A stretch of DNA of 64,000 nucleotides from Azospirillum oryzae (GTDB taxonomy: Bacteria > Pseudomonadota > Alphaproteobacteria > Azospirillales > Azospirillaceae). A program made the translations under genes and the position numbers. The DNA is taken from NCBI RefSeq assembly GCF_900177515.1, contig NZ_FXAK01000007.1:1844501-1908500 (forward strand). Direction: 5' to 3'. Positions 1 to 64,000 of this stretch are shown here, piece after piece; position 1 is the stretch's first letter, and every line of letters starts with the position of its first letter. A model generated the notes under the pieces. The model was not told where the DNA came from and did no database searches. It saw only the letters and a program-made list of their open reading frames with translations.

Positions 1-1438
1 TCGCCCGCGCCACCCGCTCCTTCGGCCCCGGCGCGTTCAGCAGCACATGGCGGACGAAGCGCGGGCGGTGGCAGTGGCGGTAGAGCACGCGGGCCACCGC
101 CAGCCGGCTCTTGCCGCTGCAGATCGCCCCCTCCCCCGCCAGCCGGACGATGTCGAGCACGCTGTCCACCGGCGGGTCGTCCTTGGCCTGGATCAGCGGA
201 GCCAGCACACGCTGCGTGCGCAGGAAGGCGTTCTGGATGTCGTCGAGTTGGCCGCCGAGATACTCCCGCTCCTCCTCCGGGAAGGCGCTGGACAGCACCA
301 TGCGCTGCACCTCCGCCAGTCCCTTCAGCTTCTCGTTCCGGTCCTTCCAGCAATCCAGCAGGCGGCCGGCGAAGTCGCGGCTGTCGAAGAAGCTCTTCAG
401 GTAATCGGTCACCGCCTTGGCCGCGGAGGGCGACAGCGGCATCTTCTGCAGCACTAGCAGGATGCGCAGCTTCTGTACGAAGTTGCGACCGCGGGTGATC
501 TCCGGAACCGTGTCCTCGTTGACCAGCAGCGCGGTGCGCCGCTGCAGGGCCGCCTCGGTGCGGGCGCCGCCGACATAGGCGCCCTCGCCGTCGCGCAGGC
601 GGGCGGACAGGTCGCTCAGCGCCAGGATCTCGCGCTGCACCGCCTCGATGCCGAACATGTCGCCGGCGCTGGCGATGGTGAAGCAGGCGGGCTTGGCCAT
701 CTCGCGGCGGAAGGCGGCGGCCAGCGCATCGCGCAAGCCCGGCATCGGCACCCGGCGCATCAACGCGTCGAGCCGCCGGAACACCGGCGGAGCCTCTTCC
801 ACCATCGGCCGGTCGGCGGCGATCAGCGTCACGATCAGGTCGATCAGCGTGACGAAGGGGGCATCGCGCGCGCAGGACGCAGTACCGGCGTCGCTCAGCA
901 GGATTTCGCCCAGCAGCCGCTCCAGCGGCGCCAGCGCGTCCGGATGCTCGGTGGTCTCCGCCAGGTCCAGCAGCGACTCCGCCTTCTCGGCGAAGCTGCG
1001 GCAAGTGGCGATGTGCTGGGTGACGGCGGCGTCGAGCAGGAAACGGCCGAGGAAGCCGCCGACCGACAGCAGTTCCGCAGCCGTGCCGGGATAGGCATCG
1101 GGCAGGAAATCCGGCGGCGGATTTTCCTTCAGCCGCTCGCGCGAAAGCCGGGCGATCTCGTTGACCAGAGGGGTCATCCCGCCCTTCCGGTCCATCGCCC
1201 GTTCGGCCTGCGTCAGGATGGCGACGAAGGTGGCGGTGTTGGACAGCGCGGTCTGGTGACGCGGGTGATGCAGCAGCTCCGTCGCGGTCAGTGCGTTCTC
1301 GTCGAGGAAGCGGCGGCAGAAGCGGCCGACGCCGTCGCGGCCGGCGGGCGTGTAGAAGTCGGCAGGCTCGCGGCAGGCGGCGGGAGAGGAAGCGTCGGCC
1401 TCGTCCGGTGCCAGAGACTCGTGACGGGCAGTCTCCAT
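1..1438 (-). CDS. Unknown helix-rich protein, cut by the left edge of the window
   Basis: The frame is open from an ATG at 1438 to the left edge, 479 codons without a stop, so the C-terminus is missing. A GAGGG ribosome-binding site lies 5 bases before the ATG. The start is only 8 bp past the stop of the hybrid kinase at 1447, so the two are almost certainly one transcript. The visible part is soluble-looking, rich in Leu, Ala, Arg and Glu, and probably mostly helical. It has no signal peptide, membrane segment or clear catalytic motif. I do not recognise the family. Its position suggests a role linked to the kinase, but that is inference only. Confidence 0.75.
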   Translation of the reverse strand, partial: METARHESLAPDEADASSPAACREPADFYTPAGRDGVGRFCRRFLDENALTATELLHHPRHQTALSNTATFVAILTQAERAMDRKGGMTPLVNEIARLSRERLKENPPPDFLPDAYPGTAAELLSVGGFLGRFLLDAAVTQHIATCRSFAEKAESLLDLAETTEHPDALAPLERLLGEILLSDAGTASCARDAPFVTLIDLIVTLIAADRPMVEEAPPVFRRLDALMRRVPMPGLRDALAAAFRREMAKPACFTIASAGDMFGIEAVQREILALSDLSARLRDGEGAYVGGARTEAALQRRTALLVNEDTVPEITRGRNFVQKLRILLVLQKMPLSPSAAKAVTDYLKSFFDSRDFAGRLLDCWKDRNEKLKGLAEVQRMVLSSAFPEEEREYLGGQLDDIQNAFLRTQRVLAPLIQAKDDPPVDSVLDIVRLAGEGAICSGKSRLAVARVLYRHCHRPRFVRHVLLNAPGPKERVARA

Positions 1439-1446
1439 CCCAGCCC

Positions 1447-4035
1447 TCACAAGGCCAGAAGGTCGCGGAGCGCGGCCAACAGCCGCTCAGGCGTCACCGG
1501 CTTCATCACGATCTGCCGCCCCTCCTGCGCCGTCAGCCCGGCCGCCGTCTCGCGCGAGGCATAGCCGGTCAGGAACAGGATGGGCAGGAGCTGGTTGCGG
1601 GCCTCCAGCGCGCGGGCCAGTTCCAGCCCGTTCATCCGCGGCATCGACACATCGCTGACCACCGCGTCGAACAGACCGCCGGCCTCGTCATAGCGGATCA
1701 GCGCCTCCTGCCCGTCCGACGCCTCCACCACCGTACAGCCGGCCTCCTCCAGCACGAGGCGCAGGTAACGGCGGACCGAGTCCTCGTCATCGACCAGCAG
1801 GATGACCGCCCCCTCCCCCTCGGCGACGTGCAGGGGATCGAGCCCGGCCGGCTCGGCGGGCGTATCGACGGCGGGCAGGTAGAGGGCGAAGCTGGTGCCG
1901 TGCCCGGCCTCCGCTGCCGCGTCCTCCAGTTCGACGGCACCGCCGGACTGCTGCGCCGTACCGTAGACCATCCACAGGCCGAGCCCGGTGCCCTTCCCCG
2001 GCTCCTTGGTGGTGAAGAAGGGCTCCCAGATGCGGTCGCGAATCTCCGGCGGGATGCCCGTGCCCTGGTCCGTCACGCGGATCACCACGTAACGGCCGGG
2101 CTTCAGGCTGCGGTGGCGGGCGAAGAAGGCATCGTCCGGAACCTCGGTCGTCAGGGCGATGGTCAGGGTACCGCCGTGGGGCATGGCGTCGCGCCCGTTC
2201 AGCGCGAGGTTCAGCAGCGCCTGATTCAGCGTGACCGGGTTGACCAGCACATGCGCGCCTTCATCCTCCGCCAGGATCGCGACGTCGATGCCGGCGCTGA
2301 GCAGCGGCTTCAGGAAGACGCGCAGGTCGCGCACCAGCGGCGCGACGGCCACCACCTCGCGCTCGTCGGTGACGCGGCGGTGGGAGAAGTCGAGAAGCTG
2401 GCCGGTCAGCGCCGCCGCCCGTTCCGATGCCTTGGCGATCTCCTGCACGCAGGTCAGCACACGGTCGGGATCGGCGGGATTGCGCTCCGCCAGCCGGGCG
2501 AAGCCGCCGATGGCGGTCAGCATGTTGTTGAATTCGTGGGCGATGCCGCCGGCCATGCGGCCCACCGCCTCCATCTTCTGGGCGCGCTGCAGTTCGCCCT
2601 CGACCCGGCGGCGGTCGGTGATGTCGTTCAGCACCAGCAGCACCGCCGGCCCGCCGGCATAGACGGCCTGGCTGGCCGCGACCTCCAGCCGGCGGCGCTC
2701 GCCGTCGGGGCGCAGGGCGTCGCATTCCAGCCGCTGTTCCTCGCCATCGGCGGCGGTGGCGAGCGTCGCAGCCAGCGCGTCGCCATCCTCCAGGAATCCG
2801 GCGAGCGGCTGGCCCTCCAGCACATCCGCCGCCATGCCCAGGATCGCGGCGGCGGCGCCGTTGGCGAAGCGGATGGCGGCGCGGTCCCAGATGACGATGC
2901 CGTAGGGCGCCAGTTCCACCAGCTGGCGGTAGCGCAGTTCGCTTTCGCGCAGGGCGGCGACCGTCTGCTTCAGGCGGGCGGTCTGGTCGGCCAGTTCCTG
3001 CTCCCGCGTCTTCAGCTCGGTGATGTCCATCAGGATCTTCACCACGCCGCCGGTGCCGGTGGCATGTTCGCTGATGCGGTACCAGCGCCCGTCGGACAAC
3101 CGGCCGTCGACCGGGGCGGAATGCTGCAGATGGCGGGTCAGCCGCTGCTCCACCCAGGCGCCGATGTCGTCGGCACCCTCCAATCCGCCGCGTTCGGCCG
3201 CCGCGCGCAGGATCTCGGCAAAGCTGCGGCCGGGGGTCAGCATGTCGGCGATGGTCGGATAGGCGCGGCGGTACTGCTCGTTGCAGATCAGCAGCCGGCC
3301 GTCGGCGCTGAACAGGACGAAGCCTTCGGACACGCTGTCGATGGCGTCATGCACCACCGCCTGCATGAAGCGCGCCTCCACCAGCGCCAGCGTCTCCGCA
3401 GTGGCATCGACGCCGCAGCCGCGATAGCCGCGGAAGCGCCCGTCGGAGCCGCGCACCGGCACGGCGCTGAGCCGCAGCACGAGATCGCGGCCGTCCACCC
3501 CTTCGAAGCTGACCTCCAGATCGCGGAAGGGCCGGCCGGACTCGATGTCGGCGCGGTATTCGGCCCAGGTCGCCTCGTCGGCGACCAATGGTCCCAGATC
3601 GAACAGCGAATCGCCGAACACGGTTCGCGGATCGCAGCCGAGCAGATCGGTCAGCCCGCCCGACAGCGACAGATAGCGATGGTCCGAGCCGGTTTCCCAG
3701 AACCAGCCGGGGGAGACGGCGGCAAAGTCGCGGGAACGGGCGCGCAGCCCCTCCAGATCGTCGCGCGTCCGGACCAGGGCGGCGTTGGAACGGGCCAATG
3801 CCGCGGCGGCCGAGCCGGCACGAACCGCGCTCCACAATGCCAGCCCGCCGGCGGCGGCCAGCGCGGCGGCGGCCGGAAAGCCGATCTGGCCGGAGGCCGA
3901 TAGCCCAAGAAGCGTGCCGACACCGGTCAGCGCGGCCAGGGCACCGGGAAACGAGGCGGAGAGACGGGAAGACCCGGACACCGGTTCAGCGGCACCCGCA
4001 GGGCGGAGCGGTCGGTCGGTGTCGGCAACGTCCAC
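1447..4035 (-). CDS. Membrane-anchored hybrid sensor histidine kinase with PAS domains and C-terminal receiver
   Basis: The 862-residue protein begins at a GTG with GGAGG 4 bases upstream. Residues about 28-78 hold two hydrophobic segments with almost no periplasmic loop, so sensing is probably cytoplasmic. Three PAS-like regions follow (about 100-210, 225-340 and 365-475). The HisKA H-box is [10 protein letters not shown] with His500. The ATPase domain shows an N-box near 604-618, G1 DQGTGIPPE and G2 GKGTGLGL (about 656-687). The C-terminal receiver (about 743-860) has the acidic pair at 749-750, phospho-acceptor Asp795 in VSDVSMP, and Lys845. The layout suggests phosphorelay within the protein. 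No DNA-binding regulator lies beside it; the next gene downstream is the unknown protein at the window edge. The signal is unknown. Confidence 0.93.
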
Positions 4036-4258
4036 AAAGCCTCCGTCGGTCCGGAAGATCGTCCGGCAGTAATGCCACCGAACTGTCCCGTCTTAGAAGG
4101 TCAGGCGTTAACAGCAGGTTTAGCACCCCGGCTTTGGCATGGATGCGACAGCCTGAAGCAGAACCGGCGCCCCGGAGGAGATCCGGCATGCAACGGTGTA
4201 CGTATCAACGGGTTGACGTTGATAAGCCGGCACGTTTCGGAAGGAAGGACACCGCCCA

Positions 4259-4588
4259 ATGGCCCCCGCCACTCCAAAGGCAGACGTGATCACCTGGAGC
4301 AATCTGCCGGCCCAGACCGCCGACGGGGTTGAACGGCGCGGCTTTCCCGGCACAGGCGCGTCGCTGAAGCACATCGTCATCAAGGCGGGGACCGCCGCCC
4401 CGCGCCATTCCCACGTCCACGAACAGTTCGTCATCGTCGTGGAGGGGCGCGTCCTGCTGACCTGCGAAGCCGGTCCGGTGGATTTGCGGCCGGGAATGGT
4501 CATCCGTTTCGACCCCGACGCCTGGCACAGCGCCGACTTCATCGAGGACACTGTCCTGATCGAGGTGAACCTGAACCCGGCGGGGTGA
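4259..4588 (+). CDS. Small cupin-domain protein
   Basis: This 109-residue single-domain cupin has both conserved blocks. The first is HSHVHEQFVIVVEG (about residues 42-55), giving two His and a Glu as metal ligands. The second is PGMVIRFDPDAWH (about 78-90), giving the final His. It probably folds as one beta-barrel binding a divalent metal. Single-domain cupins of this size include sensors, isomerases and dioxygenase-like enzymes, and the substrate cannot be told from sequence. It is monocistronic: the upstream gene diverges and the downstream gene converges. A GC-rich hairpin (ACCCGGCGG/CCGCCGGGT, 4575-4599) spans its stop codon and could help end transcription, although no T-tract follows. 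Confidence 0.85.
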   Translation: MAPATPKADVITWSNLPAQTADGVERRGFPGTGASLKHIVIKAGTAAPRHSHVHEQFVIVVEGRVLLTCEAGPVDLRPGMVIRFDPDAWHSADFIEDTVLIEVNLNPAG

Positions 4589-4615
4589 GGCCGCCGGGTC
4601 AAGGGTGGCGCAGGC

Positions 4616-5128
4616 TCAGACGTCGATGTCGATGTCGATCTCGCCGTCATCCTCCGGGGCGCGGCCGAGCAGCAGGTCGGCGGCGTCGAGGGTCAGCGCC
4701 TCCACCTCCTCGTTGCGCTCCTCGTCGGGAAGGCGCAGCGCGTGCATCACCTGGGTCGCCAGATGGATCAGCATGGCGCGGACGCAGTCGTCCTCTGGAT
4801 ATTCCAGCGCCACCACGTCCTTCAGGAAGGCGCCCAACTGGTCCGGCGAGTTCCACGGGTGGGTGATGACGGTGTCGAAGCCGCTGGTGCCGAGGAAGAC
4901 GGAGTTGAGCGCGATGGCCTGACGGTTGATGCCGTCCACCGCCTCGTCCTGATCCAACTTGCCCTGCAGGACCTGGTTGAAGGCGTCCAGGCTGAGGTCG
5001 ATGAACTGGCGGACCAGCAGCCGCACAACGGATTCGTCGGACAGGTCGTTGCGGGCCTGCGGCTGGGTCAGCACCGGCAGCGGTTGCAGCAGCGCCGCGA
5101 TGATCGGCTTTGCGGATTGGGATTCCAT
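4616..5128 (-). CDS. Unknown acidic 170-residue protein
   Basis: The start at 5128 is preferred because AGGAG lies about 10 bases upstream; an in-frame start further up would run back through the ndk terminator. The protein is soluble and acidic, with predicted helices such as SVVRLLVRQFIDLSLDAF and a striking acidic tail (EDDGEIDIDIDV). It has no cysteine cluster, signal peptide or known catalytic motif. It follows ndk on the same strand but is separated by a good intrinsic terminator, so it probably has its own promoter. The family is not recognised. Codon use matches the neighbours, so it looks like a resident gene. Confidence 0.75.
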   Translation of the reverse strand: MESQSAKPIIAALLQPLPVLTQPQARNDLSDESVVRLLVRQFIDLSLDAFNQVLQGKLDQDEAVDGINRQAIALNSVFLGTSGFDTVITHPWNSPDQLGAFLKDVVALEYPEDDCVRAMLIHLATQVMHALRLPDEERNEEVEALTLDAADLLLGRAPEDDGEIDIDIDV

Positions 5129-5217
5129 CGCGGGCAACTCCTGTCGGGATCGGCCCCGACGTCTGCGGGGCAAAATGGTCACGGCCCCCGATACTGCCAG
5201 AGCTTGACGCAAAACGC

Positions 5218-5249
5218 AAAAAAGGCCGCCCCCTTGTGGGAGCGGCCCT
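5218..5249 (-). terminator. Intrinsic terminator of ndk
   Basis: Read on the minus strand, a GGCCGC/GCGGCC stem extended by three more G-C pairs past one mismatch closes a 4-base loop. Six U residues follow (the A-run 5218-5223 on the plus strand). It starts about 35 bases beyond the ndk stop codon. Confidence 0.8.
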
Positions 5250-5284
5250 TTCGGCAAGCCTGACGCTGGGTCAAGCGCGCGGGA

Positions 5285-5707
5285 TCAGCCCACCAGCTCG
5301 ATGCCGGCGAAGAAGAAGGCGATCTCCTGGGCGGCGGTCTCCGGGGCGTCCGAACCGTGGACCGAGTTGGCCTCGATCGACTCGGCGAACTCCTTGCGGA
5401 TGGTGCCCTCGGCGGCGTTGGCCGGGTTGGTGGCGCCCATGATCTCGCGGTTGCGGGCGATGGCGTTCTCGCCTTCCAGAACCTGCAGGACCACCGGGCC
5501 GGAGATCATGAAGGAGACCAGATCGCCGAAGAACGGACGCTCGCGATGCACGCCGTAGAACTGCTCGGCCTGGGCCTTCGACAGCTGGACGCGCTTCTGG
5601 GCGATGATGCGCAGGCCGCCGTCTTCGAACTTGGCGTTGATCTTGCCGGTCAGGTTGCGGCGGGTGGCATCGGGCTTGATGATCGAGAGGGTCCGTTCGA
5701 CGGCCAT
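5285..5707 (-). CDS. ndk: Nucleoside diphosphate kinase
   Basis: This 140-residue enzyme transfers the gamma-phosphate of ATP to nucleoside diphosphates by a ping-pong mechanism through a phospho-histidine. The sequence is full length and canonical: the N-terminal [11 protein letters not shown] block, [10 protein letters not shown], and the active-site segment [12 protein letters not shown] with His117. A GCAGGAG ribosome-binding site lies 9 bases before the ATG. It stands alone between the choline operon and an unknown gene, with its own terminator just downstream. Nothing unusual is seen. Confidence 0.98.
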
Positions 5708-5857
5708 GGTGGTGACTCCTGCGGGAATGGGGCTTTTCGCCGTTTGAAAAACACGCAGGCGCCGCCGGAAGACCGGGGCGCCGGATGGGCCGCTTTATAG
5801 AGGCGCTTTCGCGGCGCGGCAAGGCGTTCGTTGGGGGCGGACATCGCCTGCTTCCTG

Positions 5858-5892
5858 AAAAAAACGGCCGCGGCGGCATCCCGTCGCGGCCG
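5858..5892 (-). terminator. Intrinsic terminator of the betB-betA-choX operon
   Basis: On the minus strand a strong stem (CGGCCGCG on one arm, CGCGGCCG on the other, extended by four more pairs including one G-U) closes a 4-base loop and is followed by seven U residues. It lies about 35 bases past the choX stop. This indicates that the operon ends here and does not continue into choline permease genes. Confidence 0.85.
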
Positions 5893-5927
5893 GAGTCGAG
5901 GAGGCAATGCGGAAACTCGGCGTCAGG

Positions 5928-6896
5928 TCAGGATTTGACCGCGCCCAGCTTGGCCTGCGCGGCGGCCAAACCGTCCTTGCCGTCCAGCGTGGTGACGCCG
6001 GACAGCCAGGTCTTCAGGATGGCCGGGTTCTTCTTCAGCCAGTCGGCCGCCACCGCCTCCGGCTTGCGGCCACCGTTCATGATGCCGTCCATCACCGAAT
6101 TCTCCATGTCCACGGTGAAGACCAGATTGGACAGGAACTTGCCGACGTTCGGGCATTCGGCGGCATAGCCCTTGCGCACATTGGTGCTGACGGTGGCGCC
6201 GCCGTAATTCGGGCCGAACCAGTCGTCGCCGTCGGCCAGATAGGTGATGTCCATCGTCTTGTTCATCGGGTGCGGCGCCCAGCCCAGGAAGACGATCCAT
6301 TTCTTGGACCGGGTCGCGCGCTTCACCTCGGCCAGCATTCCGGCCTCGCTGGATTCGACCAGCTTGAAGTCCTTCAGGCCGAACGCCCCTTCCTTCAGCA
6401 TCTTCTCGATGACGAGGTTACCGTCGTTGCCGGCCTCGATGCCGTAGATCTTGCCGTCCAACTTGTCCTTGTACTTCGCCAGATCCTTGAAGCTCTTGAG
6501 TCCCGCCTCGGCCGCGTAGGTGGGGACGGCCAGCGTGTATTTGGCGCCCTCCAGATTGACGCGCGTCACCTCAACCGAGCCGTCCTCCAGCACCGGCTTG
6601 ATGAAGCTCTCCATGGTGGGCATCCAGTTGCCCAGGAACACGTCCAGCGACTTGGTCTTCAGCCCGAGATAGACGACCGGCACCGAGGAGATGCTGGTGG
6701 TCGGCTTGTAGCCCAGCGCCTCCAGCGTGACGGAGGCCAGTGCCGTCGTCGCCGCGATGTCGGTCCAGCCAACGTCGCCGAAACGCACCGACTTGCAGGA
6801 TGCCGGATCGGCGGCGACCGCCGGCAGGGCGGCAGTCCCGGTTGCCAGCATCAGGCCGACGGCCAGACCACAGAGTTTACCGAATGTCTTGCCCAT
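5928..6896 (-). CDS. choX: Periplasmic choline/betaine-binding protein of an ABC transporter
   Basis: This 322-residue protein has a cleavable signal peptide (charged start, hydrophobic core, cleavage near AVAA-DPA at 29). It belongs to the ChoX/ProX-type substrate-binding family. Typical blocks are VGWTDIAATTA, LGNWMPTM and YGIEAGNDGN, which place aromatic and acidic residues around a quaternary amine. Aromatic cage candidates include the Trp of GWTD, the Trp of GNWMP and the Trp/Tyr of WFGPNYGG. AGGAG sits 9 bases before the ATG. It is the last gene after betB and betA, and it is followed by a terminator rather than by choW (permease) and choV (ATPase). The membrane and ATPase subunits must therefore be elsewhere. 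Confidence 0.92.
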   Translation of the reverse strand: MGKTFGKLCGLAVGLMLATGTAALPAVAADPASCKSVRFGDVGWTDIAATTALASVTLEALGYKPTTSISSVPVVYLGLKTKSLDVFLGNWMPTMESFIKPVLEDGSVEVTRVNLEGAKYTLAVPTYAAEAGLKSFKDLAKYKDKLDGKIYGIEAGNDGNLVIEKMLKEGAFGLKDFKLVESSEAGMLAEVKRATRSKKWIVFLGWAPHPMNKTMDITYLADGDDWFGPNYGGATVSTNVRKGYAAECPNVGKFLSNLVFTVDMENSVMDGIMNGGRKPEAVAADWLKKNPAILKTWLSGVTTLDGKDGLAAAQAKLGAVKS

Positions 6897-6942
6897 ATCC
6901 CTGTTCTCCTTGCTTGTGGTTGTCGTTGTCGGCTTGCGGGTC

Positions 6943-8706
6943 TTACGCCCGCAGTCGTTGGTCCCTCCGGCTCTCCTTCTCGATGACGGCGGCCTCGGCG
7001 ACGTAATAGGGGACGTTGGCCCGCGGCAGCGGCGGACGGCCGCGCACCGCGTCGGCCAACTTCTCCGCCATCATGATGGTGGGCGCGTTCAGGTTGCCGG
7101 TGACGATGCGCGGCATGATCGAGGCGTCGATGACGCGCAGTCCCTCCAGCCCGTGCACCCGGCCCTGCCCGTCCACCACCGCGCCGTCGTCGGTCCCCAT
7201 CCGGCAGGTGCCGCAGGGGTGATAGGCGGTCTCGGCGTGGTGGCGGACGAAGGCGTCGAGGTCGGCGTCGGTCATGCAATCGGCGCCGGGGCTGATCTCC
7301 TCCCCGCGGTAGGGGGCCAGGGCGCGCTGCCGCATGATGTCGCGGGTGATGCGGATGCCGGCGCGGAACTCCTGCCAGTCCTGCGGATCGGCCATGTAGT
7401 TGAACAGGATGCTGGGCGCCTGCCCCGGATCGCGCGAGCGGGCATGGACCCGCCCCTTGCTGGGCGAGCGCATCGAGCCGACATGGGCCTGGAAGCCGTG
7501 CGCCTCCACCGCGTTGGTGCCGTTGTAGCTGATGGCGACGGGCAGGAAATGGTACTGGATGTTCGGCCAGGGCACGTCGTCGCCGGTGCGGATGAAGCCG
7601 CCGGCCTCGAACTGGTTGCTGGCGCCGATACCGGTGCCCAGGAACAGCCATTCGGCGCCGATCGCCGGCTGGTTCCACCATTTCAGCGCGGGATAGAGCG
7701 ACACCGGCTGGCGGCACTCATACTGGATGTACATCTCCAGATGGTCCTGGAGATCGCCGCCGACGCCCGGCAGGTCGAGCACCGTCCGCACCCCCAGCTC
7801 GCGCAGCAGCGGCGACGGCCCCACCCCCGACCGCTGCAGGATCGCCGGAGAGGCGATGGCCCCGGCGCACAGCAGCACTTCGCGCCGAGCCCGCGCCGTC
7901 ACCGGCGTGCCGTTGCGCAGATAGGCGACGCCGACGGCGCGGCGTCCGTCGAACAGGATGCGGTCGGTCATCGCATGGGTGACGATGGTCAGCCCCGACC
8001 GCCCCCGGGCGATGTCGAGATAGCCGCGGGCCGTGCTGCAGCGCCGCCCCTGCGCGGTCACCGTGCGGTCCATCGGGCCGAAACCCTCCTGGCGGTAGCC
8101 GTTCAGGTCGTCGGTGCGGCCATAGCCGGCCTGCACCCCCGCCTCCACCATCGCCTCGTAGAGCGGGTTGACGCCCGGCTTGGCTGTGGTGACGAAGAGC
8201 GGGCCGTCGCCGCCGTGATAGGCGTTGGAGCCGGCGTCGCGCGTCTCCGCCTTGCGGAAATAAGGCAGGCAGTCGAGATAGCTCCAGTCCTCCAGACCCG
8301 GCAGCTCGGCCCAGCCGTCATAATCCAGCGCGTTGCCGCGGATATAGCACATGCCGTTGATCAGCGACGACCCGCCCAGCCCCTTGCCGCGCCCGCACTC
8401 CATCCGGCGGTTGTCCATGTGCGGTTCGGGTTCGGTCTCATAGGCCCAGTTGTAGCGGCGGCCCTGCAGCGGGAAAGCCAGCGCCGCCGGCATCTGGGTG
8501 CGGTAGTCCAGCCTGTGGTCGGGTCCGCCCGCCTCCAGCAGCAGGACGCTGACGCCGGCATCCTCCGTCAGGCGGCAGGCGAGTACATTGCCGGCCGACC
8601 CGGCGCCGACGATGATGTAGTCATACTCGCGCGCCGCAGGGGAAATGGAGGACATGGCGGCGCCGTTCTCCGGCGCAGCGGCCCCGGAGGTCGGTGAATT
8701 CGACAT
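6943..8706 (-). CDS. betA: Choline dehydrogenase (GMC oxidoreductase)
   Basis: The 587-residue flavoprotein oxidises choline to betaine aldehyde, the first step of glycine betaine synthesis. The FAD-binding GAGSAG motif is at about residues 34-39. The GMC signature segment [20 protein letters not shown] and the C-terminal [10 protein letters not shown] block are intact. It begins at 8706; a second in-frame ATG at 8655 would give the more usual N-terminus close to the FAD motif, so the first 17 residues are uncertain. It is 61 bp downstream of betB and 46 bp upstream of choX. The betB-betA gap carries an exact 17-bp tandem duplication. Confidence 0.95.
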
Positions 8707-8714
8707 CGAACACC

Positions 8715-8748
8715 CCTTCTCTGAAAGGCGGCCTTCTCTGAAAGGCGG
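8715..8748. repeat. Exact tandem duplication of a 17-bp unit between betB and betA
   Basis: CCTTCTCTGAAAGGCGG occurs twice back to back (8715-8731 and 8732-8748). Each unit contains a short inverted repeat (CCTT...AAGG), so each copy of the mRNA could form a small hairpin just upstream of betA. Confidence 0.9.
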
Positions 8749-8767
8749 ATTTCCGCGACCGGCGGGC

Positions 8768-10237
<1,470 letters not shown>

Positions 10238-10324
10238 CTCCTGTCTCCCCTCCTCCTGAGCCCAGGTCCCAGGGTCCAAAAGTGCATTGGTTCGCAGCAC
10301 CATCATTCCAGGAGCACAGCCTGA

Positions 10325-10356
10325 TTTTTTTTGATTGAACGTTCAATCAAAAAAAA
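10325..10356. promoter_or_regulatory. BetI-type operator: perfect 32-bp palindrome
   Basis: The site is a perfect dyad centred between 10340 and 10341. Its core is TTGATTGAACGTTCAATCAA, flanked by T-tract and A-tract extensions to 32 bp. The ATTGAACGTTCAAT core matches the operator known for BetI, the choline-responsive TetR-type repressor. It lies 88 bp upstream of betB and about 165 bp upstream of the divergent ABC-F gene. No betI gene is in the window, so the repressor would act from another locus. I could not identify a convincing -10 element for either direction. Confidence 0.88.
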
Positions 10357-10521
10357 GGGAGTGGCGCCTCCGTTCTCCATATTGGTCGTGTTCGAACAAA
10401 TCTGCCGGCCTGCATCCGGGCGCGGGTCCGGCAATCGGGCCGCCCCGCGCGGGACAAAGCCGTGCCATTCGCCGGCCCCCGCTTCAAATCGGCGCCCCCT
10501 CGTGCTACATCCTCGCGCGCT

Positions 10522-12417
10522 ATGCTGCACATCAATGACCTGACCTTCCGCTTCGGCGGCCGAGTGTTGTTCGACCACGCGACGGCGGTGGTGCCCAAGG
10601 GGCATCGCGTGGCGCTGGTCGGGCGCAACGGCACCGGGAAATCGACCCTGCTGAAGCTGATCTCGGGCCAGCTGCAGACCGATGCCGGCGCCGTTACCCT
10701 GCCGGCCGGCATGCGGATGGGCATGGTGGCGCAGGAGGCCCCCAGCGGCCCGACGACGCTGATCGACGCCGTGCTGGCTGCCGACACCGAACGCACCGCC
10801 CTGCTTGCGGAGGCCGAGACGGCGACCGACCCGATGCGCATCGGCGAAATCCACGCGAGATTGGCCGACATCGAGGCGCATTCGGCCCCGTCGCGCGCGG
10901 CGCAGGTGCTGTCCGGCCTGGGCTTCGACGCCGAGGCGCAACAGCGGCCCTGCTCCGACTTCTCCGGCGGCTGGCGGATGCGCGTGGCGCTGGCCGGCGT
11001 GCTGTTCTCCCGGCCCGACCTGCTGCTGCTGGACGAGCCGACCAACCACCTCGACCTCGAAGCGACGATCTGGCTCGAGGGCTATCTGAAGAATTACCCG
11101 CACACCATCCTGCTGGTCAGCCATGACCGCGAGCTGCTGAACGCGGTGCCGACCACGACGATCCATATCGACCAGGGCAAGCTCGTCACCTACAGCGGCA
11201 ATTACGACCAGTTCCTGGCGCAGCGCCGCGCCAACCAGGAACGCATCGCCTCCATGGCCGCCAAGCAGGAGGCGCGGCGCAAGCACATGATGTCCTATGT
11301 CGACCGCTTCCGCTTCAAGGCCAGCAAGGCCCGTCAGGCGCAGAGCCGCCTGAAACTGCTGGAGAAGATGGAGTCGATCACGCTGATGGAGGACGATCCG
11401 GAGGTCGTCTTCAACTTCCCGCCGCCCGACGAGCTGGCGCCGCCGCTGATCGCGCTGGAGGGGGTGAGCATCGGCTATGGCGACAAGGTGATCCTGCGGC
11501 GGGTCAACCTGCGCATCGACATGGAGGACCGCATCGGCCTGCTGGGCGCCAACGGCAACGGCAAGTCGACGCTGGTCAAGCTGCTGGCCAACCGGCTGGT
11601 TCCGATGGCCGGCGAGATGCGGCGGTCGTCCAAGCTGCGCATCGGCTATTTCGCCCAGCATCAGGCCGAGGAGCTGGACCTGTCGCTGACGCCGATCCAG
11701 CAGACCCAGCGCATCATGCCGCTGGCACTGGAGGAGAAGGTGCGTGCCCATCTGGGCCGCTTCGGCTTCCCCCAGGCGAAGGCGGAGACCAAGATCGCCA
11801 ACCTGTCGGGCGGCGAGAAGGCACGGCTTCTGCTGGCGCTGATGAGCCGGGAAGTCCCGCACATCCTGATGCTGGACGAACCGACCAACCATCTGGACAT
11901 CGACAGCCGCGAAGCGCTGATCGAGGCGATCAACGACTTCCCCGGCGCCGTCATCATCATCAGCCACGACCCCCACCTGATCGAGATGACGGTGGACCGG
12001 CTGCTGCTTGTCGCCGACGGCACGGTTCAGGCCTATGACGGCGATCTGGACGACTACCGCCGTTACCTGCTCGACCGCGCAAAGGCGGAGCGGGCAGTTG
12101 CCAAGGGCGGTGCGGAGCGGGACGCCGGGCCGAACAAGAAGGACCAGCGCCGCGCGGCGGCCGAGGCGCGCACGGCGCTCGCCCCGTTGAAGCGCAAGGC
12201 CACCGACGCCGAGGCGCTGGTGACCAAGCTGAGCGAGGAGAAGCGCAAGATCGAGGCGAAGATGGCCGACCCCGCGCTCTACAGCGGCCCGTCGGACAAG
12301 CTGACCAAGCTGCAGATCGACCTGGGCACGGTGGAGAAGAAGCTGGCGACCGCAGAGGAAACCTGGCTGGAGGCGCTCGAGCTCTATGAGAGCGCCGCGG
12401 CGGAGGCCGGCGTTTGA
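10522..12417 (+). CDS. yheS: ABC-F family ATPase, YheS type
   Basis: This 631-residue protein has two ABC ATPase domains in one chain and no membrane segment, as in ribosome-associated ABC-F factors. Walker A motifs are GRNGTGKST (34-42) and GANGNGKST (about 341-349). Signatures are FSGGWRMR and LSGGEKAR, and both Walker B regions end in DEPTNHLD. The linker DRFRFKASKARQAQSRLKLL and the C-terminal coiled coil ending in TWLEALELYES resemble E. coli YheS more than Uup or EttA. ATG 10522 gives the family N-terminus. It is divergent from betB and its stop overlaps the start of the next gene. The likely role is in translation, not transport. Confidence 0.92.
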   Translation: MLHINDLTFRFGGRVLFDHATAVVPKGHRVALVGRNGTGKSTLLKLISGQLQTDAGAVTLPAGMRMGMVAQEAPSGPTTLIDAVLAADTERTALLAEAETATDPMRIGEIHARLADIEAHSAPSRAAQVLSGLGFDAEAQQRPCSDFSGGWRMRVALAGVLFSRPDLLLLDEPTNHLDLEATIWLEGYLKNYPHTILLVSHDRELLNAVPTTTIHIDQGKLVTYSGNYDQFLAQRRANQERIASMAAKQEARRKHMMSYVDRFRFKASKARQAQSRLKLLEKMESITLMEDDPEVVFNFPPPDELAPPLIALEGVSIGYGDKVILRRVNLRIDMEDRIGLLGANGNGKSTLVKLLANRLVPMAGEMRRSSKLRIGYFAQHQAEELDLSLTPIQQTQRIMPLALEEKVRAHLGRFGFPQAKAETKIANLSGGEKARLLLALMSREVPHILMLDEPTNHLDIDSREALIEAINDFPGAVIIISHDPHLIEMTVDRLLLVADGTVQAYDGDLDDYRRYLLDRAKAERAVAKGGAERDAGPNKKDQRRAAAEARTALAPLKRKATDAEALVTKLSEEKRKIEAKMADPALYSGPSDKLTKLQIDLGTVEKKLATAEETWLEALELYESAAAEAGV

Positions 12418-13118
12418 ACGCCGATCACCACATCGACCACCCGCTCGCCGATGATGCCGGCGAGCCGCAGCGTGACGGAGCCATCGCCCTGCCCGCGCTG
12501 TGCGATGCGGTGGAGGAAGAGCGCACGTCGGACGTGCTGGCCCGGTTCCGCGCCAACCTGCCGGCCGGGCGGGTCACGTTGGGCGACCTGATCCGGGCTC
12601 TCGGTGACCGGTCGCTTGGCACCATCCTGCTGGCGCTGTCGCTGCCCACCATCGCGCCGGTGCCGCTGGGCGTGTCCTGCCTGTTCGACCTGCCGATCGT
12701 GCTCTACACCGCCCAACTCGCCTTCGGCCGGCGCGGGGCGCGGCTGCCGGACTGGCTGCTGCGGCGATCCATCGGCACCGGGCTGGCGGCACGCACGCTG
12801 GACGCCGCCATGCCGCGCCTGACCGGGATCGAGCGGATGCTGAAGCCGAGGCTGCACCGGCTCGCCCGCATCGACCAGGAGCGCTGGTTCGGGCTGCTGC
12901 TGTTCATCCTGACGCTGACCTGCATCGTGCCGCTGCCGCTGACCGGCTGGCTGCCGGGCTTCGCGCTGGTGCTGATCTCGCTGGGGCTGATCGAGCGCGA
13001 CGGCGGCGCCATCGGCATCGGGCTGGGGCTGACCGTGGCGGCGCTGGTGTTCTTGACGCTGGTGGCGAGCGGCCTGTCATACGCAGGTCACCATCTTATG
13101 GCAGCTACTCCGCTGTAG
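12414..13118 (+). CDS. ExoD-family membrane protein
   Basis: This 234-residue protein fits the ExoD family, first linked to exopolysaccharide synthesis and alkali sensitivity in rhizobia; its biochemical role is unknown. After a soluble N-terminus of about 60 residues comes LGDRSLGTILLALSLPTIAPVPLG, the family hallmark. Further hydrophobic segments follow at about 92-108, 160-190 and 195-228. The apparent start is a TTG at 12414 that overlaps the yheS stop (TTGA), which implies translational coupling. A later start is possible because the first 20 residues carry no family features. Confidence 0.85.
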   Translation: MNADHHIDHPLADDAGEPQRDGAIALPALCDAVEEERTSDVLARFRANLPAGRVTLGDLIRALGDRSLGTILLALSLPTIAPVPLGVSCLFDLPIVLYTAQLAFGRRGARLPDWLLRRSIGTGLAARTLDAAMPRLTGIERMLKPRLHRLARIDQERWFGLLLFILTLTCIVPLPLTGWLPGFALVLISLGLIERDGGAIGIGLGLTVAALVFLTLVASGLSYAGHHLMAATPL

Positions 13119-13161
13119 GGTGAGCCACGGATGGGCCGCCCCGATCCAGGGAGGCCCACAG

Positions 13162-13749
13162 ATGAGTCGGACCGCACCCGCGCCGCTTTCCGAATCCTGG
13201 CTGTTCTTCCGCCGCTGGCTGGCCGATCCCTGGGCGATGGGCTCGGTCGTCCCGTCCTCCCCGGCGCTGCGGCGGCGCATCACCCGCGAGATCCGTTGCG
13301 AGCCTGACGAGGCGGTGGTCGAGTTCGGCGGCGGCACCGGCCCGATCACCGCCGCGATCCTGGAGTCCGGCATCCCGGCCGACCGGCTCTACAGCTTCGA
13401 AATCGACCGCAACCTCGCCAGCCATCTGCGCGCCCGCTGCCCCGCCGTCACCGTCATCGCCGACGATTGCCGCAAGGCGCCGGACCTGCTGGGCGAGGCG
13501 CTGTGCGGTAAGGTCGGCACGGTGGTGATCGGCATCCCGATGATCACCTTCCCGCTGGAGTTCCAGCGCGAGGTGCTGGACGCCACCTTCCGCATCCTGC
13601 GGCCGGGCGGGCGCTTCCTGCTCTACAGCTTCATGCCGCACTCGCCGCTGAACCGCGCGGCGTTGGGGTTGAAGGGCGAGAGGCTGGGATTCACCGTGCG
13701 GAACCTGCCGCCGGCCTCGGTCTGGGGATACCGCCGCGCCGGAGAGTGA
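13162..13749 (+). CDS. Class I SAM-dependent methyltransferase, PmtA-like (phospholipid N-methyltransferase)
   Basis: The 195-residue protein opens with FFRRWLADPWAMGSVVPSSPALRRRI, typical of the rhizobial PmtA group that methylates phosphatidylethanolamine towards phosphatidylcholine. The SAM-binding motif I is VVEFGGGTGPIT, with an acidic residue after the next strand (SFEIDRN). GGAGG lies 7 bases before ATG 13162. It is soluble and lacks a signal peptide. The related rRNA adenine dimethylase fold shares motif I, but the N-terminal block favours lipid methylation. It follows the ExoD gene by 43 bp. The choline oxidation operon is 3 kb away, which fits the theme but does not prove a link. 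Confidence 0.7.
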   Translation: MSRTAPAPLSESWLFFRRWLADPWAMGSVVPSSPALRRRITREIRCEPDEAVVEFGGGTGPITAAILESGIPADRLYSFEIDRNLASHLRARCPAVTVIADDCRKAPDLLGEALCGKVGTVVIGIPMITFPLEFQREVLDATFRILRPGGRFLLYSFMPHSPLNRAALGLKGERLGFTVRNLPPASVWGYRRAGE

Positions 13750-13792
13750 TAGAGTCGCCTCCCTCCGGTCACCCATTCAAGTGAGGGTCGTC

Positions 13793-14185
13793 ATGAAGTT
13801 CGGCTATACGATTCTCTACGTTCCCGATGTCGCCGCGTCGCTGGCCTTCTTCGAGAAAGCTTTCGGGCTGAACCGCCGCTTCCTCGCCGAAACCGGCGAC
13901 TATGGCGAGTTGGACACCGGCACCACCACCCTGTCCTTCGCCAGCCAGGAATTGGCTTTGTCGCACCACCCCGCCGGCTATGTGTTCGGCAGCACCAGTG
14001 ATAAGCCATTGGGGGTCGAGATCGCCCTGGTCACCGACGATGTGGAGGCGGCGCACGCCACCGCACTGACCGCCGGTGCCACCGAGCTGGCACCGCCAAA
14101 GGCCATGCCGTGGGGCCAAACCGTGTCCTTCATCCGCTGTCCCGACGGCACCCTGGTGGAGCTGTGCACGCCGGTCGGAGGCTGA
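13793..14185 (+). CDS. VOC-superfamily (glyoxalase/bleomycin-resistance fold) protein
   Basis: The 130-residue protein starts at ATG 13793 with GAGGG 6 bases upstream; a GTG four codons earlier is less likely. It shows the paired beta-alpha-beta-beta-beta pattern: YTILYVPDVAASLAFFEKAFGL at the N-terminus and GVEIALVTDDVEAAHATALTAGA in the second half, ending SFIRCPDGTLVELCTPV. The terminal Glu of LVELC is a usual metal ligand. Members are metal-dependent lyases, dioxygenases or antibiotic-binding proteins. The substrate is not predictable here. It stands as a short separate gene between the methyltransferase and the YdcF protein. Confidence 0.85.
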   Translation: MKFGYTILYVPDVAASLAFFEKAFGLNRRFLAETGDYGELDTGTTTLSFASQELALSHHPAGYVFGSTSDKPLGVEIALVTDDVEAAHATALTAGATELAPPKAMPWGQTVSFIRCPDGTLVELCTPVGG

Positions 14186-14259
14186 CGGCACTGAGAGCGA
14201 CCGCGGTTGCTCCACCCCAACCGCCCCGCTTATGCTCCGCCCCCTCCCCCTTCACCATC

Positions 14260-15066
14260 GTGAGCGTGCCGGTGCTGTCCTTCATCCTGTCGAAGCTGCT
14301 GTGGGGCGTCTTCGCGCCCGGCAATGCGCTGGTGCTGGCGGTGGCGCTTGGGGCGGTGCTGCTGCGGACGCGGCGCTGGCGGCGCGCCGGGCGGCGGCTG
14401 GTGACGCTGGCGGCGGTGCTGCTTCTGCTGGTCATGTATACGGGGGTGGGCGCGCTGGTCGCCGTACCGCTGGAGAACCGTTTCCCGCGGGTGGAGCCGG
14501 AGGGACGGATCAACGGCATCATCATGCTGGGCGGCGCGGTCAACCCGCCGATCACCGCCGACCGCGGAGATCCCTCCGTCAATGAGGCGGCCGAGCGCAT
14601 CCTGGGCTTCGCCGACCTCGTCCGCCGCCATCCAGAGGCCAAGGCGGTCTTCACCGGCGGGTCCGGCCGGCTGCTGGGACAGGAATACAAGGAGGACGTC
14701 ACCGCCCGCGCCGCCCTGCTCCAGGCGGGCATACCCGAAGACCGCGTGATCTATGAGGCGGAGTCCCGCAATACCTGGGAGAACGCGGTCTTCAGCAAGG
14801 AGATGGTCAAGCCGGCGCCGGGGGACCGCTGGGTCCTCGTCACGTCGGCCATGCACATGCCGCGGTCGGTCGGCATCTTCCGGCAGATCGGGTGGGAGGT
14901 TATCCCCTACCCCGTCGACTACCGCACCCGCCATGACGCCAAGCCCTACCTGCGCTTCGAGTTCGGACAGAATCTGGTGATCCTCGACGACGCGGTGCGT
15001 GAGTGGATCGGGCTGACCGCCTATTGGCTGATGGGCCGGACCGAAAGCCTGTTCCCCGCCCCCTGA
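14260..15066 (+). CDS. YdcF/ElyC-like DUF218 membrane protein
   Basis: Starting at GTG 14260 the protein has 268 residues, close to E. coli ElyC (259). Two N-terminal hydrophobic segments (about 3-24 and 40-62) precede the DUF218 domain. Family blocks are IIMLGGAVNPP, AVFTGGSGRLLGQEYKED, ESRNTWENAVFSKE and VLVTSAMHMPRSVGIF. ElyC acts in lipid-carrier and envelope metabolism in E. coli, but the exact reaction of the family is unsettled. No good ribosome-binding site precedes the GTG; another GTG two codons later is equally possible. A longer N-terminal extension is open but overlaps the VOC gene and looks non-coding. Confidence 0.85.
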   Translation: MSVPVLSFILSKLLWGVFAPGNALVLAVALGAVLLRTRRWRRAGRRLVTLAAVLLLLVMYTGVGALVAVPLENRFPRVEPEGRINGIIMLGGAVNPPITADRGDPSVNEAAERILGFADLVRRHPEAKAVFTGGSGRLLGQEYKEDVTARAALLQAGIPEDRVIYEAESRNTWENAVFSKEMVKPAPGDRWVLVTSAMHMPRSVGIFRQIGWEVIPYPVDYRTRHDAKPYLRFEFGQNLVILDDAVREWIGLTAYWLMGRTESLFPAP

Positions 15067-15199
15067 CGGTCCGGCCCGCGCATGGGCTGTGTCATCGTGT
15101 TTCTGCCGCGTTCGAGGCATTGGCGCGGCGATGCCAACCCGCTAGAGTGCCGCCGCCCCGGCGTTCCGGCCGGGTTTGGGGAAGGAAGGGGTTTGGCGG

Positions 15200-16159
15200 A
15201 TGCGTCGCTGGCGCGGGGTGAGCAGGGTCGTCGTGCTGGTAGGCGTGGCAGCGCTCGCCGCCTGCGCGCAGAAGCCCGCCGTCACCGGATCAGGCCTTCC
15301 GACCAGCGGCGTCTACAAGGTGGGCAAGCCTTATCAGATCAACGGCGTCTGGTACTATCCCAAGGAAGATTACGGCTACGACGAGACCGGCATCGCCTCG
15401 TGGTACGGCCCCGGCTTCCATGAGAAGGCCACCGCCAACGGCGAGATCTACGACCAGAACGAATTGACCGCCGCACACAAGACGCTGCCGATGCCGAGTC
15501 TGGTACGGGTGACCAACCTGGACAACGGCCGGTCGATCGTGGTGCGCGTCAACGACCGGGGCCCCTACGCCAACGGCCGCATCATCGACATGTCGCGCCG
15601 CGGCGCCCAGCTGCTGGGCTTCGACGGTCCCGGCACCGCCAAGGTGCGCGTGCAGATCCTGGCCGAGGAAAGCCGCGCCATCGCCGCCGCCGCGCGCCAG
15701 GGCACGCCCGCCCCGATGCTGGCCGAACTCGACGGCCCGCCGCCGAAGGCCGCTCCGCGCGGTCGGATCGAGGTGACTGGGCCGGCCGGACCGGTGACGA
15801 CACTGGCCGCCGCCCGCCCGGCGGTGGTCGGTGCCCCCATCCCGCCGCCCGCCACCGTCGCCGGCAGCATGTCGGAGGGACGCTTCGTGCCGGCCCCCGT
15901 CGTGGCGCAATTGCCGGTGAAAGCCCATGAGGCCATCTATGTGCAGGTCGGCGCCTTCGGCAGCGAGGAGAATGTGGCGAAGGCCCGCGCCCGGCTGTCG
16001 GCCATCGGACAGCAGGCCAGCGTCAGCCGGACCCGGTCGGCCGGCATGACCCTGCACCGTGTCCGCGTCGGCCCGCTGGACAGCGTCGACCGGGCCGACA
16101 GCCTGCTGAACCAGATCATTCAGGCCGGCCTTACGGAGGCCAAAATCGTGGTGGATTGA
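15200..16159 (+). CDS. rlpA: RlpA septal-ring lipoprotein with SPOR domain
   Basis: This 319-residue protein has a lipoprotein signal, with lipobox LAAC placing the acylated Cys at 22. The double-psi beta-barrel follows: GIASWYGPGFHEKATANGE, then HKTLPMPSLVRVTNL and VRVNDRGPYANGRIIDMS, containing the catalytic Asp. A Pro/Ala-rich linker leads to a C-terminal SPOR domain (about 245-318, beginning IYVQVGAFGSEENVAKA). SPOR binds denuded glycan at the septum. RlpA in some species is a lytic transglycosylase acting on strands lacking stem peptides. It lies upstream of the dacC carboxypeptidase, which makes functional sense. Confidence 0.95.
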   Translation: MRRWRGVSRVVVLVGVAALAACAQKPAVTGSGLPTSGVYKVGKPYQINGVWYYPKEDYGYDETGIASWYGPGFHEKATANGEIYDQNELTAAHKTLPMPSLVRVTNLDNGRSIVVRVNDRGPYANGRIIDMSRRGAQLLGFDGPGTAKVRVQILAEESRAIAAAARQGTPAPMLAELDGPPPKAAPRGRIEVTGPAGPVTTLAAARPAVVGAPIPPPATVAGSMSEGRFVPAPVVAQLPVKAHEAIYVQVGAFGSEENVAKARARLSAIGQQASVSRTRSAGMTLHRVRVGPLDSVDRADSLLNQIIQAGLTEAKIVVD

Positions 16160-16245
16160 TCCGGCCACCCGACGCTTACCCCGGCTGCTCTTCGCGAGCG
16201 CCAATGACCCATGCCTGTACCGAGTGCCCTTGGAGGATTGTTGCC

Positions 16246-17436
16246 ATGAACGCTGTTGTCGTCCGCCTGTGTGCCGTTTTCGGCCGTTCCGTTGCTGTTG
16301 CGGCCGGAATTGCGATGGCCGGGGCCACGATTGGCGCCGGCTTCACCGCGGTCTCGGTCCAGGCCGCGACCATCGACACGATCGCCAAGCAGGCGATCCT
16401 GGTCGATCTGACCTCTAACACCGTGCTGTTCGAGAAGAACGCCGACGAGCGCATGGCGCCCTCGTCGATGAGCAAGATCATGACCGCCTATCTGACCTTC
16501 GAGGCGATCAAGGCCGGCCGCCTGACGCTGGAAAGCACGCTGCCGGTCAGCGAGCGCGCCTGGCGGATGCAGGGTTCCAAGATGTTCGTGGAGCTTCACA
16601 ACAACATCAAGGTCGATGACCTCATCAAGGGCATGATCGTCCAGTCCGGCAACGACGCCTGCATCGTGCTGGCCGAAGGTCTGGCCGGGTCGGAAGGGTC
16701 CTTCGCCGAGCAGGCGAACCAGAAGGGGCGCGAGCTGGGGCTGAAGAACAGCAACTTCGTCAACGCCACCGGCTGGCCCGACCCCAACCACTATATGACC
16801 GCCCGCGATCTGGCGATCCTGGCCGAGCATCTGATCAAGGACTTCCCGGAATATTACCACTACTACTCGATCCGGGACTTCAAATATCACAACATCAACC
16901 AGGGCAACCGCAACCCGCTGTTGTACCGCGGCATGGATGTGGACGGCATGAAGACCGGCCACACCGAGGCCGGCGGCTATGGCCTGACCGCGTCGGGCGA
17001 GCGCGAGGGGCGGCGCCTGCTGCTGGTGGTGAACGGCCTGCCGACCATGCAGTCGCGCGCCGACGAATCGGCCCGGCTGATCGAGTGGGGCTTCCGTGAA
17101 TTCGCCTCCTACACCCTCTATAAGGGCGGCGAGACGATCGAGCAGGTGCCGGTCTGGCTGGGCGAGCAGGACAGCGTTCCCGTCACCGTGCCGCAGAACC
17201 TGAGCGTCACCATGGCCCGCAACGACCGTCCCGGCATGAAGGTGTCGCTGGTGAGCAGCGCGCCGGTTGCCGCCCCGATCAAGAAGGGCGACACTGTCGG
17301 CAAGCTGGTGATCTCCGCCCCCGGTTTCCCGGGCAAGGAGGTGCCGGTGGTGGCCGCGCAGGACGTGCCGAAGGCCGGCTTCGTCGGCCGCGCCTTCGCC
17401 GCCGCCAAATATCTCGTCTTCGGCAACAGCCTGTAA
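16246..17436 (+). CDS. dacC: D-alanyl-D-alanine carboxypeptidase (penicillin-binding protein 5/6 type)
   Basis: The 396-residue protein starts at ATG 16246 with GGAGG 9 bases upstream and carries a signal peptide ending near VQA-ATI (40). The serine-peptidase triad is complete: SxxK as S74-M-S-K77, SGN at 134-136, and KTG at 236-238. The C-terminal third (about 280-370) is the beta-rich PBP5 domain, and the end AAAKYLVFGNSL is consistent with membrane association. It trims the terminal D-Ala from stem pentapeptides. It follows rlpA by 86 bp and is followed directly by tmk, a conserved alphaproteobacterial order. Confidence 0.96.
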   Translation: MNAVVVRLCAVFGRSVAVAAGIAMAGATIGAGFTAVSVQAATIDTIAKQAILVDLTSNTVLFEKNADERMAPSSMSKIMTAYLTFEAIKAGRLTLESTLPVSERAWRMQGSKMFVELHNNIKVDDLIKGMIVQSGNDACIVLAEGLAGSEGSFAEQANQKGRELGLKNSNFVNATGWPDPNHYMTARDLAILAEHLIKDFPEYYHYYSIRDFKYHNINQGNRNPLLYRGMDVDGMKTGHTEAGGYGLTASGEREGRRLLLVVNGLPTMQSRADESARLIEWGFREFASYTLYKGGETIEQVPVWLGEQDSVPVTVPQNLSVTMARNDRPGMKVSLVSSAPVAAPIKKGDTVGKLVISAPGFPGKEVPVVAAQDVPKAGFVGRAFAAAKYLVFGNSL

Positions 17437-17438
17437 TC

Positions 17439-18119
17439 GTGACGACCATGCCGACCTCCTTCACCGCCTCCGCCAACCGTGGCCGCTTCATCACGCTGGA
17501 AGGCGGCGAAGGGGCCGGCAAGTCGACGCAGCTGCGCCGTCTGGCCGATACCCTGCGCGCCCGGGGCATCGACGTCGTCACGACGCGCGAGCCGGGCGGA
17601 TCGCCGGGGGCGGAGGAGATCCGCGGCCTGCTGGTGACCGGCGAGACCGGCCGCTGGAGCCCGGTGACGGAAGCGCTGCTGCACACTGCCGCCCGCCGCG
17701 ACCATCTGGAACGGACGGTGTGGCCGGCGCTGGAGGCCGGCAAGTGGGTGCTGTGCGACCGCTTCTTCGACAGCACCATGGCCTATCAGGGCTACGGGCT
17801 GGGGCTGGGGCGCGAGTTGGTGGAGACCCTGCAGCGGGCGGCGTTGGGCGAGTTCCGGCCCGACCTGACGCTGATCCTGGACATCGACGTCGAGCTGGGT
17901 CTGCGCCGCGCCGCCTCGCGCCATGGCGGCGAGGACCGCTATGAGCGGATGGACATCGGCTTTCACCAGCGCCTGCGCGACGGCTTCCTCGACATCGCCC
18001 GACGGGAGCCGGAGCGCTGCGCCGTCGTGGATGCCGATGCCGACCTGGACGGGGTGCAGGCCCGCGTGTGGGATGCCGTCGCCGGCCGGCTGGGGCTGGC
18101 CCAGGGGCTGGCGTCGTGA
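17439..18119 (+). CDS. tmk: Thymidylate kinase
   Basis: The 226-residue enzyme phosphorylates dTMP to dTDP. The P-loop is LEGGEGAGKSTQ (about 20-31). The DR[YF] motif appears as CDRFFDSTMAYQGYG, and TTREPGGSPGAEEIR is the nucleotide-binding loop. The lid region carries RAASRHGGEDRYERM. The start may be the GTG at 17439, 2 bases after the dacC stop, or the ATG at 17448; both precede the homologous region. Its stop overlaps the GTG of holB (GTGA), so the two are translationally coupled. Confidence 0.97.
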   Translation: MTTMPTSFTASANRGRFITLEGGEGAGKSTQLRRLADTLRARGIDVVTTREPGGSPGAEEIRGLLVTGETGRWSPVTEALLHTAARRDHLERTVWPALEAGKWVLCDRFFDSTMAYQGYGLGLGRELVETLQRAALGEFRPDLTLILDIDVELGLRRAASRHGGEDRYERMDIGFHQRLRDGFLDIARREPERCAVVDADADLDGVQARVWDAVAGRLGLAQGLAS

Positions 18120-19252
18120 GCAAGGCCCGCACATCCACCCCGGCGGCAACACCAGTTGCGGAGGAAGCGCTCGCCCCCCGGCGCAACCCGGACCTCGTCG
18201 GTCATGAGGAGGCGGAGCGGCGGCTGCTGGAGGCCTGGAACTCCGGCCGGCTGCCGCATGCCTGGCTGATCGGCGGTTCGCCGGGGATCGGCAAGGCGAC
18301 GCTGGCCTTCCGCTTCGCCCGCTTCGTCCTGGCGCAGGACCCGCCCGGAGACAGCCTGTTCGGCAATAGTCTCTTGGGCGGAGCGGCGCCGGCGACCTCG
18401 CTGCACATCGGGCCGGACCATCCGGTGTTCCGCCGGGTGGCGTCGGGCGGCCATGCCGACCTGCTGACCATCGAACGCCAGCGCGACGAGAAGAAGGGCC
18501 GGCTGAAGCGCGACATCGCGGTCGACGACGTGCGCAAGATCGGGCCGTTTCTGCGCCGCACCTCGGCGGAAGGCGGCTGGCGCGTCGCGGTGATCGACGG
18601 CGCCGACCGCATGAACCTGAGCGGCCTGAACGCCATCCTGAAAATCCTGGAGGAACCGCCGCCCGGCGCCCTGCTGCTGCTGGTCAGCGACAATCCCGGC
18701 GGCATGCTGCCGACCATCCGCTCGCGCTGCCGCAAGCTGACGCTGAAGCCGCTGGGCGAGGACACCGTCATCGATTTGCTGGGGCAGCACCGGCCGGACA
18801 TCGCCGCCGACGACCGCCCGGCGCTGGCCCGCCTGTCGGAGGGCAGCGTCGGCCGCTCCATCGATCTGGCCGATGCCGGCGGGCTGGCGCTGTACCGCGA
18901 GATGATCGGGCTGCTGTCCGACCTGCCGCGCATCGACATCGTCGCGGCGCACGCTTTCGGCGACAAGCTGACCCGCCGCCAAGACGACGGGATGTTCGAG
19001 ACGGCGACGGAGCTGCTGGTCTGGTGGCTCGCCCGCTTCGCCCGCTCGCTCGCCCGCGGATCCTGGCCGGCGGAGGTGGTGCCGGGCGAGGCCGCCCTGA
19101 TGACCCGGCTGGCCAACGCCCGCGGTCTTGAACGTTGGGTGGAGGTGTGGGAAAAGGTTCAGCGTCTTTTCGCGCGCGCGGAATCCGCAAACCTGGACCG
19201 CAAGCAGGTGGTCCTGAACGCTTTGGCAGCGCTGGAAGCGGCCGCCGCCTAG
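18116..19252 (+). CDS. holB: DNA polymerase III subunit delta prime
   Basis: The 378-residue clamp-loader subunit starts at a GTG that overlaps the tmk stop codon. The AAA+ fold is visible: a modified Walker A GGSPGIGKATLA, ADLLTIERQRDEKKGRLKRDIAVDDVR typical of bacterial delta prime, then VAVIDGADRMNLSGLNAILKILEEPP and the SRC motif IRSRCRKL. It works with gamma/tau and delta to load the beta clamp. The protein is slightly longer than E. coli HolB (334), which is usual for alphaproteobacteria. It is followed 52 bp later by metG. Confidence 0.95.
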   Translation: MSKARTSTPAATPVAEEALAPRRNPDLVGHEEAERRLLEAWNSGRLPHAWLIGGSPGIGKATLAFRFARFVLAQDPPGDSLFGNSLLGGAAPATSLHIGPDHPVFRRVASGGHADLLTIERQRDEKKGRLKRDIAVDDVRKIGPFLRRTSAEGGWRVAVIDGADRMNLSGLNAILKILEEPPPGALLLLVSDNPGGMLPTIRSRCRKLTLKPLGEDTVIDLLGQHRPDIAADDRPALARLSEGSVGRSIDLADAGGLALYREMIGLLSDLPRIDIVAAHAFGDKLTRRQDDGMFETATELLVWWLARFARSLARGSWPAEVVPGEAALMTRLANARGLERWVEVWEKVQRLFARAESANLDRKQVVLNALAALEAAAA

Positions 19253-19304
19253 CGTTGTTTCTTGAACCTGCCGGTTGAACCTGACTTGAAAGAAAGTGCC
19301 GCAA

Positions 19305-20855
19305 ATGGCCGGGCCGAAGACCTTCTATCTGACGACGCCGATCTATTACGTGAACGACGTGCCGCACATCGGCCACGCCTACACGACCCTTGCCTGCGAC
19401 GTCCTCGCCCGGTTCATGCGCCTCGACGGCTATGACGTGAAGTTCCTGACCGGCACCGACGAGCACGGCCAGAAGGTGGAGAAGTCGGCGGAGAAGGCCG
19501 GCATCGCGCCGCAGGAGTTCACCGACCGGGTGTCTCAGAACTTCCGCGATCTTGTGTCGCTGATGAACTATTCCAACGACGACTTCATCCGCACCACCGA
19601 GCCGCGCCACGTCAAGTCGGTGCAGGCGCTGTGGACGGTGCTGAAGGATCGCGGCGAGATCTATCTGGGGTCCTATGCAGGCTGGTACTCGGTTCGCGAC
19701 GAGGCCTTCTATGGCGAGGACGAACTGACCACCAATGCCGAGGGCAAGAAGATCGCCCCGACCGGCGCCGAGTGCGAATGGGTGGAGGAACCGTCCTACT
19801 TCTTCAAGCTCTCGGCCTGGCAGGACCGGCTGATCGAGTTCTATGAGCAGAACCCGGATTTCATCGCGCCGGCCGGCAAGCGCAACGAGGTGATGTCCTT
19901 CGTCAAGTCCGGCCTGAAGGACCTGTCGGTCAGCCGCACCACCTTCAAGTGGGGCATCCCGGTGCCGGACGACGACGCCCACATCATGTATGTCTGGCTC
20001 GACGCGCTGGCGAACTACATCACCGCCGTCGGCTATCCCGATACCACCGGCGAGTATGCCAAGTACTGGCCGGCCGACCTGCACATGGTCGGCAAGGATA
20101 TCCTGCGCTTCCACGCCGTCTATTGGCCGGCCTTCCTGATGGCCGCCGGCCTGCAGCCGCCCCGCCGTGTGTTCGCCCATGGCTGGTGGACGATCGAAGG
20201 CCAGAAGATGTCGAAGTCGCTGGGTAACGTCATCGCGCCGGAAACGCTGGTCAACACCTACGGCCTTGACCAGACCCGCTATTTCCTGCTGCGCGAAGTG
20301 CCGTTCGGCAATGACGGCGACTTCTCGCACAAGCAGATGGTCAACCGGATCAACGGCAATCTCGCCAACGATTACGGCAATCTGGTGCAGCGCGTCCTGT
20401 CGATGATCGGCAAGAACTGCGGCGCCGCCGTGCCGACGCCGGGGGCCTTCACCGAGGCGGACAACGCGCTGCTCGGTTCCGCCTACGGCATGCTGGACAT
20501 CGTCCGGGCGGAGTTCAAGGCGCAGGCCTTCCACAAGGCGCTGGACGCCATCTGGGCCGTGGTCGGCGACGCCAACCGCTATGTCGACGAACAGGCCCCC
20601 TGGGCGCTAAAGAAGACCGACCCGGCGCGCATGGCGACCGTGCTCTATGTGCTGGCCGAGACGATCCGCCACCTCGCCATCCTGACCCAGCCGGTGATGC
20701 CGGACAGCTCCGCCAAGATCCTCGACCTGCTGGCGCTGGGTCCGGATGCGCGCGGCTTCGGCACGCTGGGTCCGTCGGGGGCGCTGGCCGCCGGCACGCC
20801 GCTGCCGACGCCGCAGGGCGTCTTCCCGCGTTACGTCGAAGAACCGAAGGCCTGA
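19305..20855 (+). CDS. metG: Methionyl-tRNA synthetase, short (MetG2-like) type
   Basis: The 516-residue class I synthetase charges tRNA-Met. The HIGH motif is PHIGH (20-24) and KMSKS is at 301-305. The methionine-binding and catalytic segments FLTGTDEHGQKVEKSA and AHGWWTIEGQ are present. The connective peptide lacks the paired-cysteine zinc knuckle of the longer E. coli type. There is no C-terminal tRNA-binding (Trbp111) domain, consistent with the roughly 510-residue subgroup. ATG 19305 gives the family start; a GTG nine bases earlier is possible. tatD begins 8 bp after its stop. Confidence 0.97.
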   Translation: MAGPKTFYLTTPIYYVNDVPHIGHAYTTLACDVLARFMRLDGYDVKFLTGTDEHGQKVEKSAEKAGIAPQEFTDRVSQNFRDLVSLMNYSNDDFIRTTEPRHVKSVQALWTVLKDRGEIYLGSYAGWYSVRDEAFYGEDELTTNAEGKKIAPTGAECEWVEEPSYFFKLSAWQDRLIEFYEQNPDFIAPAGKRNEVMSFVKSGLKDLSVSRTTFKWGIPVPDDDAHIMYVWLDALANYITAVGYPDTTGEYAKYWPADLHMVGKDILRFHAVYWPAFLMAAGLQPPRRVFAHGWWTIEGQKMSKSLGNVIAPETLVNTYGLDQTRYFLLREVPFGNDGDFSHKQMVNRINGNLANDYGNLVQRVLSMIGKNCGAAVPTPGAFTEADNALLGSAYGMLDIVRAEFKAQAFHKALDAIWAVVGDANRYVDEQAPWALKKTDPARMATVLYVLAETIRHLAILTQPVMPDSSAKILDLLALGPDARGFGTLGPSGALAAGTPLPTPQGVFPRYVEEPKA

Positions 20856-20863
20856 GTTCCCTG

Positions 20864-21643
20864 ATGCTCGTCGACAGCCATTGCCATCTCGACTTTCCCG
20901 ATTTCGCCGAGGAACTGGACGCGGTCGTCGACCGCGCCCGGCAGGCCGGCATCGGGCGGATGGTCACCATCTGCACCTATATCAGCCGTTTCGACCGCAT
21001 CCTGGCGGTGGCGGAACGCTATGACGACATCCTCTGCTCGGTGGGCGTCCATCCCCATCAGGCCCAGGAGGAGTTCGCCATCACCACCGTGGACAAACTG
21101 GTGGAGCTCTCGCGCCATCCCAAGGTGATCGGGCTGGGCGAGACCGGGCTCGACTACTTCTATGACAAGAGCCCGCGCGACCAGCAGCAGGAGTGTTTCC
21201 GCCGGCACATCCGCGCCAGCCTGGAGACCGGCCTGCCGCTGATCATCCACACCCGCGACGCCGACGACGACACCATGCGCATTGTCAAGGAGGAGGCGGC
21301 CGGCCAGCCGGTGAAGGGGCTGCTGCACTGCTTCAGCTCCGGCCGGGCCCTGGCGGAAGAAGCGGTGGAGTTCGGCTTCAGCCTGTCGCTGTCGGGGATC
21401 GTCACCTTCAAGAAGTCGGAAGACCTGCGCGCCATCGTGAAGGACGTGCCGCTCGACCGCATCCTGGTGGAGACCGACGCGCCCTACCTTGCGCCGATTC
21501 CCTTCCGCGGCAAGCGCAACGAGCCGGCCTATGTCGCCCACACCGCGGCCTGCGTGGCCGAGGTGAAGGGAGTGTCGGCGGAGGAGTTGGCCCGCGTCAC
21601 CACCGACAATTTCTTCCGCCTGTTCGACAAGGCGGCTGCATGA
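20864..21643 (+). CDS. tatD: TatD-family metal-dependent DNase
   Basis: The 259-residue TIM-barrel hydrolase begins MLVDSHCHLDF, whose two His bind metal. Other ligands are the Glu of IGLGETGLDYFY, the His of PLIIHTRDAD, the His of GLLHCFSSG and the Asp of VETDAPYLAPIPFRGKRNEP. Family members are 3'-to-5' exonucleases or D-aminoacyl-tRNA-related hydrolases in DNA repair and quality control. It is coupled to the next gene by an ATGA overlap and follows metG by 8 bp, the standard order in alphaproteobacteria. Confidence 0.96.
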   Translation: MLVDSHCHLDFPDFAEELDAVVDRARQAGIGRMVTICTYISRFDRILAVAERYDDILCSVGVHPHQAQEEFAITTVDKLVELSRHPKVIGLGETGLDYFYDKSPRDQQQECFRRHIRASLETGLPLIIHTRDADDDTMRIVKEEAAGQPVKGLLHCFSSGRALAEEAVEFGFSLSLSGIVTFKKSEDLRAIVKDVPLDRILVETDAPYLAPIPFRGKRNEPAYVAHTAACVAEVKGVSAEELARVTTDNFFRLFDKAAA

Positions 21644-22449
21644 CAGTGGACGGCGCATCAACCGGCGCGATGCGCGTGACCGTCCTTGGCTGCGGCGGGT
21701 CGCGCGGCGTGCCGGTGATCGCCGGTATTCCCGGCGGCCAGTGGGGCCGCTGCGATCCCGCCAATCCGAAGAACCGCCGCATGCGCCCCTCCGTTCTGGT
21801 GGAGAGCGGCGGGGTTTCGATGCTGGTCGACACCTCCCCTGACCTGCGGCAGCAGTTTCTCGACAGCGGCTGTGCCCGTCTGGATGCCGTGCTGTGGACC
21901 CACCAGCATGCCGACCATTGCCACGGCATCGACGAACTGCGTGAGATCTGCCGGCACATGCATGCGCCGATCGACGCCTATGGTTGGGACGAGCATCTGC
22001 GCGACATTGAGATTCGCTTTCCCTACTGCTTCGATCCGCTACCGGAGGGGTATCCCTTCTACCGGCCGGTGCTGAACACGCATCGGATCGCCGGGCCTTT
22101 CAGCGTGAAGGGGTTGGAGGTGACGCCGTTCGAGCAGGACCACGGCTATATGCGGACGGTCGGCTACCGGTTCGGGCGCTTCGCCTATTCGACCGACGTG
22201 GTGCGGTTGGACGACCGCGCGTTCGAGGCACTGGCGGGGGTGGACACCTGGATGGTCGATTGCGGCCGGATCGAGCCGCCGCATCCGGTGCACGCGCACC
22301 TGGCGCTGACACTGGAGTGGATCGAGCGGGTGAAGCCGCGCCGGGCCTATCTGACCCACATGGACAACAGCATGGACTATGACAGTCTGCTGCGGATCCT
22401 GCCGGAGGGGGTCGAGCCGGCGTATGATGGGCTGGTGATCGAGGTTTGA
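21640..22449 (+). CDS. PhnP-like MBL-fold metal hydrolase
   Basis: The 269-residue protein starts with an ATG that overlaps the tatD stop (ATGA). It is a metallo-beta-lactamase fold of the PhnP/RNase Z-like branch: GCGGSRGVPVIAG near the N-terminus, the metal motif HQHADH at residues 88-93, a further His in FEQDHGYMRTVGYRF, and YSTDVVRLDD and MVDCGR late in the chain. PhnP cleaves 5-phosphoribosyl 1,2-cyclic phosphate. However, this metG-tatD-MBL arrangement is common in genomes without C-P lyase, so the physiological substrate is open. Confidence 0.9.
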   Translation: MTVDGASTGAMRVTVLGCGGSRGVPVIAGIPGGQWGRCDPANPKNRRMRPSVLVESGGVSMLVDTSPDLRQQFLDSGCARLDAVLWTHQHADHCHGIDELREICRHMHAPIDAYGWDEHLRDIEIRFPYCFDPLPEGYPFYRPVLNTHRIAGPFSVKGLEVTPFEQDHGYMRTVGYRFGRFAYSTDVVRLDDRAFEALAGVDTWMVDCGRIEPPHPVHAHLALTLEWIERVKPRRAYLTHMDNSMDYDSLLRILPEGVEPAYDGLVIEV

Positions 22450-22466
22450 AGGTGGTTGGCTTCGAT

Positions 22467-22515
22467 GCCCCCACCTAACCTCCCCCGCTGGGCGGGGGAG
22501 GGTTAGGGTGGGGGC
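22467..22515. repeat. REP-like GC-rich hairpin between convergent genes
   Basis: The left arm contains ACCTAACCTCCCCCGC and the right arm GCGGGGGAGGGTTAGGGT, closed by a 3-base loop (TGG). The arms differ only by two extra G residues on the right. The same sequence bounds a larger element at 33191-33373. It lies between the converging ends of the MBL gene and the TRAP binding protein gene, so it may act as a bidirectional transcription barrier. Confidence 0.8.
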
Positions 22516-22526
22516 AATACTTGCCC

Positions 22527-24245
<1,719 letters not shown>

Positions 24246-25418
24246 ATGAAAGACGCAACATCGGCGGACGGCAGGAACGAGACGGCTGCGCGCGATCTGC
24301 GGCTCGACTTCTTCCGCGGTCTGGCGCTGTGGTTCATCTTCGTAAACCACATCCCTGCCAATCAGATCTCCTGGGCGACGCCGCGCAACTTCGGCCTGAG
24401 CGACGCCACGGAAATTTTCGTCTTCATCTCCGGCTACACCGCGGCCCTGGTCTACGGTCGAACACTGGATCGGCAAGGAATGCCGATGGCGGCGGCGCAG
24501 ATGCTGCACCGCTGCTGGACGCTGTACGTCACCTACATCATCCTGTTCTTCGCCTACACCACCCAGATCGCCTACACCGCCCGCGCCTTCGACAGCCCGC
24601 TGTTCGCGGAGGAAATGGGCATCGCCGGTTATTTCCAGGACCCCGTCACCGCCCTGACCCAGGCTATCCTGCTGAAGTTCCGGCCCGCCAACCTGGACGT
24701 TCTGCCGCTCTACATCGTGCTGCTGCTGAGCTTCCCACTGCTGCTGCCAGCCCTGCGCCGCCGACCGCTGGCGGTGCTGGCGGGGTCCGCCGCGCTGTAC
24801 CTCGCGGCACGGCAATGGGGATGGAACCTGCCGACATACCCGGATGGCGGCGTCTGGTACTTCAATCCCTTCACCTGGCAATTCCTGTTCGTGCTGGGTG
24901 CATCACTGCAGTTCCAACCGGAACTGCGGGCCGTGCTGACCCGATTCCGGACGCCGGTGGCGGCAACAGCCGGGGCTGTCCTGCTGGCCGGCCTGTTCCT
25001 GACGCTGTCCTGGAAATTCGCCCCGCTGCACGCACTGATCCCGGTGACGCTGACGGAGATCCTCTATCCCATCAGTAAGACCGACCTCGACCCTTTGCGG
25101 CTGCTGCACTTCTTCGCCCTGGCCTATCTGATGCTGTGGCTGGTGCCGGCGGGAGCATCCTGGCTGCGCGGACCGCTGGCCGCACCGGTGCTCGACTGCG
25201 GCCGGCAATCACTGCCGGTGTTCTGCCTGGGAGTGCTGCTGTCCTTTGCCGGGCAGACCATGCTCGTCCATGTCAGCGGCTCGCTTTCTGCACAGTTCCT
25301 TGTTACCGTGTTCGGCATCGCCATGATGGTGCTGCTGGCGCGCTTCCTGAACTGGTATCAGTCGGCGGAACGGGCGCGGCGCCACCGGGTCGCGGCCACC
25401 ACGAAAATGGGCACATGA
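24246..25418 (+). CDS. opgC: OpgC-family acyltransferase for periplasmic glucans
   Basis: The 390-residue integral membrane protein has about ten hydrophobic segments. It opens with DLRLDFFRGLALWFIFVNHIP, the OpgC hallmark carrying the Arg and His conserved in membrane acyltransferases. FGLSDATEIFVFISGYTAALVYG follows. OpgC adds succinyl groups to osmoregulated periplasmic glucans in proteobacteria. ATG 24246 is preferred over a GTG 33 bases earlier, though neither has a strong ribosome-binding site. It is 7 bp upstream of an SGNH-fold gene that overlaps a second one, forming a three-gene unit. No glucan synthase (opgG/opgH) is in the window. Confidence 0.88.
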   Translation: MKDATSADGRNETAARDLRLDFFRGLALWFIFVNHIPANQISWATPRNFGLSDATEIFVFISGYTAALVYGRTLDRQGMPMAAAQMLHRCWTLYVTYIILFFAYTTQIAYTARAFDSPLFAEEMGIAGYFQDPVTALTQAILLKFRPANLDVLPLYIVLLLSFPLLLPALRRRPLAVLAGSAALYLAARQWGWNLPTYPDGGVWYFNPFTWQFLFVLGASLQFQPELRAVLTRFRTPVAATAGAVLLAGLFLTLSWKFAPLHALIPVTLTEILYPISKTDLDPLRLLHFFALAYLMLWLVPAGASWLRGPLAAPVLDCGRQSLPVFCLGVLLSFAGQTMLVHVSGSLSAQFLVTVFGIAMMVLLARFLNWYQSAERARRHRVAATTKMGT

Positions 25419-25425
25419 GGGGGGA

Positions 25426-26235
25426 ATGGCGGGAGGACGGGGGCGAGGGATGCTGACGGTCACGGCCATCCTGCTGGCGGTCGCACTGTTCCTTTCTCCG
25501 GACCATGTCATGGCCGGCCAGCCGGCGACAGCCCAGTCGGTCGATCCCACCTGCGCCGTGCCGGAGTCGGTTCTCGCTCCCGGCGGCGGACTGCCGCGGA
25601 CGTCGGCGCGACTTGCCGCCGGGGGGTCATTATCGATCCTGATCGCCCATTCCGCCAAGCCGACATCCAAGCCGGGCATCGTCGGCTATCCCGCCCGGCT
25701 GGAAAGCGAGCTGAAGCGCCGCCTGCCCGGCCGCGAGATCAATACCACCGTGCTGAGCCTTACCGGCGAAGCGGCGCCTGCCATGGTCGCCCCACTGACC
25801 CTGGCCGTCGAGAAGGAGCGGCCGGCGCTGGTCGTCTGGCAGACCGGCACGGTCGACGCCATGCGCAGCCTGGACTTGGAGAGTTTCGGCACAGCGCTCC
25901 AGGCCGGCATCGCTGAGGTTCAACGCCGCGGCGCCGACATCGTCATCATGGACATGCAGTACAGCATGCACACCGCGCAGTTGATCGACTTCGCTCCCTA
26001 CGTGTCATACATGTCCTGGCTGGCCCAGAGTTCCGACGTCTTCCATTTTCCCCGCTACGACATCATGCGGTACTGGGTGGAGGATGGCCGGGTCGATTTC
26101 GCCGACGAATCGAGCAGAGCAAAGCAGCGTGCTTATGAATTCGTTCACCAATGCATCGGACAATTGCTGGCGCAAAGCGTCGCGGCGATGATCGTGCCCC
26201 TGCCGGTCGGCGAGCGCACCGGAGCAAGCAATTGA
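25426..26235 (+). CDS. SGNH-fold protein with degenerate active site
   Basis: The 269-residue protein has an N-terminal signal peptide (hydrophobic LTVTAILLAVALFL) and is probably periplasmic. It aligns by eye along its whole length with the next gene product: YPARLESELKRRL, VVWQTGTVDA, DIVIMDMQYS and RYDIMR match YPARLDHYLSERF, VIWQVGANTV, DVVLMDLQYA and RFDVMR. The catalytic positions are lost. The nucleophile block reads IAHSAKPTS instead of IGSSSTAG, GxN becomes TGTVD, and the DxxH block is absent. It is therefore a likely pseudoenzyme. GAGGGGGGA precedes ATG 25426; ATG 25450 is an alternative. Confidence 0.85.
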   Translation: MAGGRGRGMLTVTAILLAVALFLSPDHVMAGQPATAQSVDPTCAVPESVLAPGGGLPRTSARLAAGGSLSILIAHSAKPTSKPGIVGYPARLESELKRRLPGREINTTVLSLTGEAAPAMVAPLTLAVEKERPALVVWQTGTVDAMRSLDLESFGTALQAGIAEVQRRGADIVIMDMQYSMHTAQLIDFAPYVSYMSWLAQSSDVFHFPRYDIMRYWVEDGRVDFADESSRAKQRAYEFVHQCIGQLLAQSVAAMIVPLPVGERTGASN

Positions 26236-27008
26236 GTCCTGTTGTGCCGTACGCCGTACGCGTCCTGTCCGTAATCGCCGCCCTGGCGGTATCCGTCCCG
26301 GCCCTTGCCGCCGACCCCGCAACGCGCTGCCAGCTTCCACGCGGCGACGCGGCATTGTCGGCGCCCCTGCCGCAGATGGCCCAGCGCATCGCGGCCGGCG
26401 CGCCGATCCGGATCGTCGCCATCGGCTCCTCCTCCACCGCCGGAGCGGGAGCGAGTTCGCAGAACAAGGCCTATCCGGCCCGGCTCGACCATTATCTGAG
26501 CGAGCGGTTCCGCAATGCCGACATCGCGGTGCTGAACCGCGGGATCAACGGCGAGACCGACGACCAGACCGAAAAGCGAATCGAGGCCGATGCGCTGAGC
26601 GCCAAGCCCGATCTGGTGATCTGGCAAGTCGGCGCCAACACGGTGTTGCGCGACGGAGACCAGGGTTTGAGCGAGCGGTCCATCCGCCGGGGCGTGGCGC
26701 GGCTGCGCGCCGCCGGGGTCGATGTGGTGCTGATGGACCTGCAATACGCTCCGAAGATGCTGGAGAAGGCCGGCGTCGCCCCGATGCTGACCCGCATCAC
26801 CGGGATCGCCACCGACAACCACATCGGCCTGTTCCACCGCTTCGACGTCATGCGGTCGCTGGTGGAGAGCGGTGGGATGACCGTGGCCGACCTGATCGGA
26901 CCCGACGGCGTCCACCAGAACGACGTCGGATACGACTGCGTCGCCCGCATACTGGCGGTCGGCATCGAGGATGCGGTGAACGTCCACAACAGCGGGCTTC
27001 AGCGGTAA
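26232..27008 (+). CDS. SGNH/GDSL-family esterase or acyl-transfer protein, periplasmic
   Basis: The 258-residue protein starts with a TTG overlapping the upstream stop (TTGA), with GGAG 7 bases before it. A signal peptide ends near ALA-ADP. The SGNH blocks are intact: IAIGSSSTAG with the nucleophile Ser, the oxyanion Gly in NRGINGE, VGANT with the Asn, and GPDGVHQND with the Asp-x-x-His dyad. Such proteins hydrolyse or transfer ester-linked acyl groups. Being in one unit with OpgC and a pseudo-SGNH partner suggests it edits or transfers acyl groups on periplasmic glucan; that is inference. Confidence 0.9.
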   Translation: MSPVVPYAVRVLSVIAALAVSVPALAADPATRCQLPRGDAALSAPLPQMAQRIAAGAPIRIVAIGSSSTAGAGASSQNKAYPARLDHYLSERFRNADIAVLNRGINGETDDQTEKRIEADALSAKPDLVIWQVGANTVLRDGDQGLSERSIRRGVARLRAAGVDVVLMDLQYAPKMLEKAGVAPMLTRITGIATDNHIGLFHRFDVMRSLVESGGMTVADLIGPDGVHQNDVGYDCVARILAVGIEDAVNVHNSGLQR

Positions 27009-27014
27009 AGGAAC

Positions 27015-27034
27015 CGGGGCGTCAAGGCGCCCCG
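27015..27034. terminator. Weak hairpin shared by two convergent genes
   Basis: CGGGGCG and CGCCCCG form a 7-bp stem with a 6-base loop between the stop of the SGNH gene (27008) and the stop of the YkgJ-type gene (27040). A short pyrimidine run on the minus strand is the only tail. Confidence 0.45.
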
Positions 27035-27039
27035 CCCGC

Positions 27040-27423
27040 TCAGCGCTGCATCATCGCGCTTTCCTTGCCGCACAGGAAGAACACCTTGGAATAGACCTTC
27101 AGCAGCGCGTCGGTCAGCGCCTGCACCTCGGGGCTGCCCATGGCGCGCGGCTTGGCGGGGTCGACATGGAGGACGCAGCTGTCCTTGACGTCGTTGAAGG
27201 CAGCCAGCGCGTGGATGCGGTCGGGGCGGAACTCGTCGGGGAAATTCTCGTCCATCAGCCAGAAACACTGGAAGTTCCGGCAGGATTGCGGCCGCTCCTC
27301 GTAGATCGAGCAGCCCTTGCCCTGGTCGCAGGACGCGCACCATTTGGCGGCGGGCTTCTTCAACTCGGGCACGCCCATCAGCTTACAGCAGAGGGTGCAT
27401 TCACCGCAGTTGCGGTCGGACAT
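27040..27423 (-). CDS. YkgJ-family cysteine-cluster protein
   Basis: The 127-residue soluble protein starts at ATG 27423 with GGAG 9 bases upstream. Its N-terminal half is a cysteine cluster: CGECTLCC, then CASC, then GCSIYEERPQSCRNFQC, giving about nine Cys. This is the signature of the YkgJ zinc- or iron-sulfur-chelating family. The function is unknown for most members. The second half has no known motif. It lies 35 bp downstream of the PAS-GGDEF-EAL gene on the same strand, so co-transcription is likely. Confidence 0.88.
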   Translation of the reverse strand: MSDRNCGECTLCCKLMGVPELKKPAAKWCASCDQGKGCSIYEERPQSCRNFQCFWLMDENFPDEFRPDRIHALAAFNDVKDSCVLHVDPAKPRAMGSPEVQALTDALLKVYSKVFFLCGKESAMMQR

Positions 27424-27458
27424 CAGGCAAACTCCAAAAAACGACGGCTTGCAGCGGC

Positions 27459-30080
27459 TCACACCGATGCTGGCAGGGCGATGTGCGCGTCCTCGGCGGC
27501 CAGCAGACGCTCGACCGCCTCCGGCAGGGCGGGGCGGGCGAAGTGATAGCCCTGGGCGTATTGGCACAGACCGCGCAGATACACCGCTTCGTCCGCCGTT
27601 TCCACCCCTTCCGCCACGCAATCCAGTCGCAAAATGGTGGCAAGGCCGGCGATGACCTGGACGATGGCGGCGTTGCCCTCCCCCGTCGACACCGCGCGGA
27701 CGAAGCTGCGGTCGATCTTCAGCACGTCGACCGGCAGCTTGTGCAGATAGGCCAGCGAGGAATAGCCGGTGCCGAAATCGTCGATCGACAGCCGCACGTC
27801 CATGTCGCGCAGGCTCTGCATCAGCATCCGGCATTCATCCGGATCCTGGACCAGCAGGCTTTCGGTCAGTTCCAGCTTCAGGCTGGAGGGCGGGATCGGC
27901 ACCGCGTCCAGCAGGTCGCGCACCGCGCCGACGATGTCGTCGTCGCGGAACTGGCGGGTGGAGACGTTGACGCTCATGAACAGCGGGGTGGCGCGGGGGA
28001 AACGCGCCTGCCACGCCGCCAGTTGCCGGACCGCCTGCCCCAGCGCCCAGCGGCCCATCGGCGCGATCAGGCCGGTTTCCTCGGCCAGCGGGATGAACTC
28101 GGCGGGAGAGACCAGCCCGCGGTCGGGATGGTTCCAGCGCATCAGCGCCTCGAAGCCGGCGATGGCGCCGGTCTCCAGCAGGACGATGGGCTGGTAATGC
28201 AGGCAGAGCTGCCCCTGCTCCAGGGCGGCGCGCAGGTCGGCCTCCATCCGCATGGCGGCCATCGCCTGCCGGCGCAGGTTGGTGTCGAACACGTCGATGC
28301 GCGCCCGCCCGCCGCTCTTGGCGCGGTACATGGCGAGGCTGGCGTCGCGCAACATGTCCTCCGCCCGGTCATAGCCGGTCTGGCTCAGCGCCACGCCGAT
28401 CGAGGCGGTCAGCACGACGTCGCGCCCCTCCTCCAAGGTGACCGGCCGCGAAATGGAGCGGGCCATCCGCTCCGCCGCCTCCAGCGCGTCGCCGGCATCG
28501 TCCAGTTCGTCCACCAGGACCGCGAACTCGTCCGCCGACAGGCGGGCCAGCGTGTCGCCGACGCGGCGGCTGGCGTCGAGCCGTCTGGCGACGATGCGCA
28601 GCACACGGTCGCCGGCGCTGCTGCCCAGCGCATCGTTGATCGCCTTGAAGCGGTCCAGGTCGATGATGATGGTGGCGAAGGGCCGGGCGCCGGCGCGGCG
28701 GTTGCGGTCCAGCGCCTGCCCGATGCGGTCCAGCAGAAGCGTGCGGTTGGGAAGGCCGGTCATGCTGTCATGGACGGCGTCGAACAGGATCTGCTGTTCG
28801 GCCTTCTTGCGCGCGGTGATGTCGGTCATCGAGCCGGCCATGCGGACGGCGCAGCCCTTCTCGTTGCGGACGGCCAGCCCGCGCACCAGCATCCACATCT
28901 CCTGCCCGGCCTTGTCGCGGATGCGGAATTCATGCTGGAGATGTGGACGCTCGCCGGTCAGATGCAGGTTTAGCGCGGTGCGCAGCCCGTCCAGGTCGCC
29001 GGGCAGGACCCGCTGGAACCATTCATCGATGGAGCCGGCGATCTCCGCCTCCCCGAAGCCCAGCATCGCCTTCCAGCGCGGCGAGTAATAGACCTCGCCA
29101 CTGTCGATGTACCAGTCCCACAGCCCGTCGGCGGCCCCGGCGGCGGCAAGGGCATAGCGCTCCTCGCTCTGGCGCAGGCGCTGTTCGGCGGTCTTCCGAT
29201 CGGTCACGTCGGCTTGGCTGCCGACCAGCCGGATCGGCTTGCCGTCGGCATCCAGCACGGCGATGCCGCGGCAGGCCATCCATCGGATCGCCCCGACGGC
29301 GTTACGCATGCGAAATTCGACCTGGAAGGCCGCTTCCGATTCGGCCCCGGCCTCTGCCGCTTCCCCTGCCCCGCCGAGTGCCGCCATCGCGTCGGTCAGG
29401 ATCGCCCGGTCGGCCGGAAGGATGCGGCCCAGCCATTCCTGCGGGTTGTCGGTCAACTCGGCCGGCGACAGCCCGAGCAGCGAGGCCCAGCGCGGCGAGA
29501 AATAGACGCGGTCGGTGACCAAATCCCAGTCATAGAGCCCGTCGTTGCTGGCCGCGGCGGCGAGCGCATAGCGTTCCTCGCTGCGGCGCAGTTCCTTTTC
29601 AGCGTGCTTGCGGTCGGTGATGTCGGCGACCGATCCCACCAGCCGGATCGGCTCCCCCGAATCGTCCATCACCGCCATGCCGCGGCAGACCAGCCAGCGC
29701 CAGTGCGGCTTGGCGGTCGCAGAGGAATCGGCGCGGCGGACGCGGTGTTCGATCTGGAAGGGAACGGACAGACCGACCATCTGCGCCTCGAAGGACGCAT
29801 GCAGCCAGTCGACGTCCTCCGGGTGGACCAGCGACAGCCAATCGTTCGGCCGGTTGGAGTCGCGGCTTGCATCGCCCGGCGGCAGCCCGAGGAAGTCCTT
29901 GAAGCGAGGGGAGAGGTACAGCGTGTCGCTACGCAGGTCCCAATCCCAGACGCCTTCGGTTCCGGCCTTTTCCGCCAGCAGATATCGGTCGATGTTGGTG
30001 TTCAAGACCCCTCGTCGGACCCGTCGGCGGTCAGCGATTGGTGGGGCCTCCCACCGTTGAGCCTCCGATGGTAGGGGCAT
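27459..30080 (-). CDS. PAS-PAS-PAS-GGDEF-EAL cyclic-di-GMP protein with degenerate GGDEF
   Basis: From ATG 30080 the protein has 873 residues; a TTG at 30005 preceded by GAGGGG would give an equally plausible 848-residue form. Three PAS/PAC units (roughly 30-150, 165-300 and 305-430) each end in a DITDRK-type PAC tail. The GGDEF domain (about 445-600) reads LARLSADEFAVL where GGDEF should be, so diguanylate cyclase activity is doubtful. The EAL domain (about 610-865) looks complete: GFEALMRWNHP, LTESLL, DDFGTGYSSLAYL and LKIDRSFV. The protein probably degrades c-di-GMP in response to a cytoplasmic PAS signal. No membrane segment is visible. Confidence 0.92.
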   Translation of the reverse strand: MPLPSEAQRWEAPPIADRRRVRRGVLNTNIDRYLLAEKAGTEGVWDWDLRSDTLYLSPRFKDFLGLPPGDASRDSNRPNDWLSLVHPEDVDWLHASFEAQMVGLSVPFQIEHRVRRADSSATAKPHWRWLVCRGMAVMDDSGEPIRLVGSVADITDRKHAEKELRRSEERYALAAAASNDGLYDWDLVTDRVYFSPRWASLLGLSPAELTDNPQEWLGRILPADRAILTDAMAALGGAGEAAEAGAESEAAFQVEFRMRNAVGAIRWMACRGIAVLDADGKPIRLVGSQADVTDRKTAEQRLRQSEERYALAAAGAADGLWDWYIDSGEVYYSPRWKAMLGFGEAEIAGSIDEWFQRVLPGDLDGLRTALNLHLTGERPHLQHEFRIRDKAGQEMWMLVRGLAVRNEKGCAVRMAGSMTDITARKKAEQQILFDAVHDSMTGLPNRTLLLDRIGQALDRNRRAGARPFATIIIDLDRFKAINDALGSSAGDRVLRIVARRLDASRRVGDTLARLSADEFAVLVDELDDAGDALEAAERMARSISRPVTLEEGRDVVLTASIGVALSQTGYDRAEDMLRDASLAMYRAKSGGRARIDVFDTNLRRQAMAAMRMEADLRAALEQGQLCLHYQPIVLLETGAIAGFEALMRWNHPDRGLVSPAEFIPLAEETGLIAPMGRWALGQAVRQLAAWQARFPRATPLFMSVNVSTRQFRDDDIVGAVRDLLDAVPIPPSSLKLELTESLLVQDPDECRMLMQSLRDMDVRLSIDDFGTGYSSLAYLHKLPVDVLKIDRSFVRAVSTGEGNAAIVQVIAGLATILRLDCVAEGVETADEAVYLRGLCQYAQGYHFARPALPEAVERLLAAEDAHIALPASV

Positions 30081-30199
30081 TTTGGTGAAGAAACCATAAA
30101 TGCCTGCCAGTGGCCGGGCATCCCGATTGCTGAGGGTTTTCTCTGCGAAATTTTTTCCTATATTAGGATAGCTCGCCACCTCATCCGGGACCGGCACCA

Positions 30200-30922
30200 A
30201 TGGATTGGTCCGATCAGGGAATCGTTCTGTCCACCCGCCCCCAGGGGGAGGGGTCCGCCGTCGCGACTCTGCTGACGCGCGGGCACGGCCGCCATGCCGG
30301 CATGGTGATGGGCGGCCGGTCGGCACGCCAGCGCGGCACGCTGGAGCCGGGGACGCTGGTCCACGCCCGCTGGCGCGGCCGTCTGCCGGAACATCTCGGC
30401 CATTTCACGCTGGAGCCGGTGAAGGGTTATGCCGCCAACTTCTTCGACGACGCCCAGGCCCTGGCCGCGCTGATCAGCGCCTGCGCGCTGGTGGAAGCCG
30501 CCCTGCCGGAGCGGGAGGCGCACCCTGCCCTGTTCGACGGGATGCTCGCCCTGTTCGACCTGCTCGACAACCCGGCCTGGGCGGAGAGCTATGTGCGCTG
30601 GGAGATCGGGCTGCTGGCGGAGCTTGGCTTCGGCCTCGACCTCGATCGCTGCGCGGTGTCGGGGGCCAACGACTATCTCGCCTATGTCAGCCCGCGCACC
30701 GGCCGCGCGGTGACGGCGTCGGTGGGGGAGCCCTATCGTGACCGGCTGCTTCCCCTGCCCGATTTCCTGGCCGGGCGCGGCGGCGGCGGGCCGGCGGCGG
30801 TGTCCGACGGGCTGCGGCTGACCGCTCATTTCCTGGAACGCCACGTGCTGAACGGGCCGCTGCCGCCCGCGCGCGAACGGTTGAGAGAACGTTACGCGAA
30901 CGCGGTAGCGCGTTCCGCCTGA
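30200..30922 (+). CDS. recO: DNA repair protein RecO
   Basis: The 240-residue protein has the RecO N-terminal OB fold ([24 protein letters not shown], with [12 protein letters not shown]) and a helical C-terminal domain. The usual zinc cysteines of some RecO proteins are not evident: only two Cys are present in the C-terminal half, as in many proteobacterial members. RecO anneals SSB-coated DNA and loads RecA in the RecFOR pathway. It starts 120 bp from the divergent PAS-GGDEF-EAL gene and ends 20 bp before parC, so recO and parC are probably co-transcribed. Confidence 0.95.
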
Positions 30923-30942
30923 AACTGCTAGACCCCATCATC

Positions 30943-33168
<2,226 letters not shown>

Positions 33169-33190
33169 GATTGGGTGGTTGGCGGGTGGA

Positions 33191-33373
33191 GAGGTTAGGC
33201 CCCACCCTAACCCTCCCCCGCTCTCAGCGGACCTACGGTCCGCCTGCCGCGTCAGCACAAAGCGAAGTTTTGTGCGAGAGCTGGGCGGTGGAGGGGCTGC
33301 CGCCACTCTCCCGCCTAGGCACTTGTCCCCTCCCCCGCCCAGCGGGGGAGGGTTAGGGTGGGGGTCTAACCTC
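33191..33373. repeat. Large inverted-repeat element with nested hairpins, between parC and motE
   Basis: Arms of about 33 bp (left ending CCCACCCTAACCCTCCCCCG, right starting GCGGGGGAGGGTTAGGGTG) are nearly perfect reverse complements at the two ends. The interior holds smaller hairpins, CGGACC-TAC-GGTCCG and GCACAAA-GCGAAG-TTTTGTGC. The end sequence is the same as the hairpin at 22467-22515. It fills the gap between two converging genes and encodes nothing recognisable. It resembles a REP/MITE-like non-autonomous element. Confidence 0.75.
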
Positions 33374-33385
33374 GCCGAATAGAAC

Positions 33386-34351
33386 TTACTTCGGCGCCGT
33401 GACCGTCGCCGACAGCGGCACGCGGCGTTCCACAAGCGCCGAGGTGACCTCCTTGGCCTTGACCGGGTCCATCGCCGCCAGGATCGGGGCGGTCTTCTGT
33501 TCCTTCATCTTCTGGATGACGCCCAGCAGCACCGGCATGTCGAGTTCCTCGAAGATGCGGGCGGCGTCCTTGGGTTTCATCGTCTCGTAGATCTTCACCA
33601 GACTGTCGAGCTGCGCCGACTGCTGCTGGTCGCCCTGGGCCATCAGCTTCTGGATGTCGGATTTGGTCTTCTCCATCTCCGCCACCTTCTGGTCGATCCG
33701 CTTCTCGGCGGCGGCCAGCAGGGCTTCGCGCTGTTCCATTTCCTTGGTGCGGCGCTCGATCTCGGCACGGCGCTCGGCGAAATGCTGCAGCAGTTCCTGG
33801 TTGTCGATGGGACCAAGCGGCGCCAGCGGCGCGTTGGCCGCCGGGGCGTCGGCCGGGCCGCTCGACCCGCCGGGAGCCGGCGGTGCTTCCTTGCCGGCCG
33901 GCTTGGTCGTGGCCGAGGGCATCTGGGAGGGCGGCGTCGCCGGGGTGGAACTTTGCGGCCCCTGGGCGAAGGTGACCGGGAAGTCCGGCAGGCGGGCGTC
34001 ATGGGTGGCGAGGCGCCACAGGTCGCCGACCCGCACCCCCAGCATCATCACCGCGACGAAGATGGTCAGCGGCAGAAGGCGGAACCGGAAATTGCGTGCG
34101 CGGGCGCGCAGCCGCTCGGTCAGCGGAACGCGGGGCGTCGCCGGCTTGCGGGCCTTGGCCTTGCCCTTCTTCGCCGTAGCCTTGGCCTGGACCTTGCCGG
34201 CGGCGGGACGCACCGCCGGCAATTGCGCCTGCTGGGCGGCCAGCGTGGGCGAGGTGCGAACGCCGGTCGGCGCCGCGCCGGCCGGGCGGATCACGACCTT
34301 GGGTTCGCCGCCCGCCGGGCTGGGCTTGCCGTCACTGGTGCGCATGGTCAT
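33386..34351 (-). CDS. motE: MotE-like flagellar protein with MgtE N-domain
   Basis: The 321-residue protein has a long basic, Ala/Lys-rich N-terminus (about 1-85) and one membrane segment (LLPLTIFVAVMMLGV, about 92-107). A Pro/Ala linker and a coiled coil (about 185-240, IERRTKEMEQREALLAAAEKR) follow. The C-terminal MgtE N-like domain reads KIYETMKPKDAARIFEELDMPVLLGVIQKMKEQKTAPILAAMDP. This layout matches MotE, a periplasmic chaperone for the motor protein MotC in rhizobia. Its long basic N-terminus is unusual. It is the last gene of fliL-fliM-DUF6468-motE and overlaps the upstream gene by ATGA. Confidence 0.75.
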   Translation of the reverse strand: MTMRTSDGKPSPAGGEPKVVIRPAGAAPTGVRTSPTLAAQQAQLPAVRPAAGKVQAKATAKKGKAKARKPATPRVPLTERLRARARNFRFRLLPLTIFVAVMMLGVRVGDLWRLATHDARLPDFPVTFAQGPQSSTPATPPSQMPSATTKPAGKEAPPAPGGSSGPADAPAANAPLAPLGPIDNQELLQHFAERRAEIERRTKEMEQREALLAAAEKRIDQKVAEMEKTKSDIQKLMAQGDQQQSAQLDSLVKIYETMKPKDAARIFEELDMPVLLGVIQKMKEQKTAPILAAMDPVKAKEVTSALVERRVPLSATVTAPK

Positions 34352-34992
34352 CCAAGCCCCTTGCCGGCATTCTCGATCGCCTGCAGCAGTTCACGTTCGG
34401 CCCTGGACAGGCTCTCGCCATCCCGGGTGATGGGGTCGCGCACCTCGGTCGGCGGTTCGGCTCGGGCGGCGGCGCGGCGCGGCGGCGCGTCCAGCCGGGC
34501 CGGCGGAGGAGCGTGGTCGTCATGGTCGTGGTCGTCCTCGACCGGCAGGCTGCGAAGGGCCGGACGCGGCGCAACGAGCGGCGCCTTGGCAGGAGCGCGC
34601 GACGCCAGCGCCGGGGCGACTGCGGCCGGCCGAGCACCGCTGTCGCGCCGGCCGGCATCACGGCCGCCATCGCGGTCGCCGACGCCGCCCAGCCGGTTGG
34701 CCAGCGCGTCGGCGGCCTCGATCATGAACTCCAACTCGTCCCGCAGGGTCTGCGCCTTGTTGACGGTCCGCTGAAGGTCCTCGCCGGTGTCGCTTGCCGC
34801 CTTTTTCAGCGTGCGCACACCGGTCTCCGCCCGCGCCATCGCGTCGTTCAGGCCCTGGATCAGCTCGGCCATCTCGCCGCGGCTCTCGCGCAGCGCGATG
34901 ATCTGCCGGTTCAGGATGATCGCGTAGGCGATGGTCGCGGCCAGCAGGCCGACCATCACGACGTCGATGATGATGGAGACCAGCGGACTCAT
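34348..34992 (-). CDS. DUF6468-type flagellar-cluster membrane protein
   Basis: The 214-residue protein begins with a membrane segment (LVSIIIDVVMVGLLAATIAYAIIL). A long helical region rich in Glu, Arg and Ala follows (about 35-105, including RGEMAELIQGLNDAMARAE), then an Arg/Pro/Ala-rich, probably disordered tail. This is the DUF6468 pattern seen beside fliL and fliM in alphaproteobacteria. The function is unknown; a coiled-coil role at the flagellar base is likely from context. Both ends overlap neighbours by ATGA (with fliM upstream and motE downstream), so expression is tightly coupled. Confidence 0.8.
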   Translation of the reverse strand: MSPLVSIIIDVVMVGLLAATIAYAIILNRQIIALRESRGEMAELIQGLNDAMARAETGVRTLKKAASDTGEDLQRTVNKAQTLRDELEFMIEAADALANRLGGVGDRDGGRDAGRRDSGARPAAVAPALASRAPAKAPLVAPRPALRSLPVEDDHDHDDHAPPPARLDAPPRRAAARAEPPTEVRDPITRDGESLSRAERELLQAIENAGKGLG

Positions 34993-36062
34993 AGCCTCAT
35001 GACCTCCTGCTTGGGCAGTTCCTTTTCCAGGCGGACGGCGATGTGCCCGCCCTTACGCCCCATCCGCCCCTGGAACATCGACACGTCGCCGCAGCGCAGC
35101 TCGATGGCGCCGTCGGGGGTGGCGTTCAGCAGGATGCGGGTGCCGACGCGCCAGTTCAGCACGTCGTGCAGCGTCATCGTCACCTCGTCCAGCACGGCCG
35201 ACAGGTCTACGTCCGTCACCATCAGTTCCGAGGCCAAGTGGGTTTCCCAGATCGAGTCACGGCCGAACTTTTCGCCCATGAACATCTGGAGCAGCAGTTC
35301 ACGCACCGGCTCCAGCGTCGCGTAGGGGATCATCAACTCCAGCCGGCCGCCGCGATCCTCCATGTCGATGCGCAGCTTGACCAGCACCGCCGCGTTGGCC
35401 GGCCGCGCGATGGTGGCGAAGCGCGGGTTGGTCTCCAGCCGGTCGAAGCGGAAGGTGACGGGCGACAGCGGATCGAAGGCGGCGGACAGGTCGGACAGCA
35501 CCACATGGACCATGCGTTCCACGAGGTTGCGTTCGATGGTGGTGTATGGCCGGCCTTCGATGCGCATCGCCGCCGTGCCGCGCCGGCCGCCCAGCAGCAC
35601 GTCGACGATGGAATAGATCAGGGCGGAGTCGACGACCATCAGGCCGTAATTGTCCCACTCCTCCGCCTTGAAGACCGACAGCATGGCCGGCAGCGGGATG
35701 GAGTTCAGGTAATCGCCGAAACGGACCGAGGAAATCTGGTCGAGACTGACCTCGACGTTGTCGGAGGTGAAGTTGCGCAGAGAGGTCGACATCATGCGGA
35801 CGAGGCGGTCGAACACCACCTCCAGCATGGGCAGGCGTTCGTAGTTGACCAGCGCCGAATTCACCAGCGCCATGATGCCGGAGTTGTCGCCGTCGCCGGC
35901 GCCACCCTGGTCGAAGCCCAGCAGGCTGTCGATCTCGTCCTGGTTCAGGACGCGCGTCGACCCGCCGCCGCCCATGTCGCCGACATCGCCGCTGTCCTCG
36001 GCCAATGCCGCCCATTCGGCGGCAAGCCGTTCCTCTTCGCTCAGTTCACCGGTGTCGCTCAT
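34989..36062 (-). CDS. fliM: Flagellar motor switch protein FliM
   Basis: The 357-residue protein carries the N-terminal conserved CheY-binding-like segment LNQDEIDSLLGF (about 41-52). The CheC-like middle domain includes ALVNYERLPMLEVVFDRLVRMMSTSLRNF and LLGGRRGTAAMRIEGRPYTTIE. The SpoA/FliN-like C-terminal domain (about 270-350) ends RKGGHIAVRLEKEL. FliM forms part of the C-ring, binds phosphorylated CheY and sets rotation sense. It is second in the leftward operon, 28 bp after fliL, and its last bases overlap the DUF6468 gene. Confidence 0.97.
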   Translation of the reverse strand: MSDTGELSEEERLAAEWAALAEDSGDVGDMGGGGSTRVLNQDEIDSLLGFDQGGAGDGDNSGIMALVNSALVNYERLPMLEVVFDRLVRMMSTSLRNFTSDNVEVSLDQISSVRFGDYLNSIPLPAMLSVFKAEEWDNYGLMVVDSALIYSIVDVLLGGRRGTAAMRIEGRPYTTIERNLVERMVHVVLSDLSAAFDPLSPVTFRFDRLETNPRFATIARPANAAVLVKLRIDMEDRGGRLELMIPYATLEPVRELLLQMFMGEKFGRDSIWETHLASELMVTDVDLSAVLDEVTMTLHDVLNWRVGTRILLNATPDGAIELRCGDVSMFQGRMGRKGGHIAVRLEKELPKQEVMRL

Positions 36063-36090
36063 CGGCCCTTATCCCCAGCTGACCGGGCCC

Positions 36091-36645
36091 TCACTGGACC
36101 AGCATTTCCTTGAACAGCACGTCCTTCACCTTCACCGGAAAAGCGGCGGCGGTGATGCGCAGAAGCAGTTCCTGGCGCAGCCGGTACATGCCGGCCGACC
36201 CGCGCAGATCCTCCAGCCGCAATTCGCGCAGGTAGACCTGGAAATTGTCGATGATGCGCGGCAGCACATGCTCCACCGCACCGACATCCTCCGGCTTCGA
36301 CAGCTGGATGGAGATCTTGATCTTCAGGAAGGCCGGGCGCTTGTTGCCGGTGTTCAGGTTCACCAGCATGTCCGGCAGATCGTAGAAGATCGGTGCCGCA
36401 TGCGGATCGGCCTTGCCGGGCTCCGCCCCGTGCTCACCCTCGGCGGCGGCGGCGTGTTCGCCCTCCTCCGCCGGCTTCTCCTTCCCCAGGAAGCTGTCGA
36501 GCAGGCCGGAGAAATAGACCCCGGCACCGGCGCCGATCAGCAGGACCAGGGGAAGAACGACGAACAGGACCAGCTTCTTGCCGCTGAATTTCTTTCGCGG
36601 CAGGCCGTCGGTCGAAAGTTCGCCGGCGTCGGTTTCGGCAGCCAT
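36091..36645 (-). CDS. fliL: Flagellar basal-body protein FliL
   Basis: The 184-residue protein has one N-terminal membrane segment (KLVLFVVLPLVLLIGAGAGVYF, about 24-45), then a His/Glu/Ala-rich linker. The periplasmic FliL domain (about 85-184) begins APIFYDLPDMLVNLN and ends VKVKDVLFKEMLVQ. FliL rings support stator engagement. It is the first gene of fliL-fliM-DUF6468-motE, divergent from flgF. The 489-bp divergent region would carry its promoter, although I found no sigma-54 element pointing towards it. Confidence 0.95.
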   Translation of the reverse strand: MAAETDAGELSTDGLPRKKFSGKKLVLFVVLPLVLLIGAGAGVYFSGLLDSFLGKEKPAEEGEHAAAAEGEHGAEPGKADPHAAPIFYDLPDMLVNLNTGNKRPAFLKIKISIQLSKPEDVGAVEHVLPRIIDNFQVYLRELRLEDLRGSAGMYRLRQELLLRITAAAFPVKVKDVLFKEMLVQ

Positions 36646-36967
36646 GACATCCTGAGATCGTTCGAGGTGCGCAACGGCTCAGGCTTCACCCGCCTGACCA
36701 GGTCAAAGCTACTTTTGGGATAGTTAATAACTCCTTTCGAGTGGGGAATGGACCGCCCCGGACGGGCAGGTTTCCGCCCCCTGTCACCATTTCGGCACGG
36801 TTCTTGATTGGGTCTGCCCGGCACTCCGCGTCCGGAGTCCGACCGCGACCGCCCGAAATCCCCCCTGGGACCGGTGGGACCGCGGTCCATCGCCCTGCCG
36901 CACCGACCATGCGGCGGGTACGGGAGAGTCTTGCCCGGTCCAACCCGGCAAGGAGCGCTCCTACCCC

Positions 36968-36980
36968 GGCAGAATCTGCC
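36968..36980. promoter_or_regulatory. flgF: Candidate FlbD-type enhancer upstream of flgF
   Basis: GGCAGAATCTGCC is a perfect 5-bp inverted repeat around AAT. Its centre (36974) is 84 bp before the first G of the -24 element. Similar 13-mers occur at the same distance upstream of flgI and fliK. Confidence 0.65.
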
Positions 36981-37055
36981 CGGCATCCCCTGCCCCACCG
37001 GGCGGGAACACCCCCGACTTGCCCGGACTCCGTGGATTTCCGGCACTTCCCGGAG

Positions 37056-37073
37056 TTGGCACGCCGCCTGCAA
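37056..37073 (+). promoter_or_regulatory. flgF: Sigma-54 promoter of flgF-flgG-flgA-flgH
   Basis: TTGGCACGCCGCCTGCAA has GG (37058-37059) and GC (37070-37071) exactly 10 bases apart, and TGGCACG matches the -24 consensus fully. Transcription would begin near 37083, about 50 bases before the flgF ATG. Confidence 0.88.
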
Positions 37074-37134
37074 TACCCTTTTCGCCGGTCGGACGCTGTC
37101 GCCCGATCCGTTCGCAAGGTGAAGAGGCCGCAAG

Positions 37135-37857
37135 ATGGAAAATTCGATCTACGTCGCCCTGTCGCGCCAGATGGCGTTGCGCCGCGAGCTGGACGTTACG
37201 TCGAACAACATCGCGAACATGAACACGACCGGCTACAAGAACCAGCGGATGCTGTTCACCGAATTCCTGGAAAAGCCCGGCCTGCACGAGAAGGTCAGCT
37301 TCGTCCAGGACCGCGCGGTGGTTCGCGACCTCGCCAACGGCGCCATGACCCAGACCGGCAACCCGCTGGATCTGGCGCTGACCGGCCAGGGATACTTCAC
37401 CGTCGATACCGCCAGCGGCCCGCGCTACACCCGCGCCGGCAATTTCCGCCTGAACGACCAGCGCCAGCTGGTGGATGCCGGCGGCCTGCCCGTCCTGGCC
37501 AACAACGGCCAGCCCATCACCATTCCGGCCGGCACCAGCGACGTGAAGGTCAGCGGCGACGGCACCGTTGCCACCGAACTGGGTCCGGTCGGCAAGCTGA
37601 ACATCGTCACCTTCAAGAACGAGCAGTTGATGACCGAGGTCGGCAACGGCCTGTATGTCAGCGACGAGCAGCCGGAGCCCGCCCCGGCCGAGACGAAAGT
37701 GGCACAGGGTTTGCTTGAGGGTTCTAACGTGAAGCCCGTGGTCGAGATGACGCAGATGATCGAAATCCAGCGCCAGTACATGTCCGCCCAGCGGATGATC
37801 GAAAACGAGCACGAGCGTATCCGCACGATGATCCAGCGTCTGGGCCGGACGGCCTGA
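37135..37857 (+). CDS. flgF: Flagellar basal-body rod protein FlgF
   Basis: The 240-residue rod protein begins MENSIYVALSRQMALRRELDVTSNNIANMNTTGYK-like, the conserved N-terminal flagellar rod motif. It ends with the C-terminal coiled segment VVEMTQMIEIQRQYMSAQRMI. The central GQGYFTVDTASGPRYTRAGNF is typical of FlgF and FlgG. It forms the proximal rod. AGAGG lies 7 bases before the ATG. It is the first gene of the rightward unit flgF-flgG-flgA-flgH, preceded by a strong sigma-54-like promoter. Confidence 0.97.
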   Translation: MENSIYVALSRQMALRRELDVTSNNIANMNTTGYKNQRMLFTEFLEKPGLHEKVSFVQDRAVVRDLANGAMTQTGNPLDLALTGQGYFTVDTASGPRYTRAGNFRLNDQRQLVDAGGLPVLANNGQPITIPAGTSDVKVSGDGTVATELGPVGKLNIVTFKNEQLMTEVGNGLYVSDEQPEPAPAETKVAQGLLEGSNVKPVVEMTQMIEIQRQYMSAQRMIENEHERIRTMIQRLGRTA

Positions 37858-37888
37858 ACCAGACCGACGACGAGAGGAGAAGACCACA

Positions 37889-38674
37889 ATGCGCAGCCTC
37901 GCCATCGGCGCCACCGGCATGATCGCCCAGCAGCTCAACGTCGAGACGATCTCCAACAACATCGCCAACTCGACCACCACCGGCTACAAGAAGCAGCGGG
38001 CCGAGTTCCAGGACCTGCTGTACCAGAATTTCCGCCGCATCGGCTCGACCTCGTCGGATGCCGGCACCGTGGTGCCGACCGGCGTGCAGGTGGGCGCCGG
38101 CGTCCGCGTCGCCGCGGTCGCCCGCGTGCTGGAACAGGGCAACCTGAACATCACCGACAACAAGTTGGACGTGGCGATCAACGGATCGGGCTATTTCCAG
38201 GTGACGCTGCCCAGCGGCGACACCGCCTATACCCGCGCCGGCAACTTCAAGCTGTCGCCGGAAGGCATGATCGTCACCGCCGACGGCTACCCGGTCCAGC
38301 CGAACATCACCATCCCGACCGACGCCGTCGACATCTCGATCAACTCGTCGGGCGAGGTGCTGGTGAAGCTGGACGGCCAGACCGCCACCCAGAATGTCGG
38401 CCAGCTCCAGCTCGCCACCTTCGCCAACGCCGCCGGCCTGGAAGCCACCGGCGACAACCTGTTCCTGGAATCCGGCGCGTCGGGCCAGTCGGTGACCGGC
38501 AACCCCGGCGCCCCCGGCTTCGGCCGCGTCACCCAGGGCGCGCTGGAGACCTCGAACGTCAACGTGGTGCAGGAGATCACGACCCTGATCACCGCCCAGC
38601 GCGCCTACGAGATGAACTCCAAGGTCATCAAGACCACCGACGAGATGATGCAGCAGGCCAGCCAGATGAAGTAA
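37889..38674 (+). CDS. flgG: Flagellar distal rod protein FlgG
   Basis: The 261-residue distal rod protein starts MRSLAIGATGMIAQQLNVE and has the ISNNIANSTTTGYKKQRAEF motif. The FlgG-specific stretch QNFRRIGSTSSDAGTVVPTGVQVGAGV is characteristic and absent from FlgF. The C-terminus VQEITTLITAQRAYEMNSKVI completes the rod fold. GAGGAG lies 9 bases upstream of the ATG. It is 31 bp after flgF in the same operon, and flgA follows 60 bp later. Confidence 0.98.
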   Translation: MRSLAIGATGMIAQQLNVETISNNIANSTTTGYKKQRAEFQDLLYQNFRRIGSTSSDAGTVVPTGVQVGAGVRVAAVARVLEQGNLNITDNKLDVAINGSGYFQVTLPSGDTAYTRAGNFKLSPEGMIVTADGYPVQPNITIPTDAVDISINSSGEVLVKLDGQTATQNVGQLQLATFANAAGLEATGDNLFLESGASGQSVTGNPGAPGFGRVTQGALETSNVNVVQEITTLITAQRAYEMNSKVIKTTDEMMQQASQMK

Positions 38675-38734
38675 CGGCGCATGGAGTAATCCGGGCGCCG
38701 CCTCGCTTCAGCCTTCACATCGGGAATTACCGCC

Positions 38735-39511
38735 ATGATCCGCCACCTCGCCAACCGTCGCTTCTCCGCCCTGATCCTCGGCGCCGCCCTGCTGACCGCT
38801 CCGGTCGCGGTGCAGGCCGCCACGGTCGCTGCGGTTCCGGCCGCTGGCGTCGCGGCCCCGGCGCCCGACGTCGTCTATGGCATGCCGCATGTGGAGGCGG
38901 TTCTGTCGGATGCGCTGTCGCGGGTCATCACCGCCGGCCGGCTGCAGATGGAGCTGGACAACCGCGCGGTCGAACTGCGCGCGCCGCAGGGCGCCGGCGG
39001 GCTGGCGGTGGAAAACCTCTATTACAGCCCGGTCCAGGGCCGCTTCGCCGCGGAGATCGTGGTGACCGGCAGCCAGGTCCGCCTGCCGGTGTCGGGCCGC
39101 GCCTTCGGCGTGGTGCAGATCCCGGTGCTGTCGCGCCGCGTCCTGCCCGGCGACATCATCGGCCCGGGCGACATCGACTGGCAGGACATGCGCGCCGACC
39201 AGACCACCAGCGACACCGCCGCCACCGACGCGCAACTGATCGGCATGACGCCGAAGCGCGGCGTGTCCACCAACCAGCCCGTTCGCCTGCGCGACCTGCA
39301 ATCGCCGCGCATGGTCGACAAGGGCGCCATGGTCACCATCACCTTGTCGACGCCGTCCATGACGCTGACCACCCAGGGCAAGGCCCTGCAGGACGGCGGC
39401 AAGGGCGAGGTCATCCGCGTCGTGAACACCCAATCCAACCGGATCGTCGAAGCGACGGTCGCAGGCCCCAACGTCGTCGCCGTGGCAAAGCCCGGCACCA
39501 TCGCGCAGTAA
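38735..39511 (+). CDS. flgA: Flagellar P-ring assembly chaperone FlgA
   Basis: The 258-residue secreted protein has a signal peptide (about 1-29, ending VQA). The C-terminal SAF domain begins about residue 130 with VPVLSRRVLPGDIIGPGDIDW and continues through TPKRGVSTNQPVRLRDLQSPRMVDKGAMVTI. FlgA guides FlgI assembly into the periplasmic P ring. It lies between flgG and flgH. Its ribosome-binding site is weak, so coupling to the upstream message may matter. Confidence 0.96.
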   Translation: MIRHLANRRFSALILGAALLTAPVAVQAATVAAVPAAGVAAPAPDVVYGMPHVEAVLSDALSRVITAGRLQMELDNRAVELRAPQGAGGLAVENLYYSPVQGRFAAEIVVTGSQVRLPVSGRAFGVVQIPVLSRRVLPGDIIGPGDIDWQDMRADQTTSDTAATDAQLIGMTPKRGVSTNQPVRLRDLQSPRMVDKGAMVTITLSTPSMTLTTQGKALQDGGKGEVIRVVNTQSNRIVEATVAGPNVVAVAKPGTIAQ

Positions 39512-39524
39512 GGAGAAAGCTCCA

Positions 39525-40289
39525 ATGTCCGCCACCATGACCGCCCGCCTGATCCGCTTCGCGATGGTCGCCGCCGCCGCCACCTCCCTGACCGCCTGCG
39601 GCGCCGCCTCGCGCATCGCCGACATCGGCAAGGCCCCGGAGATGTCCAGCATCCAGGACCCGCAGGCCAAGCCCGGCTACCAGCCGATCAGCCTGCCGAT
39701 GCCGACCCCGCTGCCGACGGAGCGCAACCCGAACTCGCTGTGGCGGACCGGCGCCAAGGCCTTCTTCAAGGACCAGCGCGCGGCCAAGGTCGGCGACATC
39801 CTGACGATCAACATCTCCATCGCCGATCAAGCCAAGCTGTCGAACGAGAGCAAGCGGTCGCGCGCCAACACCGAGAAGGCCGGCATGCCGAGCCTGTTCG
39901 GCCTGGAAGGCGCCACGCTGAGCCGCGTCCTGCCGGCCGGCGCCTCGGCCTCCAGCCTGGTGGACCTGTCGAGCGACACGTCGAACGACGGCAAGGGTTC
40001 GGTGAACCGCAACGAGCAGATCGACCTGAAGGTGGCGGCGCTGGTGGTTCAGTCCCTGCCCAACGGCAATCTGGTCATCCAGGGCCGCCAGGAGGTCCGC
40101 GTCAACTACGAGCTGCGCGACCTGCAGATCCACGGCGTGATCCGTCCGGAAGACATCACCGCCCAGAACACCATCAGCTACGAGAAGATCGCCGAGGCCC
40201 GCATCTCCTACGGCGGCCGTGGCCAGATCACCGACGTCCAGCAGCCGCGCTACGGCCAGCAGCTGTACGACATCATCATGCCGTTCTGA
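39525..40289 (+). CDS. flgH: Flagellar L-ring protein FlgH
   Basis: The 254-residue outer-membrane lipoprotein has a lipobox LTAC with the acylated Cys at 25. The FlgH core includes NSLWRTGAKAFFKDQRAAKVGDILTINISIADQAKL, then LPNGNLVIQGRQEVRVNYELRDLQIHGVIRPEDI and GRGQITDVQQPRYGQQLYDIIMPF. It forms the L ring around the rod in the outer membrane. AAGGAG precedes the ATG by 9 bases. It ends the operon; flgI, its P-ring partner, is 7.4 kb away across an accessory block. Confidence 0.98.
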   Translation: MSATMTARLIRFAMVAAAATSLTACGAASRIADIGKAPEMSSIQDPQAKPGYQPISLPMPTPLPTERNPNSLWRTGAKAFFKDQRAAKVGDILTINISIADQAKLSNESKRSRANTEKAGMPSLFGLEGATLSRVLPAGASASSLVDLSSDTSNDGKGSVNRNEQIDLKVAALVVQSLPNGNLVIQGRQEVRVNYELRDLQIHGVIRPEDITAQNTISYEKIAEARISYGGRGQITDVQQPRYGQQLYDIIMPF

Positions 40290-40506
40290 GGACGACCGAC
40301 CTAACGGTGGCGGGAGCGGGGCCATGGGGGAGGAGTTCCCCTGTGGCCCGGTCGTGTTGCAGGTGGTCGTGAACTCCGGCATCGGCATTGATGTCGGAAG
40401 CTCGGCGCGATACGGACGGGTCGGCAATTGCTGCCGCGCGGTGGGTTGTGCCGGGGCGATGTTGCCGGGCCGTCCATTCCTGATAACGGGCAAGCACGGC
40501 GGCGGT

Positions 40507-40698
40507 TCAGCCTTCCAGCGACGGCCGGGATGTCGCCGTGAATCCGTCCATCATGCCCACCGCCATGTTGCCGCCGATGCGCACCAAGGCCGGTCCGATA
40601 AGTTCGGTCGCCCGGCGGTAAGCCTCGCGCTGGGCAACGCAGTCGATCAGATCAGCCGCGTTGGTGATGCTCTGGGACAAGGTGAGGTCACTCGTCAT
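40507..40698 (-). CDS. Small unknown protein, 63 residues
   Basis: This short gene has a very good ribosome-binding site, GAGGAG 7-8 bases before the ATG at 40698. The product is soluble, with one helix-prone stretch (NAADLIDCVAQREAYRRATELIGPALVRIGGNM) and a single Cys. No family is recognised. It begins the leftward half of the accessory block after flgH, about 220 bp from the flgH stop. The strong translation signal and normal codon use argue that it is real. Confidence 0.6.
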   Translation of the reverse strand: MTSDLTLSQSITNAADLIDCVAQREAYRRATELIGPALVRIGGNMAVGMMDGFTATSRPSLEG

Positions 40699-40941
40699 CG
40701 TTCATCTCCTCGGACAAGCCATGATCGGCAGGACGAGGATGACCATACGCACCACCACATTAATCCGCTGTTGCGTGCTTCACGATCTCAGCGCGCATGC
40801 TGATGGCGCTTGCGGCCCTGACAACCGGGAAAACCACAACCGGGAAAACGCCGGTCCGGTTCGGTGGGAGCGAAGCTGCCGACCGTCACGGGGAGAGTGG
40901 CGTACCCCCAGGCCGCAAGCACCACATTTTGCGGTTCGTCT

Positions 40942-41940
40942 TTACACCGGCAGCGGATTGGCCATTGCCACGGGAACGGCGATCTGCCGGCTGTTCATAC
41001 CCTCGAAATCCACCGTCTTCAGGTCCAGGCTCCAGGGCAGTGGAGAGGCGGCCATGCGGATGGTGAGGACGCGGTTGGTCAGATCCTTCACCACCACCCA
41101 CTGGGTATAATCGCACTCCACCGTCCCGTCGGATTTGCGGGCACGCACCGTGCCCTTGGGGATATCGACGGCGTTCAGCAGGTGGAAGGCAAGGCTCTGC
41201 GCCTCGGCCGCGGTCGCGGGCTGGTTGGCGAACTGCTTCAGAAGAGCCGTGCGGATGAAGCGGGCGGGCGGCGTCGCGTTTCCGGGAAGCCCGGCCAGTC
41301 CGGTCCCATGGCCGGGACGGGAGACGGTCAGGTCGCCGACGGTCATCGGGTCAGCGTCCCAGGGGGTCAGGCTGACATAGTTCTGCAGATTGGTCAGATG
41401 CCAGGGGAAGGTCGGCAGATTGGTCAGCACCTTCACCGGGTTTTCGCTGATCACCGGCTGGCCGCCGAGGAATTCGATGACGATGCTGTTGCCGGCGGCG
41501 TCGTGAACCGGGAAATGCAGCGGCCCGGCCTTCGCCACCCACTGGTCGCCGACAACCCGGATCGCGCCGCTTTCCAGCGCCTGCCGGACCTCCGCCACCG
41601 TGGCGCAGTTGCCCAGAAGCCAGTCGACGAAGAACCCGCAGAAGACGTTCGTCGCCTTGGCGTCGGGCGCCTGATACTCCGATCCGGGCAGCCAAAGCGC
41701 GCCGGTGGACAGGCCCTGGCTGTTCACGCCATCGGAGCAGATCGGCAGACCGAAGGAGGTCACGCCGACATAGCCGTATTTCGGGACCAGATGGAGCTTG
41801 TCCTCCAGCCATCCCACCAGTCCGGCCGATTTGCCCGGCGCCCGTACGATCAGGGCGCCTTTCAGGTCGATGCCGAACTCCATGCTGCGGCCGTTGACGA
41901 CCGTTCCATCAGCCGCCTCCACCAGAAAATCCGTGCACAT
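40942..41940 (-). CDS. Linear amide C-N hydrolase (choloylglycine hydrolase/penicillin V acylase family)
   Basis: The 332-residue Ntn-hydrolase begins MCTDF, so removal of Met exposes the catalytic Cys2. The family Arg is in NGRSMEFG (about 17-24). GVTSFGLPICSDGVNSQGLSTGALWLPG and VVGDQWVAKAGPLHF are typical substrate-pocket blocks, and a late Asn/Arg pair appears in DLTNRVLTIRM. There is no signal peptide, so it is probably cytoplasmic, unlike secreted acylases. Substrates could be bile salts, penicillin V, N-acyl homoserine lactones or other linear amides. GGGGA lies 9 bases before the ATG. It is the only gene in its small leftward unit. Confidence 0.9.
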   Translation of the reverse strand: MCTDFLVEAADGTVVNGRSMEFGIDLKGALIVRAPGKSAGLVGWLEDKLHLVPKYGYVGVTSFGLPICSDGVNSQGLSTGALWLPGSEYQAPDAKATNVFCGFFVDWLLGNCATVAEVRQALESGAIRVVGDQWVAKAGPLHFPVHDAAGNSIVIEFLGGQPVISENPVKVLTNLPTFPWHLTNLQNYVSLTPWDADPMTVGDLTVSRPGHGTGLAGLPGNATPPARFIRTALLKQFANQPATAAEAQSLAFHLLNAVDIPKGTVRARKSDGTVECDYTQWVVVKDLTNRVLTIRMAASPLPWSLDLKTVDFEGMNSRQIAVPVAMANPLPV

Positions 41941-42029
41941 GGTTGTATTTCCCCGTCTGAATGACTCTCACAACGGGAAAATATCAACGCGACAATCGCT
42001 TTCAAAAATATTCTGGACTGCATACCATT

Positions 42030-42069
42030 CAAAAAGAAACAGCCCGGCCTCCTGCATCGGGAGCCGGGC
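42030..42069 (-). terminator. Intrinsic terminator downstream of the 54-residue protein gene
   Basis: GCCCGGC pairs with GCCGGGC on the minus strand, extended by three to four more pairs past a one-base bulge, then a U-rich tail (TGTTTCTTTTTG). It is 26 bases past the stop at 42095. Confidence 0.7.
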
Positions 42070-42094
42070 CGTCTTGCCTTGGGAAGGCTGCCAC

Positions 42095-42259
42095 CTACTG
42101 GTAGCCGCCTTCGCGGGCACGGTCCTTGGCCGCCTCTTCCTGGGCCTTCTCGGTGACCCGGCTGATCTTGCCGCCACCGGCCTTTCCGGCATCGGCAGGC
42201 TTCTGCGGCGTTTCGCTGCGGTCGGCGTCGGCTGGATTCTGGTTGGGCTGGTCGGCCAT
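42095..42259 (-). CDS. Very hydrophilic 54-residue protein
   Basis: The ATG at 42259 has GAGGAG 7 bases upstream and the frame ends at a TAG (42095). The product begins MADQPNQNPADADRSE and ends AAKDRAREGGYQ. Asp, Glu, Lys, Arg, Gln and Ala dominate and there is no Trp, Phe or Cys, so it is probably disordered with one short helix (SRVTEKAQEEAAKDRAREG). An intrinsic terminator follows closely, giving a compact gene. The family is not recognised; its composition resembles stress-related hydrophilic proteins. Confidence 0.65.
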   Translation of the reverse strand: MADQPNQNPADADRSETPQKPADAGKAGGGKISRVTEKAQEEAAKDRAREGGYQ

Positions 42260-42345
42260 CTTGCTGCTCCTCGGTCGTTCTTCCGACTGGCGATGAGGAG
42301 GAAACAGCGGCGGCCGGAGATCGTCGCGGGAGAAGGCCGGGGACC

Positions 42346-42492
42346 TCAGCCGGCCGACCGACCGGTCTCGGCGTCGCTTTCGCCATCGGCACGGTCGAGG
42401 GCCGCATTGATCTGGTCAAGCGTGCGGCCGCAGCCGGTGCAGACGTCGCGGTCGATGGCACACATGCCCAGGCAATCGGGATCGTCGCTCAT
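42346..42492 (-). CDS. DUF1289-type small cysteine protein, 48 residues
   Basis: The product begins MSDDPDCLGMCAIDRDVCTG and continues with CGRTLDQI. The C-x3-C-x6-C-x2-C pattern followed by GRTLDQI is the DUF1289 signature, small probable metal-binding proteins of unknown function. An upstream in-frame ATG at 42504 is an alternative start. The C-terminal 20 residues are acidic and variable. It lies 86 bp upstream of the 54-residue gene on the same strand and diverges from the ATP-grasp gene. Confidence 0.75.
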   Translation of the reverse strand: MSDDPDCLGMCAIDRDVCTGCGRTLDQINAALDRADGESDAETGRSAG

Positions 42493-42651
42493 GGCAGTGG
42501 GCATTCCCTACGGTTGGCGGTGCGGACCCATCCCTATCGGAAAGCAGTTTTGATCTCAAGTGTCGGGGGTGGAGGCATAGGCGGAATGGGTTGCGGTCAG
42601 GATGCTTAGGGTATAAAGCATCCTCTCTATCCACTCCCCGCGAAGTTTCGT

Positions 42652-43782
42652 ATGCCAACGGCATTGCTGGTGTCCTGCGCGATGTATCGTCACGGCACCG
42701 CAAGAATGCCCGCCGCGCTGAAAGCGGCAGGATTTCGCGTCTTTGCCATCTTCCCCCGGAATTCCCTGCTCGAGTTCAGCGATCATGTCGACGGCAGGCA
42801 TCCGTTCGCCGCGGGAATGCCGGTCGACGACCTGACGGTCACTGCCGCGCGTGCGGCGGCACAACTGGGTGCGGACATCGTCATCGGTTGCGAGGAAAGC
42901 GCTGTCCGGGTGCTCGGCTTGGCCGGCCGCCTGCTCGAACGGCTGGCGGGGGACAGCGCCGATGCACGCAGGCTACGCTTCCTCCAGGGCTGGTACGGCG
43001 ACGTCTGCTGGGAAGAGGCGCGCTCGCGCTGCGTGGAACTCGCGGCGGAGGCCGGCATTCGGACGCCACGTCAGGTCCTGGTCGATCCACGGCGCCTCGG
43101 CTCAAACGACCTGTCCGGGCTCGGCGCACCGCTTCTGCTGAAATATGACGGCAGTTCCGCGGGCCGCGGGGTTTTTCTGGCATCCGACGCCCGGCACGCC
43201 ACCGTTATGGTGGCAGAACTGGAACAGACGAGCGCGTTTCCAGCCGGCCGGCGGCTCGTCGCGCAGGAGTTCGTGCGCGGGCGGGCGGCGTCGGTGTCGT
43301 TCTGCGCGCTGGACGGACGGATGCTGGAGGGGTTCGCCTATACCGTCCTGCAGCACCAGCCGGAGCCCTTCGGCCCCGCCTCGGTGATCGAATTGGCTGA
43401 CCTTCCGCCTTTGATGGAGATGGCCCGCAGCATGGTGGAGCTGACGCGCTACTCCGGCTTTGGCGGCATCGACGCCATCCTGCCGGAGGACGGCGGCCCG
43501 CCCGTTTTCCTGGAGTTCAACGCCCGCCCGACCCAGACCACCCATCTCGGCAGTCTGGCGGGCAGCGACCTGTGCCGGGCGATGGCCTGCGCGCTGGACG
43601 GCCGGCCCTATGAAGGCATGTTCGGCCGGACCCCCGGCAAGACGGTTGCCCTGTTCCCGGCGGAATGGGCCCGCGATGCCAACAGCCGTTTTCTGACCGC
43701 CGCCCACCACGATGTGCCTTGGACCGAACGGCGGATGACCGCGGCGATCCTGAACATCACGCCACAGTTGCACCCCGCCTGA
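42652..43782 (+). CDS. ATP-grasp domain protein, probable carboxylate-amine ligase
   Basis: The 376-residue protein has a Rossmann-like N-terminal domain (MPTALLVSCAMYRHGTARMP) and an ATP-grasp core. The nucleotide-binding segment is APLLLKYDGSSAGRGVFLAS, with VAQEFVRGRAASVSFCALDG next. The metal-binding end is PVFLEFNARPTQTTHLGSL, with the Glu and Asn in place. ATP-grasp enzymes join a carboxylate to an amine or thiol through an acyl-phosphate. No second enzyme of a known pathway is next to it, so the substrate is unknown. Its ribosome-binding site is weak. The downstream gene converges. Confidence 0.85.
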   Translation: MPTALLVSCAMYRHGTARMPAALKAAGFRVFAIFPRNSLLEFSDHVDGRHPFAAGMPVDDLTVTAARAAAQLGADIVIGCEESAVRVLGLAGRLLERLAGDSADARRLRFLQGWYGDVCWEEARSRCVELAAEAGIRTPRQVLVDPRRLGSNDLSGLGAPLLLKYDGSSAGRGVFLASDARHATVMVAELEQTSAFPAGRRLVAQEFVRGRAASVSFCALDGRMLEGFAYTVLQHQPEPFGPASVIELADLPPLMEMARSMVELTRYSGFGGIDAILPEDGGPPVFLEFNARPTQTTHLGSLAGSDLCRAMACALDGRPYEGMFGRTPGKTVALFPAEWARDANSRFLTAAHHDVPWTERRMTAAILNITPQLHPA

Positions 43783-43786
43783 CCGG

Positions 43787-44005
43787 TCATTGCGGCGGCT
43801 GGTCCAGCGACAGTTCGCCGGTAACCTCGTGCGTCAGGTCGATACCGTCCACCGTCAGCACCATGCGGACCGGCAGGGACTTCATCCCGTCCAGCTTGCC
43901 TTCCGCCAGCGCGCGGCCGACCGCCAGTTCGATCTCCCGCTGGGAGGTGACGCCGACCTGCTTGAGGAATTTGCGCAGGTCGAGGTTGAAGATCTCGTTG
44001 TCCAT
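43787..44005 (-). CDS. DUF6494-type small protein, 72 residues
   Basis: GGAGG lies 6 bases before ATG 44005. The product starts MDNEIFNLDLRKFLKQVGVT and continues SQREIELAVGRALAEGKL, a helical block of the DUF6494 kind. A short beta-like C-terminal part (LPVRMVLTVDGIDLTHEVTG) follows. No function is known. It ends 4 bp from the stop of the converging ATP-grasp gene. The XRE regulator upstream on the same strand is 86 bp away. Confidence 0.75.
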   Translation of the reverse strand: MDNEIFNLDLRKFLKQVGVTSQREIELAVGRALAEGKLDGMKSLPVRMVLTVDGIDLTHEVTGELSLDQPPQ

Positions 44006-44091
44006 GTCCGGCCTCCGAATTGGGAACCGCTGTCGAGCGTTCCGTTCCGAACCCCTGCAAAGCGGCGTTGGTTCCATGGGGCAGCCGTCCC

Positions 44092-44349
44092 CTATTCTGG
44101 CGGCGGCTCGCCGGGATGGAGCACGCCCGGCCCCCCGTCCTCCCGCGTGACCAGCAGAAGGCCGGCGGCGGTGAAGGCCGTGGCCAGCAGGGTTTCGGTG
44201 CTTCGGTGCAGGGCATGGCGCCCCTTTTCGAAGTCGCGGATGGTCCCGCGGGACACCGTCGCCCGTTCGGCAAGCTCCTCCTGCGTCCAGTCCAGGAAGC
44301 CGCGGGCCGCACGGCACAGCCCCGGAGTCAAAACACCTTTCGTGGGCAT
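44092..44349 (-). CDS. XRE-family helix-turn-helix regulator, 85 residues
   Basis: ATG 44349 has GGAGA 6-7 bases upstream; an ATG 27 bases earlier lacks one. The product is a single Cro/C1-type HTH (about 10-65): LCRAARGFLDWTQEELAERA, then TVSRGTIRDFEKGRHALHRST. The last 20 residues are a Pro/Gly-rich tail. It has no sensor domain. Single-HTH proteins of this kind often act as local repressors. It is divergent from ybaL, with about 125 bp between the starts, so ybaL is a candidate target. Confidence 0.85.
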   Translation of the reverse strand: MPTKGVLTPGLCRAARGFLDWTQEELAERATVSRGTIRDFEKGRHALHRSTETLLATAFTAAGLLLVTREDGGPGVLHPGEPPPE

Positions 44350-44476
44350 ATTTTTCTCCGGAAAAAGCTCCGCCATAAGCGTTGAAGTTGGTCATTTCCA
44401 CCACAATATGTGCATGACCACCCCGGAATCCAAGCTCCTTCCGCGCCCTTCCCCCCGCCGCCGGAGATGCCGCCGC

Positions 44477-46174
44477 ATGCCCCATCACGTCCCCCTGATC
44501 GCCACCATGGTGGCCGCCATCGTCCTGGCCTTCGTCTTTGGCGCCTTGGCCCACCGGCTGCGCCTGTCGCCGCTGGTGGGATATCTGCTTGCCGGCGTCG
44601 CAATCGGCCCCTTCACCCCGGGCTTCGTCGGCGACATGCAGCTGGCGTCGCAGTTGGCGGAGATCGGGGTGATCCTGCTGATGTTCGGCGTGGGGCTGCA
44701 TTTCTCGCTGGACGACCTGATGAAGGTACGGGCGATCGCAGTGCCCGGCGCGGTGGTGCAGATCGCCATCGCGACGGCGATGGGTTGGGGATTGGCCAGT
44801 TTCCTGGGCTGGAGTCTGGCAGCCGGGCTGGTGTTCGGGCTGGCCCTGTCGGTGGCCAGCACGGTGGTGCTGCTGCGCGCGCTGGAGCAGTTGAACCTGT
44901 TCCGGACCGAACGGGGGCGGATCGCCATCGGCTGGCTGATCGTCGAGGATCTGGCGATGGTGCTGGCGCTGGTGCTGCTGCCGCCGGTATCCCGCATGCT
45001 GGAAAGCGGCGGCGGGATGGACGGCGAGGTGCTGTTGTCGCTGGCGTGGACGCTGGGAAAGGTGGCGCTGTTCGTCGCCCTGATGCTGGTCGGCGGCCGG
45101 CGGGTCGTGCCCTGGGTGCTGGACCGCATCGCCCGCACCGGCTCGCGCGAACTGTTCACCCTGTGCGTGCTGGCATTGGCGCTCGGCATCGCCTATGGCT
45201 CCGCCACCCTGTTCAGCGTGTCCTTCGCGCTGGGCGCCTTCTTCGCCGGGATGGTGCTGAACGAATCCGACCTCAGCCACCGGGCGGCGGAACAGACCCT
45301 GCCCCTGCAGGACGCCTTCGCCGTGCTGTTCTTCGTGTCGGTCGGTATGCTGTTCGACCCGGCGGTGCTGACCCGGTCGCCCTGGGCGGTCCTGGCGACG
45401 CTGGCGATCATCCTGCTGGGCAAGTCGGTGGCTGCCTTCGGTCTGGTTCTGCTGTTCCGTTATCCGCTGCGCACCGCGGTGACGGTGGCGGTCAGTCTGG
45501 CGCAGATCGGCGAATTCTCCTTCATCCTGGTGGCGCTGGGCATGCAACTCGGCATCCTGCCGGAAGAGGGCCAGGGTCTGATCCTGGCGGGCGCCCTGCT
45601 GTCGATCACCGCCAACCCGCTGCTGTTCGCCGCGGTCCAGCGCCTGTTCCCGGACGAGGCGGAGCCGCTGCCGCCGGCCGACACAGCGCCGGAACTGCGC
45701 GATTACCAAGCCTTGAGCGGCCATGTCATCGTCGTCGGCCATGGGCGTGTCGGCCGCTACGTCACGCAGGCTCTGCTGGCGGAAGACCGGCCGCTGGTGG
45801 TGATCGACCTTCAACGTGAACGGGTGAAGAGCCTGCAGGCGGCGGGCGTGCGGGCGATCTACGGCAATGCCAATGCCGCCGGAATCCTGGAGCGCGCCGG
45901 GGTACAGGGTGCCTCGCTGCTGCTGGTCACGGTTCCCGACGCGCTGGAGGGCGGCGGTGTCGTCCAGCAGGCCCGATCGGTGAATCCGTCCATCGCCATC
46001 GCCGCCCGCGCCCACAGCGACGAGGCCGTGGCCCATCTCGACCGCACCGGCGCCGACGCCGTCTTCATGGGCGAGCGCGAGATCGCCCGACGGATGATCG
46101 ACTATGCCGGCCACGCCGCTGGTGATGGGGACGGGGACGAGGCCGATGGAGCCGGCGTGCTGGCGGCGACCTGA
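44477..46174 (+). CDS. ybaL: YbaL/KefB-type cation:proton antiporter
   Basis: From ATG 44477 the protein has 565 residues, close to E. coli YbaL (558), and starts the same way (MPHHVPLIATMVAAIVLAF). Twelve or so membrane segments form the Na+/H+ exchanger fold, with SPLVGYLLAGVAIGPFTPGF, ILLMFGVGLHFSL and AIGWLIVEDLAMVLALVLLP. The C-terminal RCK/TrkA-N domain (about 415-550) has GHGRVG for nucleotide binding. It probably mediates K+ or Na+ efflux gated by nucleotides or thiol adducts. No KefF/KefG-like ancillary protein is adjacent. Confidence 0.94.
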   Translation: MPHHVPLIATMVAAIVLAFVFGALAHRLRLSPLVGYLLAGVAIGPFTPGFVGDMQLASQLAEIGVILLMFGVGLHFSLDDLMKVRAIAVPGAVVQIAIATAMGWGLASFLGWSLAAGLVFGLALSVASTVVLLRALEQLNLFRTERGRIAIGWLIVEDLAMVLALVLLPPVSRMLESGGGMDGEVLLSLAWTLGKVALFVALMLVGGRRVVPWVLDRIARTGSRELFTLCVLALALGIAYGSATLFSVSFALGAFFAGMVLNESDLSHRAAEQTLPLQDAFAVLFFVSVGMLFDPAVLTRSPWAVLATLAIILLGKSVAAFGLVLLFRYPLRTAVTVAVSLAQIGEFSFILVALGMQLGILPEEGQGLILAGALLSITANPLLFAAVQRLFPDEAEPLPPADTAPELRDYQALSGHVIVVGHGRVGRYVTQALLAEDRPLVVIDLQRERVKSLQAAGVRAIYGNANAAGILERAGVQGASLLLVTVPDALEGGGVVQQARSVNPSIAIAARAHSDEAVAHLDRTGADAVFMGEREIARRMIDYAGHAAGDGDGDEADGAGVLAAT

Positions 46175-46180
46175 AACGAC

Positions 46181-46209
46181 GAAAGCGCCGGTCGGGGACC
46201 GGCGCTTTC
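46181..46209. terminator. Perfect hairpin between convergent ybaL and dksA
   Basis: GAAAGCGCCGGTC and GACCGGCGCTTTC form a perfect 13-bp stem around a GGG loop, 6 bases after the ybaL stop. The T-run is inside the stem base in both orientations, so it could stop transcription from either side. Confidence 0.75.
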
Positions 46210-46302
46210 GAATCCGTCGGTGCTACTTCCGGCGAAACGCACGTCCCCCGACCCGGCGACAGGCGCCGGGAAGGCCGTGATCCACCAGAAGACGGCGCGG
46301 CG

Positions 46303-46722
46303 TCAGTCGTCGCGCTGGGTCCGTTCCATCCGCTCGTGACGCTCCTGGGCCTCCAGGCTCAGCGTCGCGATCGGACGGGCATCCAGCCGGCGCACGGAGA
46401 TGGGATCGCCCGTCTCCTCGCAATAGCCGTAGCTGCCGTCGACCAGACGCTCCAGCGCGGCGTCGATCTTGGAGATCAGCTTGCGTTCGCGGTCACGGGT
46501 GCGCAGTTCCAGCGCGCGGTCGGTCTCCGCCGAGGCGCGGTCGGCGATATCCGGTTCCTGGATACCGCCTTCCTGGAGGCTGTTCAGCGTGCCGGTCGAT
46601 TCCGCAAGAAGCTCGGCGCGCCAGCGCAGCAGCTTCTGGCGGAAATACTCCCGCATGATCGGGTTCATGAACTCCTCGTCTTCCGACGGGGAATAGTTCT
46701 GGGGCAGAAGCGGCGACGTCAT
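46303..46722 (-). CDS. dksA: DksA-family RNA polymerase-binding factor lacking most zinc cysteines
   Basis: The 139-residue protein shows the DksA coiled coil (EYFRQKLLRWRAELL to RERKLISKIDAALERLVDG), with the Asp residues at the tip in PDIADRASAETDRA. The zinc-finger region reads YGYCEETGDPISVRRLDARP and then ATLSLEAQERHE, so only one of the four usual Cys remains. This Cys-poor form is common in alphaproteobacteria. DksA works with ppGpp at RNA polymerase. It is 272 bp downstream of fliX on the same strand, a gene order also known from relatives. Confidence 0.93.
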   Translation of the reverse strand: MTSPLLPQNYSPSEDEEFMNPIMREYFRQKLLRWRAELLAESTGTLNSLQEGGIQEPDIADRASAETDRALELRTRDRERKLISKIDAALERLVDGSYGYCEETGDPISVRRLDARPIATLSLEAQERHERMERTQRDD

Positions 46723-46994
46723 CCGAAAGCATCCAGCGAAAAAGGGGTGATCCGGGCGGCGCGGAGTATAGGCACGCCACGGCGCGACCGCAACCCATTG
46801 GTTCGCCCCTAAAACGACCAAACAAGCCCTTGGAATAAAAAAGATTTGTCAGAGTGGCACATTGGCCGCGCCGTACCGCTACCCCATCGGGGCATGTGAC
46901 CCGTCGGTCATGGCGCCACGGGTCGGGCCGCGCCCTGCCCCGCCAGACTGCCGCCGAACGGCCACGGGGCATCGGCCCAACTGCTCGAGAGGAC

Positions 46995-47420
46995 TCAGGA
47001 GGTAAGCTTCGCCAATTCGACCTGCGCCCGCAGATCGATCTCGTCCAGGATTTCGGCAAGACCGGGATCGTCGACCTGGGCACGGCGCGTCTGCACCACC
47101 TTCGCCAGATCGACCAGCTTCTGCATCGACAGGGTACCGGACAGCAGGCCGTGCTGGATTTCCTCCAGCCGGTCGAGCATCTCCTCCGCCCGCATCTTGC
47201 CGCGCGACGCACGCGCGGTGGCGTCGTCGGTCGCGTCGACCTCCTGCAGGGCCAGCACGCCCGAAACCCCGGCCGTGGCGGCGGTGCCGCTGACGCCATG
47301 GGCCGAGCCCGCCTCCCCCACCAATTGCTTGGAGAACGCGGCGCCGGACGAGCCTTCGGACTTGCCGGTGCGGCGTACCGAACCGCTGCCGCGTATGTTA
47401 CCGGAGCCTTCGACTTTCAT
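46995..47420 (-). CDS. fliX: Flagellar regulator/assembly protein FliX
   Basis: The 141-residue protein starts MKVEGSGNIRGSGSVRRTGK. A variable middle leads to the conserved C-terminal domain: LQEVDATDDATARASRGKMRAEEMLDRLEEIQHGLLSG, then LDEIDLRAQVELAKL. In Caulobacter, FliX is a trans-acting partner of the sigma-54 activator FlbD, linking flagellar assembly to late gene expression. The divergent placement from flgI is the same as in Caulobacter. A CtrA-like box lies about 60-75 bp upstream. FlbD itself is not in the window. Confidence 0.93.
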   Translation of the reverse strand: MKVEGSGNIRGSGSVRRTGKSEGSSGAAFSKQLVGEAGSAHGVSGTAATAGVSGVLALQEVDATDDATARASRGKMRAEEMLDRLEEIQHGLLSGTLSMQKLVDLAKVVQTRRAQVDDPGLAEILDEIDLRAQVELAKLTS

Positions 47421-47481
47421 GATCCGTGCAACCGTTTGCAGTAAAGGATGCGTAAACGCGCGCACTGTAGATGGACCAACC

Positions 47482-47496
47482 TTAACATCCGGTCAA
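47482..47496 (-). promoter_or_regulatory. fliX: CtrA-like box upstream of fliX
   Basis: TTAA-N7-TCAA on the plus strand (TTGA-N7-TTAA on the fliX strand) matches the CtrA consensus TTAA-N7-TTAA with one mismatch, 62-76 bases before the fliX ATG. Confidence 0.6.
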
Positions 47497-47511
47497 GGTT
47501 TGCCGCAATCG

Positions 47512-47524
47512 GGCAAAATTTGCC
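47512..47524. promoter_or_regulatory. flgI: Candidate FlbD-type enhancer upstream of flgI
   Basis: GGCAAAATTTGCC is a perfect palindrome around a central A (47518), 84 bp before the first G of the -24 element. A further TTTGCC half-site lies at 47499-47504. Confidence 0.65.
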
Positions 47525-47599
47525 GACCGGCTGTGACCGAAAGGCGCCATTTCCCGGGCGTTTTTCAGGACATGAGCAGAAGGCCGCCGTTTTCGGCAT

Positions 47600-47617
47600 C
47601 TGGCACGGCGTTTGTAT
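47600..47617 (+). promoter_or_regulatory. flgI: Sigma-54-like promoter of flgI-flgJ-flgN
   Basis: CTGGCACGGCGTTTGTAT has a perfect TGGCACG -24 block and TTGTA at -12, with 10 bases between GG and the -12 G. Only the -12 C is replaced by T. The flgI ATG is 34 bases downstream. Confidence 0.75.
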
Positions 47618-47650
47618 AGGGACGGGCACGAGTTCAGGAGTGTCCGCGTC

Positions 47651-48793
47651 ATGATTTCCACCACCCTTCGCCTTCTGCGCCGCCGCGCCGTCCTGGCCGT
47701 GCTGACCGCCCTGCTGGCGTTCGGGACCCCGGCCGCACCGGCACTGGCCGCGTCCGCCCGTATCAAGGACATCGTGGATGTCGAGGGCGTGCGCGACAAC
47801 ATGCTGATCGGCTATGGCCTCGTGGTGGGTCTGAACGGCACCGGCGACAGCCTGAACAACTCGCCCTTCACCGAGCAGAGCCTGACCGGCATGCTGGAAC
47901 GGATGGGTGTCAACACCCGCGGCACCAACCTGCGCACCAAGAACGTGGCGGCGGTGATGGTGACGGCGACGCTGGGCGCCTATGCCGCACAGGGCACGCG
48001 CATCGACGTGACCGTGTCGGCGATGGGCGACTCCAAGAGCCTGCTGGGCGGCACCCTGCTGGTCACCCCGATGATGGGCGCCGACGGCGAGGTCTATGCG
48101 GTGGCCCAGGGGCCGATCGCGGTCTCGGGCTTCACCGCCCAGGGTCAGGGCGCCAGCGTGACCCGCGGCGTGCCGACCTCCGGCCGCATCTCCTCCGGCG
48201 CCATCGTGGAGCGGGAAATCCAGTTCTCGCTGGCCGAGTTGCCGGTGCTGCGGCTGTCCTTGCGCAATCCGGACTTCACCACCGCCCAGCGGGTGGCGAC
48301 CGCAATCAACATCCAGCTGCGCGGCAACCGCGCCCAGGCGACCGATCCGTCCTCCGTCCTCATCAACGTACCGGAGTCGCGTCGCGGCGACGTGGTGGGG
48401 CTGGTGACGGAGATCGAACAGCTGCGCATCACCCCCGATCAGGTCGCCCGCGTGGTGGTGGACGAAAAGTCCGGCGTGATCGTGATGGGCGAGAATGTGC
48501 GCATCTCCACCGTCGCCATCGCCCAGGGCAACCTGACCATCCGCATCACGGAAACCCCTCAGGTCAGCCAGCCCGGCCCCTTCAGCCAGGGCCAGACCGC
48601 GGTGGTGCCGCGCACCGACATCCAGGTCGACGAACAGTCCAACAACCGCCTCGCCGTGATGAATTCCGGGGTGACCTTGCAGGAGTTGGTACAATCCTTG
48701 AATGCGCTTGGAGTGGGTCCGCGGGACATGATCGCCATTCTCCAGTCGATCAAGGCCGCCGGAGCCCTGCAAGCCGAGATCGAGGTGATCTGA
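47651..48793 (+). CDS. flgI: Flagellar P-ring protein FlgI
   Basis: The 380-residue secreted protein has a signal peptide (about 1-34, ending ALA-ASA). The conserved start of the mature chain is RIKDIVDVEGVRDNMLIGYGLVVGLNGTGD. Further blocks are MGVNTRGTNLRTKNVAAVMVTA, GTLLVTPMMGADGEVYAVAQG and VVDEKSGVIVMGENVRIS, and the end LQSIKAAGALQAEIEVI is intact. It polymerises into the P ring. CAGGAG lies about 11 bases before ATG 47651. Its stop overlaps the flgJ start (TGATG). Confidence 0.97.
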   Translation: MISTTLRLLRRRAVLAVLTALLAFGTPAAPALAASARIKDIVDVEGVRDNMLIGYGLVVGLNGTGDSLNNSPFTEQSLTGMLERMGVNTRGTNLRTKNVAAVMVTATLGAYAAQGTRIDVTVSAMGDSKSLLGGTLLVTPMMGADGEVYAVAQGPIAVSGFTAQGQGASVTRGVPTSGRISSGAIVEREIQFSLAELPVLRLSLRNPDFTTAQRVATAINIQLRGNRAQATDPSSVLINVPESRRGDVVGLVTEIEQLRITPDQVARVVVDEKSGVIVMGENVRISTVAIAQGNLTIRITETPQVSQPGPFSQGQTAVVPRTDIQVDEQSNNRLAVMNSGVTLQELVQSLNALGVGPRDMIAILQSIKAAGALQAEIEVI

Positions 48794-49182
48794 TGTCCAT
48801 GAGCCCCGCCCTTTCCGCCGCTTCGGCCCCGCGCAGCGCCTCGCCAGCCTCTTCACTGGTGGAGCGTGCCCAGGCCGCCGGGTTCGGCGTGCGCACCCTG
48901 GCAAAGATTTCCGATCTGGAGGCCAAGACCGACCCGGCAAAGCTTGCCCAGCTGCGCAAGTCCGCCAACGAGTTCGAGAGCCAGTTCGTGTCGCAGATGC
49001 TGAGCCCGATGTTCGAGGGGATCGAGACCGACGAGACCTTCGGCGGCGGGCGCGGCGAGGAAATGTTCCGGCCGATGCTGGTCGAGCAGTTCGGCAAGCA
49101 GATCACCCAGCGCGGCGGCTTCGGCATCGCCAAGCAGGTTTACGCAGAGCTTCTTCGCGCCCAGGAGGCCAGCCATGGATAA
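48793..49182 (+). CDS. flgJ: FlgJ N-terminal-type rod-binding protein
   Basis: The 129-residue protein contains only the FlgJ rod-binding domain: KLRKSANEFESQFVSQMLSPMF-like (about 55-75) and GGGRGEEMFRPMLVEQFGKQI, ending RGGFGIAKQVYAELLRAQ. The C-terminal muramidase domain found in enteric FlgJ is absent, as usual in alphaproteobacteria, so a separate enzyme must open peptidoglycan. It overlaps flgI by one base and the next gene by eight bases. Confidence 0.93.
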   Translation: MSMSPALSAASAPRSASPASSLVERAQAAGFGVRTLAKISDLEAKTDPAKLAQLRKSANEFESQFVSQMLSPMFEGIETDETFGGGRGEEMFRPMLVEQFGKQITQRGGFGIAKQVYAELLRAQEASHG

Positions 49183-49684
49183 GGTCGACGTCCGTTTCCC
49201 CCAGCCGGCAAAGCCGGCCGCCAACCTGCCGAAGAACGCGCAGGAACGCGCGGTGGCGCTGGTCGAGCTGATGGGCCGCCTGACCGCCCTGCTGGAGCGC
49301 GAGGCCGCAGCCGTGCGTGCCCGCCGCCCGGCCAAGGAGTTGGCGCAGATCGTCAAGGACAAGCAGCCGATGACGCTGGTCTATGAAGAGATCAGCCGCA
49401 TGCTGCGCGTCGACCGCGACGGGCTGATGGGTTTGCCGCAGGAGCTGAAGACCGCGCTGAAGGATGCGACCGGCAGGCTCTATGCCGCCACCGCCGACAA
49501 TGCGGAGGCCCTGCGCATCGGCGGCGAGGCGCAGAAGGTGATGGTCGACACCGTCGTCACCGTCATCACCCGCCAGCAGAAGGCGCCGACCACCGCCTAT
49601 GCCGCCCACATGGGCGGGGGCCGCGGCTATTCCCCGACGCCCAGCGGGCCGCGCACCTCGGCGGCGCTGAACACCCGGCTCTGA
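49175..49684 (+). CDS. FlgN-like flagellar protein, probable chaperone
   Basis: The 169-residue soluble protein is mostly helical. The region ERAVALVELMGRLTALLEREAAAVRARRPAKELAQIVKDKQPMTLVYEE looks like the FlgN helical hairpin, followed by LRIGGEAQKVMVDTVVTVI and a Gly/Pro-rich tail ending LNTRL. FlgN chaperones the hook-filament junction proteins FlgK and FlgL. Identity with FlgN is inferred from size, helices and position after flgJ; sequence conservation in this family is low. Its start overlaps flgJ by 8 bases, and an intrinsic terminator follows. Confidence 0.65.
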   Translation: MDKVDVRFPQPAKPAANLPKNAQERAVALVELMGRLTALLEREAAAVRARRPAKELAQIVKDKQPMTLVYEEISRMLRVDRDGLMGLPQELKTALKDATGRLYAATADNAEALRIGGEAQKVMVDTVVTVITRQQKAPTTAYAAHMGGGRGYSPTPSGPRTSAALNTRL

Positions 49685-49725
49685 TCCGAACAGCCTTCAT
49701 CCGTGACTGCCGAGATCTTTCGGAC

Positions 49726-49756
49726 GGCCGCCTCTCTCCACAGGGGCGGCCTTTTT
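49726..49756 (+). terminator. Intrinsic terminator of flgI-flgJ-flgN
   Basis: GGCCGCC and GGCGGCC pair over 7 bp (9 with a G-U and one more pair), followed by TTTTT. It lies 42 bases after the stop of the FlgN-like gene. Confidence 0.85.
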
Positions 49757-49810
49757 CTTTGGGGCTTTTCCTCACGATCGGGCTGCTGCGGCAAGAAAGG
49801 CCCCGCACCC

Positions 49811-49823
49811 GGCGGAAATTGCC
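49811..49823. promoter_or_regulatory. fliK: Candidate FlbD-type enhancer upstream of fliK
   Basis: GGCGGAAATTGCC, within a CCGGC-N7-GCCGG repeat (49809-49825), is centred 82 bp before the -24 GG. It matches the GGC-N7-GCC elements of flgF and flgI in spacing and purine/pyrimidine pattern. Confidence 0.6.
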
Positions 49824-49896
49824 GGTCGGACGCGCGCCATGGGGCGGGAACTGCCGCCCTGCACCGTATGGATGGCCCGATGGCTTGGGGTCGCAA

Positions 49897-49914
49897 CTGG
49901 CCCGCCTGTTGCAT
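49897..49914 (+). promoter_or_regulatory. fliK: Sigma-54 promoter of fliK-flgD
   Basis: CTGGCCCGCCTGTTGCAT has GG at 49899-49900 and GC at 49911-49912, 10 bases apart, with a perfect TTGCA at -12 and one mismatch at -24. The fliK ATG is 54 bases further on. Confidence 0.85.
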
Positions 49915-49967
49915 TGGTCGCTCCGCATCGCTGTCGGTGCGTTCCGCCGTCCCTGAGAGGCCGTTCC

Positions 49968-51797
49968 ATGGAAGTCCAATCGAACAACATCGCCGCGTCC
50001 TTGTTCGACGGTCTCAGCCAGTCCCAGCAGACGCAGGGGACGGGGACGAAGAACGACCTGTTTTCCAAGATGATGGACCGCATGCTGACCGACGCCGCCG
50101 CGCGCAAGCGTGAGCAGGCCGATGCGGCGGCACGCGACGCGGCCAAGGACGCCGCAAAGGACGCGGCCAAGGAGGCCAGCGACGCCCGTAGGGCGGAAGC
50201 CCAGCGCAAGCAGCCGGTGCGCGCCGAACCGAAGCCCGACCTGACCCGCGACCGCCCGGCCCAGACCGCCCGTCCGGCTGCCGATGCCGCCGATGCCGCC
50301 CGCGCTCCGGAGCCGAAGTCCGCCAAGGCCGACGATGACCGCAAGGTCCAGGCCGGGCAGGACGACCACCGGCCGACCAAAGCCGAAAAGCCGGCGAAGG
50401 ACTCGAAGGCCGACGGGGCGAAGGCCGATTCTTCCAAGACTGCCGCGGCGAAGACGGACGACACCAAGACCGCGTCGGCCGACGAGGCCGCTGCGACAGA
50501 CGATGCAGCCGCTTCGGCCGAGGATGCCGGGCAGACCGAAACCGCGTCGGCCGATGACGGAACCCACGGGCAGGCCCAGCCCGACGAACAGTCCACCACC
50601 GAACAGCCTCCGGCCGCTCAGCCGGTGCCGCCGCAGCCGGTGCCACAGGCCAGCGACCTGATCCTCGCCGGACTGATGCCGTCCGGACAGGCCGCAGCCA
50701 AGGATGTCACCGATGAGGCCGGCGCCGGCGCCGATGATGACGTGAAGGTCGGGGCCGCCGGAACCGGCACGGCCGGCACCCTCGATCCCGCCGCCCAGCT
50801 CGCCCAGGCGCAGGCCATTGCTGCCGGTGCGATGGCGGGTGGACAGGCCGCCAGTGCCGACGCAGCCGCGAAGGCGGCGGGCAAGGGCGGTGCCGTGGAT
50901 GGTGACGCCGCGAAGGCCGCGGACGCGTCACAGGCCGATGCCGGTGTCGAAGCACTGCCGAGCGACGAGGACGTCGCCCTGCCCGACCACTTCGCCGACC
51001 TGCTGGCCGCAGCCAAGGCCAAGACGGGCGAAGCCAAGCAGAATGGCAAGCATGCCGGCGGTGAGGGCAGCGGCCGGAACGATGCCCAGCCCCAAACTCA
51101 GGCGATGCCGCAGCAGCCGGTTCCGCCGGCGACGCCCGCCGTTCCAGTGGCGGAAACCGTCACGACCGCTGCGACCGGTAAGGCCGCTACGGCACTGGAG
51201 GGCATCGATGCCACCGGCGCGGCCGGCGGGGCATCCGGCACCGCCACCGCCAGCCCGCATACCCACCCGGCCCTGGCCGCGATGGAAGGTGCTCACGGCG
51301 GCATTCCCGGACTCGATCAGCCGCAGGCGACCGCGACGCTCCGCCCGTCGCGCGGCGCCGGCATGCCGATGGGCGTGCACGACCAGATCGCCGTCCATAT
51401 CAAGAAGAATGTCGGCGACGAGGTCGACCAGTTCACCATCAACCTGCATCCGGCCGAGCTTGGCCGGATCGACATCAAGCTGGACATCGGCGCCGATGGC
51501 CGGGTCAACGCGATGGTCGCGGTGGAAAAGGCTCAGACCCTCGAACTTCTGCAGCGCGACAGCCGCAGCCTGGAACGCGCCTTGCAAGACGCTGGACTTC
51601 AGACGGACTCGAACAGCCTGAACTTCAGCCTGCGCGGCGAGGGCAATCCCTTCGCAGGCGACGGCCGGGGCGACGGCAAGAACGGTGGATCGGGTCGGCG
51701 CGGCCGCGGCTTCGGCGGGGGTGGCGACGATAACGGGACCGACAGCACCGTCTACACGGCAACGCTCGGCAACGGACGCGTCGACATCCGCGCCTGA
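49968..51797 (+). CDS. fliK: Flagellar hook-length control protein FliK
   Basis: The 609-residue protein starts MEVQSNNIAASLFDGLSQSQ with GAGAGG 8 bases upstream. Residues about 40-440 are low complexity, made of Ala, Asp, Lys, Glu and Pro, fitting the extended molecular ruler. The C-terminal FliK domain (about 450-560) includes IAVHIKKNVGDEVDQFTINL, HPAELGRIDIKLDI and SRSLERALQDAGLQTDSNSL. A Gly/Arg-rich tail follows. FliK measures the hook and switches export specificity. The low-complexity part makes distant homology unreliable, but the C-domain and the neighbour flgD are decisive. Confidence 0.93.
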   Translation: MEVQSNNIAASLFDGLSQSQQTQGTGTKNDLFSKMMDRMLTDAAARKREQADAAARDAAKDAAKDAAKEASDARRAEAQRKQPVRAEPKPDLTRDRPAQTARPAADAADAARAPEPKSAKADDDRKVQAGQDDHRPTKAEKPAKDSKADGAKADSSKTAAAKTDDTKTASADEAAATDDAAASAEDAGQTETASADDGTHGQAQPDEQSTTEQPPAAQPVPPQPVPQASDLILAGLMPSGQAAAKDVTDEAGAGADDDVKVGAAGTGTAGTLDPAAQLAQAQAIAAGAMAGGQAASADAAAKAAGKGGAVDGDAAKAADASQADAGVEALPSDEDVALPDHFADLLAAAKAKTGEAKQNGKHAGGEGSGRNDAQPQTQAMPQQPVPPATPAVPVAETVTTAATGKAATALEGIDATGAAGGASGTATASPHTHPALAAMEGAHGGIPGLDQPQATATLRPSRGAGMPMGVHDQIAVHIKKNVGDEVDQFTINLHPAELGRIDIKLDIGADGRVNAMVAVEKAQTLELLQRDSRSLERALQDAGLQTDSNSLNFSLRGEGNPFAGDGRGDGKNGGSGRRGRGFGGGGDDNGTDSTVYTATLGNGRVDIRA

Positions 51798-51875
51798 CGA
51801 CGCTGGCGGCTACCCCGCCACAGTCCACCGTCACAAGAGAGATATCGGCCGAGAGGCCAACGAAGGACGACCGCC

Positions 51876-52625
51876 ATGACCACGACGACCAACACCACCA
51901 GCCCGACCCTGAACCAGTACGGCACCTATTCGGGTGGCCTGTCCACCGGGTCGAAGACGGCGTCCGAAACGGCCAAGACTCCGCAGACCGATGCCGACAA
52001 GACCGCATCGGCGACCAAGGGCCTCGGCGACAATTTCCAGACGTTCCTCACCATGCTGACCACGCAGATGAAGAACCAGGACCCGCTGAAGCCGCTTGAC
52101 ACCAACGACATGACCAAGCAACTGGTCGACTTCGCCAACGTCGAGCAGAACATCGGCACCAACAGCCGCCTGGACAAGCTGGTTCAGCTGCAGTCGGCCG
52201 GCACCGCGTCGACCAACCTCGCCTATCTCGGCCGCACCGTCGCCTTCGAGGGCGACAGCTTCCAGTACAGCGAGGGCATGACACAGGCGCCGCTGGGTTA
52301 CGAGTTGGAAACCTCGGCCAAGTCGGTGCGCGTCGACATCCTGGACGGCAAAGGCAACATCATCCGTTCGATGCCGGGCGAGACCACCGCCGGCACCAAG
52401 CATGCCGTCAACTGGGACTTCAAGGACAACAACGGCCGCGCGGTCCAGCCCGGCACCTACCGCATGAACATCGCGCCGGTGGCCGAGAACAAGAGCGACA
52501 CCATCAAGACCACCACCTATACCTTCGGCACCGTCGCCGGTATCGGCAGCAACAAGGACGGCGAAACCGTGCTGAACATTGGTGCCAGCGAAGTCCCGCT
52601 GTCGAAGCTGACCACCGTCTATTGA
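51876..52625 (+). CDS. flgD: Hook-capping protein FlgD
   Basis: The 249-residue protein has a Thr/Ser/Asn-rich N-terminus. The FlgD N-terminal motif is FQTFLTMLTTQMKNQDPLKPLDTNDMTKQLVDFANVEQ. The C-terminal Tudor/FnIII-like part is VRVDILDGKGNIIRSMPGETTAGTKHAVNWDF and RAVQPGTYRMNIAPV. FlgD caps the growing hook and is shed on completion. It follows fliK by 78 bp and probably shares its sigma-54 promoter. Confidence 0.96.
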   Translation: MTTTTNTTSPTLNQYGTYSGGLSTGSKTASETAKTPQTDADKTASATKGLGDNFQTFLTMLTTQMKNQDPLKPLDTNDMTKQLVDFANVEQNIGTNSRLDKLVQLQSAGTASTNLAYLGRTVAFEGDSFQYSEGMTQAPLGYELETSAKSVRVDILDGKGNIIRSMPGETTAGTKHAVNWDFKDNNGRAVQPGTYRMNIAPVAENKSDTIKTTTYTFGTVAGIGSNKDGETVLNIGASEVPLSKLTTVY

Positions 52626-52724
52626 TCGCGACTCGTTGCACACACGGATAGTCGGCCTGCTTACCGGATGGGGCGCCGCGACCGTTCCATCCGTTCGGGT
52701 GAGCAGCTACCACCCGATAAAAAG

Positions 52725-52752
52725 TTAACCCTTTCGTTTAGGCATTTGTTAA
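52725..52752. promoter_or_regulatory. sciP: Three CtrA-like half-sites upstream of sciP
   Basis: TTAA (52725), TTTA (52737) and TTAA (52749) are spaced exactly 12 bases apart, 60-90 bp before the sciP start. The spacing gives N8 instead of the canonical N7 between half-sites, so binding by CtrA is uncertain. Confidence 0.35.
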
Positions 52753-52814
52753 GTGCCGGCGCATACAGTACCCCGAAATCGTGGAATCCACAGTTTGGGT
52801 TGGAGCGTCCGCGC

Positions 52815-53141
52815 ATGGCACTCATCGAACTCGACACCGGCGACGACTCTGCAGCCGGTGCATCGGTCATTGGTCCTGAGGGGCGTCCCATGACCGAAAA
52901 CGACCTTCCCCCGCCCGACACCAAGCGTTGGGTGATGCGCCGCAAGGCGGAAGTGGTCGCAGGCGTCCGTTCGGGCCTCATCAGCCTGGAAGAGGCCTGC
53001 CGCCGCTACACGCTGTCGGTGGAGGAGTTCCTGTCCTGGCAGCGGCTGATCGACAGCCACGGCATGCGCGGCCTGCGCGCCACCCGCCTGCAGGATTACC
53101 GCCCCGGCCAGTCCGTCCGCGACCGCGTCGGCGCCGACTGA
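52815..53141 (+). CDS. sciP: SciP, small CtrA-inhibitory protein (DUF1153)
   Basis: The 108-residue protein carries the full DUF1153 core: LPPPDTKRWVMRRKAEVVAG, VRSGLISLEEACRRYTLSVE, and EFLSWQRLIDSHGMRGLRAT followed by RLQDYR. In Caulobacter this helix-turn-helix protein binds CtrA and DNA, blocking CtrA-activated genes in swarmer cells. It sits 190 bp after flgD, fitting a cell-cycle-coupled flagellar locus. A variable N-terminus of about 30 residues precedes the core. It is followed by a strong terminator and is likely monocistronic. Confidence 0.93.
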   Translation: MALIELDTGDDSAAGASVIGPEGRPMTENDLPPPDTKRWVMRRKAEVVAGVRSGLISLEEACRRYTLSVEEFLSWQRLIDSHGMRGLRATRLQDYRPGQSVRDRVGAD

Positions 53142-53165
53142 GACAGCACACACAGAGTTGACGAG

Positions 53166-53196
53166 GCGCCGCGGGGCCGACCTGCGGCGCTTTTTT
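53166..53196 (+). terminator. Intrinsic terminator of sciP
   Basis: GCGCCGC pairs with GCGGCGC around an 11-base loop and is followed directly by TTTTTT. It begins 24 bases after the sciP stop. Confidence 0.92.
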
Positions 53197-53231
53197 GCGT
53201 TTGGGGCGGTTGAGGCCGGGTCACCCGCCGC

Positions 53232-53825
53232 CTATGGCCGCGCCTGCCCACACGCCCCGTCGATCAGCGCCGCAGCCGCGCTTGCCACCGCATCATTGCT
53301 TGGTCCCAGATCCAGCGCGCGGCCGGCGGCATAGGCGCCTTCCATCAGCAGCTGCAGTTGCGCGCACAGCCGGTCCGGATCGTCGGCGCCGGCCGCGACC
53401 GCCAACGCGTGCAGACGATCGCGCACCATGCGCTTGTGGGTCAGCGCCAGCGCGCGGGCCGGGTTGGCGGGGTCACGCAACTCCGCGGCGGCGCTGGTGA
53501 AGGGGCAGCCCTGGAACTTCGGATGGTCGATCCAGTGGGCGAGCGCCACGAACAGCGCCTTCATCTGGGCGCGCGGGTCGCCGGGATGGCGGGCCACCAC
53601 CCGGTCCCACCATGCGCTATGCTGGGCGATGCTGCGCTCCAGATAGGCGCAGACCAGATCGTCCTTGGACTCGAAGTTCCGGTACAGGCTCATCTTCGCG
53701 ACGCCGGATTTGGCGATGATCGTGTCGATGCCAACCGCGCGGATGCCCTCGCGATAGAACAGCTCCGCCGCCGTATCCAGAATCCGATCCCGCGCCGGCT
53801 TCCTTGCGCTTGCCGCTTCTGCCAT
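53232..53825 (-). CDS. TetR/AcrR-family repressor
   Basis: The 197-residue protein has the TetR DNA-binding domain at the N-terminus: ARDRILDTAAELFYREGIRA, VGIDTIIAKSGVAKMSLYRN, then FESKDDLVCAYL. The helical ligand domain follows, with a Trp/Pro-rich stretch (HWIDHPKFQGCPFTSAAAEL) seen in many regulators of short-chain oxidoreductase or efflux genes. ATG 53825 is chosen over the GTG six bases earlier. It diverges from the MaoC gene, and an 18-bp inverted repeat lies between them, so self- and neighbour-regulation is likely. Confidence 0.92.
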   Translation of the reverse strand: MAEAASARKPARDRILDTAAELFYREGIRAVGIDTIIAKSGVAKMSLYRNFESKDDLVCAYLERSIAQHSAWWDRVVARHPGDPRAQMKALFVALAHWIDHPKFQGCPFTSAAAELRDPANPARALALTHKRMVRDRLHALAVAAGADDPDRLCAQLQLLMEGAYAAGRALDLGPSNDAVASAAAALIDGACGQARP

Positions 53826-53873
53826 TCCCACCCCATCCGATCCGAACGGCCGGGTTCAAGCCCGCCGTTGACA

Positions 53874-53924
53874 ATGATACAGACCTGTCTCTACCATCGC
53901 AACGAAGAGACAGGTCTGTATCAT
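53874..53924. promoter_or_regulatory. TetR-type operator pair: perfect 18-bp inverted repeat
   Basis: ATGATACAGACCTGTCTC (53874-53891) and GAGACAGGTCTGTATCAT (53907-53924) are exact reverse complements with a 15-bp spacer. Each arm also contains the smaller dyad AGAC-N2-GTCT, so each arm could bind one dimer. A TTGACA hexamer (53868-53873) abuts the left arm. Confidence 0.85.
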
Positions 53925-53972
53925 CGCTGGACGATGCGGATCTGTCCGTCACAATGAATGGAGTTCCGGGGG

Positions 53973-54416
53973 ATGCGCTATTTCGAGGATGTCACGGTGG
54001 GCGACCGCTTCACCGGCGGGCCGCTGACCGTCGAGGCGGCGGAGATCGTCGCCTATGCCAAAAAGTTCGACCCGCAGCCCTTCCATCTGGACCCCGAGGC
54101 GGCGAAGGACACGCTGTTCCGCGGGCTGGCGGCCAGCGGCTGGCACACCGCCGGGATGACCATGCGGATGATCGTCGGCAGCAGCGCCGAACTGGCCGGC
54201 GGCTATATCGGCATGGGCGTCGATTCCATCGGCTGGCCCCGCCCGACCCGGCCCGGCGACGTGCTGCGCATCGAGATGGAGGTGATGGAGGCCCGCCGCT
54301 CCGCCAAGCGCCCCGACCAGGGCGTGCTGCGGGTGAAGACCACCACCTTCAACCAGAATGACGAGGTGGTGCAGACCATGATCGCCAACCTGCTGGCACC
54401 CGGCCGCCCCTCCTGA
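53973..54416 (+). CDS. MaoC-like dehydratase (hot-dog fold)
   Basis: The 147-residue protein starts MRYFEDVTVGDRFTGGPLTV, the usual MaoC opening, with GGAG 8 bases before ATG 53973. The hydratase-like motif is FDPQPFHLDPEAAKDTLFRGLAASGWHT, which carries the Asp-His pair of R-specific enoyl-CoA hydratases. GWPRPTRPGDVLRIEMEV follows. Probable substrates are acyl-CoAs. The divergent TetR regulator and shared operator suggest inducible expression by a small molecule or acyl-CoA. Confidence 0.92.
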   Translation: MRYFEDVTVGDRFTGGPLTVEAAEIVAYAKKFDPQPFHLDPEAAKDTLFRGLAASGWHTAGMTMRMIVGSSAELAGGYIGMGVDSIGWPRPTRPGDVLRIEMEVMEARRSAKRPDQGVLRVKTTTFNQNDEVVQTMIANLLAPGRPS

Positions 54417-54454
54417 AAAAGAAAGCCCCCGCATCCGGGAGGGGATGCGGGGGC
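54415..54454 (-). terminator. Intrinsic terminator of the second TRAP binding protein
   Basis: GCCCCCGCATCC (54425-54436) and GGATGCGGGGGC (54443-54454) form a perfect 12-bp stem with a 6-base loop. On the minus strand it is followed by the U-rich tail TTTCTTTTTC, which reaches the maoC stop codon. Confidence 0.88.
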
Positions 54455-54489
54455 CGCAGTCAAAGCTGACTAAATCCGGTTTCCTGCGG

Positions 54490-56080
<1,591 letters not shown>

Positions 56081-56272
56081 GCTTGGCATGTTTGCCAAGC
56101 GGTCGGGGCGGTGGAACGGCCACCGCCCGCGCCGCACCAACGGAGGGCAAGAGGATGAGCAAAATCCTCACTCTCCTGATCCTGCTGTTGCAGGTGGTCA
56201 AGCTGGTGCTTGAGTACCTGAACCGCTGATCGGGTGGGTGTGCCGGGGATAGGAGCCCCGGCACACCCACCC
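56081..56272 (+). ncRNA. Structured short transcription unit: two leader hairpins, a mini-gene and a terminal hairpin
   Basis: In order: hairpin 1, GCTTGGCA-TGTT-TGCCAAGC (56081-56100, perfect 8-bp stem); hairpin 2, GGGCGGTGG-AACGG-CCACCGCCC (56106-56128, perfect 9-bp stem); a GGAGGG ribosome-binding site (about 56142); a 24-codon gene (56155-56229); and a 17-bp stem, GGGTGGGTGTGCCGGGG with its complement around a 7-base loop (56232-56272). Exact RNA ends and strand are inferred from the mini-gene. No strong T-run follows the last hairpin, so termination is uncertain. Confidence 0.5.
56155..56229 (+). CDS. 24-residue hydrophobic peptide
   Basis: GGAGG lies about 8 bases before the ATG. The peptide reads MSKILTLLILLLQVVKLVLE and then YLNR: one hydrophobic helix rich in Leu, with Lys3 near the start and Lys16, Glu20 and Arg24 spaced to give an amphipathic face. 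Size and composition resemble membrane peptides such as type I toxins or small transporter-associated proteins. The frame sits exactly between a ribosome-binding site and a strong hairpin that begins two bases after the stop, which is hard to explain by chance. I do not recognise it as any named family. Confidence 0.6.
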   Translation: MSKILTLLILLLQVVKLVLEYLNR

Positions 56273-56357
56273 CGAAAATAGTGCTTTTTCACGCCGACGG
56301 CAACGCCTCACCCCAGCGCGCGCTTCACGATCGCCAACAGGGGAGAATCGCGACCGC

Positions 56358-57047
56358 TCAAGGAACGCCGGTCAGCCGGCCGTGCCTGGGACGCAGGCAC
56401 AGCAGCACGCCGCCCAACAGCAGCCCGGCCGCCAGCCCTCCCGCATGCGCCGCCCATCCGACCTCGGCAAAGGGGGAGTCGGCCTTCAGCGGCACCAGCG
56501 TCATCGCCGCGTTCAACAGCGCGAAAGCCAGGATCGCCCCCTGCACCAGCCGCCGGGGCAAGCGCCGCGACAGCAGTCCGAAGCGTGGCCGCATCCACAG
56601 GAAGGCGCCCATCAGCGCGCAGATCGCACCGCTCGCCCCGATCAACGGCGCCATCCGGTCGACGGCGAGCAGCCCCTCCGTCAGCGCCGCCGCCACCATT
56701 CCGGTGAGGAACAGCGCCAGATAGCGGAGATGCCCCGCCTCCCGCTCCACCACGTCGCCCAACAGCCACAGCACGGCCATGTTGGAGACCAGATGCGTCA
56801 GGTCGCCATGGATCAGCACATGCCCGAACAGCCCGCGCCACAGCGCCCCGGTGGGCAGCGGCCCCGCCAGCTCGACCGTTCCGAAGAAATAGGCGGGGAC
56901 GAAGGCGAAGGATTCCGGCGGCAGCCGCAGGACGAAGGCCAGCACGCAGACAAGGATGACGGTGCGGTTGGCATAGGGCGGGATTGGCGCAACGGCGACC
57001 GGCCCAGTTCCCCCGCTCCGGCCTTGCCGGTCCAGCGCCAGCGCCAT
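56358..57047 (-). CDS. Rhomboid-family intramembrane serine protease
   Basis: The 229-residue membrane protein has about six hydrophobic segments. The nucleophile is in LIGASGAICALMGAFLW (GxSG), the partner His is in VGWAAHAGGLAAGLLLG, and the loop HVLIHGDLTHLVSNMAVLWLLG carries the conserved His and Asn. It cleaves transmembrane substrates within the bilayer; targets are unknown. ATG 57047 follows a G-rich ribosome-binding region; a GTG at 57098 would add 17 residues. It is divergent from the crotonase gene. Confidence 0.92.
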   Translation of the reverse strand: MALALDRQGRSGGTGPVAVAPIPPYANRTVILVCVLAFVLRLPPESFAFVPAYFFGTVELAGPLPTGALWRGLFGHVLIHGDLTHLVSNMAVLWLLGDVVEREAGHLRYLALFLTGMVAAALTEGLLAVDRMAPLIGASGAICALMGAFLWMRPRFGLLSRRLPRRLVQGAILAFALLNAAMTLVPLKADSPFAEVGWAAHAGGLAAGLLLGGVLLCLRPRHGRLTGVP

Positions 57048-57265
57048 CCCCTGCCCCCGCTGTTCGGTGCCGCCGCTTCGCGCGGCGATAAGTCTCACCC
57101 CAATGTAAGAAGGGGTATTGGCGAAAAACAGCCGTTTTCTGTCCCGTTCAGGGCCCTCCTATACCGGTTGTACGGATTGGAGCGCCGGCCACCGGCTGGC
57201 ACAGTGGCTCTACCATCCGGTGAGGGTCCGTTCGCCGGATAACGACAACCGGGAAAGAAGCGACC

Positions 57266-58063
57266 ATGAACGAACGTCAGGATACCGGCAGCATGACGGT
57301 GGACCGCCAGGGGCGCGTCATGGTGCTGACCATGAACGACGCCGGCACCCGCAACGCGCTGGGCTTGAAGATGATGGCCGCCGGCCGCGATGCGCTGGAC
57401 GAAGCGACGCACGACCCCGGCATCGGCGCCATCGTGCTGACCGGCGCCGGCGGCGCCTTCAGCAGCGGCGGACACCTGAACAACCTCTATCACCATGGCA
57501 GCCGCTCGCGGTCGGAGAACCGGGACGGGATCGAGCGCTTCCACGGTTGGGTCAGGGCGATGCGCGAATGCCCCAAGCCGATCATCGCCGCGGTGGAGGG
57601 GCCGGCCGCCGGCGCCGGTTTCTCGCTGGCGCTGGCCTGCGACCTGATCGTCGCGGCAGAGGACGCGCAGTTCCTGACCGCCTATGTCAGGGTCGGGCTG
57701 ACCGCCGACGGCGGCGCCTCCGCCTCGCTCGCCCGCGCGCTGCCGCCGCAGCTCTATGCCGAACTGATGCTGACCGGCGGCCCGGTCGATGCCGCGCGCC
57801 TGCATGCCGCCGGCGTCGTCAACCGCGTCACCGCGCCGGGCCGGGCGCTGGACGAGGCGACCGCCTGGGCGCAGACAATCGCCGAAGGGCCGGCCGGCGC
57901 CATGGGCCGGGCGAAGAAGCTGATGGAACTGGCCTATGGCAGCTTCGCCACCCAGCTTGCCCGCGAAAGCGACCTGTTCGTCGAGGCCCTGCACCATGGC
58001 GAGGCGAAGGAGGGCATCACCGCCTTCTTCGAGAAGCGCCGGCCGGTGTTTCACAAGCGCTGA
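57266..58063 (+). CDS. Enoyl-CoA hydratase/isomerase (crotonase family)
   Basis: The 265-residue protein shows the crotonase pattern: an NALGLKMM start, the oxyanion-hole segment VLTGAGGAFSSGGHLNNL, and EGPAAGAGFSLALACDLIVAAEDAQFLTAYVRVGLTADGG. The catalytic Glu at the second oxyanion region of true hydratases (usually in a PELxLG-type block) is replaced by the RVGLTADGG context, so it may act as an isomerase or on another acyl-CoA. It ends with a C-terminal helix EGITAFFEKRRPVF. It is monocistronic and converges on the chemoreceptor gene. Confidence 0.9.
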   Translation: MNERQDTGSMTVDRQGRVMVLTMNDAGTRNALGLKMMAAGRDALDEATHDPGIGAIVLTGAGGAFSSGGHLNNLYHHGSRSRSENRDGIERFHGWVRAMRECPKPIIAAVEGPAAGAGFSLALACDLIVAAEDAQFLTAYVRVGLTADGGASASLARALPPQLYAELMLTGGPVDAARLHAAGVVNRVTAPGRALDEATAWAQTIAEGPAGAMGRAKKLMELAYGSFATQLARESDLFVEALHHGEAKEGITAFFEKRRPVFHKR

Positions 58064-58114
58064 GCGATAAAGCGGGCCGGGCGCCGTCGGTCGCGGCATC
58101 CGGCCGGCTCCGCA

Positions 58115-59593
58115 TCACCGCACAAGGACGTGCGCCGCCTCCTTCGTCCGCCCGACCGCACCGGCCACTTGATTGACCGCGGTGGAGATGGCGGCGATGT
58201 TGGACGTCACCGTCGCCACTGCGGCGGACGCGTTCTGCATGTTGGACGACATGTTCTGTGTGACGGCGCTCTGCTCCTCCACCGCCGAGGCCGTGCCGGT
58301 CACATGCTCCCGCACCACCGAGACGGCTTCGCGGATGGCGTTCAGCGCATTGGCGACTTCGGTCGAGGTCGACTGGATGCCTTCGATCTCGGCGGAGATC
58401 TGCTCGGTCGCCTTGCCGGCCTGATTGGCGAGGTTCTTCACCTCCGAGGCGACGACGGCAAAGCCCTTCCCCGCCTCGCCGGCACGGGCCGCTTCGATGG
58501 TGGCGTTCAGCGCAAGCAAGTTGATCTGGCCGGCGATGCTGTTGATCAGCCCGACGATGCCGTTCATCGCCTGGGCGGCGGCGGCCAGGCGGTCTGTGCT
58601 TTCCGCCACCGCGACGGTGCGGTCGAAGGCGCCGTCGGTCGCCGAGCGGGCGCGGGTCATGCTCTGGGAGATCTCGCCGATGGAGGCGACCAGTTCCTCC
58701 GCGCTTGCCGCCACCGCCTGGACGCTGGCGGAGGTGGAGCCCGCGGCGTCGTTGGCGGAATGCGCCTCCCCCATCGACAGGTGGAGCGCCTGGTCGATCT
58801 CGCCGAAATTCTTGTCGATCATTACCTTGAGGTTGTTCAGCAACTGGACCTGCGCGGTCACGTCGACCGCGAACTTCACCACTTTGACGACCCGCCCCTT
58901 CTCGTCGAGGATCGGGTTGTAGGCGCCTTCGATCCAGACCGGATTGCCGGACTTGCCGATCCGCTTGTACTGCGCCGCCTGGAATTCTCCGCGCCGCAGG
59001 GTTTCCCAAAAACGGGCGTAATCGGCGCTGTCGCGATAGGCCGGCTCGACGAATATGTTGTGGTGCTTGCCGACGACCTCGTCCAGACGATAGCCCATCA
59101 CCTTCAGGAAATTATCGTTGGCCTTGGTGATGATGCCTTCGGTCGTGAACTCGATCACCGCCTGCGATCGGCTGATCGCCGCCATCTGCCCGGCATAATC
59201 GAGGTTCTCCAGCCTTTCCTTGGCATCCGCCCATTCGACGACGAAGCCGATGCGCCGGCCGTCTTCGGTCAACGGCGTGACCAGCAGGTCGAACTGGTGT
59301 CCGCCGACCTTGATGGTGGCGCTGTAAGGCTTGCTCAGCGACGCCAGCAGCCCGCGCTGGTGGCTCGGGTTCTTGTGGAACACATCAATGTTGCTGCCGA
59401 CCAGCCGATTGACGTCCAGGCGCGGCAAATCCTTGCGCAGATCGCTTTCGGCCTCGCGCAGCAACGTCACCACGGCGGGATTGACGTGGACGATGGTCAG
59501 ATTCTCATCCGCCACCATCACCTTGGCGCGCAGCGAATCGAGCGCCGCCATCTTGCGCCCGAGCACCTGATTGATCTTCCCCCGTCCGAACAT
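58115..59593 (-). CDS. Soluble PAS-type methyl-accepting chemotaxis protein
   Basis: The 492-residue protein starts at ATG 59593 after GAGGGAAGG. It has no membrane segment. Two PAS domains (about 15-130 and 145-270) precede the signalling domain; the second has [17 protein letters not shown], typical of PAS in energy or redox taxis receptors. The cytoplasmic MCP hairpin tip is [44 protein letters not shown] is absent. It may sense redox or a cytoplasmic ligand. It is far from any che cluster in this window. Confidence 0.93.
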
Positions 59594-60009
59594 CGGCCTT
59601 CCCTCGTGAGTACGCTGGTATGGGTCCGATAATACCGGCAATTTATGAGAATTCCATAAGGGTAACTCCGACATCTTGTGACATTTTCTTTAGATATTTG
59701 AAATACACAACAAGGTTCGGCAGCTTAGCCAACAACCCATCGCATAAGTTCCACAAACCAAACCGCAGCGGCATCTTTGATCGGGCACAGAGGGCCGGAA
59801 ACAATGTTGCTCAGCAGCATGCCATTCATGTCGCGATGCAGCGCCGACCACCACAGGCCAAGCGTAACAGCTCTTGGCAAAGCCGGAGCCCGACATACGC
59901 ACCGGAAATGCAGCGGCCCGCACAAACAGGAGCATCGGCACCCGCCCAAGCCTTCATCCACACGAATGCATGTTGCCCGCACATCCGATCAGTTGTATTA
60001 AATCCAGGC
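59594..60009. other. Gene-free 416-bp region between the chemoreceptor and dprA
   Basis: The left 150 bp are clearly AT-rich compared with neighbours and must hold the chemoreceptor promoter on the minus strand. The rest shows no protein-like frame with a ribosome-binding site. plsY, often found before dprA in other bacteria, is not present. No operator or strong hairpin was found. Confidence 0.6.
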
Positions 60010-61146
60010 ATGACACAACCACGCCACCCCCTGACCGACGCTGAACGGCTCGATTGGATTCGCCTCATTCGCACCGAGAATGTGGGTCCGATCACCTTTC
60101 ACCGCCTGATGGAACAGTATGGCAGCGCCGCCAAGGCACTGGACATGCTGCCGGAACTGGCACGGCGCGGTGGGCGGAGCAAGCCGCTGCGCGTCGCCCC
60201 GAAGGCGGAGGCGGAGCGGGAAGTGCAGGCCAATCGCCGCTTCGGCGCCAGGCTGATCTGCGCCTGCGAACCCGACTATCCGGAACCGCTGGCGGCGGTG
60301 GACGATGCGCCGCCGGTGATCTCGGTTGCCGGGCATGCCCATCTGCTGCGGCGGCGCGCCGTCGCCATCGTCGGCGCGCGCAACGCCTCGCTGAACGGCA
60401 AGAAGTTCGCCGAATCGCTGGCACGCGACCTTGGGGAGGCCGGGTTGCTGGTCGTCTCCGGCCTTGCCCGCGGCATCGACACCGCCGCACACGCCGGATC
60501 CATCGTCGGCGGCACCGCTGCGGTGCTGGCAGGCGGCATCGACGTGGTCTATCCGCCCGAGAACGAAGGGCTCTACCGCGACATCATGGCGCAGGGCGTG
60601 GTGGTGGCGGAAAGCCCGATCGGCACCCAGCCGCAAGCCCGCCATTTTCCGCGCCGCAACCGCCTGATCTCCGGTCTGTCGCTGGGCGTGCTGGTGGTGG
60701 AGGCGGCGTTGCGCTCCGGCTCTCTCATCACCGCGCGGATGGCTCTGGAACAGGGGCGCGAGGTGATGGCGGTCCCGGGTTCCCCGCTCGACCCGCGGTG
60801 CCACGGCACCAACAACCTGCTGCGCCAGGGCGCCACGCTGGTGGAACGCGCCGACGACGTGCTGCGCGCCATCGAGAACCTGCGGCCTCCGACGCTGGCG
60901 GAACGGCAGCGCGACCTGTTCAGCGCCCCCATCCATGCCCCTTCCCCTGCAACCGAGCCGGACGAATCCGACCTCGCCAAGGCACGCGCCCTGGTGCTGG
61001 AAAACCTGGGCCACTCGCCCGTCACCATTGACGAACTCGTCCGCGGGTGCCAATTGTCCGCTCCGGTGGTGCTGACCGTGGTTCTGGAACTTGAGCTTGC
61101 CGGCCGAGTCCAGCGTCTTCCCGGTCATCAGGTCTCTCTCGCCTGA
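60010..61146 (+). CDS. dprA: DNA-processing protein DprA
   Basis: The 378-residue protein has an N-terminal SAM-like helical part (LTDAERLDWIRLIRTENVGPITFHRLM). The Rossmann-type DprA core includes RAVAIVGARNASLNGKKFAESLARDLGEAG, LARGIDTAAHAGSI, and FPRRNRLISGLSLGVLVVEAALRSGSLITARMALEQGREVMAVPGSPLDPRCHGTNNLLRQGA. The C-terminal winged helix is SPVTIDELVRGCQLSAPVV. It loads RecA on incoming single strands in transformation. The ATG at 60010 has a weak ribosome-binding site. topA follows 46 bp later. Confidence 0.95.
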   Translation: MTQPRHPLTDAERLDWIRLIRTENVGPITFHRLMEQYGSAAKALDMLPELARRGGRSKPLRVAPKAEAEREVQANRRFGARLICACEPDYPEPLAAVDDAPPVISVAGHAHLLRRRAVAIVGARNASLNGKKFAESLARDLGEAGLLVVSGLARGIDTAAHAGSIVGGTAAVLAGGIDVVYPPENEGLYRDIMAQGVVVAESPIGTQPQARHFPRRNRLISGLSLGVLVVEAALRSGSLITARMALEQGREVMAVPGSPLDPRCHGTNNLLRQGATLVERADDVLRAIENLRPPTLAERQRDLFSAPIHAPSPATEPDESDLAKARALVLENLGHSPVTIDELVRGCQLSAPVVLTVVLELELAGRVQRLPGHQVSLA

Positions 61147-61192
61147 TCGTCATCGCCGTGGTTTAGGTGGGCATACGCGAAGGGCTGGTTTC

Positions 61193-63982
61193 TTGCCGGG
61201 CAGCAACGTCGTCATCGTCGAATCGCCGGCCAAGGCGAAGACCATCAACAAGTATCTGGGCGACGACTACACCGTCATCGCCAGCTTCGGCCATGTCCGC
61301 GACCTTCCGGCGCGGGACGGTTCGGTGCGCCCGGATGAAGACTTCGCGATGGAATGGGAGCTGGGCGACCGCTCCAAGCGCCACATCGACGAGATCGCCA
61401 AGGCGGTGAAGTCGGCCGACCGCGTCTATCTCGCAACCGACCCGGATCGCGAGGGAGAGGCCATCGCCTGGCACCTGTCGGAACTGCTGCGCGAGAAGCA
61501 CCTGACCGACAACCGCGACGTCCAGCGCATCACCTTCAACGAGATCACCAAGAGCGCCGTGCAGGCCGCCATCGCCAACCCGCGCGACGTTTCCCGCGAA
61601 CTGGTCGACGCCTATCTGGCGCGCCGGGCGCTGGACTATCTGGTGGGCTTCACCCTGTCGCCCGTGCTGTGGCGCAAGCTGCCGGGCTCCAAGTCGGCCG
61701 GCCGCGTGCAGTCGGTGGCCCTGCGCCTGATCTGCGAGCGCGAGTCGGAGATCGAGGTCTTCAAGCCGCAGGAATACTGGTCGATCGCGGTGGGCTTCAC
61801 CACGCCGGCGGGGGCATCCTTCACCGCGTCGCTGACCCAGCTGGATGGCAGGAAGCTCGACAAGTTCGGCCTGCCCAACCGCGAGGCGGCCGAGGCCGCG
61901 GTGGCGAAGATCCGCCCGCAGGCTTTCGCCGTATCACAGGTCGAGCGCAAGCAGAGCCGCCGCAACCCGTCGCCGCCCTTCACCACCTCCACCCTGCAGC
62001 AGGAGGCCTCGCGCAAGCTGGGCTTCGGCGCCACCCGCACCATGCGCACGGCGCAGAAGCTGTATGAGGGCGTCGACATCGGCGGCGAGACGGTCGGCCT
62101 CATCACCTATATGCGAACCGACGGCGTCAGCCTGTCGCAGGAGGCCATCGACGGCGCCCGTGGCCTGATCGGCTCGCATTATGGCGAGCGCTACGTCCCG
62201 GCCCAGCCCCGCGTCTACAAGACCGCCGCCAAGAACGCCCAGGAGGCCCACGAGGCCATCCGCCCGACCGACCTGCACCGCCGTCCCGAATCGGTGGCCG
62301 GCTATCTGGAAGGCGACGAGCTGCGGCTCTACGAACTGATCTGGAAGCGCACGCTGGCCAGCCAGATGGAAAGCGCCGTGCTGGATCAGGTGGCGGTGGA
62401 CATCGCCAGCCCGTCGAAGGACGTGGTGCTGCGCGCTACCGGCTCCATCGTCGTGTTCGACGGCTTCCTGAAGGTCTATCAGGAGGACCGCGACGACGCG
62501 GCCGAGGACGACCAGCAGGAACGCCGCCTGCCGGCCATGGACCAGGGCGACGCTCTGGACCGCGGCGACATCGTCCCGGACCAGCACTTCACCCAGCCGC
62601 CGCCGCGCTATTCCGAAGCCAGCCTCGTCAAGAAGCTGGAGGAACTGGGCATCGGCCGGCCGTCAACCTATGCCTCGATCCTGCAGGTGCTGCAGGACCG
62701 CAATTACGTCCGGCTGGACAAGCGGCGCTTCATTCCAGAAGACCGCGGCCGGCTGGTCACCGCCTTCCTTGAGAACTTCTTCCACCGCTATGTGGAGTAC
62801 AACTTCACCGCGGAGCTGGAGAACCAGCTGGATGAGATCTCCGACGGCAAGATCGATTGGAAGACCGTCCTGCGCGATTTCTGGACCGCATTCGACGCGG
62901 CGGTGAACGGCACCAAGGACCTGACGATCACCCAGGTGCTGACCACGCTCGACAACGAACTCGGCGCCCATTTCTTCCCCGCCGCCACCGAGGATGGACA
63001 CGACCCGCGCGTCTGCCCGGTCTGCCGTGAGGGCCGGCTGGGGCTGAAGCTGGGCAAGATGGGTGCCTTCATCGGCTGCTCGCGCTATCCCGACTGCCGC
63101 TACACCCGGCCGCTGGCCGTCGCCAACGACGAGAATGGCGAGGCGCAGGAAGGCCCGCGCGAGCTGGGCAACGATCCGGAGACCGGTCTGCCGGTGACGG
63201 TGCGCCGCGGCCCCTACGGCGCCTATATCCAGCTGGGCCCGCCGCCCGCCGCGGCGGTCGCTCCGCCGGAGGAGCCGGCGGCGGAAGAGCCGGCCGCCGA
63301 CGGCAAGAAGCCGAAGGCCAAGAAAAAGAAGAAGGACGATACGCCGAAGCCCAAGCGGGTGTCGCTGCCCAAGGGCATGGCGGCCGGCGACGTCGATCTC
63401 GACACCGCGCTGAAGCTGCTGGCCCTGCCCCGCGTGATCGGCAACCACCCGGAAACCGGCGAGGAGATCAGCGCCGGCATCGGCCGCTTCGGCCCCTATC
63501 TGAAGCATGGCAGCGTCTACAAGTCGCTGACGCCCGATGACGACGTGCTGACCATCGGCATCAACCGCGCCGTCGACCTGCTGGCCGGTGCCGCGAAGAA
63601 GGCGTCGGCCCCGGCCAAGACGCTGGGCGACCACCCCAAGACCGGCAAGCCGATCACCATGGGCTCCGGCCGCTTCGGTCCCTATGTGAAGCACGCCAGC
63701 GTCTATGCCTCGATCCCCAAGGGCACCGAGCCGGACAGCGTCACGCTGGAACAGGCGCTGGAACTGATCGACGCCAAGGTCGCCAAGGACGCCGCCAAGA
63801 AGGGCAAGACTCCAAAGGAGGCCGAACCGGCCAAGGCCGAGGGCGCGGAGACGGAGAAGCCCGCCAAGGCGAAGGCCGCGGCGAAGAAGCCCGCCGCCAA
63901 GAAGTCAAGCAAGGCCAAGGCCGCCAAGGACGCCCCGGCGGAAGCCGCCACGCCGAAGAAGAAGACCGCCAAGGCATCGTAA
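61193..63982 (+). CDS. topA: DNA topoisomerase I
   Basis: The 929-residue type IA topoisomerase starts at TTG 61193 with AAGGG 9 bases upstream, just before the Toprim motif VVIVESPAKAKTI. The catalytic Tyr306 is in GLITYMRTDGVSL. One C4 zinc ribbon is seen at about 605-630 (CPVCREGRLGLKLGKMGAFI, then GCSRYPDCRY), followed by repeated FGPYLKHG/FGPYVKHA C-terminal modules and a Lys/Ala-rich tail of about 70 residues. It relaxes negative supercoils. The dprA-topA order is conserved in many bacteria. Confidence 0.97.
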   Translation: MPGSNVVIVESPAKAKTINKYLGDDYTVIASFGHVRDLPARDGSVRPDEDFAMEWELGDRSKRHIDEIAKAVKSADRVYLATDPDREGEAIAWHLSELLREKHLTDNRDVQRITFNEITKSAVQAAIANPRDVSRELVDAYLARRALDYLVGFTLSPVLWRKLPGSKSAGRVQSVALRLICERESEIEVFKPQEYWSIAVGFTTPAGASFTASLTQLDGRKLDKFGLPNREAAEAAVAKIRPQAFAVSQVERKQSRRNPSPPFTTSTLQQEASRKLGFGATRTMRTAQKLYEGVDIGGETVGLITYMRTDGVSLSQEAIDGARGLIGSHYGERYVPAQPRVYKTAAKNAQEAHEAIRPTDLHRRPESVAGYLEGDELRLYELIWKRTLASQMESAVLDQVAVDIASPSKDVVLRATGSIVVFDGFLKVYQEDRDDAAEDDQQERRLPAMDQGDALDRGDIVPDQHFTQPPPRYSEASLVKKLEELGIGRPSTYASILQVLQDRNYVRLDKRRFIPEDRGRLVTAFLENFFHRYVEYNFTAELENQLDEISDGKIDWKTVLRDFWTAFDAAVNGTKDLTITQVLTTLDNELGAHFFPAATEDGHDPRVCPVCREGRLGLKLGKMGAFIGCSRYPDCRYTRPLAVANDENGEAQEGPRELGNDPETGLPVTVRRGPYGAYIQLGPPPAAAVAPPEEPAAEEPAADGKKPKAKKKKKDDTPKPKRVSLPKGMAAGDVDLDTALKLLALPRVIGNHPETGEEISAGIGRFGPYLKHGSVYKSLTPDDDVLTIGINRAVDLLAGAAKKASAPAKTLGDHPKTGKPITMGSGRFGPYVKHASVYASIPKGTEPDSVTLEQALELIDAKVAKDAAKKGKTPKEAEPAKAEGAETEKPAKAKAAAKKPAAKKSSKAKAAKDAPAEAATPKKKTAKAS

Positions 63983-64000
63983 CCGAAGTCCCCTCTCCTG

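Follow-up and report, generated by a model that had tools for sequence, protein, structure and literature searches.

Three palindromes upstream of flgF, flgI and fliK, in the 64,000-nucleotide stretch of Azospirillum oryzae DNA analysed here (the window), are very probably FlbD (ftr-type) enhancers. Across related bacteria, the distance between enhancer and promoter mostly shifts by increments of about 11 bp, i.e. one helix turn. FlbD binding, looping to sigma-54 promoters, helical register and gating by FliX would together explain the observed sites, promoter elements, conservation, 11-bp ladder, tandem spacing and presence of FlbD and FliX, a reading to which we give a probability of about 0.86.

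In this mechanism, of which binding by FlbD, looping and FliX gating are the parts that we infer, the consensus GGCA-N5-TGCC would represent the sites of FlbD, the NtrC-type activator of alphaproteobacterial sigma-54 flagellar promoters. FlbD dimers would occupy a strong site, to which another one, 20-21 bp away on the same helix face, is often added, and bound FlbD would form an AAA+ oligomer that contacts RNA polymerase-sigma-54 at -24/-12 by looping out about 60-130 bp. Since a loop of this length is hard to twist, evolution would mostly retain spacings of one register, and indels between enhancer and promoter would be tolerated in increments of about 11 bp. The product of fliX, which lies next to flgI, would gate FlbD, as in Caulobacter.

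Predicted FlbD sites in the window

The initial annotation had described GGC-N7-GCC palindromes upstream of the three genes, with centres 84, 84 and 82 bp from the -24 GG. All three are present, and the same distances were obtained when re-measured (Table 1). The flgI site has the top score possible with our matrix (22.3 bits), whereas the fliK site is the weakest of the three. The promoter elements, predicted from sequence, exhibit GG-N10-GC or GG-N10-GT. The presence of FliX in the window, also claimed earlier, is borne out by a match to its Pfam profile.

Table 1 Predicted FlbD-type sites, sigma-54-type elements and associated genes in the window. Distances are from site centre to the first G of the -24 GG, whose position was read directly.
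Feature	Sequence	Position	Strand	Remarks
FlbD-type site (predicted), upstream of flgF	GGCAGAATCTGCC	36968..36980	+	84 bp to GG; 18.1 bits
Sigma-54-type -24/-12 element, flgF	TTGGCACGCCGCCTGCA	37056..37072	+	first G at 37058
flgF		37135..37857	+	Pfam Flg_bb_rod, LlgE_F_G_D1, Flg_bbr_C
fliX		46995..47420	-	divergent from flgI; Pfam PF10768 FliX, E 1.4e-40
Weak distal site, flgI	GTCAAGGTTTGCC	47492..47504	+	104 bp to GG; 20 bp from main site; 9.0 bits
FlbD-type site (predicted), upstream of flgI	GGCAAAATTTGCC	47512..47524	+	84 bp to GG; 22.3 bits
Sigma-54-type -24/-12 element, flgI	CTGGCACGGCGTTTGTA	47600..47616	+	first G at 47602
flgI		47651..48793	+	Pfam FlgI, E 1.2e-141 on frame
Weak site, fliK	GGCAAGAAAGGCC	49790..49802	+	103 bp to GG; 21 bp from main site; 9.0 bits
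FlbD-type site (predicted), upstream of fliK	GGCGGAAATTGCC	49811..49823	+	82 bp to GG; 14.6 bits
Second fliK site	GGCGGGAACTGCC	49843..49855	+	50 bp to GG; 10.6 bits
Sigma-54-type -24/-12 element, fliK	CTGGCCCGCCTGTTGCA	49897..49913	+	first G at 49899
fliK		49968..51797	+	Pfam Flg_hook, E 2.4e-14 on frame; start codon picked by eye

The palindrome alone is not rare; what is above chance is its combination with a sigma-54 element a defined distance away. The exact pattern GGCRRAAWYTGCC occurs four times in the window, the additional match (37438-37450, minus strand) lying inside flgF. With up to two mismatches, it gives 47 matches against 23.5 expected, a number reached in none of 100 shuffles. 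Five other window sites of at least 14 bits (22513, 25204, 37438, 40423 and 48936) are without a sigma-54 element scoring 19, the site at 25204 having an element of 18.5 at 68 bp.

Distribution of the motif in the A. oryzae genome

Genome-wide, the loose palindrome pattern gave 64+60 matches, compared with 57+51 for its reversed control. Combining GGC-N7-GCC with a sigma-54 element gave 33+34 matches vs 24+25 for the reversed controls, mostly chance, and this pattern was replaced by GGCA-N5-TGCC. GGCARWWWYTGCC is found at nine places in 7.67 Mb, seven of them upstream of sigma-54-type promoters and six of these seven at flagellar genes. The scan upstream of other flagellar genes, proposed in the initial annotation, revealed the motif in this genome at a flagellin gene on contig C9 (four sites), at fliF and, weakly, at flgE. 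Among the 13 strict sigma-54 matches of the genome, only those at fliK and at 306 kb on contig C5 have a site, the best site score at the remaining 11 being below 4 bits. Two promoters of this genome deviate from the ladder or are weak, namely the one at 306 kb on C5 (sites at 99 and 122 bp) and that of the flagellin on C5 (119 bp, 9.3 bits). No site of 12 bits or more was found in the 100 kb of flagellar regions on C3 and C10, which we read as a second, lateral system.

Conservation in related bacteria

The comparison with close relatives, also suggested earlier, showed retention of the motif. Among 16 loci, one titled Roseomonas genomospecies 6 and the others Azospirillum, it is present with flgI in 16/16, with flgF in all 12 found and with fliK in all 14 found, the search for the latter having listed only elements with a site. 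The flgF site lies 84-85 or 72-73 bp from the GG, and the weak distal flgI site is present in the 16 flgI loci at 7.0-9.0 bits.

The expected occurrence at late flagellar genes elsewhere is also observed: in 80 related loci, the motif is found upstream of flgI, flgF, fliK and flagellin genes, and it recurs upstream of fliF in other Alphaproteobacteria. In these 80 loci, sites of at least 12 bits are located upstream of sigma-54 elements in 166 cases and downstream in 9. Of 142 promoters, 122 precede flagellar genes or fliX (tblastn), the other 20 being without an assigned gene. At flgI, 24/80 loci are without a good site by our first, strict palindrome criterion, and 5/80 are without a good sigma-54 element. 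The matrix was trained on 41 sites, all in loci that do not belong to the Azospirillum group, with distances not used; as these sites trained the matrix, the flgI tests of the same loci are not independent as to sequence. The thresholds were set by hand, and six threshold pairs give the same picture.

Helical periodicity of the enhancer-promoter distance

With regard to the fixed helical phase proposed in the initial annotation, the phase is kept, but the spacing, instead of being fixed at 82-84 bp, varies by increments of about 11 bp. For matches within 40-160 bp, to which this analysis was restricted, the rungs are at about 61, 72, 83, 94, 105, 116 and 127 bp, 82-84 bp being one rung, with a period of 11.1 bp (95% 10.8-11.35). 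The first data set, comprising 85 clusters built by sequence similarity only, has its best period at 11.0 (nR2 23.1; 0/20000 null draws). The second, for which no matrix was used and whose genomes are labelled with 125 families, gave 95+94 matches vs 10+13 for the hand-summed reversed controls. Its genomes with FlbD exhibit a period of 11.1 (n=143; 0/20000), and with one match per promoter (n=125) the phase is 6.1, vs 5.8 in the first set.

Shared ancestry or the picking of sites, rather than selection for helical phase, could produce such a ladder, as indels are common to related species, clustering relied on sequence similarity alone and at least three genomes besides our own are common to both data sets (overlap checked among the 109 fetched class loci only). 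We consider this very unlikely, since the matrix was built without distances and the matrix-free set agrees in period and phase, and still does so after removal of the genomes found in both sets and of the Azospirillaceae (n=111, period 11.1, phase 6.2, 0/10000). In addition, the 16 close relatives alone exhibit flgI spacings of 83, 84, 94, 96 or 117 bp.

It is still less probable that the palindromes serve as repressor-binding or architectural sites that share flagellar intergenic regions, with an incidental spacing. Sites without sigma-54 promoters do exist, e.g. at fliF of other genomes, where they would repress by analogy with Caulobacter ftr4 (PMC3930126). Nevertheless, the large excess of sites upstream of sigma-54 elements argues against this, and the quantisation of distances (about 11 bp, in both data sets) would be needless without promoter contact.

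Tandem sites and IHF-like sites

A second site is present at 87/142 promoters, compared with 9/142 for the reversed-matrix control. The spacing of adjacent sites, used in place of the noisy pair-offset scores, is 20-21 bp in 50/97 pairs. In Caulobacter, an IHF site lies between enhancer and promoter. IHF-like sites were found at this location in 0/44 Azospirillum-group promoters and in 36/98 promoters of other genera; IHF is a helper feature, which we do not count as defining for FlbD/ftr enhancers. IHF was also rejected as the cause of the ladder, since phasing is similar, in phase and in strength, for promoters with IHF-like sites (R 0.59, n=36) and for those lacking them (R 0.61, n=106).

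FlbD as the probable activator

The flbD gene is located on C9, another contig than that of the window, downstream of fliF and on the same strand. It encodes a 519-aa protein with a GAFTGA loop and a receiver that is degenerate (Response_reg scoring below the cut-off). From the sequence data, we infer that FlbD is the binder of the palindromes. The motif occurs in 52/77 genomes with FlbD vs 23/76 without detected FlbD (Fisher 5e-6), the DNA-binding helix of FlbD hardly varies among the 28 sequences (of 30) that were read, and the fliF-flbD operon itself has a site of at least 12 bits in 17/19 other genomes.

Another NtrC-type sigma-54 activator could bind the palindrome, with FlbD merely accompanying polar flagella. 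The genome encodes 21 strong sigma-54 activator domains, and the 23 motif-bearing genomes without detected FlbD, 14 of which have matches at two or more promoters, would fit such an activator. Their sites are somewhat phased (all, n=46, p 0.026; filtered, n=25, R 0.42, p 0.0097), and missed FlbD genes would explain both motif and phasing. A search for 17 of the 21 activator proteins in 80 flgI loci gave no match at E 1e-20, and the activator at 461 kb on C5 was ruled out as FlbD, its neighbours being pspA and pspC. The physiological reports point in different directions: in A. brasilense, FlbD is reported to be related to lateral flagella (Chang et al. 2007, as cited in PMC3169532), whereas unpublished results mentioned for Rhodospirillum centenum indicate that FlbD mutations disrupt polar, not lateral, flagella (PMC2890560). 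Overall, the co-occurrence of FlbD and motif, the sites at its own operon, its conserved recognition helix and the R. centenum phenotype make another activator unlikely. Since the putative lateral regions are without a good site, the reported effect of FlbD on lateral flagella would have to be indirect or our reading incomplete.

Comparison with known systems

Caulobacter ftr sites, FlbD in Azospirillum and the 11-bp ladder of Vibrio qrr were already known, and for FlbD sites we found no description of such a ladder in the parts of the literature searched. The present system resembles Caulobacter FlbD-ftr in its sigma-54 flagellar promoters and its NtrC-type activator, which carries GAFTGA and a degenerate receiver, in the location of flbD downstream of fliF, and in having sites at fliF and late genes and an encoded FliX, the regulatory partner of FlbD in Caulobacter (PMC3930126, PMC3096577, PMC7064773). 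The likeness is one of genes and promoter layout. The system differs from Caulobacter by the in-register sigma-54-like element at fliF of its own genus and by the lack of IHF-like sites in the Azospirillum group.

The LuxO-dependent qrr enhancers of Vibrio also comprise tandem NtrC-type sites and a sigma-54 promoter, with loops of about 80-120 bp whose lengths group at intervals of about 11 bp, as in the FlbD-site ladder (PMC4740811). However, the activator and gene class are different: the promoters here mostly precede flagellar genes or fliX rather than a qrr RNA gene under LuxO, and the ladder extends over several genes and an entire bacterial class, with an estimated period. The fliF...flbD order has also been described for A. 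brasilense and R. centenum, in which FlbD is needed for flagella, reportedly in relation to lateral ones in A. brasilense and to polar ones in R. centenum; the portions of these papers available contain no analysis of binding sites or spacing (PMC3169532, PMC2890560). RpoN is reported to be needed for polar and lateral flagella in work on RpoN/RpoE control in Azospirillum (PMC12826043, PMC8100600), the main texts of which do not mention FlbD.

The FlbD site matrix is usable for Alphaproteobacteria, and control of Azospirillum polar flagellar promoters by FlbD is a testable claim, set against the report linking FlbD to lateral flagella. The sites also provide a natural data set on the helical phasing of bacterial enhancers, in which the loop period of 11.1 bp can be compared with the tandem spacing of 20-21 bp per two turns.

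The fliF-flbD operon

In 39/41 genomes of the same genus, a sigma-54-like element of the CCGGCGCGG-NNN-TTGCA type is in register with the FlbD sites at fliF-flbD, at distances of 64-66 and 85-87 bp, both sites being present in 38. This element, which is possibly new, is absent from 19 other fliF promoters, and second-copy fliF promoters of the genus exhibit a site of 7 bits in 0/9 cases. In other genera, some FlbD sites upstream of fliF adjoin a CtrA-like TTAAC box, and no sigma-54 promoter is found between FlbD site and fliF, as for the repressing ftr4 of Caulobacter (PMC3930126). We tentatively suggest, as a conjecture that is somewhat more doubtful than not, that the sign of FlbD control has changed at the Azospirillum fliF-flbD operon, with a hand-over from CtrA to self-activation, in which FlbD, after its synthesis, would drive its own operon via sigma-54. 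If true, the 11-bp register would be a class-wide grammar predicting activating vs repressing FlbD sites, and the evolutionary sign change of a regulator would become testable at fliF.

Palindromes and their pairing with sigma-54 elements

The three palindromes that the initial annotation reported upstream of flgF, flgI and fliK read back as stated, together with their promoters and their spacings from the first G of the -24 element (GG). These three genes were identified by Pfam, fliX is divergent from flgI, and the FlgI of the window shares 98% identity with that of Azospirillum sp. TSH64, on which basis the genus was taken to be Azospirillum. The motif by itself is not special; its pairing with sigma-54 elements is. 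Across the genome (7.67 Mb, 10 contigs), the loose palindrome and its reversed control occur at similar frequency (64+60 versus 57+51 matches), and the window holds five more sites of at least 14 bits without a sigma-54 element of 19. The matrix used for scoring, trained on 41 flgI sites from outside the Azospirillum group, has the consensus GGCA-N5-TGCC. The stricter pattern GGCARWWWYTGCC, being palindromic, matches 9+9 times by strand at nine distinct places, compared with 6+6 for the reversed control, so it is the placement rather than the number that stands out. Seven of the nine places lie upstream of sigma-54-type promoters, namely those of flgF, flgI, fliF, the C9 flagellin (three places) and C5:306 kb (one). 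The remaining two are within a coding sequence and about 45 bp 5' of a small ORF without a promoter. Genome-wide, 11 of the 13 strict sigma-54 matches have no site above 4 bits.

Features in the window and elsewhere in the genome (C, contig; L, fetched locus; distances in bp from site centre to GG)
Feature	Location	Distance	Remarks
flgF palindrome	window 36968-36980	84	
flgI palindrome	window 47512-47524	84	
fliK palindrome	window 49811-49823	82	
Region holding flgI enhancer	window 46995-47651		enhancer sits between the divergent genes fliX and flgI; enhancer to fliX start, about 92-104 bp
Palindrome GGCAATACTTGCC	window 22513-22525		19.6 bits; at start of 553-residue ORF
Perfect GGCAAAATTTGCC	C1:563629-563641 (L012)		about 45 bp 5' of 76-residue ORF (MGVSSIGGIGG...)
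Sites 5' of TTGGCACGCCGCTTGCT	C5:306243-306361 (L211 10220-10362)	122, 99	promoter precedes 323-residue ORF (MAIDATMIDSS...); YkuD-domain gene downstream
Flagellin sites	C9	63, 84, 105, 123	
flgE sites, two weak		70, 91	8.4, 8.6 bits
fliF sites, two strong		64, 85	
Tandem sites GGCATAATTTGCC-N8-GGCAAAAACTGCC	C9 20815-20869 region (L221), outside window		upstream of fliF-flbD; TTAAC box and sigma-54-like element also present
FlbD	C9, downstream of fliF, same strand		519 residues; degenerate receiver, GAFTGA loop, Fis-type HTH

FlbD at the flgI enhancer could act also on fliX, the gene of its own partner. The 553-residue ORF has no Pfam match and no sigma-54 element near it. The C1 site, which likewise has no sigma-54 element at its ORF, is possibly a repressed target or a chance occurrence.

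Spacing of sites in relatives

A good sigma-54 element was found in 75 of 80 flgI loci, and a site of at least 12 bits in 62 of the 75; 83 sites of 10 bits were found 20-260 bp upstream, and none with the reversed matrix. Around the 271 sigma-54-like elements of these loci, 12-bit sites lay upstream 166 times and downstream nine times. A site at 40-160 bp was present at 142 promoters, comprising 61 of flgI, 37 of flgF, 15 of fliK, eight of flagellin and one of fliX; the other 20 were unassigned, and judged by eye three of these resemble flagellin, one resembles FlgK and most look FliK-like. In close relatives, the spacing is 83, 84, 94, 96 or 117 bp for flgI (16 relatives), 84-85 or 72-73 bp for flgF, and 71, 82-84, 90-95 or 103 bp for the strongest fliK site.

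The distances at the 142 promoters cluster near 60, 71, 83, 94, 104, 116 and 126 bp, with most gaps between them empty, so that the 82-84 bp of the window represents one rung of an approximately 11-bp ladder. When the promoters were reduced to 85 sequence clusters, a period of 11.0 bp fitted best (nR2 23.1), matched by none of 20000 smoothed null draws. For a second, matrix-free data set, 153 genomes sampled evenly across the class were searched for GGCA-N5-TGCC followed, at 60-121 bp, by TGGCAYG-N6-GC; matches numbered 95 and 94, versus 10 and 13 for the reversed controls. Where FlbD was detected (77 genomes, E 1e-20 or better), the period was 11.1 (n=143, 0/20000 null draws). Taking a single site at each promoter (n=125) gave a period of 11.2 and a phase of 6.1, versus 5.8 in the first set; both sets pooled (n=203) gave 11.1 (bootstrap 10.8-11.35). 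Besides our own genome, the sets share three genomes among the 109 fetched class loci; once shared genomes and Azospirillaceae were removed, the period remained 11.1 and the phase 6.2 (n=111, 46 genomes, 0/10000). In the 76 genomes in which FlbD was not detected, there were 46 matches, and these were less strongly phased (p 0.026, or p 0.0097 after filtering to n=25). Two promoters of our genome are exceptions: C5:306 kb, a possible FlbD target whose two sites are off the ladder, and the C5 flagellin, whose sole site (9.3 bits) is at 119 bp.

FlbD as the candidate activator

The spaced motif occurs in 52 of the 77 genomes with FlbD versus 23 of the 76 without (Fisher 5e-6), and the DNA-binding helix of FlbD (NRTHAANILGISIRTLRNKL) hardly varies among the 28 of 30 sequences that were read. 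This co-occurrence, the helix and the site at the fliF-flbD operon make FlbD the best candidate for binding these sites, although they are not proof. In the available text of PMC3930126, PMC3096577 and PMC7064773, FlbD binds ftr sites, activating late genes and repressing fliF, with FliX as its partner; earlier studies of FlbD in A. brasilense are cited in the accessible part of PMC3169532. FlbD/ftr enhancers are already known, and for 61 Vibrio qrr enhancers the accessible part of PMC4740811 reports loop lengths stepped by about 11 bp, as in the ladder described here, so the window sites add to a known class of enhancer. No report of a FlbD-site spacing ladder was found in the literature searched, which covered few subscription papers. 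What may be new here is the ladder across the class, together with the variant at fliF.

The fliF promoter

Outside the genus, 17 of 19 class genomes have a site of at least 12 bits upstream of fliF, and none of the 19 has a sigma-54 element of at least 16 within 36-130 bp downstream of the best site. Seven of them carry TTAAC 9-20 bp 3' of the site centre, and two further genomes have TTAA-N7-TTAA near a second site; in one (L321), a sigma-54-like element lies farther upstream, 256 bp before fliF. Within the genus (41 genomes: 30 loci and 11 more fetched), every genome carries one or more strong sites, and in 39 there is a sigma-54-like element whose GG is 64-66 and/or 85-87 bp away from them, including L379, which has the distal site only; L376 and L380 have tandem sites but no such element. 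The L221-type arrangement is kept in 39/41 and absent in that form from the 19 others. As the -24 part of this element reads CCGG or TCGG, without the T normally found there, its role as a working promoter is uncertain. None of nine second-copy fliF promoters has a site or such an element.

Putative lateral flagellar regions

In the flagellar regions of C3 and C10 (100 kb; L204-L208), which we read as a second, lateral system, no site reaches 12 bits. The accessible parts of PMC12826043 and PMC8100600 report rpoN in connection with lateral flagella, and PMC3169532, in its available text, cites work tying A. brasilense FlbD to them. The latter does not fit the site-free regions unless the effect is indirect; such connections would need another activator or an indirect effect. 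The FlbD reading agrees with R. centenum, where, according to unpublished results mentioned in the available text of PMC2890560, mutations in FlbD disrupt the polar flagella and leave the lateral ones intact.

Tandem and IHF-like sites

A second site of at least 7 bits is found at 87 of the 142 promoters (reversed control, 9), and adjacent sites are spaced by 20-21 bp in 50 of 97 cases. IHF-like sites lie between enhancer and promoter at 36/142 promoters versus 1/142 control stretches, all 36 being among the 98 promoters from outside the Azospirillum group and none among the 44 from inside it (L071-L150). They sit mostly 20-34 bp 5' of the -24 GG.
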